A DNA stretch of 64,000 nucleotides from NCBI GenBank assembly GCA_013141065.1, contig JABFRR010000007.1, positions 1-64,000 on the forward strand, given 5' to 3'. The notes under the pieces were generated by a model. It had not been told where the DNA came from, ran no database searches, and saw nothing but the letters and a program-made list of their open reading frames with translations. This document shows positions 1 to 64,000 of the stretch, piece by piece. The translations under genes and the position numbers were made by a program. Source of the DNA: Bacteriovoracaceae bacterium (GTDB lineage: Bacteria; Bdellovibrionota; Bacteriovoracia; Bacteriovoracales; Bacteriovoracaceae). Within the stretch, counting starts at the first letter, position 1; each line of letters starts with the position of its first letter.

Positions 1-1495
1 GAAAATTATGCGTTCAGAGGTTTACAGCAAAGAATTTAAGATGCCGCAGTTAAAAAAGTGATTAAATTAGGACCTAGTAAGGCAGCCAAGAATTAGGACT
101 CCCAGTATCAACAATATTTGGTTGGAGTAAAATGTATGGTATGTCTAGTTCCATGAAAACAAAAAAACAAAATCAGTAGACAAGTGGACACCTGAAGAAA
201 AACTAGATGCTGTTATTAAGACTGCAACAATGGATAGGCTTACTCTTGGTGGAGTTTCTTCGTAGAGAAAAGGGCTTTTTATGGCGATCTAGAGCAGTGG
301 AAAACAGATTTAACCAATGGGCTCAAGTCTGCTGCTGGAAGGCTAGAAAGGATCCTGAGAACTCTTTGAGCTACGAAAAAAAAAAAGAAAGAAGAACTTA
401 TAAGAGAATTAAAAAGAAAGATAAGGCACTTGCAGAATTTGCAGCGAGAGTTGTACTTCTAAAAAAAAGCCATCTTTTGTTTGGAGTGGACGAGGACAAT
501 TAGTGTGCTCTGACTTAAGAGCAATTTGTATTGAATTAATTAAAGCAAACTTAAATGGCTGCAGAAAAGAAATAGCCAGCAAAGATTGTGGATTATGTAT
601 CAAAACAATAGAACGTTGGGAAAAAATCTTATTGATTTAAGGAATGGGCGAAGACCATTCCTGCCAATAAACTTTCAGAGTTTGAGAGGCAAAAAATTAT
701 AAAGATAGCTACTTCAGAAAAATATAGAGATAAATCTCCGTGGGAAATAGTACCAATGCTTGCCGACAGCGAGGAATATTTATTGGAAGTGAATCAAGTT
801 TTTATAGAGTTTTAAAAAAGAAAAGTTACTGGCTACACAGAGGAAAAAGTAAAGGGAGAACAATGGATCGGCCGACACCTTTAATTGCAAAGGGCCTAAT
901 GAAATTTGGTCATGGGATATTACCTATATGAAAGGTCCGATACGAGGTCAGTTTTATTATTTATATTTATTTATGGATATTTTTAGTAGAAAAATAGTTG
1001 GCCGTGAAGTCTTTGAATTAGAATCAATGGAATTGTCAGCAGAAATAGTAGATAAAATTTGTAAAATGGAGAAGATAAAAAAAGGACAAATTATACTTCA
1101 CTCTGATAATGGTGGACCAATGAAGGGTGCAACAATGCTTGCAACGTTACAAGAACTTGGTGTAATGCCTTCATTTAGTAGGCCGTCAGTTAGTGATGAT
1201 AATCCCTTTTCAGAGGCATTATTTAAAACAACAAAATACTGTCCAGAATATCCAGCTAATGGATTTAACTCGTTAGACGAAGCCAGGGACTGGTGTAAAA
1301 GTTTTTGTAGATTGGTACAATAATAAACACCTTCATAGTGGAATAAAATTTGTAACACCCACTTCAAGACATGAAGGATTAGATAAAAAAGTTTTACAAT
1401 TAAGAAAAGAAGTTTATATTAAGGCAAAATTATTAAATCCTAGTCGTTGGTCAAAAAACACAAGAAACTGGGATTGGATTGATGAAGTATTTTGA
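1..1495 (+). mobile_element. Degenerate IS3-family insertion sequence (pseudogene remnants)
   Basis: Pieces of both IS3-type transposase proteins lie in several frames. Around 355-480 a basic helical segment (ERRTYKRIKKKDKALAEF) matches the end of an OrfA. From about 650 to 1495 the integrase-like OrfB can be pieced together: a W-S-W-D-I-T-Y stretch near 907-930 holds the first catalytic Asp, HSDNG near 1101 the second, and the SVSDDNPFSEALFKT stretch near 1189 belongs to the conserved region leading to the catalytic Glu. Stops and frameshifts near 500-650, 770, 900 and 1310 mean no functional transposase can be made. The left end lies outside the window, and no terminal repeats or target duplication could be defined. 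The element abuts a truncated hsdR. Confidence 0.8.
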
Positions 1496-1504
1496 ATCAT
1501 CCTA

Positions 1505-2849
1505 AAAGAAAAGATGATGTCGAAATTAAAAAGTAAGTTAAAAAGTTAGGCGATCTTATCATTGCAGATGAATCTCATCGCAGTATTTATAAACATTATG
1601 CAGAAATTTTTAAGCATTTTGATAGCTATCAATTGGACTAACGGCAACTCAGTTAGGGTTTGTCGATAGAAATACTTTTAGTATGTTTGAGTTGAGAGAA
1701 GGTATGCCAACATACAATTATTCTTTTGATGATGCTGTAAAAGAAAAGCACCTCGTGAATTTTAAGGCCGTGGATGTTCGTACACAATATCAGGTCGGAG
1801 AGGAATTAGAAAAAGTGGGATCGCTTGATACAGAAACGCAACAGCAGATTATCGACGATGGTATTGATCCGAATGTGATAAATTTTGAAGCGATCTTGAA
1901 AAGAAAGTGACCAATGTTGATACTACTGATCTTCTTGTCAAGAGTTTATGGATGGATGTATTCGTGATCCTTCAGGAACATCTCTGGTAAATCTATTATC
2001 TTTGCTATTTCTCATAAGCATGCAATGAGAATTGAGAAATCATTTAATCGTTTATATCCGGAGTATAAGGGATATCTCGCCAGAGTCATTGACTCGCACG
2101 ATCCCAGAGCAAATACTGATGGTGGATTACTTGATCAATTTAAAGATCCTAATGATCCTCTTAAAGTAGCAATCTCCGTTGACATGCTTGATACAGGTGT
2201 TGACGTCCCAGAAGTTGTGAATCTTGTTTTTGCAAAACCAGTTTTTTCTTGGGTGAAATTTTGGCAGATGATTGGACGTGGTACAAGACTTTGTAAAAAT
2301 CTTTTTGGGCATAATAAAGATAAAGAATATTTTTTAATTTTTGATCATTGGAAAAACTTTGAATATTTTGGTGAAACACCTCAAGGTCGGGCACATCAAG
2401 TTGAGGGAGCATCAATTCCGGAAAGAGTTTTTACAGCTCGGCTGCGTCTAGCGGAAAGCCTTCTTCATTCAAATGATAAAAACTTAAAAGATTTTATCAT
2501 TTCAGAATTAAGAAAAGATATAGAGGCATTGCCTAAAGGAAGTGTCGTTGTAAAAGATGGAGCTGCTCACGTTGCTCAAGTAATGCAAGAAACTTTCTGG
2601 GCAGGTTTTTCAGATCATGCTGTCCATTTTTTGCGAAATAATATTCTTCGATTAATGCGTTCAAGACAAGGTGAAGACTTTGATTCTTTAATGTTTGATA
2701 TTGATGTCATGGATTTAGAACGTGGACTTTTAACAAATGACCAAACTCTCATTGCTAGCATGACTGAAAAAATAATTGAAAAGGTATCTGAACTGCCTTT
2801 AACTCTCAATCAAGTCCTTGCGAAAGAACAGATTATTACATCTGTTATA
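1505..2849 (+). pseudogene. hsdR: Type I restriction subunit HsdR, middle part (N-terminus lost, frameshifted)
   Basis: Translating across three frames gives the superfamily 2 helicase core of a type I restriction endonuclease. Motif II appears as ADESHRSIY near 1565, followed by a degraded motif III (LTAT) near 1632. The longest piece (2025-2849) carries VAISVDMLDTGVDVPEV and WQMIGRGTRLC, the motif V and VI regions of HsdR translocases. The N-terminal nuclease domain and Walker A are missing, apparently lost to the IS3 remnant on the left. Frameshifts near 1640 and 1910 and the IS630 insertion after 2849 make the subunit dead. The C-terminal part resumes at 3942. Without HsdR the neighbouring HsdM/HsdS could methylate but not restrict. 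Confidence 0.85.
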
Positions 2850-3941
2850 CTGCTCATGATTTAATTTTCTAGTAAAAATTATTTGGCCTATTGTTATGGC
2901 CGTACTATTATACTTTTCATGTATAAATTTCTTAACAAAGACCAAAGACAGGAACTACTTGACGAGCTACAAATTGAGCGTTCAAAAAGATACGCTGATA
3001 GGATTCGGGTTATTTTACTCTTAGATGATAATCAGACGTACAAAGATATTTCTAAATTTTTATTTCTCGATGAAGGATCCATTGCCAATTACAGAAAACG
3101 CTATATGGAAGGTGGAATCGAAGGCCTAATTCTGGATGAATACAGCACCAAAAGAACAAAGTTAAATCTTGTTGAAGAATTTCAACTTGCCAATGAACTT
3201 GACGATAGAATCTTTGCTTCAACTAAAAAGTTGTTAATCATATTTTTAAAAAATATAAAGTAAAATTCTCTATTAGTGGCTGCAACAACCTTCTTCACCG
3301 GCTTGGATTTTCGTTCAAAAAGCAAAAGGCGTACCTGGTAAAGCAAAGAAAAAGACCAAGAAGAATTTATAGAAAAATACAATTCTCTCAAAGGAAAAGG
3401 AAAGATTTACTTTGGCGATGCAACTCATCCACTTCATAATACAATCCTTTCTGCTGGGTGGATTAGAAAAGGCGAAGAAAAGAAGTTTTCACCAATTCAG
3501 GTCGAAATCGCGTCAATGTCTTCGGGGCAATTTCTATTGACGACTTAGATATCGTAACTCATAGCTACGATACAATAAATCAAATCTCAGTATGTAATTT
3601 TCTAAAAGCATTAAGAGAGAAATCCTAATGGTGAGAAAATATATTTTATTTTAGATCGTGGACCAAGCAATAAGGCATTATCCGTAAGAGAGCTGGCGAA
3701 AAAATTAAATATTGAGATAGTGTTTTTGCCCGCCTATAGTCCAAACTTGAATCCTATAGAACGTTTATGGAAATTTTTTAAGAAAAAAGTTTTATACAAT
3801 CAGTATTATGAAAAATTTAAAGATTTTAAATTAATTTGCGCCTCATTTTTTCGAGGAATACGAAAGTATGAATTAGAGCTTGCAACTTTAATTACTGATA
3901 ATTTTTCAGCAGTAGGCACTTGAAAACTTAACTGGCTTCAG
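2850..3941 (+). mobile_element. IS630-family insertion sequence splitting hsdR
   Basis: The 1092 bp element has imperfect terminal inverted repeats. The left end ctgctcatgatttaattttc and the reverse complement of the right end ctgaagccagttaagttttc share the outer CTG and the inner TTTTC block. A TA dinucleotide flanks each side (2848-2849 and 3942-3943), as expected for the IS630/Tc1-mariner superfamily, which targets TA. The length is typical of the family. Removing the element plus one TA leaves hsdR one base out of frame, so a further single-base change exists at or near the junction (GTTATA versus an expected GTATA). Confidence 0.8.
2919..3923 (+). pseudogene. IS630-family transposase, frameshifted
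   Basis: The N-terminal third is open from the ATG at 2919 to 3263 and holds a helix-turn-helix region (TYKDISKFLFLDEGSIANYRK is the core). The middle is broken near 3264, 3330-3420, 3545 and 3625. The conserved catalytic end is readable from about 3650: a D-R-G-P-S-N stretch provides the second Asp, and PAYSPNLNPIERLWKFFK (3727-3780) contains the Glu in the classic SPxLNPIExxW motif. The first Asp would be in GDATHP near 3414. Several indels separate these pieces, so the copy cannot encode a functional transposase as read. Confidence 0.85.
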
Positions 3942-4619
3942 TATAAAGAAGGAAGATACTTTAATAATATGACCTTTGAATCACTTGAACATTTAAGGAA
4001 AGAGCTTCGTGGTTTAATGAAACTTCGTGATACATTTTCAGGAGTAAATCTTCTAGAATTAAATATCCGTGATCTTATTGCTCAGAAAGTAATGATTGAA
4101 TTTGGTCCGGAAGGAGAAAGACTTCCTGTTGCAGAATACAGAACGCTCATTGAAGAAAAAATTAAACAGATGCTTGTCGAAAATCCTTTGTTGCAAAAAA
4201 TTAAAGATGGAAAAAGTATTAACGATTATGAAGTTGCAAGACTTGCAGAAATTTTAAATTCAAATGATCCCTACGTAACAGAAGAAAATCTTCGCTTGGT
4301 TTATGATAATAGACGGGCCCATTTTTTAGACTTTATAAAACACATTCTTGGACTGAGTCTTCTGCCAACGCGAACTGAAGATATCAACTCAGCTTTTGAT
4401 GCATTTATTAGTAAGCACAATTACTACACGGTGGCTCAGATCCAATTTATTCGTACTATAAAAACATTTATTGTTGACCAAGGATCAGTAAAACGTGAAG
4501 ATCTTGTAGATAGACCTTTTACCAATATTCATCCCCTTGGAATTAGAGGACTTTTTGGCGAAAATGAGATTGTCGAAATCGAAAAATTTATTGAAGAAAT
4601 GGGTAAATTAGCCGCTTAA
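3942..4619 (+). pseudogene. hsdR: Type I restriction subunit HsdR, C-terminal part
   Basis: The open frame continues from the right IS630 junction (YKEGRYFNNMTFESLEHLRKEL) to a TAA at 4617. It is rich in helices and matches the C-terminal helical domain that HsdR uses to dock onto the methyltransferase core; the phrase SLEHLRKELRGLMK is typical of that domain. It has no start codon of its own worth trusting. An ATG at 3969 exists but lies inside the domain. The fragment is followed by fic after 54 bases. Confidence 0.8.
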
Positions 4620-4673
4620 ATGGGGTAGTGAGATCTTTACAGTACCCTGTTTAGATGTTATATTACCCCTATT

Positions 4674-5723
4674 ATGAAATCACTACAAAAAACATTTATT
4701 GAGAAAATTCAATTCACAATTGAGCAGTCAGCTAGTCTTCGTGCCCTGGGTGAATATCGGGGACGTCAGGAACTGTACTATCAGCAAATTCCGGAAGTAC
4801 TTGAGCGAATGAGACAGGTTGCAGTCATCGAATCAAGTGAATCCTCTAACCGTCTTGAAGGTATTGTTGCTCCTTACGAACGCATTGAGGCCATGGTCCT
4901 TAAAAACTCTGAACCAAAAAATAGATCTGAACAAGAAGTTGCGGGATATAGAGATGCACTTGCTCTCATTCATGAATCCTATAAGCATATGGATTTTACA
5001 CCCAATATTACTCTTCAACTTCATGCCATGCTTTATCGCTATATTTCTGAAGATGGTGGTCGATGGAAACCAACTGACAATGAAATTACTGAAACATTAC
5101 CAGATGGAACAAAAAGAATACGATTTAAAGCCGTCTCCGCAGTCCAAACCCCAATGTATATGGATGAACTAACAAAGTTATATAAAGAAACTATTACGGT
5201 AGAAGCAAGAGAAGCACTTGTGATTGTGCCTCTTGCGATTCTCGATTTTCTTTGTATCCACCCTTTTAGAGATGGAAATGGAAGAACTGGTCGACTTTTA
5301 ACAATGCTTCTTTTGTACCATTTTGATTATCAGGTTGCTCGTTATATCAGTCTTGAAAGAGTTATCGAAGAATCAAAAGAAACATATTACGAAGCACTCC
5401 ATGCTAGTTCACAGGGATGGCATGAGGGACAGCATAACGTCATGCCTTGGCTTAATTACTTTTGGGGCATGCTCATTCGTGCCTATAAAGAATTTGAAGA
5501 TAGAGTTGGAACAATTAAACCTGGTCGTGGAACAAAAACAGAACAGATTGTTCAAACGATAGAAAGAAAGATAGGTCCATTTGCTATATCTGATATTGAA
5601 AACGATTGCCAAGGAATAGGACGGGATCTTATTCGAAATGTTATTCGCGGACTTCGTGATGATGGAAAGATTGTTTCCACAGGTAAAGGCCGTGCAGCTA
5701 AATGGATTGTAAAAAAAGATTAA
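4674..5723 (+). CDS. Fic family protein (predicted AMP-transferase with N-terminal inhibitory motif)
   Basis: This 349-residue protein carries the complete Fic active-site motif HPFRDGNGRTGR at about residues 199-210, with catalytic His and the phosphate-binding Gly/Arg residues. Near residue 56 the sequence SSNRLEG fits the (S/T)xxxE(G/N) inhibitory helix found N-terminal to the core in class II Fic proteins, so activity is probably self-restrained. The C-terminal 70 residues look like a winged-helix domain. Fic enzymes transfer AMP or other nucleotide moieties to target proteins. It sits between the broken hsdR and intact hsdM, 9 bases before hsdM, a position seen for accessory genes in type I RM loci. 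Its target is unknown. Confidence 0.88.
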   Translation: MKSLQKTFIEKIQFTIEQSASLRALGEYRGRQELYYQQIPEVLERMRQVAVIESSESSNRLEGIVAPYERIEAMVLKNSEPKNRSEQEVAGYRDALALIHESYKHMDFTPNITLQLHAMLYRYISEDGGRWKPTDNEITETLPDGTKRIRFKAVSAVQTPMYMDELTKLYKETITVEAREALVIVPLAILDFLCIHPFRDGNGRTGRLLTMLLLYHFDYQVARYISLERVIEESKETYYEALHASSQGWHEGQHNVMPWLNYFWGMLIRAYKEFEDRVGTIKPGRGTKTEQIVQTIERKIGPFAISDIENDCQGIGRDLIRNVIRGLRDDGKIVSTGKGRAAKWIVKKD

Positions 5724-5732
5724 GGAGAAAAT

Positions 5733-7235
5733 ATGTTAGCACCAGAACTTAAGTCGAAAATTGATAACCTATGGAATAAATTTTGGTCAGGTGGAATTGC
5801 CAATCCTCTGACGGCGATGGAGCAGATTTCATATTTGCTTTTTATGAAGCGACTTGATGAAGAAGATTTAAAAAGAAAAGGAGATGCGAAATTTTTAAAG
5901 AAAGATTTTAAATCTATTTTTACCAAAGAAAATTATCGTTGGTCGCAATTTAAGCAGATGGAGCCGGAGGCAATGCTTGCTCATGTCAGAGATAATGTAT
6001 TCCCATTTATCAAAAATATTCAAGGTGATGAAGGTGGAGTTTTTGCTCGTCAGATGAAAGATGCAGTCTTCATTATTCCGAAGCCAACTCTTTTAGTTGA
6101 AGCTGTAGAAATTATCGATAGCTTGAAAATTATGGAGCAGAATCAAGATACCCAAGGAGATATTTACGAGTATTTACTTTCTGAGCTTCAATCTTCTGGA
6201 AAAAATGGGCAGTTTAGAACCCCACGCCACATTATTAAAATGATGTGTGCAATGATTAATCCTAAACTTGGGCAAACCATTTGTGATCCTTCTTCTGGTA
6301 CTGGTGGCTTTTTAATTGGAGCTTACCAACATATTTTAAAATCTAATACCTCAGAGAAAATGATTACTGTCGATGAAGATGGAAGTGAACATGGACTTGT
6401 TGGAGATAAGATTAAAGATAAAAAAGTCTGGGAGTATTTAAGAAACAGCACCTTTTATGGTTACGATTTCGATACTACCATGCTTCGAATTGCAGCAATG
6501 AATCTCGTTCTACATGGAATTGAAAATCCCAATATAATTTATACTGATACGCTTTCAAAAAAATTTAAAGACGATGGCCGATTCGATATAATTCTTGCGA
6601 ATCCTCCCTTTAAGGGCAGTATTGATAAAGGTGATATTAGTGAAAGTTTAACCAAAATTGTAAGCACAACTAAAACAGAACTTCTTTTTGTTGTAAAGAT
6701 GACTCAGCTATTAAAGGTTGGCGGTAGGTGTGCTGTTATCGTTCCTGATGGCGTTCTTTTTGGTTCTAGTAATGCCCATCTTGCTGTTAGAAAAAAAATT
6801 ATAGATGACTGTCAACTTGAAGGCGTTATCTCTATGCCTTCTGGTGTTTTTAAACCATATGCCGGTGTTTCTACAGCAGTTCTCATCTTTACCAAGGGTG
6901 GTGAGACGGACAGAGTTTGGTTCTATGATATGTTAGCAGATGGATTTAGCCTTGATGAAAAACGTGATCGTATTAAAGATAACGACATTCCAGACATTGT
7001 GGACAAATGGAATCAAAAGGCAAAATTGAAAACACCAAGTGATGGGGATAAATGGTTTTGGGTGGAAAAAAAAGAAATTGTTGATAACAAGTACGATCTA
7101 AGTATTAACCGATATAAGAAAACTATTCAAAAAGTAACCATGTTTGAAACTCCGGCAGAGATTATTAAGGAAATAAAAAAACTTGAAACAGAGATTGTTG
7201 ATGGCATTGAAGAGCTTGAAGGAATGCTTTTATGA
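5733..7235 (+). CDS. hsdM: Type I DNA methyltransferase subunit HsdM (N6-adenine)
   Basis: This 500-residue subunit has an N-terminal helical HsdM domain and the class I methyltransferase fold. Motif I reads DPSSGTGGF (about residues 185-193), and the catalytic motif IV is ANPPFKG near residue 289, the N-P-P-F form of N6-adenine methyltransferases. The C-terminal coiled segment (PAEIIKEIKKLETEIVDGI) would contact HsdS. A strong Shine-Dalgarno AAGGAG precedes ATG 5733. The stop overlaps the hsdS start (ATGA), so the two are translationally coupled. With HsdS it should still methylate a bipartite DNA target, although the partner HsdR is disrupted. Confidence 0.95.
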   Translation: MLAPELKSKIDNLWNKFWSGGIANPLTAMEQISYLLFMKRLDEEDLKRKGDAKFLKKDFKSIFTKENYRWSQFKQMEPEAMLAHVRDNVFPFIKNIQGDEGGVFARQMKDAVFIIPKPTLLVEAVEIIDSLKIMEQNQDTQGDIYEYLLSELQSSGKNGQFRTPRHIIKMMCAMINPKLGQTICDPSSGTGGFLIGAYQHILKSNTSEKMITVDEDGSEHGLVGDKIKDKKVWEYLRNSTFYGYDFDTTMLRIAAMNLVLHGIENPNIIYTDTLSKKFKDDGRFDIILANPPFKGSIDKGDISESLTKIVSTTKTELLFVVKMTQLLKVGGRCAVIVPDGVLFGSSNAHLAVRKKIIDDCQLEGVISMPSGVFKPYAGVSTAVLIFTKGGETDRVWFYDMLADGFSLDEKRDRIKDNDIPDIVDKWNQKAKLKTPSDGDKWFWVEKKEIVDNKYDLSINRYKKTIQKVTMFETPAEIIKEIKKLETEIVDGIEELEGMLL

Positions 7236-8392
7236 ATATGCAAAAATTTAAACTTAAAGATGTCGCTACTTTTATAAATGGTAAAGCATTTAAATCAACG
7301 GAATGGAGTGATAATGGAATTCCTATAATTAGAATTCAAAATCTAACCAAGCAGGAGTCAAAATTCAATTATTTTAAGGGAAGTTGTGAAGAGAGATATT
7401 TGGTTAAAAATGGTGATATTTTGATTTCGTGGTCAGGGACTCTTGGCGTATTTGAATGGAGTAAAGGGGATGCTTGGCTAAATCAACATATTTTTAAGGT
7501 TGTTTTTAATAAAGAAAATTTGGATAAGGATTATTTTAAAATTTTAATTGATACAAAAATGCAAGAGATGCTTTCATATGTTCATGGCTCCACTATGAAG
7601 CACATTACAAAGTCTGATTTTGAAGAAATAGTAATTGAATTACCGAATATTATAGAACAAAGAAATATGGCTCAAGTTAGCAAGAAGGCTAATTTGATTC
7701 TGAATAAGCGTCGCCAAGTATTTACGAAAATTGATCAGCTCACTCAGTCTCTTTTTCTTGATATGTTTGGCGATCCAATGATAAATCCCAAAGGTTGGCC
7801 AGTGGTAAAATTGGAAGATGTTGTGTCTGAAATTGAGAGTGGATGGAGTCCTGTATGTCAGAAGGAAAAGGCAAAAGCTGGAGAGTGGGGAGTTTTAAAA
7901 TTGAGTTCAGTTTCATCTGGTTTTTATAGAGATAGTGAGAGTAAAGCGTTGCTTCCAGAAGTCGCGGCAGTTGAAAAAATTGAAGTCAAGGCAGGAGATT
8001 TGCTACTTGCTAGAAAGAATGTGATGGAGCTAGTCGGTATGTCTGTATTTGTATTTGAGACACAAGAAAAACTAATGTTGCCAGATTTGATTTTCAGAAT
8101 AAATTTAAAAAATAATTCTGGTTTTACAAAAGAGTTTCTTTGGCAAATGTTTAAAACAGCAGCATACTTGCAGTATATACAGTCTTTCGCTGGTGGGACA
8201 TCTGGTTCAATGCCTAATATTTCAAAAACTAACTTAATGAAGCTTAAGTTAGTTTCACCTCCATTTGAAATTCAGAAAAAGTTTTCAGATTGTGTTCACG
8301 CAATTTATGAGCAAAAAAAATTGCAGAAGGATTCAATAGCTAAATTGGAATTTTTGCAACAAAGCTTAATGAACAAGTTCTTTGGTAAGTGA
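7232..8392 (+). CDS. hsdS: Type I specificity subunit HsdS
   Basis: This 386-residue protein has the duplicated layout of HsdS. A first target-recognition domain spans residues 1-145, a helical conserved region about 146-180 (ending SLFLDMFGDPM), a second TRD about 190-345 starting after NPKGWPVVKLEDV, and a final conserved helix. Each half recognises one part of a split DNA site, so the site itself cannot be predicted by eye. The start overlaps the hsdM stop by four bases, and the stop overlaps the possible GTG start of the next gene, indicating one transcript. Confidence 0.93.
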   Translation: MNMQKFKLKDVATFINGKAFKSTEWSDNGIPIIRIQNLTKQESKFNYFKGSCEERYLVKNGDILISWSGTLGVFEWSKGDAWLNQHIFKVVFNKENLDKDYFKILIDTKMQEMLSYVHGSTMKHITKSDFEEIVIELPNIIEQRNMAQVSKKANLILNKRRQVFTKIDQLTQSLFLDMFGDPMINPKGWPVVKLEDVVSEIESGWSPVCQKEKAKAGEWGVLKLSSVSSGFYRDSESKALLPEVAAVEKIEVKAGDLLLARKNVMELVGMSVFVFETQEKLMLPDLIFRINLKNNSGFTKEFLWQMFKTAAYLQYIQSFAGGTSGSMPNISKTNLMKLKLVSPPFEIQKKFSDCVHAIYEQKKLQKDSIAKLEFLQQSLMNKFFGK

Positions 8393-9456
8393 GGATGGAA
8401 AAGATTATCAAACGTGATTCTGGAAAGATTATAATTACAATAGGAAATCTACTTAAGTTAGGATCACATTTGATTGAATTTGATGTGTTCTCAAAAAGTC
8501 AGGTTGAATTAGAGATGTCCGGGTATGATAATTGGGATGGGGGTACTTATAGTTTTAGCATGTTTTGTAGAGTACCAATTGAACTTTACTCAAAAGTACA
8601 AAACGAAATTCCTGAACTTGAAGAGACGATAAAGAATAAGGCTCAGCACGTTTTTAAATCATACGAACGATGCTGGGTTGGACAAGTATTAATTACCCCT
8701 CAAATTGATAATCTGCCACTTAGGAAAATTTTTCAAATTTCAAACGAAGATCTGCTCCTAGCACTGGAGCAACAAAAGAATCTCATGGTTTCAGTTTCTA
8801 CTGGAGGGCCTAAAATTCAACTTGTTAATGGTGAATATGTTCAGAGAAATAAAACGATTGAGGAAGGTTTTGCGGAGCGAAATATTAAAAATACAATTGT
8901 GTTTGCTGACCTTTGGAGATGGCATGGAAAATGGAGTGATGGAAGTCTTCCCGCATATCGAGATCGTAGAGAGTTTTTGGCACAACTTTTTGATCCAATT
9001 ATTGAATGTGTAAGAAAAATTCCATCAGAAAGTACTCCGGTTATTTTTGAGGAGCCTACGGGGTGGAATAGAGTTGATCGCAGTATGCGAGAAATCAGAG
9101 CGAGGTTAGCTTTAGCTGAAACAGAAGAACAGTTCCAGGGTATTGGTTTACTTTGCAGAGAAACACTTATGTCATTAGCCCAAGCCGTTTTTGTAAAAGA
9201 AAAACATACAATCCTTGATGGTACGGACGTTAGTAATACAGATGCGAAAAGAATGTTAGAAGCTTTTATTGCTTGTGAACTTTCAGGGGCTTCTAATGAG
9301 GTCGCTAGAAAAATGGCAAAAGCCTCAGTTGATTTAGCAAATACACTGACCCATCGGCGAACAGCAGATTTTAGACTTGCTGCATTTAGTGCAGAAGTAA
9401 CAAACTCCGTTGTGAATGTTTTTTCGATTTTAGAAGGAAGAAGAGATCCAAGTTAA
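8389..9456 (+). CDS. Conserved protein with HEPN-like C-terminal region, in RM operon
   Basis: This gene of about 355 residues is coupled to hsdS. GTG 8389 overlaps the hsdS stop; ATG 8395 is the alternative start. I do not recognise the N-terminal 160 residues, a beta-rich region with several Trp/Tyr. The C-terminal third is helical and contains DLANTLTHRRTADFRLAAFS, which looks like a HEPN-type helical bundle with an R/H-rich end. HEPN proteins in defence islands are often RNases or their partners, but the canonical Rx4-6H motif is not clearly present, so function is inference. Its place directly after hsdS suggests a defence accessory role. It is the last fully intact gene before the frameshifted one at 9469. 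Confidence 0.6.
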   Translation: MRMEKIIKRDSGKIIITIGNLLKLGSHLIEFDVFSKSQVELEMSGYDNWDGGTYSFSMFCRVPIELYSKVQNEIPELEETIKNKAQHVFKSYERCWVGQVLITPQIDNLPLRKIFQISNEDLLLALEQQKNLMVSVSTGGPKIQLVNGEYVQRNKTIEEGFAERNIKNTIVFADLWRWHGKWSDGSLPAYRDRREFLAQLFDPIIECVRKIPSESTPVIFEEPTGWNRVDRSMREIRARLALAETEEQFQGIGLLCRETLMSLAQAVFVKEKHTILDGTDVSNTDAKRMLEAFIACELSGASNEVARKMAKASVDLANTLTHRRTADFRLAAFSAEVTNSVVNVFSILEGRRDPS

Positions 9457-9468
9457 GGAGGAAGATTT

Positions 9469-10036
9469 GTGTTACAGGTAGTTGAACTTTTGAGAGGTGT
9501 TAACAGTATCCAATTTAAAGATGCAAAAGCGGCACCTAATATTCAAACGCAATTAGACATAGCGGTTACTCTCTCTAAGATAGAGCAAAAAAATGAGCTT
9601 CCACCTGCCTATCTTCTTTTCTTAAAAGATGTTCAAGGTCAAGAAATTGATAAAAACATTAAGAGTAAAATTTTTTTTAAAAATATTAAGACTATATATT
9701 TATGCACGTTCTCAGAATAGGGGGAACCCTAGAGCATTAAAAGAATGGCTGAAGTCAGGGAGACTGCCTGCCGAAGATTTTTCTAGCAGATTTGGAATGG
9801 GACTTCTTTATAAAAAGCTACAAGCGTATTCTAGGAAATTTATAAAATACCAAAACCTTGAGAAAGAAATAGGTAAAATGACTAGCTCTACAAATAAGAA
9901 CAGCAGTATTGAAAAACTTAGAAATAAAGAAAATGCACAAGACTCGACAGAGATAGAAATGAATGATTCTTTAGAAGAGATCATATCTATTTTAGATAAG
10001 ATAGAAACACTCATTGCCCCAAGGACTGATAAATGA
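9469..10036 (+). pseudogene. Small gene upstream of RES gene, frameshifted at a T8 run
   Basis: A GTG start at 9469 has a perfect AAGGAGG about 7 bases upstream. The frame runs to a stop at 9718, but the obvious continuation (YIYARSQNRGNPRALKEWL onward) lies one frame over and ends at 10036. Deleting one T from the eight-T run at 9671-9678 joins both into a single protein of about 188 residues. The C-terminal half is helical and charged, with a Ser/Asn/Lys-rich linker. The stop overlaps ATG 10033 of the RES gene. By position it could be the antitoxin or partner of the RES protein, but it does not look like the usual Xre/MbcA-type antitoxin. I do not recognise the family. Confidence 0.6.
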
Positions 10037-11004
10037 CTTTGTTATACCGTGCTCTTGAATTCGGTAAACTTCAATTTCTTTTAGATGAAGATCAATATGT
10101 ATTTTGGATTGATAAGGATTTAGCTTTAGACGATGAAAGCATAAATTGGTGGCTAGAAGAAGGGAGTCATTTAGATAGACAGAAGGTAATTTCAACCGTA
10201 ATTCAAAATCCTAGTGATAAATTTTTTAAGAAGAGTGCAGAGTTTAATAGTATCCATGGAGGCCGGTTTAATCCGAGTAAAAGCTTTGGTGGCATTTATG
10301 CCGCTAATTCGCCATTTGTTTCCGCATTGGAAGTTCTTTTTCATCACTTCGACTCTACTCAAAAACTGATTAAGCCAATATCGAAGAAAATGAGTGCTGT
10401 TCAGGCCGCTTTTAACAAGCGTCTTCATGAGATGCTCTCTGTTAATATTATTGCATTTGAATTATCGGTTGATGATGACCTAGATTTTTTTGCTTTAAAT
10501 GAAGAAAAGGACAGTCTTCAGGGGCTTTGTTCAAGTCTCGGTTTTGATCGTTATTTTACGGACTCTTTTGATCGGAATTTTATATTTGGAAATGACTATG
10601 AGATTTCACGAATAATTGGTTGTCATCTTCATTCTCGTGATTCTGTTGGTCTTACAGTACCATCTGCCCGGGTTGATTTTGATGCTCAAGATTCTCTTCA
10701 GTTAAGAAATTATTTTATTCCAGAAAAGTCACTAAACACTCTTGATCTGAGATTGACTGAAAGATATGTTGAGTATTTTTTTACTTTTTCTATAGAGCCT
10801 TGTGATGATGGCTCATACGATATAAGGCTTGTTGTAAATAATAATCCAACCTCGACATTTGAGTTTAATTTGGAGCCTATGTCAAATAAGAAGCAAGATC
10901 CAAGGAAACAAATTATTTCTTACGAACATTCAACAACGGTTGAAACTCGAAATAACTTGAGAGAGGTTCATTTACAGCGTTTTTTTCGTAAATCACAAAG
11001 GTAA
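10033..11004 (+). CDS. RES-domain protein (possible NAD-consuming toxin)
   Basis: In this 323-residue protein, residues about 60-225 match a RES domain: GGRFNPSKSFGGIYAA holds the conserved Arg and Tyr, a Glu follows in SALEVLFHH, and the Ser region is RVDFDAQDS. RES proteins studied in toxin-antitoxin pairs (MbcT, Res) degrade NAD+ and have an ADP-ribosyltransferase-like fold. This one is longer than a typical 150-230-residue toxin, with extra N-terminal and C-terminal regions (from about 235), so it may be a defence effector rather than a classic TA toxin. It is translationally coupled (ATGA) to the frameshifted gene before it. Confidence 0.75.
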   Translation: MTLLYRALEFGKLQFLLDEDQYVFWIDKDLALDDESINWWLEEGSHLDRQKVISTVIQNPSDKFFKKSAEFNSIHGGRFNPSKSFGGIYAANSPFVSALEVLFHHFDSTQKLIKPISKKMSAVQAAFNKRLHEMLSVNIIAFELSVDDDLDFFALNEEKDSLQGLCSSLGFDRYFTDSFDRNFIFGNDYEISRIIGCHLHSRDSVGLTVPSARVDFDAQDSLQLRNYFIPEKSLNTLDLRLTERYVEYFFTFSIEPCDDGSYDIRLVVNNNPTSTFEFNLEPMSNKKQDPRKQIISYEHSTTVETRNNLREVHLQRFFRKSQR

Positions 11005-11145
11005 TTTTAAATAATCGGTCTCTTTTATTAAATTTTAGATAGACCTCTGCCGTTAAATTTTTTCCATAGCCTTCTTTTGGAATGGATTATTTAGGGGCAA
11101 TATATAAGTCTGTCAGATAAACTCATAAATTGTTATAAGGTAAAA

Positions 11146-11733
11146 ATGAAAAAAGAAAGTTTAGGAAACCATATGAATAAATCAAGTTTTGATAATTTAA
11201 CTTTTACTTTTGTAACTCGAGATGAATTCACACCAGTTTTTAGAGAACTTCGTCCAACAGTCTTCTCAGAGAACAATGATGTTGATTATTCGACTTACTG
11301 GTCTGATGAAGAGCATGCAAAGTTTAAAGACCTGCAAGCCATGTGCAAGACTGAAGTCCGTTCATATCTATTGTGTAAGGATGGAGAAAAAATAGTCGGT
11401 TGGAGTTTTGGTTTCCAAAAAGATGCTGAAGAATTTTATATGGTTAATTCGGCAGTACTCCCTGACTACAGAAACCGAGGAATCTATAAACATTTACTAG
11501 AGTTAATAATAGAGAAAGCTAGAAAAGAAGGATTTCAAATAATATCGAGCACTCATCACGCAAGTAATAATGCCATATTGATTCCCAAACTTAAATTTGG
11601 CTTTAAAATAATGGGAATGAGACTGCATCCACGATTTGGTACTTTGATTGATCTTCACTATTACACCAATGAAAAAGTCGGCCAGGTTCTAGATTATAGA
11701 ACAGGGTATACAAAAGATTTACCAGAGAAATAA
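11146..11733 (+). CDS. GNAT-family N-acetyltransferase
   Basis: This 195-residue protein has the acetyl-CoA binding signature of the GNAT fold: VLPDYRNRGIYKHLLE (about residues 105-120) gives the Q/RxxGxG/A-type pyrophosphate loop, preceded by a beta strand (EEFYMVNSAV). The substrate cannot be predicted. A weak AAGG precedes ATG 11146; a second in-frame ATG at 11173 is possible. It is first in a three-gene cluster with the ASCH and VOC genes (gaps of 1 and 15 bases), all likely on one mRNA that ends at the terminator near 12683. Confidence 0.85.
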   Translation: MKKESLGNHMNKSSFDNLTFTFVTRDEFTPVFRELRPTVFSENNDVDYSTYWSDEEHAKFKDLQAMCKTEVRSYLLCKDGEKIVGWSFGFQKDAEEFYMVNSAVLPDYRNRGIYKHLLELIIEKARKEGFQIISSTHHASNNAILIPKLKFGFKIMGMRLHPRFGTLIDLHYYTNEKVGQVLDYRTGYTKDLPEK

Positions 11734-11734
11734 A

Positions 11735-12196
11735 ATGAGTATTGTGATTACTGATGAAATTAAGACATTCTGGAATAATTTTATTCAAGAAAACCCTCAA
11801 CTCAAATATTTAGAAGATTCTAAAATCGATGCTTGGAGTTTTGGAAATACACCAGAAATGGCAGATGAGTTAGTTAGCCTTGTAATGGAAGGCAAAAAAA
11901 CTGCAACATGCAGTTTACTTAGAGCTTATCAAGGTTATGAAGATGAGATCCCGAGAGTGGGAGTATATAGCCTAATATGCGATGGAAGAGAAAAGCCAAT
12001 GTGTATTGTTTTTTATACAGACACATTCATTTGTAAATTTAATGAAATTAGTGAAAGGCATGCCTACGAAGAGGGAGAAGGTGATCGGACAATAGATTAT
12101 TGGAAGAAAGTTCACCTTAAGTTTTTTACATCATATGGAGATTTTCACGAAGATGAAAACTTACTATGTGAGAGATTTAAAGTAGTTTATAAATAA
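11735..12196 (+). CDS. ASCH-domain protein
   Basis: This 153-residue protein matches the stand-alone ASCH domain (PUA-like beta-barrel). The conserved GKKTATCSLL lies at about residues 48-57, SLICDGREKPMCIVFYTD forms the central strands, and the AYEEGEGDRTIDYWKKVH segment is typical of this family. ASCH proteins bind or cleave RNA, and some act on modified nucleosides, so the exact role here is unknown. It starts one base after the GNAT stop, suggesting translational re-initiation. Confidence 0.85.
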   Translation: MSIVITDEIKTFWNNFIQENPQLKYLEDSKIDAWSFGNTPEMADELVSLVMEGKKTATCSLLRAYQGYEDEIPRVGVYSLICDGREKPMCIVFYTDTFICKFNEISERHAYEEGEGDRTIDYWKKVHLKFFTSYGDFHEDENLLCERFKVVYK

Positions 12197-12211
12197 ATAT
12201 GGAGGATCAAA

Positions 12212-12583
12212 ATGATTAAGGGATACAAGGATTTTTACTACAACGTAAAAGATATGAAGAAAGCTGTAAGTTTTTATGAACAGGCTTTTGGAATGAAGAA
12301 TATTTATGGGGATGAGTATTGGACTACCATGCAATTGGGAAATCTAAACCTTGGCCTTCATTGGACAGAAGGAAGTGATATCCCTAAAACACCTAGAGAT
12401 GGCCATGGACAGGAGTGCGGTGGAACTCTTACTTTCGATTCTGACAACATTGCAGATGATAGAAAAGCTATTGAAAAATGTGGTGGCAAAATTCTTGGAG
12501 AAACTGATCAAGATTGGGGACATATGCTAGTCTTTGAAGATTTAGACGGGAATGTACTAAAATTGATGAAGGCGAAGTATTAG
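12212..12583 (+). CDS. VOC (glyoxalase/bleomycin-resistance) family protein
   Basis: This 123-residue single-module VOC protein has paired beta-alpha-beta-beta-beta units starting YKDFYYNVKDMKKAVSFYEQAFG and ending GHMLVFEDLDGNVLKLMK. A His in LGLHWTE and a Glu in FEDLDGN are at usual metal-ligand positions. Such proteins act as homodimeric metal-dependent lyases, dioxygenases or drug-binding resistance proteins, and sequence alone does not tell which. A clear Shine-Dalgarno GGAGG precedes ATG 12212. It is the last gene of the GNAT-ASCH-VOC cluster. Confidence 0.85.
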   Translation: MIKGYKDFYYNVKDMKKAVSFYEQAFGMKNIYGDEYWTTMQLGNLNLGLHWTEGSDIPKTPRDGHGQECGGTLTFDSDNIADDRKAIEKCGGKILGETDQDWGHMLVFEDLDGNVLKLMKAKY

Positions 12584-12682
12584 TGAACAAGGTTTTAAGG
12601 TTGTCAATGGCCAGAAACAATCAATATGTCTTTCTAAATTTAAACATACTTCAGTTGAAACTTAATTAGTCGATTAAAACAT

Positions 12683-12711
12683 AGAGAGTAGAAACACTCT
12701 CTTTGTTTATT
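12683..12711 (+). terminator. Rho-independent terminator after the VOC gene
   Basis: The stem AGAGAGT (12683-12689) pairs perfectly with ACTCTCT (12696-12702) across a 6-base loop and is followed by the T-rich tract TTGTTTATT. It lies 100 bases after the VOC stop and should end the GNAT-ASCH-VOC transcript. Confidence 0.7.
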
Positions 12712-12938
12712 ACTAGTATCAATTTTTATGAGCTATCAGGTAAATTCATTAATATCGCCATCTAAAAACATAATTTGAAATTTATGATTCTAAATTTATA
12801 TTTTGGTCCGCAAAGTAGCCTCTTGGAACAAGACTTGCAAGATTCAAACCATCAACACTTTAATTAGGAGACGGTATGTAAGTGAATAGCTTACTAAAGT
12901 CAATCCGGAATAAATGTAGAGAATGGAAAATTTTAAAA
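12712..12938. other. Non-coding stretch left of the IS110 transposase
   Basis: No convincing ORF is present. The DNA is AT-rich and probably includes the left end of the IS110-family element and the promoter for its RNA. I could not place the element boundary, because IS110 elements lack long terminal repeats. An AGGAG followed by a short reading frame near 12865 is probably fortuitous. Confidence 0.4.
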
Positions 12939-13033
12939 GTGTACCTCAGGATTTAAATAGAGAAGCTTCAGGAATGGGCCTGAGCTTAATTTATGAGAGG
13001 GCGAACCGAGGTTCCCCTAACCTGGAGGTACAC
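12939..13033 (+). ncRNA. Candidate IS110 bridge RNA / structured leader sequestering the transposase RBS
   Basis: Bases 12939-12950 (GTGTACCTCAGG) pair with 13021-13033 (CCTGGAGGTACAC) to give 12 base pairs with one bulged G, ending exactly at the ATG at 13034. The transposase Shine-Dalgarno (GGAGG, 13024-13028) is inside this stem. Inside lies a hairpin AAGCTTCAGG/CCTGAGCTT (12963-12972 with 12979-12987, one bulge), and a competing hairpin AGGTT/AACCT (13009-13013 with 13019-13023). IS110-group elements are known to encode a bridge RNA in the left non-coding end; position and fold fit that. Target and donor loops were not assigned, and a simple translational regulator is the alternative. Confidence 0.5.
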
Positions 13034-14092
13034 ATGGCAAAGTATAACATTGGTGTTGATTATCACAAAAAGTTTTCTTACTTAGTGGTGAAAGATGAGA
13101 TGGGAAAAGTTTTACGATCTGGTCAGGTAATGAATAAAAAAGCAGACGTGAATAAGTTTTTAAAGCCTTTCACCAATGACTCTGCTGCGGTTTTGGAATC
13201 TTGTAGAAATTGGCAAGTAATGCACGAGTGGCTTGAAGAAATGATTGACCATGTTGTGCTAGCAAATCCGTATAAAGTAAAAGCAATTGCTGAAGCAAAG
13301 ATTAAGACTGATAAAATCGATGCAACTGTTTTAGCAGATCTATTACGAGTGAACATGATCCCTGAATGTTATGTGGCACCGAGAGAAGTACGAGACTTGA
13401 GAACGCTGTTAAGACAACGAATATTTTTTGTTCAAACGAGAACGAAAGTAAAAAATAGAATTGTGACAATAGTTGATCGTTATCCAGAAGAAGTACAGAA
13501 GTGGAAAGCAGTAACGGATCAATTTGGAAAGAAAGGGCGAAAACAAATAGAAGAACTTTGTTTTAGCCCAATGGATAGGGCACTAATAGAAAGAGAAATG
13601 AGTTTTATAGATATGATTAATCTTTACATTAAAGAAATTGAAGACGTTATTGGAGAAAACTTTAAAGAAAGCAAGAATGCTCAGCTATTAAAAACGATTC
13701 CAGGTATTGGACAATTTTTTTCAATGTTAATTGATTCTGAAATTGGTGAGATTGAAAGATTTAAAACAGTAAAAAAATTATCAAGCTATGCAGGCCTAAT
13801 ACCTGCAACTTATTCCTCAGGGGGAAAGACAACTCAGGGACGAATTACAAAAAGTGGAAACCATCTACTTCGATGGGCACTGGTAGAAGCTGTGATACCG
13901 GCAATTGCTAGTGATGAGGAACTAAGAGCGGAATATGATTTTTTAAGAAAGAGAATGAATTACAACAAAGCAAAAGTGGCAATAGCAAGAAAGATATTAG
14001 CGATTTGCTTCAGAGTTTTAAAAGACGAGAGAGCTTATAAAAAGAAGAATAAAATTGAACTTGAATACAAAAGATTATCGAGGGCAGCATAG
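13034..14092 (+). CDS. IS110-family transposase (RuvC-like DEDD)
   Basis: This 352-residue protein is intact. The N-terminal RuvC-like DEDD domain begins YNIGVDYHKKF, with the first acidic residue in GVDYH; it has VLESCRNW near residue 54 and the KIKTDKIDATVLADLLR segment near residue 95. The C-terminal Transposase_20 domain contains TIPGIGQFFSMLI and SYAGLIPATYSSGGK. Translation could be read from an upstream ATG at 12923, but ATG 13034 has the GGAGG and matches the family start. The Shine-Dalgarno is buried in the preceding RNA stem. It is the only clearly intact single-ORF transposase in the window, so it may be active. Confidence 0.93.
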   Translation: MAKYNIGVDYHKKFSYLVVKDEMGKVLRSGQVMNKKADVNKFLKPFTNDSAAVLESCRNWQVMHEWLEEMIDHVVLANPYKVKAIAEAKIKTDKIDATVLADLLRVNMIPECYVAPREVRDLRTLLRQRIFFVQTRTKVKNRIVTIVDRYPEEVQKWKAVTDQFGKKGRKQIEELCFSPMDRALIEREMSFIDMINLYIKEIEDVIGENFKESKNAQLLKTIPGIGQFFSMLIDSEIGEIERFKTVKKLSSYAGLIPATYSSGGKTTQGRITKSGNHLLRWALVEAVIPAIASDEELRAEYDFLRKRMNYNKAKVAIARKILAICFRVLKDERAYKKKNKIELEYKRLSRAA

Positions 14093-14363
14093 CTACCCTC
14101 AATCTTCAACTTGCCCCCGATTTTTATCTAGTGGTTTATCTATAGGATAATCGCACTCTCAAGGAGTATGGGGATTTGAGGATCGAACACCGTGATGTAG
14201 CTCTATAGTAAGAGCACGAATTGGAGAATGATCTTATTTTTATTTGAGCAACGTTTTAGTTGAGGAGAAAACTTTTTCAAAAAAAATGATTAAGTTTTAA
14301 GTATAGAAAAATATTAAAAACTGAGTACAAAATAAACCTTGTATTCTTACATTGGAGATAATT
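14093..14363. other. Non-coding right flank of IS110 with hairpin
   Basis: No gene is seen. At about 14199-14215 the sequence GCTCT-atagta-AGAGC forms a hairpin in a GC-richer block (14150-14235) that contrasts with the AT-rich DNA after it. In the IS1111 subgroup the guide RNA lies on this side of the transposase, so this block is the alternative bridge-RNA location. The last 80 bases are probably the promoter region of the copper-binding protein gene. Confidence 0.4.
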
Positions 14364-14735
14364 ATGCAAATTCAACAGACGGAAACGAATTCAAAAAAAC
14401 TAAAAAGTCCTGAGATGGATCAATGTATTCAAAATTGTCTCAATTGTTTTAAGGTTTGTGAAGAAACTTTAGCGAGATGTTTTACGCAAATAGAGCACAA
14501 GGATTCTAGTCATCTTGTACTATTGAAGTCATGTGCAGAAATTTGTAATACTTCGGCAAAGTTTATGATGCTGAATTCAAAATTTCATTCAGATGTTTGT
14601 GGTGTGTGCTCTAAGGTATGCATAGAATGTGCCGATAGTTGTGAAGCTCTCGGTGATGCAAGCATGAAAGAATGTATTGAAGCTTGCCGGAAATGTGCTG
14701 ACAGCTGTAGTGAAATGGCTAAAATGCCCCATTAA
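14364..14735 (+). CDS. Four-helix-bundle copper-storage-like protein (DUF326/Csp)
   Basis: This 123-residue cytosolic-type protein (no signal peptide) has about 15 cysteines in CxxxC and CxxC spacing on predicted helices, for example CIQNCLNCFKVCEETLARC, CGVCSKVCIECADSCEAL and CIEACRKCADSCSEM. This pattern is that of the Csp family, which lines a four-helix bundle with Cys to hold many Cu(I) ions. ATG 14364 is chosen because GGAG lies 6 bases upstream; a TTG at 14352 is unlikely. It stands alone between the IS110 element and an outer-membrane protein gene. Confidence 0.85.
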   Translation: MQIQQTETNSKKLKSPEMDQCIQNCLNCFKVCEETLARCFTQIEHKDSSHLVLLKSCAEICNTSAKFMMLNSKFHSDVCGVCSKVCIECADSCEALGDASMKECIEACRKCADSCSEMAKMPH

Positions 14736-14798
14736 AATTTTTAAAGGGATCATCGACTTAATCTTTCATCACTAAATTTTTTATAGTAGAGTAATCAT

Positions 14799-15527
14799 AT
14801 GAAGAAAATAACTTTTTTATTACTAATTTTTACAAGTCTAAACCTATACGCCGAAAGTGACACTTTCGTTCAACTGGAAGGCTCTTTGCTTTACCAAACC
14901 CGAAATGATCAGCGCATTCCGGGCAATGGTGGAACGCAAATTGATCTAAGTGATTTTGACAATGGGCCATTTGACTCGATCAGATTATATTTAGGGAAAA
15001 CTTTTAATAATCGCCATGAATTTCGCTTATTGTACGCTCCGCTTGAAATAAATTTAAAAGCAACGTTGCCGGGAACTGTTTTTTTTAATGGTCAAACTTT
15101 TAGCGCTGGCCCATCTGATGCTTATTATAAATTTAATTCTTATCGTCTGACTTATGCTTATCATTTTGAGCCAATCCAGCAATGGTTATTGGCAGTGGGG
15201 GGAACGGCTAAGATTCGTGATGCTGAAGTTAAACTCAGCCAAAGCGGAATTGTTTCAAGTAAAAAAAATACCGGTTTTGTTCCTTTGGTAAATTTTCAGG
15301 CACTACGTCCTCTTGGTGAAGATTGGAACTTCCGATTTGACTTTGATGGCCTCGCTGCTCCCCAAGGACGTGCCTTTGATATATCAACACTGATTGAATA
15401 TAAATATCTAAAGCATTTTTCAATTTTAGCTGGATACCGGATGCTTGAAGGTGGAGCAGATAATGATAAAGTTTATAACTTTGCTTGGCTTCATTACGCA
15501 ACCGTTGCTTTAAGAGGAGACTTTTAA
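14799..15527 (+). CDS. Predicted outer-membrane beta-barrel protein
   Basis: This 242-residue protein has a signal peptide (MKKITFLLLIFTSLNLYA, cleavage after Ala18). The mature part is a series of alternating amphipathic strands (FRLLYAPLEINLKATL, YRLTYAYHF, YKYLKHFSILAGYRM) and ends in an aromatic residue (ALRGDF), the usual C-terminal signal for BAM-mediated insertion. About eight strands are expected. The ligand is unknown. It is followed by a convergent recQ after 48 bases. Confidence 0.75.
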   Translation: MKKITFLLLIFTSLNLYAESDTFVQLEGSLLYQTRNDQRIPGNGGTQIDLSDFDNGPFDSIRLYLGKTFNNRHEFRLLYAPLEINLKATLPGTVFFNGQTFSAGPSDAYYKFNSYRLTYAYHFEPIQQWLLAVGGTAKIRDAEVKLSQSGIVSSKKNTGFVPLVNFQALRPLGEDWNFRFDFDGLAAPQGRAFDISTLIEYKYLKHFSILAGYRMLEGGADNDKVYNFAWLHYATVALRGDF

Positions 15528-15575
15528 TAACGGTGCCAGCAGACTTTTGGTAGCTCACTTGCGTTAAATTAATTT

Positions 15576-17390
15576 TTAACCCTCAAATTCTAAAATAGCC
15601 TCAATGAAAATCTTCCCAAACTTCTTGAGCTTCTTAGGCCCAACTCCAAAAAGGCTTTCAAGTTCACTTAAATCTTTCGGTTTTGTTTGCGCCATCTCTA
15701 AAAGAGTTTTATCTGGAAAGATCTTATAACTTTTTGTTCGCTTTGTTTTGGCAAGATTAGTACGGAAAATTTTAAGATTTTCAAATAGTGTTTGCTCCGT
15801 TCCATCGGGAGACTTAAATTCTTTTGAAGTCGTAGAAGCAATAGAAGCTGTAGTGGATTTTTTCTTCGCTTTTTTTCTAACGACTTTCTTTTTTATAAGC
15901 GAGGAAGTTTTTTCAATCGTCTTTTTATAATCGGATCGAAGGAAAACTTCTTCTTTACCTTCTAAAACTAAAATCGCACGTCTGGTGAGTTTTAATTCTG
16001 ACTTACCATCCATCAACATTTTTAAATGTCCCTGCGCAATCAATTGTCGATAAACCGAAAACCAGAATGCTTGATCGCCCTCATGACGATTAACCATGTA
16101 TTGAACATTGAATTTTTGATTTGTTTCATAAACAGCACGAAGAGCAGCAATCGCAAATTGAGTGGCATTGATTTGCTTAGCAGAAGGGGCAAGGCAAGTG
16201 TCACAGTTTTCACATGGCCCAAGATAGGGATCATCAAAATAACCTAAGAGAACCTCGCGCCTGCATTTGGTAGTCTCGCAAAATCCCAATATCGCATCCA
16301 ACTTTTCATCACTCACGCGTCTTCTGGCTGCAGACTTTGTTCCTTTATTAGTAATGCGTTTTAATAAAACTAAATCAGCAAGTCCGTAAAGCATCCAGGC
16401 GTGCGATGGCAAGCCGTCTCGTCCAGCGCGCCCCGTTTCTTGATAATAGGACTCCAAACATTTAGGTAGATCCATATGGGCCACAAAACGTACGTCAGGT
16501 TTATCAATTCCCATTCCAAAAGCAATTGTGGCAACAACGATAATAGCTTCTTCATTAATAAATTTTTCTTGAACACTGTTTCGATATTCTTGGGTAAGAC
16601 CAGCGTGATAAGGCATGGCCTTTAAGCCTTTCGCTCTCAAAAAACTGGCCACCTCTTCTGTGCTTTTTCTCGATAGACAATAAACAATGCCAGCATCATT
16701 GGGAAACTCAGTTTGAATAAAGTCTAAGAGCTTTTCTCTATTTTCAGTTTTGGCGCCTTTTTTAGAAACACTATAACGAATATTAGGTCGATCAAAAGAA
16801 CTGATATAAACAGGAGCATTATCTAATGATAGACAGCTGATAATTTCTTTTTTGGTAGCTGCACCCGCAGTTGCAGTGAGTGCAATTCTTAGAGTGTTAG
16901 GATAGCGAGTTGAAAGCATAGAGAGTTCCATATACTCAGGTCTAAAGTCGTGGCCCCATTGAGAAACACAATGAGCTTCATCGATGGCAAATAATGAAAT
17001 TTCAATCTTGTCTAAAATTTTTTGAAAAAAAGGTGTCATCATTCGCTCTGGTGATACATAAAGTATTTTTAAACTTCCAGTAAGCAGTTCTTTTTCTATT
17101 AATTTTTGTTCTGATTTTGTTATAGAAGAATTGAGGAGAGCTGCTTTTATACCTTTTTTTAGGAGAGCGTCTACTTGATCCTTCATCAGAGCGATCAAAG
17201 GAGAAATAACGATGGCAGTTCCGGTTCTGGCTAGTGCAGGAATTTGATAACAGAGTGATTTTCCCCCACCTGTTGGCATTAAAATGAGCGCATTTTCTCC
17301 AGCAATAATGGAGTTGATAATTTTTTCTTGATTCCATCTGAACTGATCAAAATTAAAAATAGTTTTTAGTATGGTGAGTGAGTCGGTCAT
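15576..17390 (-). CDS. recQ: RecQ-family ATP-dependent DNA helicase
   Basis: This 604-residue protein has Walker A TGGGKS (residues 40-45), motif II DEAH in [17 protein letters not shown], motif [12 protein letters not shown], and the zinc-binding Cys cluster (C-x6-C-x11-13-CxxC region near [18 protein letters not shown]). A winged-helix RQC part follows. A Lys/Ser/Thr-rich linker (about residues 490-525) precedes an HRDC domain ([20 protein letters not shown]). RecQ unwinds 3' to 5' in recombination and repair. It lies 3 bases downstream of the PRMT-like gene on the same strand, so they are probably co-transcribed. The full length is intact. Confidence 0.93.
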
Positions 17391-17393
17391 GTT

Positions 17394-18323
17394 TTAACCT
17401 TGAGTGAACCACAAAGATTCTTCATCATGATGAGCAGTTAGCTTAAAAGTTTGCCCCTTAGTGAGAGCTTGAGGCCTTGGAAGCAATTGAACAGCTTGTT
17501 TCCAACAAGACAGCTGAGGCAAATGAGGAGCTGTGCTGATTATTGTATCATGATCTAGTTGCAGCTCATACCAAAAAGCCACTGCATGACATGTTCCGGA
17601 TTCAGTTATCTCAAATTCAATCGGTACTGATTCGTTCTCATGATCTTTTTGAAAATCAAAATCAAAGATAGAAGCAATTGCACTTAGTTCTCTGTAATCC
17701 ATTTTTGCAAGATGGTAACCGGTATAATTATATAATGAAAACTGGTTGAATGGGGATAAATCGAAATTTGATATTGTTTCCACTCGATGATTCTTATAAA
17801 TTTCATTGGACTCAATACACATGGCGTAGACTTTCACTCCACACGGAATCAGCTGCGCATTCGGTTTTAACAAATTCTTTCTCGCATGCTCAATTGCGAC
17901 TAATGCATTTTCTCCCAACAAACCATTATCAAATATTTCAGTGACTAAAATATCGGCACGTTCTGGAAAATCTATTCCAGCAACTAAATTGGTTGAAAGT
18001 TTATTAATCACTTGGATTTGGTCAGCGAAGCCGTTTCGTTGAATGATGATTTTTGCTTTTTCGGCAACCATAGAGACTGCTTCACAGGTAGTCACCTTGG
18101 TTGCTCCGTGACGAGCGGCCATCATTGCTAGTAATCCGGAACCAGAGCCTATATCAAGAACAACTCCGCCATTTTTAAGTGCGGACTTGAGAGCTTTTTC
18201 ATAGGCGTCGTTTCTGACGGTATCGTTCATCATCGGAAAATGCCATGGAACAACTTCTGAAGTCATTACTACATCTCCAGCAACAATTTCTTCTTTTGTT
18301 AATTCATTAATTTTAATGTTCAC
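17394..18323 (-). CDS. PRMT7-like protein arginine methyltransferase
   Basis: This 309-residue protein starts with a segment (VPWHFPMMNDTVRNDAYEKAL) that matches the N-terminal SAM-closing region of eukaryotic PRMTs, especially the PRMT7/9 type. The SAM motif I is VLDIGSGSGLLAMMAARHGA (about 55-74), and the double-E loop is VTEIFDNGLLGEN (about 127-139), which in PRMTs positions the substrate guanidinium. A beta-barrel-like C-terminus follows (VPIEFEITESGTCHAVAFWYEL). Arginine methylation is rare in bacteria. The target is unknown, and a small-molecule guanidino substrate is an alternative. It is upstream of recQ with a 3-base gap. Confidence 0.82.
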   Translation of the reverse strand: MNIKINELTKEEIVAGDVVMTSEVVPWHFPMMNDTVRNDAYEKALKSALKNGGVVLDIGSGSGLLAMMAARHGATKVTTCEAVSMVAEKAKIIIQRNGFADQIQVINKLSTNLVAGIDFPERADILVTEIFDNGLLGENALVAIEHARKNLLKPNAQLIPCGVKVYAMCIESNEIYKNHRVETISNFDLSPFNQFSLYNYTGYHLAKMDYRELSAIASIFDFDFQKDHENESVPIEFEITESGTCHAVAFWYELQLDHDTIISTAPHLPQLSCWKQAVQLLPRPQALTKGQTFKLTAHHDEESLWFTQG

Positions 18324-18554
18324 GATTAGTGCCTTTTGTTGTGTGATGAAATCAATGCATAATTTTAGGAGGAAATGTTAAGATAGAAAAGAGGATTGCT
18401 CAATACACTGAAAATACTTAAATAACGCTAAATTAGCCAGATACTATGAATAAATAATAGTTACTAGTTAAATTTGACGTTAAAAATCTCCTAGAAGGAC
18501 GGCATTCAATCAAGGATGAAATGCCGCCCATTTGTTAGAAAGAATTAAAATGTA

Positions 18555-19016
18555 TTAAGGTGATGGCCAACGTGGCTGTTGAACACTAACACAAGCTAGA
18601 GGAATTTTTTTATTTTCTAATGATACTTCCCAAAAACCTTGTATAAAAGCCTGACCAGAATTTTCAATTGATGTATCAAGAACTAATTTATCTTGAACTG
18701 AGGCGTAATTCATTGTGTACTCAGTGCGAATTGATTTAGTATTTTCATTTATTTCATGCAATGGAGTTATCACTAGTGAAGATTTTATTAAAATAGAGTA
18801 TTCAAAAGAATTATATGTAGACTTGTAACCAATGATCGCACTTGTACCTGAACTTTTCACAATTGAGTATAGAGAAAACTCAACTGGTAAATTGTCTTTT
18901 TCACCTTTGCAGGTAGCCGTTAGAAGAGCTACATCATTGTCTAGGTCATTTGCTGATGATGCCATAGGAAAAATACACATTTGGGTGAAAATTAGTGAAA
19001 CTATAAAAGTTTTCAT
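18555..19016 (-). CDS. Secreted hypothetical protein
   Basis: This 153-residue protein has a signal peptide (MKTFIVSLIFTQMCIFPMASSA) followed by a beta-rich mature part with two Cys that could form a disulfide (ATCKGEK early, PLACVSV near the end). I do not recognise the family. AACCTCC just upstream on the top strand is its Shine-Dalgarno (GGAGG) on the minus strand, supporting the start at 19016. It is monocistronic, with more than 200 bases of AT-rich DNA on each side. Confidence 0.7.
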   Translation of the reverse strand: MKTFIVSLIFTQMCIFPMASSANDLDNDVALLTATCKGEKDNLPVEFSLYSIVKSSGTSAIIGYKSTYNSFEYSILIKSSLVITPLHEINENTKSIRTEYTMNYASVQDKLVLDTSIENSGQAFIQGFWEVSLENKKIPLACVSVQQPRWPSP

Positions 19017-19300
19017 TTGAAACCTCCGTTTAAAATTTATAACTCTATGTATAATAAATTCTGAGAAAATAGAACAGACATTTGTTGGCTAAGTGGTTAA
19101 AAACTCATTAAGTGTGAAGTAAATTTTCTCGCGCACTGAAGTGACTACTTTTTCTACACGCATGAAAGTTTTTCAAAAGCAATCAAGCCTTTCCTAACAA
19201 TTACCCACAAGTTTTCTTTAACTCGTTGACATTTTCAAATGTAAGGCCCTGTTAGATTTTTTTGCTTGGCCATCCACATCGTTGCAATTATTTTTATTAA

Positions 19301-20635
19301 ATGAGTGAAAGCGATTGGCTAGAAAAAGAATTTAAGAATATTGAATTTGGAGATAAAAGGCTTCGCGATCGCTTTTTCTCTATGGCGAATATTTTTCACG
19401 ACGTCCTGACGAAACTATTAATAAAGCGGTAGTTAACTTTGCAGATAAAAAAGCAACTTATCGTCTCTTCAGTCACAAGAATTTCTCGTCAGATAAAATA
19501 TTATTTGAGCATCGTGAGTCTACTTCTTCGAGACTTCAAAATGAATCTGTAGCTTTGATGATTCATGATTCTAGCTTTTTAGCTTCAATTCAAAAGATCT
19601 ATAAAAGGCTTAGGTAATATTGGTGGAAAAGCTGGAGATCAAGAGACTCATGGTTTTATTGGACATTATAGTTTAGCTGTAAATATCAATGATGTACCTC
19701 TAGGAGTTATGGCCTTATCAACATGGAGTCGTGCATACGATGATATGTGGGAGAAAGAAAGTGATCGTTGGGCAGAGGCAATTTTAGAAACAGAAAAGCA
19801 TTGTCCTAAAGGCACAAAACTCATTCACGTCGCTGACAGGGAGGCAGATCAGTTTGAAGTTCTATTTACTTTAATAAAAAATAATAAAGATTTTATAATT
19901 AGATCCAAGCACGATCGAATAATCGAAAATGGAGATCATTATCTTCGCTGGCATTTGAACAAAAAGAAAACTGATCATGAATTCAAAATATTTCATACGA
20001 AGTTAAAAAAGATGTGGATGCAATTGTAAAGTACGGTGAGATAGAATTTTTGATCCTAGCTTCAAACTTAATGGACTTACTTCTGTAAAAGAAAAGTGGT
20101 GTTAAATATATTAGAAATAAGTACGACTGGGGAAGTTGCAGAGAAAGATCGATTGCACTGGATCTTGCTGACAAGTTTGCCATTGAAAAATTTTGGAGAT
20201 GCTTCTAGAGTCATTGATTATTATAAGAAACGCTGGCACATTGAAAATTATTTTAAAATTTTAAAAGATGGCGGATGCAAAGTTGAGAGAGCATCATTAA
20301 GAACATTTGAGCGACTAGAAAAATATATCACATTATTTTCAGTTATTGCGTGGAGAATTTATTACGTTAAACATTTAGCAGAAGCAGCTCCAGATGAAGA
20401 TTCAAGTCTTTCTTTTTCAGAAGAAGAATCACTCGTTTTGAAAATAGAAAATAAGATATCTGATGATCAAAGAATAACGATTAGAGAGACCCTACGATTT
20501 GTCGCTAAGATGGGGGGCTTTAATGGCCGTAAAAGCGACGGAGAGCCCGGGACGGTTAGTATTTGGCGAGGATTAATAAAGCTTGAAGCAAAAGTAGAAA
20601 TGTTCAGATACCTCAAAGAAAAATATCAATTTTAA
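19301..20635 (+). pseudogene. IS4-family transposase, multiply frameshifted
   Basis: Fragments in several frames add up to a Tn5/IS4-type DDE transposase. The N-terminal SDWLEKEFKNIEFGDKRLRDR domain starts at ATG 19301. A DTT-like region is replaced by MIHDSSFLASI, and HVADREADQFE near 19829 holds the second Asp. The YREK signature region appears as YYKKRWHIENYFKILKDG (20219-20272). Breaks occur near 19395 (a T run that is one base short), 19605 and 20010-20095. No terminal inverted repeats were located. It differs in sequence from the IS4-type element in ovoA. Confidence 0.85.
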
Positions 20636-21225
20636 TTCTAATAAATCTTCCCGATACAACACCAATCAATAAGTAATTTACAAACCGAGTAGCACCCTTT
20701 AAGAAGCGAATCAGTTAGTTTTATGATTTTTTAGCCAGTTATCCTCGCTGAGGCCGACCAATCTTTTTACACTTTATTTTCGACCATGTAATTATGGGGA
20801 AAAGTCAGAATTAAATCTAGAGCAAGGTTATTCTAGCATCTATGAAAAATATAATTTTAACCCTATTGTTTATAGTATTATCAACTGGTGTACTCTCTGC
20901 TAAAGTCTATGATTTTACGAGTGGCAATAAAATCGAACTGATGGAAGATCCACATGAGTCTGCAGATATTAAAGTTGATTTGATCAATAAGGCAAAACAT
21001 CATGTTCACATCATTACATTCTTTTGGGACGAAAGTTCATTACCAGCAAGGTTGGCAGCTGCCTTAAATGAAGCCAATAAAAGAGGTGTCGAAGTCCGAA
21101 TATTGACCACCGCTTTTCCTACTTTTACGACAGATCTTTTAGGTAAAGGGAGAAGAAAACTTAATATTTCTGATGAAAATAAATTTATCTATTTGGCACT
21201 TTCCCCCGGCAGGTATTTTTCAACG

Positions 21226-21228
21226 ATG
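21226..21228. repeat. 3 bp target duplication (ATG) of the IS3-type element
   Basis: ATG directly precedes the left end TGTCTCA and recurs at 23437-23439 directly after the right end TGGGGCA. Joining at this codon restores the PLD reading frame. A 3-base duplication is normal for IS3-family insertion. Confidence 0.75.
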
Positions 21229-21404
21229 TGTCTCAGAAATTAGTGCAGTTTGAAGGAAGGTTGAAAAACTTTTCTGCTACAAGATTCACTTTCTAATTCA
21301 ATTTAATTATCAAGTCAAAAAATATTTCATGCTAAATTCAAATCAACACGAGACGAGTTTATTAAAACTTCAGTCTTATAATATTTTTTATTTTGGAGAT
21401 GTAT

Positions 21405-21728
21405 ATGACTTGGTCAAAGGCAGCTGATAGCGAAAAAGTTTTATTTCGAGCGATCTCTTTATTATTTTATCGTAACGAAAACCTTTTGCATCTTATGTTT
21501 AATCCTGATTATCCTAAACTCATGGCGCCACCAGAAGTCATTAAAAGGCGGGCGCAAGGCTTTTCATCATCAGAACAACTCCTAGTAAGGATTGCCCTTG
21601 ATGCTTGGAATGGATCGGGAGGCATCCACTTTAATGAGTTGTATGAAAAGCTAGATCCACACAATTTTCAAAAAATGCTTTTAGTTCTTAATTATTTATA
21701 TTCTCCACAACAGGCCATACATTTCTGA
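21405..21728 (+). CDS. IS passenger protein, unknown function (copy 1)
   Basis: This 107-residue ORF lies inside the IS3-type element and points towards OrfB (17 bases between their ends). ATG 21405 has GGAG six bases upstream (21395-21398). The sequence is helical with no Cys and no signal peptide, for example SEKVLFRAISLLFYRNENLL and DPHNFQKMLLVLNYLYS. The second IS copy carries the same gene with two differences (Phe/Leu at residue 37 and Ile/Val near the end), so it has stayed open while the transposase genes collected indels. I do not recognise the family. An accessory or regulatory role in transposition is one possibility. Confidence 0.65.
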   Translation: MTWSKAADSEKVLFRAISLLFYRNENLLHLMFNPDYPKLMAPPEVIKRRAQGFSSSEQLLVRIALDAWNGSGGIHFNELYEKLDPHNFQKMLLVLNYLYSPQQAIHF

Positions 21729-21745
21729 CTTTGTCGTAAGTGCAT

Positions 21746-22528
21746 TTAGTTAATTTTCACCTCTACTATAGGAGAAAACTCTTTGGCCATTTTGGTATAT
21801 CGATGAGAATGAGTTTCATAAAATTTTTTAATCGTTTGATTTCTTGAATCTAAAATTTTCTTCTCCTCGCCATAATGCCTTTCTGCCGGTGTTATGAATT
21901 GGATACCTGAATGTTTATAAGAGTAATTATATTCATGGAAATATCCTACAAAATAATTTCGGCCACTTTGTAAATCAACGAAGCTTCCTGGGAATGTTCT
22001 AAAGGTTTTTATTGTTCCAAATAAACTTTCTGAAAAAGGGTTGTCATCCGATACCCCGGCCCTAGAATAAGAATCGACCATCTGGGCATCTCGGACAAAT
22101 TTGATCATCTCATGCGAAGTCATTATTGCTCCGTTGTCTTTGTGATTGGTCAGTCCCTTGCCTGTTATAAATTGATCTTCCAACGCCTTCTTCCACATGA
22201 TAATTGCATGCTCTGATTTTTCGTGATCCTCAAGTACCCACCCCACTACAAGACGGCTCCAAATATCGACGATCACATATAAGTAAAATCGTACTGATCT
22301 ACATTCAGATTTTATTTGAGATACATCCCAAGACCAAACTTGATTATGCCCTGTTGCTACAAGCTGAGGCTTCTCACGATTCAATGGACGCTTAATACCT
22401 GTCTTACTTCTTTTTGTTAAAAGGTCCGCATCTTTCGCTATTCTATAAAAGGTTGCCGGCGAGGCAATAATTCTTTTTTCTTCATCAATCAATTTATAAT
22501 AGATCTCACGCGGAGAATAATCGCCCAC
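21746..22528 (-). pseudogene. IS3-family transposase OrfB (integrase), 5' part frameshifted (copy 1)
   Basis: The 260-residue frame contains the rve integrase core: WSWDVSQIK (first Asp), NHKDNGAIMT (second Asp) and the SDDNPFSESLFGTIKTF region with the catalytic Glu. The N-terminal HTH_21-type region (YSPREIYYKLIDEEKRIIASPATFYRI) starts here, but the preceding segment, up to about 22745, is out of frame near 22530 and 22610. IS3 OrfB is normally made as an OrfAB fusion by -1 frameshifting, so part of the break may be natural; the extra indels are not. Confidence 0.8.
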
Positions 22529-22762
22529 TCTTTCTTAAGCAGAACATTAACGATCTCTTCCTTTTCTTTAAAAGATAATTTATTCTCAGGGAGGTTTTTC
22601 TTCCCTTTTTCTTTATCTCAATTTTATTGCTGGTCTTTTTCCAAAGAAAATATGACCGAGTAGGCACTCCCACGGAATCACAAAATTTTTCTATCGTGAT
22701 TCCAGCATCAACGGCTTTCTTGAGCAGTTTTTAATAACTCTTTTTTTCTTCAATATTAAGAT

Positions 22763-23311
22763 TTAGTCTTTCTTTTTAGCATATCGAAAGTTTTTTTGCA
22801 ACACGAGAAGGGTCGATAACTTAGCAGTTGTTTTCTCTTGCTCCTGAAGTTCTTGTTGAAGTCTTTCAATTTCGATTTGATCCTCAGACTTTTTATCTGA
22901 TCTTTGCTTTCTCTTCCACAAAACTTCAAGTGAGGCATTCTTTACTTGATCTCGCCAGCGTTTAATATCTGAATCATATAGTCCATATTTTCTAAGTAAT
23001 TTGGCCTTGCCTTGATCGTCGGCCTTTAAATAATTTTCAAGTAAAGAAAATTTTTCTTCTGCAGTATAACGATTAAAGGATTTAGAAGATGACTTTGATT
23101 CAACTGAGTCATCATTTTCTTCAACGTTATTGGGTTTGCGCTTTAAATTTGCCCTATAATTATAAATTTGCGAAGGCGATATTTCAATTATACGACAGAG
23201 GTTAACTGTACTAATATCTGGATGAGTGTCTAAAAAATCGACAATTTCGTTGGTAGGTGTTGGCCGTTCTTGAAATCTGGCCAATAATTTCGGGTCTAAA
23301 AGATTCTTCAT
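22763..23311 (-). CDS. IS3-family OrfA-type DNA-binding protein (copy 1, altered C-terminus)
   Basis: This 182-residue protein has an N-terminal helix-turn-helix (DFLDTHPDISTVNLCRIIEISPSQIYNYR begins the domain), a Ser/Glu/Lys linker and a second transposase_8-type HTH (KLLRKYGLYDSDIKRWRDQV). It ends in a coiled-coil leucine zipper rich in Gln/Glu (IEIERLQQELQEQEKTTAKL). Compared with copy 2 (185 residues), a one-base deletion in an A-run near the 3' end changes the last residues. It is longer than a standard OrfA of about 100 residues because of the extra N-terminal HTH. Confidence 0.78.
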   Translation of the reverse strand: MKNLLDPKLLARFQERPTPTNEIVDFLDTHPDISTVNLCRIIEISPSQIYNYRANLKRKPNNVEENDDSVESKSSSKSFNRYTAEEKFSLLENYLKADDQGKAKLLRKYGLYDSDIKRWRDQVKNASLEVLWKRKQRSDKKSEDQIEIERLQQELQEQEKTTAKLSTLLVLQKNFRYAKKKD

Positions 23312-24504
23312 AGAAAAACTCCTTATACCCCAAATGTTTTTGCGAATTTCGTACCAATATCATGTATTTTTTACCATACAAGGAAAAGTTTTTATCTCAT
23401 GCTTCCGGACTGCAATGTCCCCTGAGACATGGGGCAATGACACATAGTCTTCATGAAAAGATATTCCTCGTTGATGGAGAAGTCGCAATTATCGGAGGAA
23501 GAAATGTATCCGACAGTAGTTTTAATGGGAAAGACCTAGAAGTAAAAATGCAAGGTGAAGTTGTCGGACAAATTCAAGATCATTTTAAAATCATGTTTGA
23601 TTTTCTTCTTGATATGAAAGTGAAATCACAATGTATGATGAGTGAGGACGACTCTTGCGAAAAAAGTCTTAATAATTTGAAGTTTTCAAGTGATAATCTT
23701 GATTTTTTTCCAAAACAAACAGTTTTTGAAGACGGAGAAGAGGCAAGATTATTAAGTCATGAAGCAGTACTTCATCATTTTCAAAAAAAGATGAATAGAG
23801 AAGAGCGATTACAACAAAGAGATGATATTTTAGATACGGTAATTAATATTCCCTTTAAGACACTTAAAGCTTACCAGTATTTTATGATGCCAACAGAAAG
23901 ATTTAAAAATTATCTTAATGAAAATCTCGATAAAGGAAATAAAATTGAGATTATTACCAACAGTTTAGAATCAGGAAAGTTTTCTAGTAATTCAGGATAT
24001 ATTTATGCTCTGCCAGATACACTCGATTTCGTTGAAAGAGGAATGGCCGTCTATCAATGGGAAAGAAATCAAAAACTTCATTATGTTCATGAAAAGGTTC
24101 TCATTTTTGACAACGAACAAGTTATTATTGGCTCTCATAATTTTGTAACAGGAAGTACTGGGGTTAGTAATGAAATCGCTGTTCAAATAAAATCTAAAAA
24201 CCTAGCAGAAAAGCTAACTATTGTTTTTGATGAAGAAAAGAATAATGCTTCAATCACCAAAAAAGTGGAGTCTTCTTTTTTAAAATTAGAAATGAATGAA
24301 CTAAAAAAGAAAATCAAATTCTTCAGAGGTCGAATCATTAAAGGTGTCTTAAGAGAAATTTACTAATGCCCAGTCTTTTTACTCAACTAATTTTTGCCTC
24401 CTGAAGAGGAAGAATTGTCCATTTCTGCATTCTTTTTAGAATATTTAGAGCATGTGATATATTCGACGAGGAATATAGTAAACATGTAATCTTGGGAGAA
24501 AGGG

Positions 24505-25128
24505 ATGATTGAATTTCAATTGCATGACATTAACAATAAATTAATGCTGATTATGTGGCATATTTTGAAATTAAAAAAAGAACATACAGGCGTGAATTTT
24601 CATCCACTCGAAGAAAATGTTGAAAGAATAAAAGATTTAGTTTCTATAGTTTATGAGGGGATAGCAAAACCCATTTTTTATAATCTTGAAATGGTTAAGG
24701 TAAGTAAATTTAAAGAGTTAATTAACTTTGAACTAGTGAAATTGAGCTCGAGCTATCCAATAACTATAAAGAATGAAATTGAGGATTTGAATTTCCACAA
24801 AGATCTTGCGACAATGATAGAGTTAGGTTTAATTCGTCAAATTATGGAGAATATCTTTGATAATTCCTATAAAGCTGAATCTAACACTTTAATTATCAGG
24901 CTTATCGAAGTGAATGAAAATATAGTTTTGGAATTCGTCGATAATGGTAATGAAAAAATGGGTGATATTTTTAGCACGATGAAGAAGTCAGCTATTCCGA
25001 ATGGTATAGGTTCAAACCTTATGAGAAATAATGCACTTTTAATGAGTGGTAAAATTACTCGAACACCAAGAATGGACACACACGGCATGGTGGTTAGGTT
25101 GTATTTAACATCGTTCACAATTAGTTAA
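24505..25128 (+). CDS. Small histidine-kinase-like ATPase protein
   Basis: This 207-residue protein has no transmembrane or sensor domain. It begins with an H-box-like helix (FQLHDINNKLM), followed by a dimerisation-type helical region. A GHKL ATPase domain follows, with an N box (IMENIFDNSYKA, about residues 119-130), a G1 box (FVDNGNEK) and a G2 box (NGIGSNLM). This is the layout of a minimal cytosolic histidine kinase or phosphotransfer ATPase. No receiver gene is next to it. It is followed 19 bases later by the hydrolase gene, and the cluster continues with two HTH proteins, so it may be the first step of a signalling cascade. Confidence 0.7.
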   Translation: MIEFQLHDINNKLMLIMWHILKLKKEHTGVNFHPLEENVERIKDLVSIVYEGIAKPIFYNLEMVKVSKFKELINFELVKLSSSYPITIKNEIEDLNFHKDLATMIELGLIRQIMENIFDNSYKAESNTLIIRLIEVNENIVLEFVDNGNEKMGDIFSTMKKSAIPNGIGSNLMRNNALLMSGKITRTPRMDTHGMVVRLYLTSFTIS

Positions 25129-25147
25129 TAAAGTTTCAGGAGTGAGT

Positions 25148-25990
25148 ATGAAGTTTCTAGATATCAACAATTGTAAAATTGCTTACCAAGAATACAACTC
25201 TCATTTACCAGAAACACTTCTTTTTATTCATGGAAATTCTCACAGTTCTCAAAGTTTTATTAATCAACAAACAGAAGATAAACTTTCTCATTTTAGGTTG
25301 ATATTCATAGATTTACCGGGACATGGAAATTCATCCCCATTGGAGAATTATTCGTTGCCAATTTTTGCAAAAATAATAAATGATTTTATCAATAAGCTGG
25401 GTCTAGTTAGATATGCAATTGTTGGCCATTCGCTCGGCGGACATATCGGAATTCATCTATTAAAAGAAAGTACACCGTTGGGTCTGTTCATTGTCGGAAC
25501 GCCTCCACAAAGAAAACCATTTTCAGGTGAAGGGTTTTTAAGTAATACAAAAGCATCAATTTTAAATCTACCAAAAGCAAGCGACGAAGAGTTGCAAGCT
25601 CTTTGTCAAGAATTCCAATATAATGATATTGATACTTCAGTATTTATTTCTGATTATAAAAAAACAGATCCCAATTTTAGAGTTCAGATAATTCCATCGG
25701 TCTTAATGGGAGACTATGAAGACGAAGTTCAAATTTTAAAAAACTTTCAAGGTGTAAGGTTTGGAATTGGTTCGGAGAATGATTTAATTGTTAGTTCTGT
25801 GTACATGAAGGATGTCCTTGATGAAGTCAATGGAACATTCTTTTTGGCAGATGGAGGACACTCTAGTCATGCTACGTCGGCTAAAAAATTCAACAATCTG
25901 CTTAATTTGTTTGCAGACAAAGTTTTTATTAATCATAATTCATTATTGGCCACTGGTTTTGAAACGATAGAGGTGTTAATTGGATATTAA
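25148..25990 (+). CDS. Alpha/beta hydrolase
   Basis: This protein of about 280 residues has the oxyanion HG region LFIHGNSHSSQSF, a DLPGHGNSS turn and the nucleophile elbow GHSLGG (about residues 96-101). A C-terminal DGGHSSHA supplies the catalytic His. There is no signal peptide, so it is cytosolic. ATG 25148 is preferred over GTG 25142 because AGGAG sits five bases before it. The substrate is unknown; in this signalling-like cluster it could turn over an ester or lactone signal, which is inference only. The 3' end overlaps the next gene's TTG start by 11 bases. Confidence 0.82.
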   Translation: MKFLDINNCKIAYQEYNSHLPETLLFIHGNSHSSQSFINQQTEDKLSHFRLIFIDLPGHGNSSPLENYSLPIFAKIINDFINKLGLVRYAIVGHSLGGHIGIHLLKESTPLGLFIVGTPPQRKPFSGEGFLSNTKASILNLPKASDEELQALCQEFQYNDIDTSVFISDYKKTDPNFRVQIIPSVLMGDYEDEVQILKNFQGVRFGIGSENDLIVSSVYMKDVLDEVNGTFFLADGGHSSHATSAKKFNNLLNLFADKVFINHNSLLATGFETIEVLIGY

Positions 25991-26813
25991 TAGTCAAAAC
26001 ATTGCAGTTTTGTTTAGAGCAATTAGAAAGTTTAATGGATTGTATCAAGCAGATTTCGCAAAAATGCTTGGTGTCACACAAGGAACAATTTCAAAAATTG
26101 AGTCAGGATTACTAAGTCCAGAGTTAATACTTTGGTTTAAGTTTTTAAAGGTTTTCAATATTAAGGATCCGTATTGTTTTACATACAAAGGTGTAGAGTT
26201 TGGAAGTGATGTTTTTCAAGGAATGGCTACGAAAACCTCACGATTAGCACCAGGGTTCGTATTTGATGAAAAAAATTGCATTACTACTGTTCGTAAAGTT
26301 AGACCGATTTTTGATTATCTTATGGCCAACAATCAAAAACTTCTTAATAAATTTCTTGAAAAAAACTCAATCGCCATTGAGCTATTCTATATTCTTAACC
26401 ATCCACTAAACGATGAGATTGTGAATCTTCTTTTTGAGTTTTTAGATAGTCACAAATTTAATTCACAATTTATGAATAACGTGGATTTTAGCTTCGAATC
26501 AACACTCGGTGGTTTCACAGATGAGTTGCAAGATAAGGTGGGCAGCAGCAGTTTTTTTAGTGATATTTTGACTGTTGATGGAGACTTTTTTGTTTATGAG
26601 AATTCATCAGCAAAAAATCAGTATTTTGTAAGTCTATTAAAAAAAGATTTTGGTAAAATCAAAAATCTAAACAGCTTTGATTCAATTCTTAATTATAACC
26701 TTCTCTTTCCTTATCGAGCAGTTAAGGCCATTAAGGGAAGTGAAAGTGTTGGTAGTCCAATGATTGTTCAATTAAAAGAAAATCAGCGTTGGAGAGTCGA
26801 TTATGTCTCCTAA
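25980..26813 (+). CDS. XRE-type HTH protein with unknown C-terminal domain (paralog 1)
   Basis: The N-terminal 70 residues form a Cro/CI helix-turn-helix (FNGLYQADFAKMLGVTQGTISKIESG). The remaining 200 residues have no domain I recognise, but end in beta strands (SPMIVQLKENQRWRVDYVS) reminiscent of small ligand-binding domains. The start is a TTG at 25980, inside the hydrolase gene's end; no better start exists. It overlaps the next gene by 11 bases. That gene encodes a protein of the same size and layout, so the two look like diverged paralogs, probably regulators that sense something through the C-terminal domain. Confidence 0.75.
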   Translation: MDINSQNIAVLFRAIRKFNGLYQADFAKMLGVTQGTISKIESGLLSPELILWFKFLKVFNIKDPYCFTYKGVEFGSDVFQGMATKTSRLAPGFVFDEKNCITTVRKVRPIFDYLMANNQKLLNKFLEKNSIAIELFYILNHPLNDEIVNLLFEFLDSHKFNSQFMNNVDFSFESTLGGFTDELQDKVGSSSFFSDILTVDGDFFVYENSSAKNQYFVSLLKKDFGKIKNLNSFDSILNYNLLFPYRAVKAIKGSESVGSPMIVQLKENQRWRVDYVS

Positions 26814-27675
26814 TGAGTGTCAAATTTTTTGGACTAATTTAGAATCAATTAAAAATGTAATGCAATTGTCTGATGATGAATTTTCCAATTCACTAGGCTT
26901 AACTTTGTCAGAGTTAAATAAATTTAAAATTAGGGGAGCTACTCCACCACTCTTAAGCGTATTTCAAATTGCAGAAAAATATAATTTCCACTTAGAAGAT
27001 TTATTAAATTCCCAATTTAAATTAATTTTCAATAAGAATAATGCAAATAGTAATTCACTTAATCAAAGATATACCAGTGGTGCATATAGTAAAACTCGTC
27101 CTATTACTAATATATTAAACTATGTAGAAGTCAATTTTGGCGAACGAGCAAAGATAAATCTTTTGAGGAAATTTCAATTGAATGAAGATTTTATTAGTAA
27201 TCCTAACAGTTCTGTAAATATCCACTTAATATCTGACATTGCACTATATCTTAAAGATTTATATAATTTTTCGAACTTAGATTTTTTTAAGATGGGACAG
27301 AGAACACCAAATGTTGCAAGTAATCAGGTGATTACTGATAAGCTGTCTCAATACCGCAAGATCGAAGACATGTATGTCCATTTTGTTGAAGAAATGTCAC
27401 CTATGTTTGATTATAATTATGACTACAAAATAAAATCCTTAAATGCAGTTGAGATGATCATAGACTCAATCCCTCGAAGTGAAGTTTTAGATGAATTGGA
27501 AATTAGGCAATCTGAATTTGGTAACAATCAGGTATGCTTGACTCGAATGGGTGTAATTTCTTCTGTACCTGTTGCTAGATTTGGTAAAGACAGTTTTTCA
27601 CGAGTGACCAAAGTAAAGTCCCTCTACGAAGGTGAATGCACGAATACCTACAGAGTTGTTTTTAATAGACCTTAA
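26803..27675 (+). CDS. HTH-like protein with unknown C-terminal domain (paralog 2)
   Basis: In this 290-residue protein the N-terminal region (MQLSDDEFSNSLGLTLSELNKFK, with PPLLSVFQIAEKYNFHLEDLL after it) fits a weaker XRE-like fold. The middle is helical, and the C-terminus ends in strands (CTNTYRVVFNRP) similar in layout to paralog 1. It is translationally coupled to paralog 1 and overlaps the convergent gene at 27672 by four bases. No enzymatic motif is visible. Confidence 0.6.
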   Translation: MSPNECQIFWTNLESIKNVMQLSDDEFSNSLGLTLSELNKFKIRGATPPLLSVFQIAEKYNFHLEDLLNSQFKLIFNKNNANSNSLNQRYTSGAYSKTRPITNILNYVEVNFGERAKINLLRKFQLNEDFISNPNSSVNIHLISDIALYLKDLYNFSNLDFFKMGQRTPNVASNQVITDKLSQYRKIEDMYVHFVEEMSPMFDYNYDYKIKSLNAVEMIIDSIPRSEVLDELEIRQSEFGNNQVCLTRMGVISSVPVARFGKDSFSRVTKVKSLYEGECTNTYRVVFNRP

Positions 27676-28412
27676 CTGGCTATCTTTAAAGCTGCCGGAT
27701 TCTTCGGCAAGATAAGCAGTTTGTCATCCCAAAGTGTGTTGTATTTTTTTGCCATTTCAAGAGCGAGTTCTGAAAATGAATCATTGTAAAAAATAACAAC
27801 TTCTTGGTTATTTATACTTTTTTGAATAAAATGTGCCTCTGAACACAATTCTTTTAAGCCAATTTTATAAAAAAATTGATCTGTTTTCACCTTCACGACT
27901 CCACAACTGATCATATGCGGTATTTTAAAGTACTCATGATGTTTAACGGCAAACATCATAGTGATTTCTCTTAACATAATTTTTAAGGATTGATCGTCAG
28001 AGTAGCGATACTCTAAATTTTGGGCCCAAGAGGAATCGAAGGAGACTTCACTGGGAGAAGTAGCGCTGTGTAAAATAGTATTAATACGATTAACACAATT
28101 AGGAGTTCCATCTTCTTTCATAAGTGTCAGTGCTGGAAATTCCATTTTGTAAAATAAGCATTTATCATAAGAAGTCGACTTATAGGCAATTATGGGAGTG
28201 TAGTTATTGTTATCGACTTCGCAAAGTAATATATGAGTGGAAAAGAAATCACTTTTATCCATCGGAAGCACGTTATCACCATAGGTTACTTTATATCCGG
28301 TATGTTTCATTTTTAGTAGTTTACCAAAAATATCGGCACACTTCTTATCATCCAGATTTTCAATAGGGTTATCAATTATGACGACTTGGTACTTTTTATT
28401 ATTAATAATCAT
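27672..28412 (-). CDS. Unknown protein, possibly acyltransferase/autoinducer-synthase-like
   Basis: This 246-residue cytosolic protein is not one I recognise with confidence. The N-terminal half (DKSDFFSTHILLCEVDNNNY, TPIIAYKSTSYDKC) resembles the beta-hairpin region of GNAT-fold proteins related to acyl-homoserine-lactone or N-acyl-amino-acid synthases, where acidic residues precede a strand ending in R/K-S-T. The key conserved Arg and Trp residues of LuxI cannot be matched by eye. It faces the XRE pair and is divergent from a SAM-dependent methyltransferase gene (68 bases apart), so a role in making a small signal is possible but speculative. Confidence 0.4.
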   Translation of the reverse strand: MIINNKKYQVVIIDNPIENLDDKKCADIFGKLLKMKHTGYKVTYGDNVLPMDKSDFFSTHILLCEVDNNNYTPIIAYKSTSYDKCLFYKMEFPALTLMKEDGTPNCVNRINTILHSATSPSEVSFDSSWAQNLEYRYSDDQSLKIMLREITMMFAVKHHEYFKIPHMISCGVVKVKTDQFFYKIGLKELCSEAHFIQKSINNQEVVIFYNDSFSELALEMAKKYNTLWDDKLLILPKNPAALKIAS

Positions 28413-28480
28413 TCAAGTTCTCCTGCTTGGATTCCGATTGGAATTGTTGTCGACATCTAAAATAAGAACTTGAGGAGTTT

Positions 28481-29290
28481 ATGAAAAAATATTTAATTGA
28501 AGGAACACATGAAATAGATCGCTTAGCTTTTCAAAACAAAATTGACGTTTATGATCTTAAGACAGAGTTGGCAAGTTTCAATTGGAAATTTGACGATAAG
28601 GTTTTAGATGCTGGATGTGGTAGCGGAAACTTAACACAAGAATTAATTCAAATGGGAATTCAAAAAATTGACGGAATTGATATGAGTTCTGAACGAGTAG
28701 CCTTTGCCAGAGAAAGATTTAGCTCTAATAAAAATGTTAATATTTATAAAGCCAACCTAGAGGCAACAGGGCTGGAGAAAAGTTCGTATGATAAGATTAT
28801 ATGCCGTTATGTTTTTGAACATATCACTGAGCCTATAGAAATTTTCTCTGAACTTATTTCACTTATAAAGGATAAAGGGAAAATTTATATAATAAATTTT
28901 GATGATATATTTTTTGGTTTTTATACAAAAAATCATGTATTAAATAAAAAACTTATTCATTTAAAATCCAAACTTCCACAAGATTTTGAGATTGGTCGAA
29001 AAATCCCACAGCTCTTGGCCAGTTTAGGTTTGGTAGATATTAAATGGAATGCAGAGACTTATTTTTTTAAAGAACAACGTCTAGAATTAGAAATTACCAA
29101 TACAAAAATGAGACTGGAACAAGGGCGTTCAACTTTATCCAAGTATTTTGATTCATTATCTGATTATGATAAATTTTGTGAAGAATATCTAGAAGAGATG
29201 AAGGATCCTAATAATGTTCTTTATGCCAATAAGTTTTTAATTTCAGCTGAAAAATCATTAATAGGAAAAATTTTAAGTTTAAGTAAGTAA
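28481..29290 (+). CDS. Class I SAM-dependent methyltransferase
   Basis: This 269-residue protein has motif I VLDAGCGSGNLTQEL (about residues 41-55), an acidic residue ending strand 2 (IDGIDMSSERVAFA) and motif IV CRYVFEHITEPIEIF, the layout of small-molecule or lipid methyltransferases (Methyltransf_11/25). The C-terminal half is a helical cap. GAGGAG lies just before ATG 28481. It is a single gene ending at a bidirectional terminator. The substrate is unknown. Confidence 0.85.
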   Translation: MKKYLIEGTHEIDRLAFQNKIDVYDLKTELASFNWKFDDKVLDAGCGSGNLTQELIQMGIQKIDGIDMSSERVAFARERFSSNKNVNIYKANLEATGLEKSSYDKIICRYVFEHITEPIEIFSELISLIKDKGKIYIINFDDIFFGFYTKNHVLNKKLIHLKSKLPQDFEIGRKIPQLLASLGLVDIKWNAETYFFKEQRLELEITNTKMRLEQGRSTLSKYFDSLSDYDKFCEEYLEEMKDPNNVLYANKFLISAEKSLIGKILSLSK

Positions 29291-29316
29291 TTTTAAGGCC
29301 ATTTCTGGCCTTAAAA
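29291..29316. terminator. Bidirectional terminator between convergent genes
   Basis: TTTTAAGGCC (29291-29300) pairs perfectly with GGCCTTAAAA (29307-29316) around a 6-base loop, with A/T tracts on both sides. It separates the methyltransferase gene on the plus strand from the GST gene on the minus strand and can serve both. Confidence 0.8.
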
Positions 29317-29319
29317 TAT

Positions 29320-29934
29320 TTATGATTTTCTTAATTCGGTATATTTTTGAAAAGCAGGTCTGTCGCTTAAGCCTTTAAGCCAAGAATCGATGTTTTTATA
29401 CTCTGTTAAATTAATTCCCAGCATTGGAGCAATGCTAATAACAGTGGTGGTGTTTAAATCGGCCAGTGAAAAAGTTCTGCCATTTAAAAAGGCTTTATTT
29501 TCTAAAGCATCGTTGAGAACTTTGAAATAAACTGGAAGTTTTTCCATGTTTTCATCAATAACAGCTTGTGATCTTTTTTCATCAGGCATGAACATCTTCT
29601 GAATGAAAATTTGAATAATTGGATCTTGAACTTCCGAGCTGGCCCAAAAACTCCATTGATATGAAAGAGCACGTTCTTCTGGACTGGTGCCCAAGAGTTC
29701 AGGTTTATATTTGTCTGCAATATAAAAGTTAATCGCCATTGATTCAAAAAGTTTTACATTTCCATCTACTAGTGCCGGAACTTTTCCGTTGGGATTAATG
29801 CCTAGAAATGCTGGGGATTTATGTTCTTTAGTTCTCATGTCGACATTTTTATTTTCATATGGGACACCGGCTTCTTCTAGACACCAAAGACATCTTCCTG
29901 CACTTGAACGAGCAGGTCCGTAAAGAGTAATCAT
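29320..29934 (-). CDS. Glutathione S-transferase family protein
   Basis: This 204-residue protein has an N-terminal thioredoxin-like domain (ITLYGPARSSAGRCLWCLEE, with a Ser/Cys active-site region) and the cis-Pro and ES motif (NGKVPALVDGNVKLFESMAI, about residues 49-68) that bind glutathione. The C-terminal helical domain contains FLNGRTFSLADL, the N-capping box common to GSTs. Its role is probably conjugation or peroxide detoxification. It stands alone, convergent to the methyltransferase. Confidence 0.9.
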   Translation of the reverse strand: MITLYGPARSSAGRCLWCLEEAGVPYENKNVDMRTKEHKSPAFLGINPNGKVPALVDGNVKLFESMAINFYIADKYKPELLGTSPEERALSYQWSFWASSEVQDPIIQIFIQKMFMPDEKRSQAVIDENMEKLPVYFKVLNDALENKAFLNGRTFSLADLNTTTVISIAPMLGINLTEYKNIDSWLKGLSDRPAFQKYTELRKS

Positions 29935-29988
29935 AAATAATTCCTGGGTTAAAGTTTTTTTGAATCTTATCAGATGGGCCTAGGCTAT

Positions 29989-30780
29989 TCAAATTAATTG
30001 GGCGCAATAGTGAATTGCTGGATAACTTGCACACCACACAAAGAAGAATCGATTAAGTCCAAAAATAAGAAAATTTGAAAAATGAAAGAGTCCACCGGCA
30101 ACTAGATAAAAAATGGTAATGTTTGGATGAGTTAGGACGAGTGGAAAGGATAGTTCAAAAAAAATGACACAAAATCCTAAAAGTTTTGAAATATTTTGGT
30201 CTCGGGTGTAATTGATAAGTATAAGTGGAGCTTGATAACTGGGAGAAGATATAAAACCCTTTAAGGCTGTCCCATCTCGCCATTTTCGCTCTTTAATTTT
30301 AATCAGCCCGGCCAGAAAGTAGGAACTAATAACTTGTAAACTAATATACCATAGTGCTGCTTTTGCTAATATTGGATGAATAAACCCCACGCTCAAGCAA
30401 AGCAGTAAGATCAAGCTTAAGTAATCACTTCCTCCATTAAATGAGCCACGAAAGCGGATTGTTATTAAAAAAGTAATGAAAAAAAGTACAAGGAGAAAGA
30501 AAAATTGAAAAACGGGCCAGAAAGGAAAAACAATTAAGAGGAAACTTAACAAAAAACGTAGGCTCAACATGTCTAAAAAATACTTATCCGACATTATCCA
30601 ATCGAGAAATTTTTTGAGCAATTGAGGAAGATAATAGTATTCCTTTTTAACTTCACTCCATTTCCAAATTCCATTTTCCGAAAAGCTCTCTTTGATTTTA
30701 AAAAACTCTAAGGTTTGGAGCAAGAGTGAAAAACCAATAAGTTTTGAAACTAAAAGTAAAACAGTTGAAGCCTCATTCAT
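29989..30780 (-). CDS. HTTM-like multi-pass membrane protein
   Basis: This 263-residue, very hydrophobic protein has six or more transmembrane helices. The segment FRGSFNGGSDYLSLILLLCL and the later SYFLAGLIKIKERKWRDGTAL resemble the HTTM (horizontally transferred transmembrane) domain related to vitamin K-dependent gamma-carboxylase, in which the loop after the AG-K motif is conserved. The catalytic carboxylase region is absent. It overlaps the 30773 gene by eight bases, so both products are probably made together and may form a complex. Confidence 0.6.
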   Translation of the reverse strand: MNEASTVLLLVSKLIGFSLLLQTLEFFKIKESFSENGIWKWSEVKKEYYYLPQLLKKFLDWIMSDKYFLDMLSLRFLLSFLLIVFPFWPVFQFFFLLVLFFITFLITIRFRGSFNGGSDYLSLILLLCLSVGFIHPILAKAALWYISLQVISSYFLAGLIKIKERKWRDGTALKGFISSPSYQAPLILINYTRDQNISKLLGFCVIFFELSFPLVLTHPNITIFYLVAGGLFHFSNFLIFGLNRFFFVWCASYPAIHYCAQLI

Positions 30781-31231
30781 ATTCTTCTCCTATGTTGGAG
30801 AGTAAACTGTAGAGTGGTGAAACCATGATGTCTTCTAAAGGCTTGGCTTCCAAGTTCGAGCTCGCGAGTTTAAATTGATAGAAGCCACCTTCATGGAATT
30901 TTCTAATTAGGGCGTAGTGAATAAAATTTTTAGTAATTTTATAACTTAAAGTCTCTTCGAATGGGAGCTTTGCGTCGTGATGTTCAATGTCATCAATTAA
31001 AGTTTGAATATGAGATTGAGCTGCTAAAATAAGATTGCCTTGGGGATTGATAAAGAAATGCGCCAATTTCGGGGAAGGAGCTTGGTAGAGTGGGATCCAA
31101 TCACTAAATGTTTCAGATTCGTTTTTTTTGAATCTATAAAAAAAGAGCCTTGTTTCTTCAAAATCATCATAAAATTTCCAAGACGGGATCAAGGGTTTTA
31201 TTAAATTTAAAAATGGTGAATCTATACCCAC
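30773..31231 (-). CDS. Hypothetical partner of the HTTM-like protein
   Basis: This 152-residue soluble protein is not one I recognise. It is rich in aromatics and His (PLYQAPSPKLAHFFINPQGN; HEGGFYQFKL). It starts with GTG at 31231. The 3' end overlaps the start of the HTTM gene, which points to translational coupling. Soluble small ORFs next to HTTM genes are common, but I cannot name a function. Confidence 0.55.
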   Translation of the reverse strand: MGIDSPFLNLIKPLIPSWKFYDDFEETRLFFYRFKKNESETFSDWIPLYQAPSPKLAHFFINPQGNLILAAQSHIQTLIDDIEHHDAKLPFEETLSYKITKNFIHYALIRKFHEGGFYQFKLASSNLEAKPLEDIMVSPLYSLLSNIGEEYE

Positions 31232-31352
31232 TGTGGTTTTTTAAATAATGAGAAAAATACTAATAAAACTAGATATAAAAGTACGAATAGAAAGAATATA
31301 ATTAAATTCATCACATAATTATAACCTGATAATAAGTAGAAAAAAAATATTT

Positions 31353-32138
31353 ATGAAGTATTCAAACAGATTTTTAATTAAGTTTATGTATCTAGGATTT
31401 CGTTATCACGGCATTCAAAAGCAAACAAGCCTCATAAGTATACAAAGTCAATTTGAGACCATTTTAGATTCGTTGGTAAATGGATCCAAATATAAAATGC
31501 GCTTTTCAAGCCGTACGGATGCAAAGGTTTCGAGCCTAGAGAGTTATGTCCTATTAATGTTTGATAATGATATTTCATCCGAAATAACAACAAGTAAATT
31601 ATGTACGGTATTCGCCAATCTTCCTGCTGATATAAAAGTCTTAAACATTGAAGTCGTTAACTCTGATTATTCACTCCAAAAAAATATCTTAACAAAAACT
31701 TATCACTATTCTTTTAGCTTTGGTGGAGTTGCAAATCATCCTTTTTTAGCACCTCATGTTACTCATATTAGGGAAAATCTTGATATAGAATTAATGATTG
31801 AAGGTGCTAAAAAATTTGTAGGACTTCATGATTTTAGTAATTATGCCTATCGGCCCAAAAACACCGCTTTAGTCAATCGATCGATCAATTCCTCAGAAAT
31901 AGAATTAGCGAGTTCCCATTTTTATTTTGGATCGAAAGAAGTGTTTATTTTTAAAGTGAACAGCACTGGTTTTTTAAGAGGTCAAATTCGATTAATGATG
32001 GGGGCCTTATTTAGATTGGGCTTACATGAAATCACGCTCATCCAACTTGAAGAATCCCTTCATATCAAAGATGATAAATTTGTTAAGTGGTTGGCACCTG
32101 CAACAGGTTTATTACTGACAAGTACCAAACTTAAATAG
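31353..32138 (+). CDS. truA: tRNA pseudouridine synthase A-like protein
   Basis: This 261-residue protein has the TruA fold in order: LGFRYHGIQKQ at the N-terminus, the catalytic-Asp motif FSSRTDAKVSS (about residues 51-61; Asp in RTDA), and KTYHYSFSF and LHDFSNYAYRP (the substrate-positioning region). The C-terminal FLRGQIRLMMGALFRLG matches the second conserved Arg helix. TruA isomerises U38-U40 of tRNA anticodon arms. The sequence is somewhat divergent (for example VSS in place of VHA), so it could be a paralog with a shifted target. Confidence 0.85.
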   Translation: MKYSNRFLIKFMYLGFRYHGIQKQTSLISIQSQFETILDSLVNGSKYKMRFSSRTDAKVSSLESYVLLMFDNDISSEITTSKLCTVFANLPADIKVLNIEVVNSDYSLQKNILTKTYHYSFSFGGVANHPFLAPHVTHIRENLDIELMIEGAKKFVGLHDFSNYAYRPKNTALVNRSINSSEIELASSHFYFGSKEVFIFKVNSTGFLRGQIRLMMGALFRLGLHEITLIQLEESLHIKDDKFVKWLAPATGLLLTSTKLK

Positions 32139-32250
32139 TCTACAATAGATGACCTTTTAAAATACTTTCAACATTTTTTTCCCTATTTAAGATTATTTCA
32201 AAAAATGAATTAAAATTAGACTTTAGAGATTTTATCAAAGGATTATTTTA

Positions 32251-32931
32251 ATGAATTTTATTATTAGTTTAATCGTAATCTTTTCATCTGAAATGGCATT
32301 TTCTTCAGAAGCGATTGGTTTTTACTCAGGTGGAAAATTAAAAGATGGAGTTTCTATTTTGGATAGTGGAATCAATATTCACAAGTTGTTTCTCTCAAGA
32401 AAAAGATTTTTTGGAACGCAAGAAATTCAAGACGTCATTAGTGATTCCGCTGACTTTGTCAGGCAAGAATACCCTCAAGCAGAATTAATTCAAATTGGAG
32501 ATATTGCCAATAAAGATGGAGGAATATGTAAGGGGCATTCTAGTCATCAAAATGGATTGGATGCAGATATTGTTTATTTAACTAAAAATGGTCGACTACA
32601 ATCTCAAGATGCACCTTATTGGGAAGAAGAATTTGTAAAAAATAATACGGTATCTAGTAATTTTCATGTGGAACGAAACTTTTCACTTTTTAAATTCTTA
32701 ATTATAAACAAATCAGTGAATAGAATATTTGTAGATGCAGCAATAAAAAAAGAATTTTGTAGTTTTGCCAAGAAAAATAATTTGATGAGTGACGTTGAGA
32801 CTGTAGAAACTCTTAGACGCATTAGAGTTGAAAAGTTACATAGTACGCATTTTCATATGCGTATTAATTGCCCTGCAACTGATTTGACTTGTAAACCACA
32901 AGCAGAAGTGCCAATCGGATCAGGTTGTTAG
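32251..32931 (+). CDS. mepA: Penicillin-insensitive murein endopeptidase-like protein (MepA, M74)
   Basis: This 226-residue exported protein has a signal peptide of about 19 residues. It contains the LAS-metallopeptidase zinc motifs of MepA: IGDIANKDGGICKGHSSHQNGLDADI (first His and Asp ligands, about residues 90-115) and KLHSTHFHMRINCP near the C-terminus (HxH ligand). MepA cleaves D-Ala-meso-DAP cross-links in peptidoglycan in the periplasm. In predatory bacteria such enzymes are often used on self or prey wall; that role is inference. Cys residues near the C-terminus may form disulfides. Confidence 0.9.
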   Translation: MNFIISLIVIFSSEMAFSSEAIGFYSGGKLKDGVSILDSGINIHKLFLSRKRFFGTQEIQDVISDSADFVRQEYPQAELIQIGDIANKDGGICKGHSSHQNGLDADIVYLTKNGRLQSQDAPYWEEEFVKNNTVSSNFHVERNFSLFKFLIINKSVNRIFVDAAIKKEFCSFAKKNNLMSDVETVETLRRIRVEKLHSTHFHMRINCPATDLTCKPQAEVPIGSGC

Positions 32932-33509
32932 TAAGCGCAGTCGTGGAATTTACCGTCAATTGGGCCTTGAATTTTCTTTAGTTGGCCATTTTCAAAATGT
33001 AAGAAAAGATTTTGATCTAGTCCAACATTAAATCCTTCTTCACTGTAAAGAGTGATTCCATTTTTTTTCTCGAATTTGGTAAATTTAGTGCCTTTTATGT
33101 AAGGTGAAACTTCAATCAAGTGATCTTCTTCTTGATCATCTTCCTGATAGAGAAGATATTGAGGAACTTCATTTTCACTTGTTTCCTTGTAAAAAAAACG
33201 AAATCTATAAATGACACCATCTATATTTTTATGTGTGTTAACAAATCGAGAAGAAACTGATTTGATTTTTTTAACTTCATTAATATCTGAATAAAGTTTC
33301 TGGGCATCGCCACATTGAGAGGTGAAAGGAGTTATCACCCTTGAGTCAATTTGAGCTCTAGATTCATCCTTTTCATATGCACTCACCATTTTCATTGTAC
33401 CAGGTATGACATCGATTTCCGGCTTGGACTCCATATGAATAATTATTCTAGCCAAAATTAAAATACCTAAAATGAGAAAGCCTAGAATTTTCTTTTTATT
33501 TTTTTTCAA
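32928..33509 (-). CDS. Membrane-anchored hypothetical protein
   Basis: This 193-residue protein has a single N-terminal transmembrane anchor (IILGFLILGILILARIII region after KKNKK) and a periplasmic beta-rich domain (VIYRFRFFYKE, YLLYQEDDQEEDHLIEVSPYIKG). It has two Cys, one near the end (HDCAY). I do not recognise the family. It is 3 bases downstream of the 33513 gene on the same strand and is likely co-transcribed; it overlaps the convergent mepA stop by four bases. Confidence 0.65.
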   Translation of the reverse strand: MKKNKKKILGFLILGILILARIIIHMESKPEIDVIPGTMKMVSAYEKDESRAQIDSRVITPFTSQCGDAQKLYSDINEVKKIKSVSSRFVNTHKNIDGVIYRFRFFYKETSENEVPQYLLYQEDDQEEDHLIEVSPYIKGTKFTKFEKKNGITLYSEEGFNVGLDQNLFLHFENGQLKKIQGPIDGKFHDCAY

Positions 33510-33512
33510 GAC

Positions 33513-34760
33513 TTAGTACCAGCGTTTACATTTAGTGAGTCGTTTTGTGACTTCACCCCATCGAGCTTCAATAATATCGTTTGGATGACTTGAAAGTAGG
33601 TCGTTACTTATTCGATTCCAAAGTGTTCCAAGGTCAATACTTACACCTGCTCGGTAATTTACAGGACATGCTTTTTGAAGTTCTGTTTTATCACCTTTAT
33701 TGCTATAAACTGATTCAGCATAAGACAAAATCACTGCGTCTCCACTTTGAGTCTGGCGAGCTTCTGAATATGACTGTTTAAACTTTAGAAACATTTCTTT
33801 TAGGGCAGCATCTCTTGCCGGTGTCGAAAATGCATCAAACTTTTGATAATCCATGCACTCGTTGTTTGATTTTTCAAGATAGGCAATGGCTTCATTGACG
33901 TAACCAATTCGGGCCTGAGCTTCCTGACAAACTGATTTAAAAAGTCGATTCAGTCTCTCTCCTGTTGACTCTGACGAAGTCGCAACAGTCTTTCGAACCA
34001 TGGTAAAAAATGCATTTTCACCTAATGAAGTTGCAAGTTCGAATTGTTCCATTGAAGGACCAAGTTCTTGCGGAATTGATTCTAAATTTGATGCTAAATG
34101 TTCGGGCCATCTAAATTTTCTAAATCCCCATGGATCACTTGGAGCATTTTCGAATTCTCGCTCGCGGCGTCTTAATAATTCACCACGTTTTTCTTGGTTT
34201 GCTTGTGTTGAGTAAATAACATCGAACGTGCCTACGGGATTTATGTCTTTAATGTTGTAAGCATGACGAATGAATTTTTTAAAACGCGCTTTAATTTTAT
34301 AGGTAAATATTGTACCAGGAGCAATTTTTTTAATTGCAGTTGGAAATGTATCAAATCGTGTTAAATTTTCTGTACCGACGCTTGATCCAATTTCAGTTAT
34401 GAGGGCAACTAATCTTTTATTTTCAGGGCCAGCGCCGTCAAATTTATTTGTTCGGTTGTTTAGTGATTTGCTGGCCTCTCTTGAACCAGATGGATTTGTA
34501 ATAGCAAAAGGGAGTTTATTTTCAAAAGCAAATATCGCTCTTAAGGCATAGGCCGTGTCAGCACAGTCAGTATTTATTCCATAATATGGTGAGGAAACAA
34601 AAGTGAACATGTTTTCTTTTACGGCCGGACTTTGCATCCATGCACTAAATTTTTGTTCATACTCAAGACTCCATGATTGGGTGTCTTCCCAAACTGCAGC
34701 TTGGATATTGATTGATGAGAAAGTTAGGGCTAAACTGAGAACTATTAGGACGTGTTTCAT
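33513..34760 (-). CDS. Large secreted protein, possible papain-like cysteine peptidase
   Basis: This 415-residue protein has a signal peptide (MKHVLIVLSLALTFSSINIQA). Early in the mature part, YGINTDCADTAYALRAIFAFENKLPF resembles the Cys-containing helix of NlpC/P60 or transglutaminase-like peptidases, and a His/Asp later (NIKDINPVGTFDVIY, or the earlier FIRHAYN) could complete the site. The rest is helical, with paired Cys near the C-terminus. The assignment to a peptidase is inference from this pattern only. The downstream neighbour is a membrane-anchored protein with unknown role. Confidence 0.55.
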   Translation of the reverse strand: MKHVLIVLSLALTFSSINIQAAVWEDTQSWSLEYEQKFSAWMQSPAVKENMFTFVSSPYYGINTDCADTAYALRAIFAFENKLPFAITNPSGSREASKSLNNRTNKFDGAGPENKRLVALITEIGSSVGTENLTRFDTFPTAIKKIAPGTIFTYKIKARFKKFIRHAYNIKDINPVGTFDVIYSTQANQEKRGELLRRREREFENAPSDPWGFRKFRWPEHLASNLESIPQELGPSMEQFELATSLGENAFFTMVRKTVATSSESTGERLNRLFKSVCQEAQARIGYVNEAIAYLEKSNNECMDYQKFDAFSTPARDAALKEMFLKFKQSYSEARQTQSGDAVILSYAESVYSNKGDKTELQKACPVNYRAGVSIDLGTLWNRISNDLLSSHPNDIIEARWGEVTKRLTKCKRWY

Positions 34761-34886
34761 TTATTGAGTCTCCATAGTAAGTAGCAGGGCTCATGCGTTC
34801 TAGACACAATGAATCGAAAAGTCAAAAGAAACAATCAGATTTTGCATTGATAAAGTTGATTTTTATTGGAAAGAATTGAAAAAGAC

Positions 34887-35459
34887 ATGAAAAAAATTTT
34901 AATCTCTGGATTTATGCCCTTTGATCAAGACTTACACAATCCTTCTGCAAATTGGATCAAATGGTTTTTAGATGAAGAGAAGGTAAAGGTCCAAGAAGGC
35001 CTTTTAAAGGGTGTTATTCTTCCCGTTACATTTGAAGGCGCATTTAACGAATTAAAGCTTCATATCGACAGTTTTAAGCCTGAGGTCATCATCATGACAG
35101 GGCTTGCTAAAAATCGCACCGAACTCAGTTTAGAGCGCATTGGAATTAATTGGGTTGATTTTCGCATACCTGACAATGTGGGAATGCTAGTGAAAGCTCA
35201 AAAGATTGATTCACTCGGGCCTGACGGACTTTTTACAACAATTCCAATTGATTTACTTTTAAGCATAGATCCTGCGCTAAAAATTTCAACGAGTGCTGGA
35301 GAATACGTGTGTAATGAGCTTCTCTATAGGACTCTTTATTATTTGCAGGATACAAACACTCAAGTAACTTTTTTTCACCTTCCAGGCGAAGAAAATTATA
35401 AAGAAAATTATAATAATATTTTCATCAGACTAAAAAATCTTGTGAGAGCAAACGAATGA
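34887..35459 (+). CDS. pcp: Pyroglutamyl-peptidase I-like protein (C15)
   Basis: This protein of about 190 residues begins KKILISGFMPFDQDLHNPSA, the conserved start of C15 peptidases. The catalytic triad can be seen: Glu in LSLERIGIN, Cys in STSAGEYVCNELLYRTL and His in TFFHLPGE. The enzyme removes N-terminal pyroglutamate from peptides in the cytosol. ATG 34887 is used; a TTG at 34866 would add seven residues. It overlaps the next gene's start by four bases (ATGA). Confidence 0.88.
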   Translation: MKKILISGFMPFDQDLHNPSANWIKWFLDEEKVKVQEGLLKGVILPVTFEGAFNELKLHIDSFKPEVIIMTGLAKNRTELSLERIGINWVDFRIPDNVGMLVKAQKIDSLGPDGLFTTIPIDLLLSIDPALKISTSAGEYVCNELLYRTLYYLQDTNTQVTFFHLPGEENYKENYNNIFIRLKNLVRANE

Positions 35460-36088
35460 AATTTTACTTAATAATTTTGGTTTTTATGTCCTGTTTTAAA
35501 CTTTACGCTGCCGTGGAAATAAATTCTTTTAAAAGTACTTCATGGGATAATTCTTGGAATAATGTGATTAATAAAACTTTAGATGATGAACAATATGTTC
35601 ACATGTTAGATGAGCCCCTAGATGAATCAGACCTCAAGGAGCTTAATTGTTTGGGTTTTAATCAATCGACTACAAGCCGCGAAGAAAAAAAAGATTTTTG
35701 GCTGGTCTTTTTTTCTGCACTCACTAGGGCCGAAAGTGCTTTTAATCCAAAAGCACGAGCAAAGGCTCCCAAAGGGGGGCAGGGCAATTATGGACTTTTA
35801 CAATTTAATAAAGGCACTGCGAGAGATCGTTGCGGTATTATAAGTATACAAGAATTACTGGAACCAAATTCTCAGTTGAGCTGTGGAGTGCATTTACTTA
35901 GTTGGCAGCTAAAAGGAGCTCCATTAAAAAATGGCAAACTGCTTCGACCTGATTTAAAAAAACAACTCTTTGGGAAATATATATTACTTTGGGGCCCACT
36001 AAGACAAAACGATAAAGCTGGCAGAAAATTACTAGTGTCTTGGTTTAAGGATCATCTTAATCAACTATCCTTTTGTAAGCGTGTGTAA
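35456..36088 (+). CDS. Lytic transglycosylase (SLT domain), exported
   Basis: This 210-residue protein has a signal peptide or anchor of about 19 residues ending LYAAVE. The SLT/goose-lysozyme catalytic region is ALTRAESAFNPKARAKAPKGG, with the Glu of the ES motif (about residue 93), followed by YGLLQFNKGTARDRC, the GLMQ-like motif. Four Cys may form disulfides. It cleaves the MurNAc-GlcNAc bond in the periplasm and is coupled to the pcp gene. The peptide and glycan specificities together fit wall recycling or prey digestion; the latter is inference. Confidence 0.87.
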   Translation: MKFYLIILVFMSCFKLYAAVEINSFKSTSWDNSWNNVINKTLDDEQYVHMLDEPLDESDLKELNCLGFNQSTTSREEKKDFWLVFFSALTRAESAFNPKARAKAPKGGQGNYGLLQFNKGTARDRCGIISIQELLEPNSQLSCGVHLLSWQLKGAPLKNGKLLRPDLKKQLFGKYILLWGPLRQNDKAGRKLLVSWFKDHLNQLSFCKRV

Positions 36089-36154
36089 ATAGATTAATAA
36101 GGGAGTAATTTACCCGCTACATTTTACAAAAATAGCAGGATAGAATTTTCTGAT

Positions 36155-37603
36155 ATGAAGAAAATCATCTTTTTGGTCTTATCTTTAATTCTTTTTCAGT
36201 CCACAATTTTCGCTCAGGAAATTCATGCGACATCTCTTGAGAAGTCAGTTCAAAATTTTAAAGTAGAAGTAGATCAAAAATTATCGACTATTCGGGATGA
36301 GTTGGCCCTGAAAAGATATCCACAAGCGCATTTTATCAAAAGTATTCAATTTCAACTCAACGATTTGCAATTTACGACGATTCAGGATTTCAAAGCGGCC
36401 GAAGACATATTAAATAACTTAGTTAAAGGTATCTCTTCTCAATCAATGATATATAAAGATAATAAAAAAATCGTGGTAGATAATGAAAGAGTTCCACTTT
36501 TGAGTCTAAAAAAATTAAAGAATGAATTTGTTAAAAATAGACAACAAACATTAATTGGTAAAAAAAATAATCTGAAAGTCGAACATGCACTTTTTAGTCT
36601 AGCTAGTTTCAAAAGCTTTTGGTCTCTTGGGCAAAAATCTCCTCTGTACCGACCATTTATCATACTCACTGTAGTCATTGCATTGATCAGTTTTTTCTTC
36701 AAAGCGGAATCCAGTAAAAAGCCTAAAGTTAAAGCTAAAGCACAACTTCCAACACCAATGTTAAAGAATGAAGCTGTAAGCTCAAGTAAAATGTTGGGAG
36801 AATTATTAATTCCAGTCTGTGAAATTAACTCAAAAGGTTTCATTGTTTATGAAAATAATTCTTTTGTCAGGACTTTTGGTAAGCAAAAAGAGTGGAGTAC
36901 TTTCTTAGAGCAAAATTTTAAAGTCGACAATGAATTTAAAGGTAACCCTCAAGCATACAAATATTTAAGAAACCAAAACCATAATTACTTCATTACTTTA
37001 TCCGCTCATAATAGTGTTGGTACAAAAATTGTGATAATGCAAAAATTCGAAAAGGCACAAGTCACACAAACAGCGCAAGCGAAAACTCAAAATCGCCCAA
37101 AAGCTGTTATTGAAAATTATTCAACATTAGATCTACTGGAAAATAGTTTTGCTAGGATGAATAGTTTTAGAACAGGAGCAACTATTGCAGTTGACGAAAA
37201 AAATCTAAACGAGAAAGTGACACTCAAGTTAAACAAAGAAACGACTCAAAGATTTTTTGATCATTATTCTCGTATTATTGCGGAAGTTGCAAAACTTAAA
37301 TCTTGCAAAGAAGAGATTCTTGTTACTTACTCAAGAGACGAAGGATTTTTTGTAATAAGCGCTCTTATACCTCACGCGACACTTATAAAAGAAGACCTAA
37401 CCAAGGCGATCCTCTCGGGTGGGAAGAAAAGTAATCTTCAAGATGGGCTTAATGAATTTAATCAACTTTTAGGTGGAGTGAAATCTAAGGTTTCTCTAAA
37501 AAACGTTAGTAAACCAAATTTTAAAGGTTTATCGATTCAAGTGAGAATCAATGACGAAGTTAGATTAAGTCATGTTAATACTTCAAATTCAGCCAATGTT
37601 TAA
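36155..37603 (+). CDS. Hypothetical membrane protein with periplasmic coiled coil
   Basis: This 482-residue protein has a signal peptide (MKKIIFLVLSLILFQSTIFA), a periplasmic helical region of about 140 residues, one transmembrane helix (FIILTVVIALISFFF, about residues 169-183) and a cytoplasmic part of about 300 residues. The cytoplasmic part has a PAS-like stretch (CEINSKGFIVYENNSFVRTFG) and a C-terminal region with strands and helices (EILVTYSRDEGFFVISALIPH) that could be a degenerate signalling domain. No kinase box is intact. I do not recognise the family. Confidence 0.6.
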   Translation: MKKIIFLVLSLILFQSTIFAQEIHATSLEKSVQNFKVEVDQKLSTIRDELALKRYPQAHFIKSIQFQLNDLQFTTIQDFKAAEDILNNLVKGISSQSMIYKDNKKIVVDNERVPLLSLKKLKNEFVKNRQQTLIGKKNNLKVEHALFSLASFKSFWSLGQKSPLYRPFIILTVVIALISFFFKAESSKKPKVKAKAQLPTPMLKNEAVSSSKMLGELLIPVCEINSKGFIVYENNSFVRTFGKQKEWSTFLEQNFKVDNEFKGNPQAYKYLRNQNHNYFITLSAHNSVGTKIVIMQKFEKAQVTQTAQAKTQNRPKAVIENYSTLDLLENSFARMNSFRTGATIAVDEKNLNEKVTLKLNKETTQRFFDHYSRIIAEVAKLKSCKEEILVTYSRDEGFFVISALIPHATLIKEDLTKAILSGGKKSNLQDGLNEFNQLLGGVKSKVSLKNVSKPNFKGLSIQVRINDEVRLSHVNTSNSANV

Positions 37604-37614
37604 TTTATTATTTA

Positions 37615-38625
37615 CTAATAAAAATTTTCAATGACTTCTTTAGAATAGAGAATTTTCTCATTATCTTTGACTGCTTTGGGATGTCGATCCGGATGAACCA
37701 TTCTAGTAAAAGAATCGATATTTTTGTTAAAAATAAAATTCAACAAAACTTTAGTCCAAGAATTATAGCTTGTCAGCGTTTCATAATACTCAGGCGCCAT
37801 GGCTTTTACTTTAGGTTGATTGATCCAAGCGATATTCATAAAATCATGATGCTCATTATGAAAACCCATATTAAATGCAAGTTTATTTAGTGGCCCATAA
37901 TAGCTATAGGTCTCTTGGCCTTTGGTTGTTATGAAATGTTCTTGAATCCATCGCCCACCAAGAGGGTGCAGACCTAAGGCAAACAAAGTAGAAAGTCCTA
38001 AATAAAGTAGGGCAGTGGGCCCGATGTAAACATACACAGCAATGTTAATACCAATATTCATAATAGTATTAAACGCTGTCCATGAATTGAGAGGTTTATA
38101 AAATTTTACTTTTAATGGACGTAATCCCTGTGAAATTGAAAAAAACATGATCCAAAGCGCTTTTTTAATCGAAGAGTTCCCAACTAAATGACCTTCAGTA
38201 TAGCTGACAATATCCGGGTCATAAGAGTATTCACCGAGATGCTTGTGATGAATCATGTGGTATTTTCTAAAACCCATTGCTGAAGGCAAAACTAATGGAA
38301 TATCACAAACGAGGCCCATGATCTTGTTGCCGAAAGCTGATCTTAAAACCACGTTGTGTGTGCATTCGTGAATCATGACATAAAGTGAATGATTGAAAAA
38401 AGCACCGACTGCGTAAGCAGCAAGGGCCACGATCCACCAAGCTTGGTTTCTTAAAAAATAAGCGAAGATAAGTTGTATTGTGACTATGAGAATAATATAG
38501 ATCGCAGAGGGAGGATAAGCTCCGTAAAGATTTCTTATTTCAGGGTGCTTGCTTAAAATTTCAGCTCGCCTTTTAATGTGATGATTTGGTTCATTGTCAA
38601 AAATGAAATCACGTTGTTGCTTCAT
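37615..38625 (-). CDS. Sphingolipid delta-4-desaturase-like fatty acid desaturase
   Basis: This 336-residue membrane enzyme has all three di-iron histidine boxes: HECTH (about residue 102), HMIHH (about 138) and HNEHH (about 262). The beginning (FDNEPNHHIKRRAEILSKHPEI) matches the distinctive N-terminal lipid-desaturase domain of eukaryotic DEGS1/DES, and the C-terminal GQETYSYYGPLNKLAFNMGF and AWINQPKVKAMAPEYYETL are also DES-type. Four or more transmembrane helices lie between. DES enzymes introduce the 4,5-trans double bond of (dihydro)ceramide. Sphingolipids are known in some predatory bacteria, so a ceramide substrate is plausible. Confidence 0.85.
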   Translation of the reverse strand: MKQQRDFIFDNEPNHHIKRRAEILSKHPEIRNLYGAYPPSAIYIILIVTIQLIFAYFLRNQAWWIVALAAYAVGAFFNHSLYVMIHECTHNVVLRSAFGNKIMGLVCDIPLVLPSAMGFRKYHMIHHKHLGEYSYDPDIVSYTEGHLVGNSSIKKALWIMFFSISQGLRPLKVKFYKPLNSWTAFNTIMNIGINIAVYVYIGPTALLYLGLSTLFALGLHPLGGRWIQEHFITTKGQETYSYYGPLNKLAFNMGFHNEHHDFMNIAWINQPKVKAMAPEYYETLTSYNSWTKVLLNFIFNKNIDSFTRMVHPDRHPKAVKDNEKILYSKEVIENFY

Positions 38626-38698
38626 GGGCGCACATTATCTCAAAATAATCTTTTTTAAAAGTCCGGTGGGAGTAAATTTCATTAGACAAATAAAGGGC

Positions 38699-39136
38699 TT
38701 AAGCTTCTGATTTCATGTAGGCACAATATCCGGGACGAGGGCCAATTGAGGGATGATTGCGACAAGTGTCTGGTCGATTTTCATACTGGGAGCATCTTTT
38801 CTTTGAATCGAGAAAGTAGCAAGACCCATCGGGCTTTTGAGTAAGAGTGTATTTTTCACTTGATGATGTATATCGACTGACCCCAGGATGTTTCGTAGCT
38901 TCTTTTATTTGTTCTTTTAAAGTCAGCTCTAAATGAAAATCAATGAGAATATTCAGTCTCACTAGGTCGGATACCTTTACTTCGACTGGTAAATAACAAC
39001 ATAGTCCCTCACAAGAATTGCACATCCCTTTTTTGTAAAGACTCCATCGACTGAGGTCTTTTAAATGCTCTTCAATAATTCCCGGTGTGTTTTTTTTACT
39101 CATCTTGGACAAGGATAGTATAAAAGTGTTTGCCAT
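38699..39136 (-). CDS. YkgJ-family cysteine-cluster protein (1)
   Basis: This 145-residue soluble protein contains CNSCEGLCCYLPVEV near residue 38 and the C-terminal cluster CYFLDSKKRCSQYENRPDTC, the pattern of UPF0153/YkgJ proteins thought to bind a metal (zinc or iron). The last helix is short (GYCAYMKSEA). Function is unknown. A related protein is encoded at 43138, so two members of the family are present. Confidence 0.82.
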   Translation of the reverse strand: MANTFILSLSKMSKKNTPGIIEEHLKDLSRWSLYKKGMCNSCEGLCCYLPVEVKVSDLVRLNILIDFHLELTLKEQIKEATKHPGVSRYTSSSEKYTLTQKPDGSCYFLDSKKRCSQYENRPDTCRNHPSIGPRPGYCAYMKSEA

Positions 39137-39303
39137 TATGAAAGTCTGAGTTTAAATTCCGGTAAATATTATCAATATTCTCTGAGGTTAATGAAATGGA
39201 CGAAGATCCCAAAAGATTTGCATTAAATAACCCAGTGGAGTCAAAAAACTAATACCTTTTCTCCACTTAAGACTCACTTGAAAAAAGATGTGACGGTGCT
39301 TGA

Positions 39304-40629
39304 ATGGAAAACTCTCTTTTAAATGATGACTTATCGCTAGAAAATTTGCTTGATAATTGGCAGACACTGACTCCTTCCAAACGTGAAGAGGTATTTGCTA
39401 TTCTAGGTCGTATTGACCAAGAAGAGTTATTCATTAACCTTTCATCAGATTACCAAGCTGAGCTTTTTGAAGATTTTCCCCACGCTGAAAAACGTTCATG
39501 GATTAGGCTTTTGGCCCCAGATGATATCGCTGATTTAATTCAAAATTTAAATGAAGACGCCCAAACTGAAGCTTTGAGATATCTCGACTATGCAACTCTG
39601 GTCGAAGTTAAAGTCCTAATGGCCTATGCTGAGGATGAAGCAGGGGGATTAATGAACTCGCGCTTTGCGAGACTGCGTCCTGAGATGACAGTCGAAGAGG
39701 CCATCAGGTATCTAAGGGCCCAATCTAAATCACACATTGAAACAATTTATTACGCTTATGTTCTCGATCGGGCCCAAGTCTTGTTAGGTGTTGTGTCTTT
39801 GCGTGAGCTTTTTTTGGCCAAAGCCCAAAGCACTGTCTCTGAAAACATGAACACGGATCTCGTGACTGTTCTGCAAGATGAAGATCAAGAAAGTATTTCA
39901 AAAACTTTTTCAAATCATAACTTTCTCGCCATTCCGGTTGTCGATGAATTAAACGTCATGAAAGGGATTATTACGGTAGATGACGTTGTGGAAGTTATTG
40001 AAGAAGAAGCAACGGAAGATATTCAAAAGCTCGGGGGGATGGAAGCTCTCGGTGAGCCTTACCTAGATATTAGTCTTCCTTCGATGATTAAAAAACGCGC
40101 TGGCTGGTTAATGGCACTTTTTGTTGGTGAAATGTTTACGGCAACAGCAATGAGTCATTACGAGCATGATATCGCCAAAGCCGTAGTTCTCGCTCTTTTC
40201 ATTCCACTGGTCATTAGCTCTGGAGGTAATTCTGGATCTCAAGCGACGACACTCATAATTCGTGCCATGGCCCTAGGTGAAGTTCGCTTGAAAGATTGGT
40301 GGAGAGTTTTATCTAGAGAATTAGTTTCAGGACTAAGTCTTGGGCTAATTCTCGGTTCAATTGGTATGGCCAGAATCTTACTTTGGCCTGGGAAAGAAAC
40401 TATTTATGGAGAACATTATTTATTAGTGGCCTTGACAGTCTCGCTTAGTTTAGTGGGAATTGTATTATGGGGAACACTGGCCGGATCAATGTTGCCATTT
40501 TTCTTAAGACGAGTTGGCCTTGACCCTGCGACTTCATCTGCACCTTTTGTCGCGACATTAGTGGATGTGACTGGACTTGTAATTTATTTTACAGTGGCGA
40601 GTTTTTTCTTAAAGGGTATTCTTCTTTGA
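39304..40629 (+). CDS. mgtE: MgtE-type magnesium transporter
   Basis: This 441-residue protein has the MgtE order: an N-terminal superhelical domain (TPSKREEVFAILGRI, DDIADLIQNLNEDAQTEAL), two CBS domains (from about residue 125; MNTDLVTVLQDEDQESI opens the second) and five transmembrane helices with the Mg2+-pore signature VISSGGNSGSQATTLIIRAMALGEV (about 302-326). It forms a homodimeric channel gated by cytosolic Mg2+. The start at 39304 gives the canonical length. The 3' end overlaps the convergent EamA gene by 21 bases. Confidence 0.93.
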   Translation: MENSLLNDDLSLENLLDNWQTLTPSKREEVFAILGRIDQEELFINLSSDYQAELFEDFPHAEKRSWIRLLAPDDIADLIQNLNEDAQTEALRYLDYATLVEVKVLMAYAEDEAGGLMNSRFARLRPEMTVEEAIRYLRAQSKSHIETIYYAYVLDRAQVLLGVVSLRELFLAKAQSTVSENMNTDLVTVLQDEDQESISKTFSNHNFLAIPVVDELNVMKGIITVDDVVEVIEEEATEDIQKLGGMEALGEPYLDISLPSMIKKRAGWLMALFVGEMFTATAMSHYEHDIAKAVVLALFIPLVISSGGNSGSQATTLIIRAMALGEVRLKDWWRVLSRELVSGLSLGLILGSIGMARILLWPGKETIYGEHYLLVALTVSLSLVGIVLWGTLAGSMLPFFLRRVGLDPATSSAPFVATLVDVTGLVIYFTVASFFLKGILL

Positions 40630-41496
40630 CGACAGAATAAGCATCCCAGCTAAAATCAAAATTCCACCAACGATTTGAATCAACTGCAGTTTTTCACCAA
40701 GAAAGAGCACTGCTATTAAAACACCAAAGAGTGGTTCGGTCGTACTTAAAATAGAAGCTTCACTTGAAGAAATACGGCGCAGTCCTGCTAAAAAGAGTGT
40801 CATTGCGAAAAGTGAGCAAATAATCGCCATGCTAATAACAAGTTGAGCATGAGTTTTGAGAATTTCTAAAGGCCTCGCCCCAGTTTGAAAATGAATAAGT
40901 GATAATATGATTCCGGCCCCGAGTTGAACATAAAAAGAAGAGGGCATGGCCGGAATAGAATTTAAGTATTTTCTTGAGTACATTATATAGAGAGCATAAA
41001 AAAATGCTGAACCTATTCCAAAAAGTAAAAATCGAGGCTCAGAAACAGACCATTCTCCCCATACCAGTCCCGTCAATCCAATTGAAACAATAATTAAAGA
41101 TAAAAAACCCATGCGACCTAATTTTTCACCCAAAATAAATTGGGCCAATACTGCTACAATCACTGGATAGGTATAAAGGAGTAAAACGGTGAGTGAAGCC
41201 GATAAACCCGAGAGAGCGATAAAAAACATATTTGAAAATAAGGCGTAACCGAAAATTCCCAGTGCGAGTGATGAAATTAATTCAAATCGAGAAAGGATGA
41301 GTGTTTTTGGCTTTGTGAGAATGATAATCATTCCCGTTAAGAGTGCTGAAATTGAATAACGAAGTGCCAGTAATTCACCTGGCAGGATTCCGACAGCATA
41401 AGCTTTTTTTCCAAAAAAACCCAAGGCACCAAAACAGGCACCGGAGAGAATGATTTGCAAAAAACCAATTTGTCTAAAAGTTAATGGTTTTTTCAT
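40609..41496 (-). CDS. EamA/DMT-superfamily transporter
   Basis: This protein of about 295 residues has ten predicted transmembrane helices in two EamA repeats. The first starts GFLQIILSGACFGALGFFGKKAY; the second carries SSEASILSTTEPLFGVLIAVLFLGEKL near the end, the usual Pro/Glu-containing signature. The likely function is export of a metabolite or amino acid; substrate unknown. The chosen start (41496) is the Met before KKPLTFRQIG; a longer frame to 41571 would overlap the neighbouring gene. It is coupled to that upstream gene by a four-base overlap. Confidence 0.87.
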   Translation of the reverse strand: MKKPLTFRQIGFLQIILSGACFGALGFFGKKAYAVGILPGELLALRYSISALLTGMIIILTKPKTLILSRFELISSLALGIFGYALFSNMFFIALSGLSASLTVLLLYTYPVIVAVLAQFILGEKLGRMGFLSLIIVSIGLTGLVWGEWSVSEPRFLLFGIGSAFFYALYIMYSRKYLNSIPAMPSSFYVQLGAGIILSLIHFQTGARPLEILKTHAQLVISMAIICSLFAMTLFLAGLRRISSSEASILSTTEPLFGVLIAVLFLGEKLQLIQIVGGILILAGMLILSSKKNTL

Positions 41497-42488
41497 ATTT
41501 GGATAACTGATTTTAATAAAACGATTATACTGCAGCCTATAAGTATGGCACCGATAATGAGTTCGGCCCAATTTTTAAAGATGGGTTTTGAATTGAGCAA
41601 TTGTTCTTCAAAGGTGTTATGAATTATAAGTTCATGTGAAGCACTCGAGCGTAGGCTACCATAAATTTTTTCACTTATTGTTCCATTGTTTTTTATATCG
41701 ATATTTAAAATTGGTGTTTTTAAACTGGCTTTCATTGCACCCTTAAACCCGCGACTGAGTTCGTATTCGTCAATCACCCCATCTTTATCTTTATCAAAAA
41801 TAGTTTGTTTGAAATTAGTGCTTTTAAGAACCCTGCTTACTTTCTCTCGAAAAGATTGGAGATTAAGATCTAAATTCACAAAGCGTTTTGAATCATCTGG
41901 AAAAAGGTGAGCATGAACTAATAGCGGGGAGCCAATTTCAATCGTTCTTTCAAAAATTAGATAAAGTGGGGGGAAAAAATAAGTTAAAAAGTTTTTTTCG
42001 CTCGTGAGTCGCAATCCAGATAGACTATTGTCGTAAAAATCATAAAAGCTCTCAATTCCCTTTTTATTAATTCCTTGCAATACATATCTGTGTTCAGTTA
42101 CTAGCTCAGAAATAATACTTGAATGAAGCGGACTATATGCGGGTTCGACGAGAAAAAAACCAGTTTGATCAAAAATTAAAAAAGGCTCAACACTTTGTTT
42201 ACTCCAAACCGTTTCATATTTAGTTCTTTTACCTCTATTAACTCTCTTTTTAATGACCATTGACCTGCAAACAATCTCTCTCCCTGAAAGATCGTGTGTA
42301 ATTGATCTTAGTGGCCACGTCACGCCTTCAATTTCTACTAATCCAGCACTTGCTGAAGAGATAAGTTGTTTAGAAATATTTTTGATTTTAGTCTTATGCT
42401 TTATTTTTTTTAAAGCATGGATGACACAAATACCCCCAGAGAAAAATAATAGGGCAAAAAGATTTATGGGATTCATTCCACTAGACAT
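41493..42488 (-). CDS. GIDE-like membrane protein with EF-hand motif
   Basis: This 331-residue protein has an N-terminal transmembrane helix and a C-terminal one (ELIIGAILIGCSIIVLLKSV). Between them a region (SSASAGLVEIEGVTWPLRS, REIVCRSMVI, then a Lys-rich strand) resembles the GIDE domain known from the mitochondrial ligase MULAN and from bacterial homologs. FDKDKDGVIDEYEL (about residues 230-243) is a complete EF-hand calcium loop. There is no RING domain. It is translationally coupled to the upstream lemA gene; LemA-GIDE pairs are a known association in bacteria, function unclear. Confidence 0.7.
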   Translation of the reverse strand: MSSGMNPINLFALLFFSGGICVIHALKKIKHKTKIKNISKQLISSASAGLVEIEGVTWPLRSITHDLSGREIVCRSMVIKKRVNRGKRTKYETVWSKQSVEPFLIFDQTGFFLVEPAYSPLHSSIISELVTEHRYVLQGINKKGIESFYDFYDNSLSGLRLTSEKNFLTYFFPPLYLIFERTIEIGSPLLVHAHLFPDDSKRFVNLDLNLQSFREKVSRVLKSTNFKQTIFDKDKDGVIDEYELSRGFKGAMKASLKTPILNIDIKNNGTISEKIYGSLRSSASHELIIHNTFEEQLLNSKPIFKNWAELIIGAILIGCSIIVLLKSVIQI

Positions 42489-43044
42489 TGGTTTTTAGGC
42501 TGGGTCTAACTTTCTCTGATTCGGCCACTTCAAAAAGTCTTTTTTTATGGTGAAGATTAATTTGAGCAATAATTGATGAGGGAAATTGTTCTATCATTGT
42601 ATTGTAATTGGTTACGGCATCATTAAAATGCTCTCTTCTGTGAGTCAAAGATTCCTCTAGTTCAGAAAGTCTGGTTTGTAATTGTATAAAATTGTTATTT
42701 GATTTTAGTTCGGGATAATTCTCCCCGATTGCAATTAATCCAGTGAAGGCATTTGATAATTCTTGGCTGGCTTTTATTTTATCATTTTCACTTCTTGCTT
42801 GCCCATAAAGCGTACGTGCATGGACGACATTGTCCAAAATCTTTTTTTCATGAGTAAGATATTGATTGATGATTTCTATTAGCTGGGGAATTTCATCAAA
42901 TCTCTGTTTGAGAATGACATCAATATTAGACCAAGACTTCTGAACTTGGTTTTTTAAAACAATAAGTGAATTGTTGATTTGGATGAAGTAATAAAGAAAA
43001 ATTATAAGAAAAATTCCCAAGAAAATAAGTACTGGTAAACTCAT
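42481..43044 (-). CDS. LemA-family protein
   Basis: This protein of about 187 residues has an N-terminal transmembrane anchor (VLIFLGIFLIIFLYYF) followed by a helical bundle with the LemA signature (LKNQVQKSWSNIDVILKQRFDEIPQLIEI), then AIGENYPELKSNNNFIQLQ and RREHFNDAVTNYN, all diagnostic. ATG 43044 is favoured by AAGGA nine bases upstream; a longer start at 43083 is possible. The 3' end overlaps the GIDE-like gene by eight bases. LemA proteins sit in the inner membrane with the bundle outside; the role is unknown. Confidence 0.9.
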   Translation of the reverse strand: MSLPVLIFLGIFLIIFLYYFIQINNSLIVLKNQVQKSWSNIDVILKQRFDEIPQLIEIINQYLTHEKKILDNVVHARTLYGQARSENDKIKASQELSNAFTGLIAIGENYPELKSNNNFIQLQTRLSELEESLTHRREHFNDAVTNYNTMIEQFPSSIIAQINLHHKKRLFEVAESEKVRPSLKTNV

Positions 43045-43137
43045 GACAATAAATCCTTTGTGACAGTTGGATTTATTATACATTTTATTTAAAAATTTAG
43101 TATTGCTATCAAGCTAAATATTATCAAGGCAGAAAAC

Positions 43138-43746
43138 TCAAGTATAAAAATGAGCAATCATTTCTAGAACGGCCATGGGAATATTTTGTTTTTCCCAGTT
43201 AATTTTAAGTTCTGTTTTAATTTTTAAATTCAGTTGATTTTCGAAATTTTGAAATTCAGCCTGCCTAGTTTCCAGTAATTCAGTTTGCGAAGAGCAGGTT
43301 TTACCATTGTCATCATGAATTTTAGGGTTAAAAGCTAAGCATCCATAAGGTTTGGATTTTCGGGAAAGTCCACATCCCAGCGAGCCATTGTTAAAAAATG
43401 GACAGGTATAGTGTCTTCGTAAGGTTTGAGAGTTTTTTTTACCAGTATATATTTCTTTATCGAGGCGAAATTGAGAAATGGCATTTTTTAGTGCACTAAT
43501 GAGCTTTTCTTTTTCTTCTGGAATTAATAGTTTGGGCATCAAGCTGTTTAAAATTTCTAGGGCTTCAAGTGGAGTTATCATCATTGAATTGGACGTTGAG
43601 GTACAACAAGTCCCAGGACAATTTGCACAGTGAATTCCAGATTTTTCAAGTGCACTCATACTTGAAATTAAAACATCTCTGCGGGAAGATGTTGCAATAT
43701 AATCAACGGATTCAATTAAATTTTTAATGATTATCTGAGAATTCAT
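43138..43746 (-). CDS. YkgJ-family cysteine-cluster protein (2)
   Basis: This 202-residue protein has CANCPGTCCTSTSNSMMITPLEAL (about residues 36-59) and later Cys residues in YTCPFFNNGSLGCGLSRKSKPYGCLAF, a metal-binding pattern related to YkgJ. It is longer than the 38699 protein and has a helical C-terminal extension (KTELKINWEKQNIPMAVLEM). Function unknown. It is divergent from the AlkC gene, sharing a short promoter region of about 110 bases. Confidence 0.75.
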   Translation of the reverse strand: MNSQIIIKNLIESVDYIATSSRRDVLISSMSALEKSGIHCANCPGTCCTSTSNSMMITPLEALEILNSLMPKLLIPEEKEKLISALKNAISQFRLDKEIYTGKKNSQTLRRHYTCPFFNNGSLGCGLSRKSKPYGCLAFNPKIHDDNGKTCSSQTELLETRQAEFQNFENQLNLKIKTELKINWEKQNIPMAVLEMIAHFYT

Positions 43747-43859
43747 AATTCTTTCTTATCATGAGATTTATGAAAAATGACAGTATTTCTCTCTTTATAA
43801 TGCATTGGATAATGCACAAACGCTGTTAATTGTTAAGGATGTTTGGTTATAATGACCTC

Positions 43860-44954
43860 ATGGAACCTTTTAAAAATAAAATAAACATTGATACGGCCAG
43901 GCAAATATCACAAAATATAAAACGTCATTATCCAGAATTTAATGACACTTTATTTCACAAGAATATTAACTCGGAGTTAACCGACTTAGAGTTAAAGGAT
44001 CGAATAAGATTTCTAGCAAAAAAACTACACTTATTTTTACCCACAGATTTTAAAATTTCAGCGAAAATTTTAAAAAAAGCCGTCGGGGACCACTCAACTT
44101 TAAGTGGTTTTAACGTATGGCCTCTAACGGAATATATTTCGAATTATGGAGAAGATGAATTAGATTTATCTTTAGAAGTTTTAAAAGAAATGACTAAAGT
44201 TTTTACCAGTGAATTTGCGGTGAGAGCTTTTTTTATTAAAAATCCCAATCGCACTCTAAAGATATTTAAGCATTGGGCCCAAGATGAAAACGAACATGTT
44301 CGCAGGCTGGTTAGTGAAGGCTCACGGCCACTCTTACCTTGGGGACAAAAAATAAGTGAATTTGTTAATTCTCCCAAACTCACGATAGAACTTTTGGAGC
44401 TACTAAAAAATGACGAAAGTTTGTATGTCCGTAAATCAGTAGCGAATCACTTAAATGATCATTCAAAAAATCACCCAGACTTAGTGGTTAAAACACTACA
44501 GTCTTGGAAAAAATCTGACCCAAAAAATAAAAACATTGAATGGATAATTCGTCATGCTTCAAGAACTTTAGTAAAAAAAGCTCATCCCAAAGCCTTAGAG
44601 TTGCATGGAGTAAGTAGTAAAAAGATAAATGTCCTAAGTTTAAAATTAAAAAAGAATCAAATTAAAATTAATGAGAGCCTAGAGATCTCAGTCACTATAC
44701 AAAATAAATCTAAAGCAAAATCTTTAGTTATTCTTGATGTCGACCTTCACCTTTTGAAAGCTAATAATTCCCATAATATAAAGTGTTTTAAGGGAAAAAA
44801 AGTCAGCTTAGATGCTGAAGAAAAAATACTTGTTATTCTGAAAGTTCCATTGAAAAAAGTTACAACACGGACTTATTATAGTGGTGTTCAGTATCTAAGT
44901 TGTAAAATAAACGGGATATCAACTCCAAAGAAATCTTTTAAATTAGATTGTTAA
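43860..44954 (+). CDS. AlkC-like DNA alkylation repair protein with C-terminal Ig-like domain
   Basis: In this protein of about 364 residues, residues 1-250 form HEAT-like repeats with the AlkC/AlkD signatures HVRRLVSEGSRPLLPWG, SLYVRKSVANHLNDHSK and WIIRHASRTLVKK. Residues about 260-364 are beta strands (KKNQIKINESLEISVTIQNKSKAKSLVI, VILKVPLKKVTTRTYYSG) resembling an Ig-like domain, as found in AlkC-type glycosylases. These excise cationic alkylated bases such as 3-methyladenine and 3-methylcytosine. ATG 43860 (MEPFKNK) matches the family start; a TTG at 43830 and ATG 43839 also read in frame. Divergent from the cysteine-cluster gene. Confidence 0.85.
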   Translation: MEPFKNKINIDTARQISQNIKRHYPEFNDTLFHKNINSELTDLELKDRIRFLAKKLHLFLPTDFKISAKILKKAVGDHSTLSGFNVWPLTEYISNYGEDELDLSLEVLKEMTKVFTSEFAVRAFFIKNPNRTLKIFKHWAQDENEHVRRLVSEGSRPLLPWGQKISEFVNSPKLTIELLELLKNDESLYVRKSVANHLNDHSKNHPDLVVKTLQSWKKSDPKNKNIEWIIRHASRTLVKKAHPKALELHGVSSKKINVLSLKLKKNQIKINESLEISVTIQNKSKAKSLVILDVDLHLLKANNSHNIKCFKGKKVSLDAEEKILVILKVPLKKVTTRTYYSGVQYLSCKINGISTPKKSFKLDC

Positions 44955-44969
44955 CGAAGGAATTTTTTA

Positions 44970-46079
44970 ATGAAGCTTAAAGTTATTAGTCTTTTTATTT
45001 TCATTTTTTTCACTTCTGCATTTTCATCAGGAGAGGCGAAAACGTACACATCTTCTGGTCAAAAATTCAACGTTGAAAAGATTTTTGAAGGGGACGATGT
45101 CATTTGGGGATTTGATTTTTTGAAAGACGGATCTCAAATATTATTTTCTGAGCGCAATGGAAAATTAAAATTAGTGGATATTAAATCCAAAAAAGTCACA
45201 GAAATCCTAGGAGTGCCTAAAGTTTTTACGGACTCTCAAGGTGGACTTCTAGATGTTTATCTAGATTCAAAAACACAATTTGTGTATCTCACCTACTCAG
45301 AACCAACTCCAAAAGGTGCTACCACCAGTCTTTTTAGAGGAAAATTATCTACGGATAATAAAAAAATTATTGGTGAGCGTTTTTTTCAAGCTCAAGCTTT
45401 TGCTAACGGTGGAATTCATTACGGCTCTCGTGTGGTAATAGACCAAAATGGATTTATTTTCCTGAGCGTTGGAGAGCGAAATGTAAGAGATCGCGCCCAA
45501 GATTTAAATACTCATCAAGGAAAAATTTTAAGGCTCAATTCTGATGGCACGATTCCTAAGGATAATCCTTTCGTGGCAAACAAAGTTGCCCTAGGAGAAA
45601 TTTGGAGTTTAGGACACAGAAATCCCCAAGGTTTGATTATCGATTCCAAGGGGCAACTCCTAAATGCAGAATTCGGACCTCGCGGTGGAGATGAAGTCAA
45701 TCTTGTCATCAAAGGCGCAAACTATGGTTGGCCTGTTGTAACTTACGGCAGTGAATATTATGGACCTTCAATTGGCACTAAATCAAAAGAAGGGATGATT
45801 CAACCACTCTATTATTGGGTGCCTTCAATTAGTCCTTCTGGATTGATGGAGTATACTGCGAATGTATTTCCAAACTTTAAAGGAAATTTATTTTTAGCAA
45901 CTCTTTCAGGGATGCATCTTCACCGAATAGTGACAGGTTCTGAGAGACAAATACTCCAAGAAGAAAAACTGCTTCTCGATTTAGAAGAGCGTTTTAGGCA
46001 GGTAAAGTTGGGACCTGAGGGTTTTATTTATCTTTCAACTGATAGCGGTAAGTTGTTGCGATTAGTTCCCGCACCCTAA
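44970..46079 (+). CDS. PQQ-type sugar dehydrogenase (glucose/sorbosone family), periplasmic
   Basis: This 369-residue exported protein has a signal peptide of about 20 residues and a six-bladed beta-propeller with the family motifs IHYGSRVVIDQNGFIFLSVGERN, HQGKILRLNSDGTIPKDNP, EIWSLGHRNPQGL and AEFGPRGGDEVNLV, followed by GANYGWPVVTYGSEY. The H in GHRNPQG is the catalytic-base region. Family members oxidise aldoses with PQQ, often as apoenzymes in bacteria unable to make PQQ. No PQQ genes are in the window. It lies 12 bases after the AlkC gene. Confidence 0.92.
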   Translation: MKLKVISLFIFIFFTSAFSSGEAKTYTSSGQKFNVEKIFEGDDVIWGFDFLKDGSQILFSERNGKLKLVDIKSKKVTEILGVPKVFTDSQGGLLDVYLDSKTQFVYLTYSEPTPKGATTSLFRGKLSTDNKKIIGERFFQAQAFANGGIHYGSRVVIDQNGFIFLSVGERNVRDRAQDLNTHQGKILRLNSDGTIPKDNPFVANKVALGEIWSLGHRNPQGLIIDSKGQLLNAEFGPRGGDEVNLVIKGANYGWPVVTYGSEYYGPSIGTKSKEGMIQPLYYWVPSISPSGLMEYTANVFPNFKGNLFLATLSGMHLHRIVTGSERQILQEEKLLLDLEERFRQVKLGPEGFIYLSTDSGKLLRLVPAP

Positions 46080-46189
46080 TTAGCTGTTAGTCAAAGCTTA
46101 GGCTAGACAAATCTATCAATGACAAATTCTTAAAAAAAGCCGATTATATTAGGGCAATTATAATTATTTATACCCTTTGAGGTTTTACT

Positions 46190-47174
46190 ATGTCTGTCAC
46201 GATAACTCGCAATCCAAATTTATCAAAATCTGGAACTCAAAAATCTTTTGAGCATCTTATTAAAAAAGAATTTGGTGAAAATTGGTGGACTGGACTCGCT
46301 CCAAAAGATTGCCCAGGTTTTGAACAAGAAAGAAATTGTTTAGTGGCTTTGCCATTACTAAATTTGAAGACACTTTCTCGTGAAGATGTTCTCGCGTATT
46401 TTAATAACTCTTGGACACTCACAGAACTTCTTTTTTCAAGTTTAAAAGTAGAGGAGGCTTACATAAGACCTCCTTACCACGGGCTTCGGCATCCGATGAT
46501 TTTTTATTACGGGCACCCTGCTGTGTTGTATGTGAATAAATTAAGAATCGCCGGACTTTTAAATGGCTCAATTAATCTTTACCTAGAAAAAGTTCTTGAG
46601 ACTGGTGTTGATGAAATGAGCTGGGATGATATGTCTAAGAACGAAATGAGTTGGCCATCCGTCGCTACCGTTCGAGAATACAGACAAACTGTATATAATC
46701 AAATTGTGAATCTTATCAAGACTCATCCAGATTTAGAGTCTCCAAAATTTTTAGACCAAAACACTCCTTGGTGGGCACTTTGGATGGGAATGGAACATGA
46801 AAAAATTCATTTTGAAACTTCAAGTGTTTTGATTCGCGAGTTACCTATCGAGTACCTGGAGACTCCTAAATATTGGGCACCATTACATCCTTCTAAAAAT
46901 AATTTCTCTCTCGAGACTGCCAATAAATGGGAAAAGTCGGCTGGAAAACTTGTTCAAGTTGGAAAACCCACAAGCATTGAATCATTTGGTTGGGATAATG
47001 AGTATGGAAACCGAAGTGTAAAAATTTCTGATTTTACCTATACAAAAAATCAAATTACGAATGGAGAGTATTTAGATTTTGTCGCTAGTGGTGCATACAT
47101 AAATGACAAGTACTGGACTGAAGAAGGTCTTGCTTGGAGAAAATTTCGAAATACAAAAAGGCCAACTTTTTGGG
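46190..47174 (+). pseudogene. ovoA: OvoA-type 5-histidylcysteine sulfoxide synthase, 5' part (disrupted)
   Basis: The frame from ATG 46190 encodes the N-terminal DinB-like domain of OvoA: FSSLKVEEAYIRPPYHGLRH, then IFYYGHPAVLYVNKLR, and the iron-binding HxxxHxE in GMEHEKIHFETSS (about residues 203-215). The start of the FGE-sulfatase-like domain (FTYTKNQITNGEYLDFV) follows. OvoA is a non-heme iron enzyme that joins cysteine to C5 of histidine, forming the sulfoxide precursor of ovothiol. The frame is cut by an IS4-type element after base 47174. Without the IS it continues in frame as RPTFWVATGPEGS. Confidence 0.93.
47165..47174. repeat. 10 bp target-site duplication ACTTTTTGGG (left)
   Basis: ACTTTTTGGG at 47165-47174 recurs exactly at 48762-48771 on the other side of the element. 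Length 10 fits IS4-family insertion. Joining at this repeat restores the ovoA frame, so the insertion is a clean, probably recent event. Confidence 0.93.
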
Positions 47175-47181
47175 CTTACTA

Positions 47182-48644
47182 TTACCCACAACTTTCATCG
47201 GTTGTGGGTTTTTTGCATTGATCATTCATTGTCTCCCACATCATTGCACCTGATTCTATTCTTTGCCAGCCTTTCGCAATACTCATAACACCCGGTTCAC
47301 CATCACCCTTACGACCAAGCCAGCCTCCAAGTTGAGCAATCCATTTTATAACTGTATCAAGAGTAGGGACTTTTTCAGGAATCTGATTAGGGATTTTTTT
47401 CTCTTTTATTTTTTTGTAATTTAACGTCACCCAGGCTGACTTCCATTCGGCCGTTGTAATAATACAATCAGCTGGTAATTCTGATGATTCTCGCCTCAGC
47501 ATCGTTGCCCAATAAATTCTCCAGGCAATTATCGACTTCAATGCAATAAATTTAATTAATTTTTCAGCATGTCCAAGTCGACAATCCTCAACCTTGCACG
47601 TGGATTTTAAAATTTTAAAAAATGTCTCAATTTGCCATCTTTGCTTGTAATAATGAATGATTTCTAATGCTTCTTTATCATTGTTAACTTTTAAATTAGT
47701 TAAAATTCTCCAGTGAAGAGCTTTTATTCCTTTCGGTGGATTTCTTTCAACAAGCTCAACTACATTTAATGGAATATCTACTCGCGTATCTGATCTCGCA
47801 ATCTTAATTCCCCTTGGTCTACTTAACAACATAACCTCAGTAAAACGAAGTTCAAGCACTGCTGAACGTGCCGCCACTCCCTGCTTTGCAGGAATGTGTA
47901 AACACACTCGCCCCATTTCAGGCAATTTCCGAAGTTTGTGATCCATATTTTGATGGAGTCCGGAAGTATCCTCTATCGTTCTAGGAGACGATGAACGAAC
48001 AACAAAATTCACATCTTCAATTAAAGCTTCTTGAAAAAACTCATAGATATCATTTTCACGATCTCCAACTATTACAATATCTTTATCTGGCATTCGTTCT
48101 TTAGATTTCTTTAAAGCCTCAATCCATCTATAACTTTCTTTTTCTTCAATTGGTCTTTTATAATTTTTATATTCACTCAATTCTTTGACATCATCATCAA
48201 TACTTCTCGTCCAAGTTTTTTGATCGATTACTCCTAATGGAACTCCATCCGTGTTAACTGCAAGAGCTGTATGAGTAATAAGGCCGTGAGTTTCAAATCC
48301 TTTAGAAGTGCTATAAGAACTAAGTCCTTCGGTTGCCCGATGTGAATCATAATTAATTTTAGAAGTATCTTGAACGATAAGAATACGATCGTCAGGTAAC
48401 GACCTTTCATATGTAATTCTATAATGAGGATCTAGGATAAGATCGCTTGAGACGGAGTTGTTGTCAAAAATCGATAAGCACCTTTCACGGCTGCCCACTC
48501 AGCACATGCTTGATTAATAGATAAAGTCGGTGCCTCTGCTAGAGATTTGGTAATTTTTAAAAGTCTCTTGTGAAGACGATCATCGCTAAAGGCATGAGAA
48601 GAAAACTCTTCTTGAATCCAAGAAGAAGCATCATTTTGAGTCAT
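47182..48644 (-). pseudogene. IS4-family transposase, single-base frameshift
   Basis: The N-terminal 70 residues start at 48644 (DASSWIQEEFSSHAFSDDRLHKR, Tnp DNA-binding domain) and the main frame covers residues from FDNNSV onward. Motifs include IVQDTSKINYDSH (first Asp), IVGDRENDIYEF (second Asp) and the YREK-type signature YYKQRWQIETFFKILKS with the Glu. Adding one T to a five-T run near 48468 joins both frames as GAYRFFDNNSV. The last codons run into the inverted repeat. A functional enzyme would need the missing base or frameshifting; the family usually uses a single ORF. Confidence 0.88.
47184..47214 (+). terminator. Inward-facing terminator in the left inverted repeat of the IS
   Basis: ACCCACAAC (47184-47192) pairs with GTTGTGGGT (47201-47209) around an 8-base loop, followed by T6 overall. 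It stops transcripts entering from ovoA, so downstream ovoA, decarboxylase and lyase sequences are likely not reached from the original promoter. Confidence 0.8.
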
Positions 48645-48720
48645 AAAAACCTCTTGAAGTTATTTAACTTAAAAGGTTAATAGATCTAAATAGAGTGGCC
48701 TAGACTCAGGGCCCAAAAAA

Positions 48721-48752
48721 CAAAAAACCCACAACTGATGAAAGTTGTGGGT
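48721..48752 (-). terminator. Inward-facing terminator in the right inverted repeat of the IS
   Basis: This is the mirror of the left one. On the minus strand ACCCACAAC pairs with GTTGTGGGT across an 8-base loop and is followed by T6. It blocks minus-strand transcription entering the transposase gene from outside; the transposase promoter must lie between it and 48644. Confidence 0.75.
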
Positions 48753-48761
48753 AATAGTAAG

Positions 48762-48771
48762 ACTTTTTGGG
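48762..48771. repeat. 10 bp target-site duplication ACTTTTTGGG (right)
   Basis: Exact copy of 47165-47174, directly after the right inverted repeat, and in frame with the 3' part of ovoA. Confidence 0.93.
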
Positions 48772-49400
48772 TGGCCACTGGGCCAGAGGGTTCTCACCAA
48801 TACGAACTGCGTACTATTTTTGAAAATATTCCTCTACCACTTTCATGGCCTTGTGAAGTGAATTTTCACGAAGCACTTGCTTACTGTCATTATAAAGCAG
48901 AGGTCGATAACTCGAAATTGAAATATCGATTGTTAACTGAAGCAGAGTTTGTTTCGTTAACTCCGGCCGACAATGATCCAGTCTTACAAAAAAGATCTTA
49001 CCGAAATATAAAAGGCCAATCCGACATTGAAAAAGAATACAAGGAAAATTTTAATTTCATCTGGTCATCACCCAAGAATGTTGACTCGCTTCTTTTGGGA
49101 AATACTTGGCATTGGTTAACTGATCAATTTAATCCTCTTGACAATTTTTCTGTGAATTCACTTTACGATGATTTTTCTACACCTTGCTTTGATGGTAAAC
49201 ACCAAATGATAAAGGGGGGATCATTTATAAGCTGTGGCCACGAAGCTAGTAAATGGGCACGCTTTCACTTTCGTCCCCACTTCTATCAACATGCCGGATT
49301 TAGAATAGCCGCAAGCTTGGATGGAAGTCCGGATAACGGAGCAAAATTACTTTTAAAAACCAAAGAGTATGTTCATCAAAAAAGAGAAAATATTCTTGAT
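48772..49400 (+). pseudogene. ovoA: OvoA 3' part (FGE-sulfatase-like domain)
   Basis: This part continues OvoA after the IS. The FGE-like domain is readable as PCEVNFHEALAYCHYKAE, KYRLLTEAEF, NTWHWLTDQFNP, MIKGGSFISCG and ending FRPHFYQHAGFRIAAS. In OvoA enzymes this domain completes the active site. After FRIAAS the frame stays open with no stop or separate start and leads through a helical linker (LLLKTKEYVHQKRENILDQM) into decarboxylase sequence. The C-terminal methyltransferase domain found in many OvoA proteins is absent. An apparent ATG at 48738 lies in the IS end and is not the natural start. Confidence 0.88.
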
Positions 49401-50836
49401 CAGATGGAGAAAAATCCCGAATGGTGGAAAGCAGTTGAGCAACCTCTTGAATTATCAAACGATGAAATGAAATCACTGTTAGAGCAAACTGAAAGTCGTG
49501 TACTCACTTATATGAAAGAGCTCGACGGCCAATCTCCAATGGGATTAGCTCATGATCCAAAAACAACGGTCTTAAAGCAAACTTTAAAATTCCTTACCAA
49601 TCTTCAATTAATTTTCCGGTAAATCCTGAAAATTACCAATCACTTTTAAAAACAGTCTTTGAGGACATGGCCCCTTATTCACAAATTCCTGGTCATCCAG
49701 GTTTTGCAGCGTACGTGGCAGGTGCAGGAAATTTTATTTCTAATACTGCACAACTAATTGCTCAAACACTCAATCCATTTACAGGGCATTACATGATGGC
49801 CCCTGGCTTAGTCACACTAGAAATGGAAGTCATAAAGTGGTTTCAACACATGGTGGGTTTTGATGAAAGAGGTTCTCAAGGCTTTCTCACCACAGGAAGC
49901 TCACTGGCATCAATGAGTGCTATATCCATGGCCCGCAAAGAAAAAGTTGTCGGTTTTGATTACAGCAATGTAACGGCCTACACCTCGGCAGATGCTCATC
50001 ATTGTATAGCAAAATCATGGGCCGTCTTAGGATTTAAAAAAGAGAATTTAAGATTAATTCCTCTGAAAAATTTTAAAATGGATACGACACTTTTAAATCA
50101 AAAGATTGAAGAAGACCTGGCCCGTGGATTTAAACCTTTTATGGTTGTTGCTACCTTGGGATCAACAAAAACAGGTGCTGTTGATAATTTAAAAGAGATT
50201 CTTCCTATAACAAAAAAACATAATTTATGGCTGCATGGAGATGGTGCCTACGGTGCTCTATTTATGTTGACTGATGCCGGCCGAGAAATTTTAAAAGGAA
50301 TTAATGAAGTCGATTCAGTTGCCCTTGATCCACACAAGGCCCTTTCGATTCCTTACGGTACTGGATGCTTATTAGTAAAAAATAAAGATCACATGTTGTT
50401 TGATTATTTGTCAGATGATTCTTACATGCCCCCTCGTCCAGTTGATCAAGTGGATTATGCTGATATTACTCCAGAGCTCTCTAGAGATTTTAGAGGTCTG
50501 CGTATTTGGTTGCCGCTAAAGACTTTAGGAGTTGGCCCTTTTATTTTAAATTTGGAAGAGAAGTTAAAGCTTGCTCAATGGTTAGCTTTGGAAATTAACT
50601 CAATAAAAGACCTAGAAGTGATTTCAAACCCCGAGCTCACCATCCTCACATTTGCACATAAAAAAGGAAATGAGGAAACTAAAAAACTGATGGAGAGAAT
50701 AAATAATCAAGGAACACTTTTTTTATCAAGCTGCACAGTCGATGGAAAGCTTGCCATTCGTTTTTGTCTGCTTGGTTTCAGGCTTCATTATGACCGCCTT
50801 CAAAAAGCACTCGTTGAAATAAAAGGAATGGTTTAA
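49400..50836 (+). pseudogene. PLP-dependent (group II) decarboxylase, fused to OvoA, -1 frameshift near 49583
   Basis: The beginning (SNDEMKSLLEQTESRVLTYM, KELDGQSPMG) is in the OvoA frame and stops at 49620. The rest is in the -1 frame: INFPVNPENYQSLLKTVFED and GHPGFAAYVAGAGNF, then YTSADAHHCIAKSW (PLP-stacking His), HGDGAYGALF (Asp for the pyridine N) and DPHKALSIPYG (Schiff-base Lys). Bases 49583-49589 read TTTAAAA in the phase T-TTA-AAA, a slippery heptamer whose -1 slip gives exactly the needed frame. Relatives decarboxylate aromatic or related amino acids. Substrate by context: 5-thiohistidine or a precursor (inference). An ATG at 49667 is too late to be a real start. A plain indel is the simpler alternative to programmed shifting. 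Confidence 0.85.
49583..49589 (+). promoter_or_regulatory. Slippery heptamer T TTA AAA at the OvoA/decarboxylase frame change
   Basis: The bases ACT TTA AAA TTC are read in the OvoA frame. The heptamer TTTAAAA fits X-XXY-YYZ in the correct phase, and a -1 slip joins the decarboxylase frame as LKIPYQSSINFPVN. I did not see a convincing stimulatory stem-loop or internal Shine-Dalgarno, so use as a programmed signal is unproven. Confidence 0.4.
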
Positions 50837-50844
50837 AAACAAGT

Positions 50845-51963
50845 ATGACTATTGCCCATTTTAAATCTCAGTTCTATCAAGGCACGGAAAGAATTCATTT
50901 CAATAATGGAGGGCTTGCTCCAATATCACTTCCTGCGAGGGAGCGTATTCATTATTGGGCCGACAGATTTTACAATGAAGGATTTTTTACAGATTTGGAT
51001 TATGTCGAGAATGTTAAAACTTCAAGACGCTCACTTTCTCAATTAATTGGTTGTCATGATTTTGAAATTGCTTTTTTCCAAAGTACAGCGAGTGCCGTTA
51101 GCCAATTGGCGATGCAATTTCCTTTAGAACCAGAGGATGAGGTCATCACGTGGGCCGAAGAATATGGCTCACACCTTTACCCATGGCAAGAGGCCTGTAA
51201 AAGAAAACAGGCGAATCTAATCTTAGTTAATAGTCTGGAAAATTTATCGACTCCAATAAATTTAATCATTGAGAAAATTACTGATAAAACAAAAGTGATT
51301 GCATTATCTTGGGTTCAGTTTTTAACTGGAGCCAGAACTGACATTGAAGCATTGGGAAAAATTACAAGTGAAAGAGGAATATTCTTTTTCGTAGACATCA
51401 TCCAAGGCTTGGGGCTGCACCCGTTTGATATGAAAAAATGGAAAGTTGACGCCGTTGCTGGAGGAAGCCACAAATGGCTTTTTAGCCCTGTCGGAGTTGG
51501 TTACTTAGCTATAGACCAAAAACATATATCAAAAATAAAACCTCACAATGTGGGATCTTATACATTTGGTACTTGTGATGATCCAACCAGCTTAGAGTGT
51601 ATTCCAAAGCTTGATGCTCTCAAGTTTGAAGCTGGCTCCAAACAAGTTTTAGAAATCACGGCCCTTGGTGCAAGTGTTGATCTAATTTTAAAGACTGGAG
51701 TTTTAAATATCGAACAAGAAACTTTAAGACTCGCAAGCATTTTGCGATTAGGACTTGAGAGAAATCACTATCAAGTTCATTCACCATTTAAAGTGGATCA
51801 TCACCATTCAGCAATGGTGAATTTTATTCCCAAAGCTCATTCGATAGAGGCACTCAAATCAATCAATTGTAATTATGCAATAAGAGGCCCTGGGGTGAGA
51901 TTAAGTCCGGCCGCTTTTACTACTGATGAATCCATTCAAAAAGTATTGAACGTTTTAAAATAA
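50845..51963 (+). CDS. OvoB/EgtE-like PLP-dependent C-S lyase (class V aminotransferase fold)
   Basis: This 372-residue protein belongs to the cysteine desulfurase/kynureninase-like class V group: HFNNGGLAPISL at the start, FFQSTASAVSQLA, FFVDIIQGLGLHPFDMK (Asp and Gln near PLP) and the Lys motif AGGSHKWLFSPVGVGYL (about residue 209). EgtE and OvoB cleave the C-S bond of the sulfoxide intermediates of ergothioneine and ovothiol. Placed 8 bases after the OvoA-decarboxylase, it most likely cleaves 5-histidylcysteine sulfoxide. The ORF is intact even though the upstream gene is broken. It overlaps the convergent arfB by nine bases. Confidence 0.82.
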   Translation: MTIAHFKSQFYQGTERIHFNNGGLAPISLPARERIHYWADRFYNEGFFTDLDYVENVKTSRRSLSQLIGCHDFEIAFFQSTASAVSQLAMQFPLEPEDEVITWAEEYGSHLYPWQEACKRKQANLILVNSLENLSTPINLIIEKITDKTKVIALSWVQFLTGARTDIEALGKITSERGIFFFVDIIQGLGLHPFDMKKWKVDAVAGGSHKWLFSPVGVGYLAIDQKHISKIKPHNVGSYTFGTCDDPTSLECIPKLDALKFEAGSKQVLEITALGASVDLILKTGVLNIEQETLRLASILRLGLERNHYQVHSPFKVDHHHSAMVNFIPKAHSIEALKSINCNYAIRGPGVRLSPAAFTTDESIQKVLNVLK

Positions 51964-52359
51964 TTTTTCTTGACGCATTTTTTTGGTATCACCTCTAGAT
52001 TTTTTTTCTTTGATTCTCTCATTTACAGATGATTTTGTTGGCTTTGTTTTTTTTCTAATCTTTGGCGCAATAGAAACACTTTCAATCATCTCGTGAAGTT
52101 TTTTAATTACGGCGTTAATATTCAGATGTTGAGTGCGATGTTCTTGAGAGCTGAGAGTTAGAACTCCTTCAGCACTGAGTTTATTTTGGTATTTTTTTAA
52201 AAAGCGATCTAAAACACTTAAAGGTAATGTTGTTGATTTAAGAGCGTTCCAATGCAGGGTTGCCTTTGAATTGACCTTGTTAACATTTTGGCCCCCAGCT
52301 CCAGAACTTCTAGAAAAACTTAATTCATATTCATGAGAGGGAATTTTATATTTGCTCAT
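51955..52359 (-). CDS. arfB: ArfB/YaeJ-type peptidyl-tRNA hydrolase (ribosome rescue)
   Basis: This 134-residue protein has the GGQ catalytic loop in FSRSSGAGGQNVNKVNSKATL (about residues 14-34) and a basic, unstructured C-terminal tail (IRKKTKPTKSSVNERIKEKKSRGDTKKMRQ, seen as a Lys/Arg run) that enters the empty mRNA channel in ArfB. It lacks the codon-recognition domains of RF1/RF2. It rescues stalled ribosomes by hydrolysing peptidyl-tRNA. Confidence 0.92.
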   Translation of the reverse strand: MSKYKIPSHEYELSFSRSSGAGGQNVNKVNSKATLHWNALKSTTLPLSVLDRFLKKYQNKLSAEGVLTLSSQEHRTQHLNINAVIKKLHEMIESVSIAPKIRKKTKPTKSSVNERIKEKKSRGDTKKMRQEKLF

Positions 52360-52405
52360 AGAAAAAAGTATAGCTCTAAAGTAAACACATTGATAGAGTG
52401 CTTCT

Positions 52406-52666
52406 ATGGCCTCAACAAAACAAGATGATATTGAAAATCTTATTCTCTCAACGCTTTCATTTTATGAAGCGATGACATTTTCTAAAATTGTTTTTGATAT
52501 GGATACAGAGTTATTAAAAAGTTACCCAGATTTTGACCGGGATCAAATGCTGCTTATATTGAGATCCTTTGAAAAAAGAGGATTGGTGAAGGCTTCAGGT
52601 GAGGGTAGTGACCGTAAATGGCAACGGATCCATAAAAAAAGGTCTTTTTGGAAGCGTTTTTTTTGA
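52406..52666 (+). CDS. Small hypothetical protein, winged-helix-like
   Basis: This 86-residue protein has three helices followed by a likely beta-wing (KRGLVKASGEGSDRKWQRIHKKR), resembling a DNA- or RNA-binding winged helix. The basic, aromatic C-terminal end (SFWKRFF) is distinctive. The DDE element inserted directly after its TGA (target duplication starts at 52667) removed any native terminator. Function unknown. Confidence 0.65.
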   Translation: MASTKQDDIENLILSTLSFYEAMTFSKIVFDMDTELLKSYPDFDRDQMLLILRSFEKRGLVKASGEGSDRKWQRIHKKRSFWKRFF

Positions 52667-52675
52667 GACTCCCTG
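52667..52675. repeat. 9 bp target-site duplication GACTCCCTG (left copy)
   Basis: The same nine bases occur at 54317-54325. They immediately flank CAGGAATTCCCGG on the left and CCGGGAACCGCAG on the right, the imperfect inverted repeats of the element. Confidence 0.85.
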
Positions 52676-54316
52676 CAGGAATTCCCGGTGTAAATATCTT
52701 CCTCTCAAAATATGATAATAAATTTATTTTTTCGTAATGTTTTTGTGGTTTCTGGCCTTCACAATTCATCCTTGGCCATCTAAAATACTTTCAGAGGTAT
52801 TTTATGGGGCGGCAAGCAAATAAATTAAAGGTAGAAGAATGTCATGAGATTATTTTGAAAGAATTTTCAAAATTTAGGGAAAAAAAGACCAATTTTTGAA
52901 ATTCCGCTCAATAATTTTTAATGTCGAGTTTTGCAGTTTTTGCGCTGAAGTCACCATCCCTCTTGCAGTTTGAACAACACTTTACAGAAGAAAAACAAGA
53001 AGACATAATCTCAACTCACTTTTTAAAATTGATCGAGTTCCATCGGACACACATTTACGAGATGTTTTAGAAACGGTAGAATACGCTCAATATCGCCCTG
53101 TTTTTCAACGATTATTTTCATACATTCAAAGATCAAAAACTCTTGAACAGTTTGAGTTTATGAAAATAAATGGTCAATCACATTATTTATTAGCAACAGA
53201 TGGCTCTGGCTATTATCGCTCAGAAAAAGTCGTTTGTGATTGTTGCATGATCGAAGAACATTTTGATGAAAATAATAAACTGACACTTAAGTTTGGCCAC
53301 AACATCTTAGCAGGTTCAATTGTTCATCCAAATTTTAGACAAGTCATTCCAATGTGTCCTGAACCTATCATGAGGGTTGATGGCGAAGTAAAAACGATTC
53401 GGAACAAACAGCATTTAGAAGATTTTTAGAGGATTTTAAAGAGAGCATCCTAAGTTGAAAATTATTTTTTTACTTGATGCTCTGTATGCCAATAGCCGAT
53501 TATCAAATTGCTCCGAGAGTATAAATATGAATTTATAATTGCGGTAAAGGAAACGAAAAGTCTTCTATTTATGCTTGTCAAAGAAGGAGAAACCACTGGG
53601 GAAACTCAATTTTTGGAAACAAGTTTTGAATTTGGTGAAAAAGTTATCAAAACAACTAAAATGAATTATAGATTTGCAAACAACGTAAGGCTTCATCAAG
53701 ACAAAGACAGTCCATTTATAAATTTTGTTCAAGTTAAAGAAGTTACCGAATGGATTGGAAAAAAAGGCAGACCTGAAAGAATCGAACGTAATTTTACATT
53801 TATTACCGACATACTAGTTACTAAAAATAACATTGCACAACTTGCAAAAGGAGGCCGTACTCGTTGGAAGATAGAAAATGAAACGTTTAATACTTTGAAG
53901 AATAGAGGTTATAATTTAGAACATAATTATGGGCACGGAGAAAAAAACTTAACACATAATTTTATAATGAGTATGTTCCTGGCATTTTTAGTTGACCAGA
54001 TTCAAGAAATTAGTTGTTACACATTTAAGAAATTAATTGAAAAATATGAACAAAAAATCCCGCTTGTGGAAAAAGCTTGAAAGCGGTTTTGAGTTTCTAG
54101 AGTTTTCTAGTTGGGATCAATTTTATTATCGAATGTGCTATAATGAAATGCCACCGTCTTCTGGGTAGGTTTTGCGCCCGTTCTGACTTATATTTTTAAA
54201 CTCTTCAAAGACATTCAATATAAAACTAGTTTTCTTTAAGAAAAGTGTGAACTTTTTACCCTAAAATTACAGGAGACTGAAATCGGGTTGACTGGTCGAG
54301 AGGCCGGGAACCGCAG
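52676..54316 (+). mobile_element. DDE-transposase insertion element, copy A (IS4-like/ISNCY-like)
   Basis: This 1641 bp element has imperfect inverted repeats of 13 bp (left CAGGAATTCCCGG, right rc CTGCGGTTCCCGG) and a 9 bp target duplication. It is inserted between the stop of a small gene and ygiQ. The ends were confirmed by the related copies at 61979-62544 and 62554 onwards, which share the same terminal sequences. One transposase gene is on the plus strand and is frameshifted in this copy. Confidence 0.85.
52804..54168 (+). pseudogene. DDE transposase of copy A, frameshifted
   Basis: The gene begins MGRQANKLKVEECHEI and ends in FYYRMCYNEMPPSSG. Recognisable parts are HYLLATDGSGYYRSEK (first Asp), IIFLLDALYAN (second Asp), and GGRTRWKIENETFNTLKNRGYNLEHNYGHG containing the Glu in a W-x-I-E-N-E context. 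Such a layout is typical of transposase families with an IS4-like DDE core (ISNCY group). Indels near 52890-52950, 53110-53150, 53405-53500 and 54077 break the frame. Confidence 0.8.
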
Positions 54317-54325
54317 GACTCCCTG
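54317..54325. repeat. 9 bp target-site duplication GACTCCCTG (right copy)
   Basis: Exact repeat of 52667-52675. Confidence 0.85.
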
Positions 54326-54382
54326 TAAACTTCACCATACTCATTGTCAGATTGATCACAATCTCATAGTTTACGCTCTATT

Positions 54383-56245
54383 ATGACGACCCCAAAAAAT
54401 ACACCAGATTGTAGTAGCGTAGACACCCTGCCAATCACGGCTTGGCTTCCAACGACTTTAAAAGAGGCGACAAAACGCGGCTGGCACGAGCTTGATGTCG
54501 TATTAATTACTGGGGATGCGTACGTAGACCATCCGGCCTTTGGTTCAGCAGTCATTGGCAGAATTTTGGAATCCTTGGGATTAAAAGTGGCCATTATTGC
54601 TCAACCCAATTGGCGAGATGACTTACGAGATTTTAAAAAGTTTGGTGCTCCTAAGTATTTTTTCGGCGTCACTTCGGGGGCCATGGACTCCATGGTAAAC
54701 AAATACACTGCTGGAAAAAGACTGCGTTCTAACGATGCGTACACTCCTGGTGGCTCGCCTGATTTTAGACCTGATTATGCAACGACAGTTTATACAAAAA
54801 TTCTTAAAGAACTCTACCCTGAAACACCTGTCATGATTGGTGGAATAGAGGCTTCATTAAGGCGAGTGACTCATTATGATTTTTGGTCAGATAAACTTAT
54901 GCCAAATATATTGACGACTTCTGGAGCGGACTTATTGGTTTATGGAATGGGAGAACAACCACTACGTGAATTAGTCAGATTACTTTTAGCAGGAGTTCCT
55001 TTTAGCGAAATTCAAACCATTCCTCAAACGGCATTTTTAATTCCGGAGAACAATCCGCTTCCAATGGGAAATATTTCTTGGAGCGTGCAAGAATTATCAA
55101 GTCATGAAGTATGTCTTAAAGATAAAAAAGCCTACTCAAAAAATTTCATGTACGTCGAAGTAGAATCTAATAAACAATTTGCGAGTAGGTTAACTCAAAA
55201 AGTTGAAGGAAAAACCCTGGTCATTAATCCTCCTTTTCCCACAATGACAGAAGATGAAATAGATGCCTCTTTTGATTTGCCATACACCAGATATCCCCAC
55301 CCAAAATATAAAGATAGAGGTCCTATTGCTGCATATGAAATGATTAAGTTTTCTCTCAATACTCACCGTGGTTGTTTTGGGGGCTGTTCATTTTGTACCA
55401 TTTCAGCTCATCAGGGAAAAATGATTGCAAGTCGCTCGAAAGAATCAGTCATGAAAGAAGTCGATCAAATTGCCAAGATGTCAGACTTCAAAGGTTATAT
55501 AAGTGACATTGGTGGACCTTCGGCCAATATGTATCAAATGAAAGGTATTGACCAAGAAGTGTGTGACCGTTGTGCTGCTCCTTCATGTGTTTTTCCTGTG
55601 ATTTGTAAAAACTTGGATGCTAGTCCTGCTAAAATGACCGAGCTTTACAAAGAAGTTGCCGCACATCCAAAAATTAAAAAAGCTTTTGTCAGTTCTGGTC
55701 TTCGCTATGACTTAATGTTTAATGAAAGATCTTTGGATAAAAAGAAAGATGAAGAATATGTTGATCAGCTCATTACTCATCATGTAAGTGGGCGTATGAA
55801 AGTGGCACCGGAACATACTGAGGACCATGTCTTAAAATCGATGCGAAAGCCTGCGTTTCATTACTTTGAAACATTTAAAAAGAAGTTTGAGGAAATTTCG
55901 CATAAAAAAGGTTTGAGACAAGAGTTGATTCCCTATTTTATTTCAAGTCACCCTGACTGCACGCCTGAAGATATGGCGAAACTGGCAATCAAGACGAAAA
56001 AATTAGGTTATCGATTGGAGCAGGTTCAAGATTTTACACCAACACCTATGACCGTAGCTACAGAAATTTATTACTCTGGTTATCATCCTTATACATTAAA
56101 AGAAGTGAAGACCGCGATTACGCTTGATGAAAAAACACGACAAAGAAATTTCTTTTTTTGGTATAAGCCAGAAAATAAAAACTATGTGAAAAATTATTTA
56201 GCTAAAAATAAATTATTTGATTTAACTAAAGAACTTTTTGGTTGA
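54383..56245 (+). CDS. ygiQ: YgiQ-family radical SAM protein
   Basis: This 620-residue protein has an N-terminal B12-binding-like domain (DVVLITGDAYVDHPAFGSAVIGR) and the radical SAM cluster C-x3-C-x2-C in HRGCFGGCSFCTIS (about residues 329-342), followed by KGYISDIGGPSANMYQ and a further Cys group (CDRCAAPSCVFPVIC) near residue 395. The C-terminal half contains VSGRMKVAPEHTEDHVLK, conserved in the UPF0313 family. The substrate is unknown. The 3' end overlaps the convergent PLA2-like gene by 52 bases. The start at 54383 has no strong Shine-Dalgarno. Confidence 0.93.
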   Translation: MTTPKNTPDCSSVDTLPITAWLPTTLKEATKRGWHELDVVLITGDAYVDHPAFGSAVIGRILESLGLKVAIIAQPNWRDDLRDFKKFGAPKYFFGVTSGAMDSMVNKYTAGKRLRSNDAYTPGGSPDFRPDYATTVYTKILKELYPETPVMIGGIEASLRRVTHYDFWSDKLMPNILTTSGADLLVYGMGEQPLRELVRLLLAGVPFSEIQTIPQTAFLIPENNPLPMGNISWSVQELSSHEVCLKDKKAYSKNFMYVEVESNKQFASRLTQKVEGKTLVINPPFPTMTEDEIDASFDLPYTRYPHPKYKDRGPIAAYEMIKFSLNTHRGCFGGCSFCTISAHQGKMIASRSKESVMKEVDQIAKMSDFKGYISDIGGPSANMYQMKGIDQEVCDRCAAPSCVFPVICKNLDASPAKMTELYKEVAAHPKIKKAFVSSGLRYDLMFNERSLDKKKDEEYVDQLITHHVSGRMKVAPEHTEDHVLKSMRKPAFHYFETFKKKFEEISHKKGLRQELIPYFISSHPDCTPEDMAKLAIKTKKLGYRLEQVQDFTPTPMTVATEIYYSGYHPYTLKEVKTAITLDEKTRQRNFFFWYKPENKNYVKNYLAKNKLFDLTKELFG

Positions 56246-56706
56246 GGAAAATTGACTTTTATAAAGTCATCCATATTAATATTTTCTTGCTCTAGTCTTA
56301 ATAGTCTCAATTCACTTTGAATAATTTTGATCTCTTCACTTGTGAGTGGAGATTTCTCTCTTTTTGTGAACCAACCCCAATTCCATGCAAATTTATTTTT
56401 TATTGGAGAGTAATGTCCGGCCCGAACTCCGGTGTAAATCGTTCGGGCCCATTGTTCTCCGGCGACATTTTGCACACAGGCCTTAAGTCTAAAATCGGTT
56501 TGGTCCATGTCTTCTTTACTTCCCCCAAACCAGTAACGTAAATCATGCTCCACACAACAAGACCTCCAGAGCCCTGGCTGACGTGGAGTCCCATCAATAA
56601 AGAGTGTGCACCCATCTGTTTCAAAGGGTTTAAGCTTCAAAGAAGCGGCTTCAGAACTGTTTCCAATGAAAAATGTGAGGTTTATTATAAGGAGCAATCT
56701 AATCAT
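56194..56706 (-). CDS. Secreted phospholipase A2-like protein
   Basis: This 170-residue protein has a signal peptide (MIRLLLIINLTFFIGNSSEA). The mature part contains DGCTLFIDG, then WRSCCVEHDLRYWFGG, which matches the CCxxHDxCY-type active-site helix of PLA2 with the catalytic His-Asp, though the second Cys is replaced. Later QTDFRLKACV gives another Cys and Asp. A long helix (SPLTSEEIKIIQSELRLLRL) follows. The calcium loop is not obvious. Assignment is moderate. It would act outside the cytosol on phospholipids. Confidence 0.65.
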   Translation of the reverse strand: MIRLLLIINLTFFIGNSSEAASLKLKPFETDGCTLFIDGTPRQPGLWRSCCVEHDLRYWFGGSKEDMDQTDFRLKACVQNVAGEQWARTIYTGVRAGHYSPIKNKFAWNWGWFTKREKSPLTSEEIKIIQSELRLLRLEQENINMDDFIKVNFPQPKSSLVKSNNLFLAK

Positions 56707-56775
56707 TCATTGATGTTATCTTAATGGACTAAGCTTGGAAAGGCTTCTAAGCTGCTATAATATTGGAGAAAATTA

Positions 56776-56958
56776 ATGGAAAATCAAAATAAATTATCAC
56801 AAAATCAAATTCAGTCTCTGGATGAAATTGAAGAGAGATTAAAAGAAATCAAAGATCGGACCACGACTTTTGTAAAAAAAAATCCGCTGACTTCAATTGC
56901 TATTGCTGTAGTTGTTGGTTATTTCGTCGGTAAAATCTTTTCTGGAAGAAGACAATGA
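56776..56958 (+). CDS. ElaB/YqjD-like (DUF883) membrane-anchored protein
   Basis: This 60-residue protein has a helical N-terminus (IQSLDEIEERLKEIKDRTTTF) and a C-terminal transmembrane helix with glycines (NPLTSIAIAVVVGYFVGKIF) ending in Arg-rich GRRQ, the layout of DUF883/YqjD proteins. YqjD in E. coli associates with ribosomes at the inner membrane. It overlaps the next gene by four bases (ATGA). Confidence 0.72.
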   Translation: MENQNKLSQNQIQSLDEIEERLKEIKDRTTTFVKKNPLTSIAIAVVVGYFVGKIFSGRRQ

Positions 56959-57431
56959 GTGAATTATTTAAATTAGCTGAGTTTTTTCTTAAGTATTTTA
57001 TGGGCCAAGGAAATCTTATTGGTGAAAAATCTTTAGAAATTTCAGCCGAAATCTTAAATCAATTAAGAAGAATTCTCATTTTAACAGTGCTTACTCTTGG
57101 TAGCTTGGCGCTTTTTTGCCTTGGTATGAGTTACTTGATCGAAAGACTGCTTAATAATTTAGATAACGGTACCGTGATTTTTACACCTTCGATCTGGTTT
57201 ATTTTTGCTTTTTTAGCAGTATGTGTTGGCATAATGATTTATGCGACCAATAAAAATAAATGGCTCGATATTTTTAAAATGGAAAAAAAGGCAAAGCCTC
57301 AAAGTGCAAGCGGTTTTCAAGGCTCGCAGTTGGAATCAGTGGTCAGTTTATTAATTCTTGATTTTATCAAGGAAAGAGAATTATCAAGAGAAAATAAAAA
57401 GAATAAATTATCGGAGGATATTGATGAATAA
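56955..57431 (+). CDS. Two-TM membrane protein (YqjE/holin-superfamily-like)
   Basis: This 158-residue protein has two transmembrane helices (about residues 37-61, ILILTVLTLGSLALFCLGM; and about 75-95, PSIWFIFAFLAVCVGIMIYA). The N-terminus is amphipathic and the C-terminus charged. Position after a DUF883 gene fits the YqjD-YqjE pair. It overlaps the next gene's start by eight bases, so the three products are coupled. Confidence 0.65.
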   Translation: MSELFKLAEFFLKYFMGQGNLIGEKSLEISAEILNQLRRILILTVLTLGSLALFCLGMSYLIERLLNNLDNGTVIFTPSIWFIFAFLAVCVGIMIYATNKNKWLDIFKMEKKAKPQSASGFQGSQLESVVSLLILDFIKERELSRENKKNKLSEDIDE

Positions 57432-58503
57432 ATTTAATGATTTAATATTTAAAAATTTTTTCAAGCTTTTAACTGCCTCAATTATTGTCATTTCATTTAT
57501 TTATATTTTAAGTCCTTTCTTAATTCCATTTATTTTTGGAGGCATGCTAGCACTAGCACTCAGTCCTTTTATAAGCTACTTCATGCTGCAAAAGAAATTT
57601 TCGAGAAAAAAATCTATTGCCATACTCTCATTTGGAATTTTACTCCTGGGCCTTGTCCCTTCGACACTTTTTATTTTTAGAGGAGCAAAGATTCTCACTC
57701 AGTTTTTCTCTCAACAATCTTTCAGTGTTTTAACGTTGAATGCACAAACTAAGATGTATGCAATAATAGATCGATTCGCTGAGATTAATAATCTTGATCC
57801 AGAAATGATTCGCACTAAGTTTGATGCAGTATTAGGCACTGTCGCTGCTTTTACTCTTAAGACTTTTAGTGACCTTATGTCTCAAATTCCAGATTTATTA
57901 CTTGCTAGTATTGTGACCATGCTTTCTTTTTATTTCTTTTTATTAAAAGAAGAATATATTCGCAATTTATTTGATCGTTATTTTTATTTTGCCCAAGATA
58001 ATGCCAATCACTTTATCCACGTTTTAAAATCAAGTTGCCGAGAAGTTTTTTTCTCAAATGTTCTCACTGGAATTTTGCAGTCCCTAATTGTTTCAATCGG
58101 TGCACTTGCCTGTGGCATTGGGGATTTTTATATTACGTTTGTTGTGACTTTTGTACTGTCATTTATTCCGGTGGTAGGTGCCGCCCCCATGGCCTTTATA
58201 ATTGCGCTTTTGGCTTTTAGTGATGGCCGAGTTGGAGCTGGGATCACGATGGGGATAATTGGAGTCTTTACTGGATTAGCGGATAATGTCATTAGACCTT
58301 ATCTCGCGAGTCTTGGTGAAGTTGAAGTGCCGGCCTTTATAGGTTTTTTGGCAGTTATCGGTGGAATCGTAACTTTTGGCCTTCCTGGGCTTTTTGTTGG
58401 ACCTTTACTAGCTTCTATGATGTTTGGAATTATCCCCATTATATTTGAAGAATATTTTCCAAAAGAACACGAAGAAGATGGAAATAAAGCTAAGGTTCTT
58501 TGA
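57424..58503 (+). CDS. AI-2E-family (UPF0118) permease
   Basis: This protein of about 359 residues has eight predicted transmembrane helices. Family signatures are PFLIPFIFGGMLALALSPFISY near the start, a long periplasmic loop, and FVLSFIPVVGAAPMAFI followed by ADNVIRPYLASLGEVEVPAFIGFLAVIGG near the end. Members transport varied small molecules or ions; AI-2 transport should not be assumed. ATG 57424 is inside the previous gene's end; a longer frame to 57358 would overlap more. Convergent with the Dph6-like gene by 14 bases. Confidence 0.88.
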   Translation: MNKFNDLIFKNFFKLLTASIIVISFIYILSPFLIPFIFGGMLALALSPFISYFMLQKKFSRKKSIAILSFGILLLGLVPSTLFIFRGAKILTQFFSQQSFSVLTLNAQTKMYAIIDRFAEINNLDPEMIRTKFDAVLGTVAAFTLKTFSDLMSQIPDLLLASIVTMLSFYFFLLKEEYIRNLFDRYFYFAQDNANHFIHVLKSSCREVFFSNVLTGILQSLIVSIGALACGIGDFYITFVVTFVLSFIPVVGAAPMAFIIALLAFSDGRVGAGITMGIIGVFTGLADNVIRPYLASLGEVEVPAFIGFLAVIGGIVTFGLPGLFVGPLLASMMFGIIPIIFEEYFPKEHEEDGNKAKVL

Positions 58504-59137
58504 CTAGACTGATAATGTAACCTTTTTCTTCGACGGCAATCGCTTTAGAAAAAGGAACACGCTTGATAAACTTAGGCCCAAAAGTCACGAAAGAATGAAA
58601 TTCGTTATTTTTAGCGGCTTGATCGACATCAATTGGTAGGCGATTAAGATAATCTTCATTTAATTCACAAGCTAAAAAATTATAACCAAGTTTTTCATGT
58701 AAGACCGACGTTACTAAGGCCTTATGTCCAGTTTTAAAAAATTCTGAATTAAAGTGTTCTGACGACATACCATTTAAAGGCATTAAAACTTTCATGCCTA
58801 AGTTGTCTCTATAGCCTGCAACTGAGTCTAGATCACCAAATGCGATAGAGGTGATTCCTTTTTTTGCATACATTTTTAAAATGGCTCCCACTTGCTTAAC
58901 ATAGTCTTCTTCTGAGAAGTCTCCAGGTAAAAAAACACGTTGCAGTGGAAGCTTTAAAAGCTTTGCTTGCTCGATGATGAGACTATCTGGAATGCCGTGA
59001 AGGGGAATGCGGTTAGACTCTCTATCGAAAACTGATAAGAGACCCACAACTTCGAATTTAGGGTTATTCACCAGAAAATTAAGGGCCAAAGCCGCTTTTT
59101 TTCCACCACTCCAAAAGACTAAAACTTTTTCTTTCAT
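58490..59137 (-). CDS. Dph6/MJ0570-related ATP pyrophosphatase
   Basis: This 215-residue PP-loop ATPase has SGGKKAALAL near residue 10 (the usual SGGKDS with Lys/Ala in place of Asp/Ser), LHGIPDSLIIEQA, AFGDLDSVAGYRDN and the C-terminal KNNEFHSFVTFGP, the Dph6-type signature. In eukaryotes Dph6 amidates diphthine on EF2; bacterial members have other or unknown adenylation targets. The replaced SGGKDS residues may affect activity. Confidence 0.82.
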   Translation of the reverse strand: MKEKVLVFWSGGKKAALALNFLVNNPKFEVVGLLSVFDRESNRIPLHGIPDSLIIEQAKLLKLPLQRVFLPGDFSEEDYVKQVGAILKMYAKKGITSIAFGDLDSVAGYRDNLGMKVLMPLNGMSSEHFNSEFFKTGHKALVTSVLHEKLGYNFLACELNEDYLNRLPIDVDQAAKNNEFHSFVTFGPKFIKRVPFSKAIAVEEKGYIISLVKEP

Positions 59138-59168
59138 AGATTAGCGCCTGATTTTTTAGTCTTATGTT

Positions 59169-59609
59169 CTAGTAAGTTTGGCAAAGAAAATCTCTCTCTG
59201 GAGATTGGTTGTGCCATACTCTAAAGAGAATCGGATAAGCGACGTCTTCCATACCAACATCAATTTTAATGTAATAGCGAACAGTCGATTCATCTCCACC
59301 ATCAGTCACTGAAATGCGATAGCCGAGTGAAGATTTGTATTGGTCTTTTGTTTGATATTGTTCATTTGTAATGAACAAAGTGTAGTTGTCTTCAAATTTA
59401 AAGTTCAAGTATTCGATATAGTTTTCTACTGCTTTTAACTCAGCAGAACGAAGTTTTTTCAAGTCTTTTTTCGATTTTACTTCGATTTCACGTATGTGTT
59501 TTAATGATACTTTTGACTTGTCTTGTAGGTAACGAAAGTCTTCATAGCAGCCAGCGAAAGCAGTATTTGCACTTAACAAAATCATAGCTGATAAAATAAA
59601 AGTCTTCAT
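59169..59609 (-). CDS. Secreted small hypothetical protein
   Basis: This 146-residue protein has a signal peptide (MKTFILSAMILLSANTAFA). The mature part has two Cys (GCYEDFRYL near the start and FLCQTY at the end) that could pair, and a helix rich in Lys/Glu, then strands. A Shine-Dalgarno (GGAG on the minus strand, AGGGAGAG) precedes the start. No family recognised. Confidence 0.7.
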   Translation of the reverse strand: MKTFILSAMILLSANTAFAGCYEDFRYLQDKSKVSLKHIREIEVKSKKDLKKLRSAELKAVENYIEYLNFKFEDNYTLFITNEQYQTKDQYKSSLGYRISVTDGGDESTVRYYIKIDVGMEDVAYPILFRVWHNQSPERDFLCQTY

Positions 59610-59941
59610 GTATCTCTCCCTTTAAAGTCTAATGATGGCTTTGTATCGATTTTTTATCTTTTTGGCCTGATGTTTGAATTTTTTACAAGGTCATCCCTTA
59701 TTAAAAACTGACTTAAATGCTTGGTTTATTGTTCTTAATAAAAAACCGAGAAGTGGATAACGATGTGTCTCAGAAATTAGTGCAGTTTGAAGGAAGGTTG
59801 AAAAACTTTTCTGCTACAAGATTCACTTTCTAATTCAATTTAATTATCAAGTCAAAAAATATTTCATGCTAAATTCAAATCAACACGAGACGAGTTTATT
59901 AAAACTTCAGTCTTATAATATTTTTTATTTTGGAGATGTAT

Positions 59942-60265
59942 ATGACTTGGTCAAAGGCAGCTGATAGCGAAAAAGTTTTATTTCGAGCGATCTCTTTATT
60001 ATTTTATCGTAACGAAAACCTTTTGCATCTTATGCTTAATCCTGATTATCCTAAACTCATGGCGCCACCAGAAGTCATTAAAAGGCGGGCGCAAGGCTTT
60101 TCATCATCAGAACAACTCCTAGTAAGGATTGCCCTTGATGCTTGGAATGGATCGGGAGGCATCCACTTTAATGAGTTGTATGAAAAGCTAGATCCACACA
60201 ATTTTCAAAAAATGCTTTTAGTTCTTAATTATTTATATTCTCCACAACAGGCCGTACATTTCTGA
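59942..60265 (+). CDS. IS passenger protein, unknown function (copy 2)
   Basis: This 107-residue ORF is the twin of 21405-21728. The two visible residue differences are Leu for Phe at position 37 and Val for Ile near the C-terminus. Start ATG 59942 has GGAG upstream as in copy 1. The frame is open in both copies although the neighbouring OrfB is broken, which suggests selection or recent duplication. Confidence 0.65.
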   Translation: MTWSKAADSEKVLFRAISLLFYRNENLLHLMLNPDYPKLMAPPEVIKRRAQGFSSSEQLLVRIALDAWNGSGGIHFNELYEKLDPHNFQKMLLVLNYLYSPQQAVHF

Positions 60266-60281
60266 CTTTGTCGTAAGTGCA

Positions 60282-61300
60282 TTTAGTTAATTTTTTCACC
60301 TCTACTATAGGGAGAAAACTCTTTGGCCGTTTTGGTATATCGATGAGAATGAGTTTCATAAAATTTTTTAATCGTTTGATTTCTTGAATCTAAAATTTTC
60401 TTCTCCTCGCCATAATGCCTTTCTGCCGGTGTTATGAATTGGATACCTGAATGTTTATAAGAGTAATTATATTCATGGAAATATCCTACAAAATAATTTC
60501 GGCCACTTTGTAAATCAACGAAGCTTCCTGGGAATGTTCTAAAGGTTTTTATTGTTCCAAATAAACTTTCTGAAAAAGGGTTGTCATCCGATACCCGGCT
60601 TTATAGAATAAGAATCGACCATCTGGGCATCTCGGACAAATTTGATCATCTCATGCGAAGTCATTATTGCTCCGTTGTCTTTTGTGATTGGTCAGTCCCT
60701 TGCCTGTTATAAATTGATCTTCCAACGCCTTCTTCCACATGATAATTGCATGCTCTGATTTTTCGTGATCCTCAAGTACCCACCCCACTACAAGACGGCT
60801 CCAAATATCGACGATCACATATAAGTAAAATCGTACTGATCTACATTCAGATTTTATTTGAGATACATCCCAAGACCAAACTTGATTATGCTCTGTTGCT
60901 ACAAGCTGAGGCTTCTCACGATTCAATGGACGCTTAATACCTGTCTTACTTCTTTTTGTTAAAAGGTCCGCATCTTTCGCTATTCTATAAAGGTTGCCGG
61001 CGAGGCAATAATTCTTTTTCTTCATCAATCAATTTATAATAGATCTCACGCGGAGAATAATCGGCCCACTCTTTCTTAAGCAGAACATTAACGATCTCTT
61101 CCTTTTCTTTAAAAGATAAATTTATTCTCAGGGGAGGTTTTTCTTCCCTTTTTCTTTATCTCAATTTTATTGCTGGTCTTTTCCAAAGAAAATATGACCG
61201 AGTAGGCACTCCCACGGAATCACAAAATTTTTCTATCGTGATTCCAGCATCAACGGCCTCTTGAGCAGTTTTTAATAACTCTTTTTTTCTTCAATATTAA
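60282..61300 (-). pseudogene. IS3-family OrfB, frameshifted (copy 2)
   Basis: It has the same integrase core as copy 1 (WSWDVSQIK; second Asp region; the NPFSESLFG Glu region), but with single-base differences near 60597, 60680, 60990 and 61015 that shift the frame inside the catalytic domain. It cannot make an intact OrfB. Confidence 0.8.
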
Positions 61301-61854
61301 GATTTAGTCTTTCTTTTTAGCATATCGAAAGTTTTTTTTTGCAACACGAGAAGGGTCGATAACTTAGCAGTTGTTTTCTCTTGCTCCTGAAGTTCTTGTT
61401 GAAGTCTTTCAATTTCGATTTGATCCTCAGACTTTTTATCTGATCTTTGCTTTCTCTTCCCCAAAACTTCAAGTGAGGCATTCTTTACTTGATCTCGCCA
61501 GCGTTTAATATCTGAATCATATAGTCCATATTTTCTAAGTAATTTGGCCTTGCCTTGATCGTCGGCCTTTAAATAATTTTCAAGTAAAGAAAATTTTTCT
61601 TCTGCAGTATAACGATTAAAGGATTTAGAAGATGACTTTGATTCAACTGAGTCATCATTTTCTTCAACGTTATTGGGTTTGCGCTTTAAATTTGCCCTAT
61701 AATTATAAATTTGCGAAGGCGATATTTCAATTATACGACAGAGGTTAACTGTACTAATATCAGGATGAGTGTCTAAAAAATCGACAATTTCGTTGGTAGG
61801 TGTTGGCCGTTCTTGAAATCTGGCCAATAATTTCGGGTCTAAAAGATTCTTCAT
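61297..61854 (-). CDS. IS3-family OrfA-type DNA-binding protein (copy 2, intact)
   Basis: This 185-residue protein is identical in layout to the copy 1 protein (two HTH regions and a Glu/Gln coiled coil) but ends LQKKTFDMLKRKTKS, probably the ancestral C-terminus. It differs also by Gly for Trp in VLGKRKQRSDK. The A-rich stretch at its 3' end (about 61330-61340) is where an OrfA-OrfB -1 frameshift would be expected. Confidence 0.82.
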   Translation of the reverse strand: MKNLLDPKLLARFQERPTPTNEIVDFLDTHPDISTVNLCRIIEISPSQIYNYRANLKRKPNNVEENDDSVESKSSSKSFNRYTAEEKFSLLENYLKADDQGKAKLLRKYGLYDSDIKRWRDQVKNASLEVLGKRKQRSDKKSEDQIEIERLQQELQEQEKTTAKLSTLLVLQKKTFDMLKRKTKS

Positions 61855-61978
61855 AGAAAAACTCCTTATACCCCAAATGTTTTTGCGAATTTCGTACCAA
61901 TATCATGTATTTTTTACCATACAAGGAAAAGTTTTTATCTCATGCTTCCGGACTGCAATGTCCCCTGAGACATGGGGC

Positions 61979-62544
61979 TGAATGGATTGGCAAAAAGGGA
62001 AAAGCAGAAAGGCTCGAACGTAATTTCACATTTATTACAGATATAGCAGTTACAAAAAATAATATTGTTCAACTTGCAGAAGGAGGTCGCACGCGCTGGA
62101 AAATAGAAAATGAAACGTTTAATACTTTGAAGAATAGAGGTTATAATTTAGAACATAATTATGGGCATGGTGAAAAAAACTTAACACATAATTTTATTAT
62201 GAGTATGTTTCTGGCATTTTTTGTTGACCAGATCCAAGAGATTAGTTGTTATACTTTTAAAAAATTAGTTGAAAAATTTAAGCAAAAATCAAGCTTATGG
62301 AGCAGTTTAACCAGTGCTATTGAATGGGTGCCATTATCTAGCTGGGATCAATTTTATTACCTTCTTTACTATCGTGAAATGCCACCAGAGACAGGTTAAT
62401 TTTAACGCCCGTTCTGATTTGTTTTTTATTCTTCAAAGCCATTTACCATCAAAAATAATTTTTTTCGAAAAATCGTGAATTTATTACCCTATAACACTAT
62501 GAGTTTTAAATCGGGTTGACAGGCTAAGAGGCCGGGAACTGCTG
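61979..62544 (+). mobile_element. DDE-transposase element, copy B (C-terminal fragment)
   Basis: The sequence begins inside the transposase at EWIGKKGKAERLERNF, matching 63624 onward, and continues to the stop at 62397-62399 and the right terminal repeat CCGGGAACTGCTG. The left two thirds are missing and are replaced by the IS3-type copy 2. An ORF starting in that IS end (ATG 61905) reads in frame into this fragment. Confidence 0.85.
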
Positions 62545-62553
62545 CTTAGTTTG
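62545..62553. repeat. 9 bp spacer (CTTAGTTTG) between tandem element copies
   Basis: These nine bases separate the right end of copy B from the left end of copy C. Nine is exactly the target-duplication length seen for copy A, so both insertions appear to share one target repeat. Confidence 0.6.
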
Positions 62554-64000
62554 CAGGAATTCCCGGTGTAAATTTTTCCCACTCAAGATAAGAGAAAATA
62601 TTTAATTTTTCGTAATGTTTTATGCTTTCTGGCCTTCACAAATCATTTCTGGCCATCTAAAATGCTTTTCAGAGGTGTTTTATGGGGCGACAAGCAAATA
62701 AATTGAAAGTTGAAGAATGTAATGAAATTATTCTATCTGAATTTTCAAAATTTAAGGAAAAAAGACCAATTTTTGAAATACCTCTCAAGAATTTTTTAAT
62801 GTCTAGCTTTGCGGTCTTTGCCCCTAAAATCACCATCTCTTTTACAATTTGAAAATCAATTGAAAGAACATAAAATTAGAATGCACAATCTCAACTCACT
62901 TTTTAAAATTGATAGAGTTCCGTCAGATACTCACTTAAGAGATATTTTAGAAACAGTAGAATACAATCAGTATCGACCATTATTTCAAAGACTTTTTCAT
63001 ATATTCAAAGATCAAAAACGCTAGAGCAGTTTGAGTTTATGAAAATTAATGGTCAATCTCATTATTTATTAGCAACAGATGGATCTGGATATTTTCGATC
63101 GGAAAAATTAGTTTGTGACTGTTGCATGATTGAAGAACATTTTGATGAAAACAATAAAATGACTCTTAAATTTGGACATAATATTTTGGCAGGATCAATT
63201 GTTCACCCAGATCTAAAGCAAGTTATTCCAATGTGCCCTGAACCCATTATGAGACTTGATGGAAGTAGTAAAAACGATTCTGAACAAACAGCATTTAGAA
63301 GATTTTTAGCTGATTTTAAAAGAGAGCACCCGAAGTTAAAAATAATTTTCTTACTTGATGCTTTGTATGCCAATGGACCTATTATAAAATTACTTCGAGA
63401 GTATGGTTATGAGTTTTTAATAGCAGTCAAAGAAACTAAAAGTCTTTTTTATGAGTGTAAAAGGGAGAGACTACTGGAGAAACCCAGTTTCACGAAAGAG
63501 TTTTTGAGTCTGGTGAAAAAGTTATAAAAACAACAAAAATGAATTACAGATTTGCAAACAATATAAGACTCCATCAAGACAAGGAAAGTCCATTTATAAA
63601 TTTTGTTCAAGTTAAAGAAGTCACTGAATGGATTGGCAAAAAGGGAAAAGCAGAAAGGCTCGAACGTAATTTCACATTTATTACAGATATAGCAGTTACA
63701 AAAAATAATATTGTTCAACTTGCAGAAGGAGGTCGCACGCGCTGGAAAATAGAAAATGAAACGTTTAATACTTTGAAGAATAGAGGTTATAATTTAGAAC
63801 ATAATTATGGGCATGGTGAAAAAAACTTAACACATAATTTTATTATGAGTATGTTTCTGGCATTTTTTGTTGACCAGATCCAAGAGATTAGTTGTTATAC
63901 TTTTAAAAAATTAGTTGAAAAATTTAAGCAAAAATCAAGCTTATGGAGCAGTTTAACCAGTGCTATTGAATGGGTGCCATTATCTAGCTGGGATCAATTT
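62554..64000 (+). mobile_element. DDE-transposase element, copy C (runs off the window)
   Basis: The left end is CAGGAATTCCCGG. The transposase begins at ATG 62682 and can be followed through TDGSGYFRSEK, IIFLLDALYANG and GGRTRWKIENETF to the window end. Frame breaks lie near 62820, 63022 and 63465, so this copy too is inactive as read. Confidence 0.8.

Follow-up and report, generated by a model that had tools for sequence, protein, structure and literature searches.

A conserved OvoA-decarboxylase fusion in predatory Bdellovibrionota suggests an undescribed histamine-like thiol

Introduction

A locus of a Bacteriovoracaceae bacterium raises the question of whether the sulfoxide synthase OvoA can be joined in one protein to a PLP-dependent decarboxylase and, if so, which thiol such an enzyme would make. 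The locus lies in the window, by which we mean the whole 64,000-nt stretch of contig JABFRR010000007.1 that was analysed. The initial annotation had read an OvoA gene that passes from its FGE domain, with no stop, through a linker into a group II decarboxylase, and had predicted a product other than ovothiol A.

Results

In the window the ORF opens with an ATG at 46190 and the decarboxylase frame runs to 50836; the locus and its downstream neighbour are arranged as follows:

46190–47164, plus strand: first part of the OvoA-decarboxylase gene, with a DinB_2-like domain (HxxxHxE) and the start of the FGE domain (TIGR04344 333 bits, PF12867, PF03781)
47165–47174, no strand: left copy of a 10-bp target duplication (read from the sequence)
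47175–48761, minus strand: IS4-family insertion element (IS) with inverted ends and a transposase ORF at 47182–48498 (NF033590 369 bits)
48762–48771, no strand: right copy of the target duplication (read from the sequence)
48762–49316, plus strand: remainder of the OvoA FGE domain, terminating in FRIAAS (TIGR04344 201.8 bits, ORF 48738–49622)
49317–49560, plus strand: linker and decarboxylase N-terminal part, ending in a frame change in the window, open and conserved in relatives
49565–50836, plus strand: group II PLP decarboxylase domain (PF00282 187.5 bits, A2 profile 766 bits)
50845–51963, plus strand: class-V PLP lyase gene, an intact ORF, OvoB/EgtE-like by reading (PF00266 142 bits)

The window copy is broken twice over, by the IS insertion and by a frame change with a stop: the FGE frame runs into a stop codon at 49620–49622, and the decarboxylase lies in a different frame, with the switch within a short A run near 49560. 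The absence of a stop after the FGE domain, as initially annotated, therefore does not hold for the window itself, but it does hold for its relatives, in which the passage is open in 22 genomes. The first OvoA part, which is 70–74% identical to its counterparts in four relatives (L005, L018, L019, L020), breaks off at the IS. Five near-identical copies of the IS are present in the genome, and 10-bp duplications were also found at L107, L109 and L110, with only a partial one at L108 within the stretch examined. Since run lengths differ among these five copies, the frame change at the A run may be an assembly error. In 16 of 18 mutually non-independent relative-rate comparisons, the window copy had accumulated more private changes than the reference (up to ~2.5-fold), while the remaining two, of the first OvoA part against L019, ran in the opposite direction; pN was far below pS. 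From these counts, the gene in the window apparently represents a recent loss and the IS interruption would likewise be recent. An Rfam scan of 40000–56000 returned nothing at gathering scores.

Among 368 Bdellovibrionota genomes, 22 from three families (f1, f6, f21) carry the fusion intact in a single frame of 1019–1089 codons, counted where OvoA scored above the cut-off and the decarboxylase lay within the same frame. A 23rd genome (G010) has OvoA above the cut-off and a fusion cut by contig ends, and together with the broken window copy this gives 24 fusion genomes. A linker-decarboxylase profile reached at least 720 bits in 24 genomes, which are exactly these 24, and its next-best match was a stand-alone gene at 406 bits. 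The OvoA halves of the fusions form one clade (support 99/99), the linker is conserved among the relatives, and purifying selection is strong across the OvoA, linker and decarboxylase parts (omega 0.03–0.16). Because of this single clade, conserved linker and purifying selection, the OvoA-decarboxylase fusion is well supported as a true conserved architecture, far beyond chance. The decarboxylase occupies the place of the methyltransferase of other OvoA proteins, as the initial annotation had proposed, and the restored length of about 1016 residues given there equals the 1016 aa of three relatives (L018, L019, L020). The fusion genomes as a whole present the reverse of two separate genes with an open linker confined to this strain. 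The long fused enzyme belongs to predators of the Bdellovibrio and Bacteriovorax lineages.

Beyond the phylum, a peptide-pattern scan of a genome collection with the FGE-linker piece of the window returned 17 loci. Thirteen of them, all from Bdellovibrionota, have a frame reaching the decarboxylase (L018–L024, L026–L031), L025 is truncated at its contig end, and the remaining three (L032–L034), which come from other groups, gave no decarboxylase match. This single scan hints that the fusion is absent outside Bdellovibrionota. In the plasmid collection, 18 records carried OvoA-like genes (E-value 1e-50 or lower) and 403 carried decarboxylase relatives, none of the latter reaching 60% identity. 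Neighbourhoods were inspected for five of the 403, among them the unannotated H3, and for three of the 18, and in none was an OvoA seen to adjoin such a decarboxylase. A Streptomyces sp. RerS4 plasmid has both an OvoA-like gene and a decarboxylase relative, ~33 kb apart. Three pattern matches in viral contigs included no relative.

The OvoA half exceeds the curated TIGR04344 cut-off of 400 bits in the 22 single-frame genomes and in G010, with 542, 581 and 554 bits in the three fusions scanned (L018, L027, L031), of which L027 is from Bdellovibrio sp. qaytius, CP025734; the two pieces in the window, at 333 and 202 bits, fall below it because the gene is split. The HxxxHxE iron motif, whose residues are named for OvoA in the consulted part of PMC9103826, is invariant in 18/18 fusions (H203, H207 and E209 in L018 numbering). 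The nearest solved relatives are OvoA 8khq (344 bits) and EgtB-IV (8vig, 8vih; 303 bits), and a GVDEMSWDD stretch is common to the fusions and 8khq and absent from solved EgtB-IV. Furthermore, EgtD was not found in 19/24 fusion genomes, so that hercynine would mostly not be on hand. An EgtB-IV identity is thus less likely by motif and score. Structure prediction of L018 from a 13-row alignment was poor (mean pLDDT 56).

The C-terminal domain belongs to the group II PLP decarboxylases (PF00282 187.5 bits against a Pfam threshold of 27), and the positions aligned with the PLP Lys, Asp and His and the catalytic-loop Tyr of DDC are invariant in 18/18 fusions. Ser stands at the position of DDC Gly354 in 18/18 fusions, as it does in GADL1 and, we presume, in histidine decarboxylase. 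This residue hints faintly at an imidazole substrate, given that GADL1 shares it and that the wording in the consulted part of PMC10570526 is the opposite, giving the aromatic enzyme Ser354 and the histidine enzyme Gly354. None of the curated NCBIfam cut-offs was reached; for the histidine decarboxylase equivalog NF002748 (cut-off 305) the window scored 91.6 bits and three relatives 68–83. The closest solved structure is 4obu/4obv at 292 bits, the next following at 214; according to the portion of PMC9448781 consulted, 4OBV is the tryptophan decarboxylase of Ruminococcus gnavus, an aromatic amino acid enzyme.

A class-V PLP lyase family lies directly downstream of the fusion in 24/24 fusion genomes. 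If the ATG nearest the conserved start is taken as its first codon, the lyase start and the fusion stop overlap in 8 of 11 loci, and in the other three the lyase begins 0–3 bases past the stop. PF00266 (142 bits) and linkage to the sulfoxide synthase gene in 24/24 mark it as a putative OvoB/EgtE-type lyase; it scores 52 bits against 400 for the EgtE equivalog and stays below every NCBIfam cut-off. In three related genomes (G228, G237, G238), the same family (338–404 bits) follows an OvoA that has no C-terminal domain, and 5-thiohistidine itself may therefore be an end product. The ovothiol N-methyltransferase TIGR04345 was found in 0/23 fusion genomes, fused or elsewhere (the window genome included, G010 left out), while the same search detected it in G158. 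This lends indirect support to the predicted product other than ovothiol A. The lyase family was missing in 9/9 genomes with OvoA frames of 692–741 codons (best 75–124 bits). For seven of these nine, frame length is the sole ground for assigning the methyltransferase type; the other two, G016 (as L017) and G158, were tested.

Discussion

In the intact relatives, two genes with three activities would form one pathway. First, by family resemblance, the OvoA half would couple the sulfur of cysteine to C5 of histidine as a sulfoxide. Second, the class-V PLP lyase encoded by the next gene would cleave this sulfoxide to 5-thiohistidine. Third, the C-terminal PLP decarboxylase would strip the carboxyl group, so that 5-thiohistamine arises instead of the N-methylated ovothiol A. 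We consider it probable that OvoA and the lyase give 5-thiohistidine and that the decarboxylase, replacing methylation, gives 5-thiohistamine. Decarboxylation could also precede sulfur insertion, as OvoA is reported in the consulted part of PMC9103826 to 5-sulfanylate histamine; the end product would be unchanged.

Other readings of the decarboxylase were weighed against this pathway. It might be an ordinary decarboxylase of histidine, tryptophan or another amino acid, tied to OvoA by co-regulation or chance, with 5-thiohistidine remaining the OvoA product. The genomes with OvoA and the same lyase family and no decarboxylase fit this reading; we regard it as unlikely, since the fusion persists across three families, its linker conserved and under purifying selection, and the 368 genomes, in many of which only four candidates were scored, yielded no free-standing member with a similar score. 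More doubtful still is a decarboxylase working on the cysteine side, either producing hypotaurine from OvoA-made cysteine sulfinate or acting on the cysteinyl end of the sulfoxide. Cysteine sulfinic acid is named among the side reactions of OvoA with cysteine (PMC9103826, in the part consulted) and cysteine sulfinate decarboxylases belong to the same superfamily, yet their structure 2jis scores 187 bits, well under the 292 of the aromatic enzyme 4obu, and such a reaction needs no lyase, which adjoins the fusion in 24/24. That the domain is no decarboxylase and instead a second PLP C-S lyase substituting for OvoB would agree with a PLP enzyme as the fusion partner and with the hydrozoan OvoB-OvoA fusions reported in the same part of PMC9103826, but is highly unlikely given the decarboxylase residues kept in 18/18, catalytic-loop Tyr included, and the distinct lyase gene in 24/24. 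Finally, a merger of two genes by assembly or reading error, to which the stop and frame change in the window and the run-length differences between IS copies could point, is ruled out by the single open frames in 22 other genomes.

Returning to the pathway ending in 5-thiohistamine, we lean towards the view that predatory Bdellovibrionota make this compound through the fused OvoA-decarboxylase and its coupled lyase, and that the C-terminal slot of OvoA is an exchangeable tailoring module, holding a methyltransferase, a decarboxylase or nothing. The fused decarboxylase across this predatory lineage suggests a new thiol of low mass, built on histamine and lacking the carboxyl group, which would differ in charge and perhaps in membrane passage. 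If so, 5-thiohistamine would be a decarboxylated member of the ovothiol family. We found neither a prior description of the OvoA-decarboxylase architecture nor one of 5-thiohistamine as a natural product in the open-licence PMC literature (which holds no subscription papers or preprints); 'thiohistamine' does not occur there, and 'mercaptohistamine' occurs in one paper only, as a reference title on 2-mercaptohistamine. According to the consulted part of a 2025 paper (PMC12631010), no enzymes making 5-thiohistidine derivatives besides ovothiol A were known before the acetyltransferase it describes.

Among known systems, the bifunctional OvoA (TIGR04344 and TIGR04345, a 5-histidylcysteine sulfoxide synthase with a C-terminal N-methyltransferase) shares with the fusion the whole sulfoxide synthase half, the iron motif and GVDEMSWDD, whereas the fusion has the linker and a PLP decarboxylase instead of the methyltransferase. 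The fusion also differs from the OvoA genomes with 692–741 codon frames in its adjoining lyase family. EgtB-IV, an enzyme of the ergothioneine route, is the second-nearest solved relative of the OvoA half and does not contain GVDEMSWDD. The tryptophan decarboxylase of Ruminococcus gnavus (4OBV), closest to the other half among solved structures by sequence, is a stand-alone enzyme with a different substrate. In the hydrozoan OvoB-OvoA fusions, as far as the consulted part of PMC9103826 describes them, OvoA is likewise fused to a PLP enzyme of its pathway, but the partner there is the lyase, while here it is a group II decarboxylase and the lyase is a separate gene. Similarly, the 5-thiohistidine N-acetyltransferase 5THNAT is, by the part of PMC12631010 consulted, linked to OvoA and diverts 5-thiohistidine from ovothiol; that enzyme is the product of a separate gene in Bacteroidota and transfers an acetyl group, whereas the domain described here is fused to OvoA and would act by decarboxylation.

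The broken gene copy in the window

The gene starting at 46190 is a broken OvoA-decarboxylase, which carries an insertion element in its OvoA half and is followed by a lyase gene (window coordinates):

46190-47164: OvoA part 1 of the fusion gene (OvoA model TIGR04344, 333 bits)
47175-48761: IS4-family element splitting OvoA, flanked by a 10-bp target duplication
from 48762: OvoA part 2, the rest of the TIGR04344 model (202 bits)
50845-51963: lyase ORF, intact

A second lesion, a frame change near 49560, lies inside an A run; the FGE frame stops at 49620-49622, and the decarboxylase runs on in a different frame to 50836. Five near-identical copies of the IS4-family element are present in the genome (47175-48761 and the loci L107-L110), differing from one another mostly in single-base run lengths, with one plain substitution seen, and the window copy has an A run of different length from the other four. 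These differences, which matter because the frame change near 49560 also sits in an A run, may be assembly errors or natural, and hint at assembly errors in the window genome. Near the cluster, the translation of an ORF at 53508-54080 resembles a transposase piece by eye.

Conservation of the fusion

The joining of OvoA to a decarboxylase in one frame, proposed by the initial annotation for the restored gene, is almost certainly a conserved architecture. When 57 genomes, the window's own included, were searched with the FGE-linker piece, it was present in all 13 other genomes of the window's genus, in 12 of them as one uninterrupted frame (1019-1067 codons) and in the thirteenth, G010, cut by contig ends. 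The census of 368 Bdellovibrionota genomes with TIGR04344 placed 35 above the cut-off. Of these, 22 carry the fusion as an open frame (1019-1089 codons) and G010 is one more fusion genome; nine have methyltransferase-type OvoA frames of 692-741 codons (G016 and G158 by test, the other seven by length), and three have OvoA frames of 467-516 codons, which leave no room for a C-terminal domain. The window OvoA, split in two, scores below the cut-off, and 51 further genomes gave weak matches only, EgtB-like by reading. The linker-decarboxylase profile A2, scored on up to four candidates per genome in most genomes, reached at least 720 bits in exactly the 24 fusion genomes, the window and G010 included, and 263-406 bits in eight more with frames of 473-533 codons. 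Among the named carriers are Bacteriovoracaceae and Bdellovibrio sp. qaytius. At L103 in G158, whose genus code (g71) is common to three fusion genomes, a methyltransferase-type OvoA stands in place of the fusion.

In an unrooted tree of 37 OvoA halves, with six duplicate fusion rows dropped and the window pieces left out, all 23 fusion rows fall on the same side of a single branch (support 99/99). Beside this clade is an open fork of three methyltransferase-type rows (G158, Sericytochromatia and Obscuribacterales) and three OvoA-only rows, the latter on long branches. Omega was 0.03-0.16 for OvoA, linker and decarboxylase among six intact gene pairs (14 of 18 region-pairs with computable dS, the remaining four being saturated). 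The two halves are tied together by a set of invariant linker residues, e.g. W546, W547, Q552 and P553 (numbering of the intact fusion L018).

The neighbouring lyase

A class-V PLP lyase gene directly follows the fusion in 24/24 fusion genomes, cut by contig ends in G005 and G007. If the lyase is taken to begin at the ATG closest to the conserved start, it overlaps the fusion stop at 8 of the 11 loci, and at the other three the gap is 0-3 bases; the window gap is 8 bases. The same lyase family (338-404 bits) follows an OvoA without extra domain in three genomes of another family (L100 in G238, L101 in G228, and L102 in G237, where a contig end cuts the lyase). These loci could represent the pathway minus its last step, and their hosts are possible 5-thiohistidine makers. 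No member of this lyase family was found in the nine genomes whose OvoA frames span 692-741 codons (best 75-124 bits).

Active sites and the predicted product

All 18 fusions aligned keep the HxxxHxE iron motif, and the GVDEMSWDD stretch of the fusion OvoA is present in the solved OvoA 8khq and absent from the solved EgtB-IV. Equally invariant (18/18) are the decarboxylase positions aligned with DDC K303, D271, H192 and Y332; K303, D271, Y332 and G354 were counted from the DDC alignment, and the H192 label was taken from the accessible text of PMC10570526 and matched to the alignment uncounted. The DDC Gly354 position is Ser in 18/18 fusions. By its title, Komori et al. 2012 reportedly identified Ser354 as a specificity determinant of human histidine decarboxylase. 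The accessible wording of PMC10570526 assigns Ser354 to the aromatic enzyme and Gly354 to the histidine one, contradicting both that title and the aligned DDC sequence. Since GADL1 likewise has Ser there and that wording runs opposite, the residue is a weak pointer to an imidazole substrate. The closest solved enzyme, by far, is 4obu/4obv, of which 4obv is described in the available part of PMC9448781 as the R. gnavus tryptophan decarboxylase.

Judging from their families, the OvoA half would join histidine and cysteine as a sulfoxide, the class-V lyase would release 5-thiohistidine, and the fused decarboxylase would yield 5-thiohistamine; on balance, this product probably replaces ovothiol A. 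Histidine could instead be decarboxylated first, with the product unchanged, because OvoA accepts histamine according to the accessible part of PMC9103826. The ovothiol N-methyltransferase model (TIGR04345) matched in 0/23 fusion genomes searched, and a match was found in G158. EgtD occurs in 5/24 fusion genomes (G002, G005, G006, G011 and G183; three above cut-off). Ergothioneine looks like a separate pathway in four of them, G006 excepted, because a weak sulfoxide-synthase match (87-105 bits) adjoins EgtD.

Comparison with described OvoA systems

The accessible portions of the open-licence literature (PMC12631010, PMC9103826, PMC7653990, PMC10570526, PMC9890322, PMC8623360, PMC12910592, PMC9448781 and PMC4493562) contained no mention of an OvoA-decarboxylase fusion. 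On plasmid plas01 of Streptomyces sp. RerS4 (L111:14926-17319), an ovoA gene sits between two class I methyltransferase genes, amid ketosynthase, carrier-protein and sugar-type genes; its sulfoxide synthase half shares 50% identity with the corresponding half in Bdellovibrio sp. qaytius (L027). On a Sulfurovum mangrovi plasmid (L112:4034-7292), the gene after ovoA encodes a PatB-family C-S lyase, whereas the fusion loci carry a different, class-V lyase.
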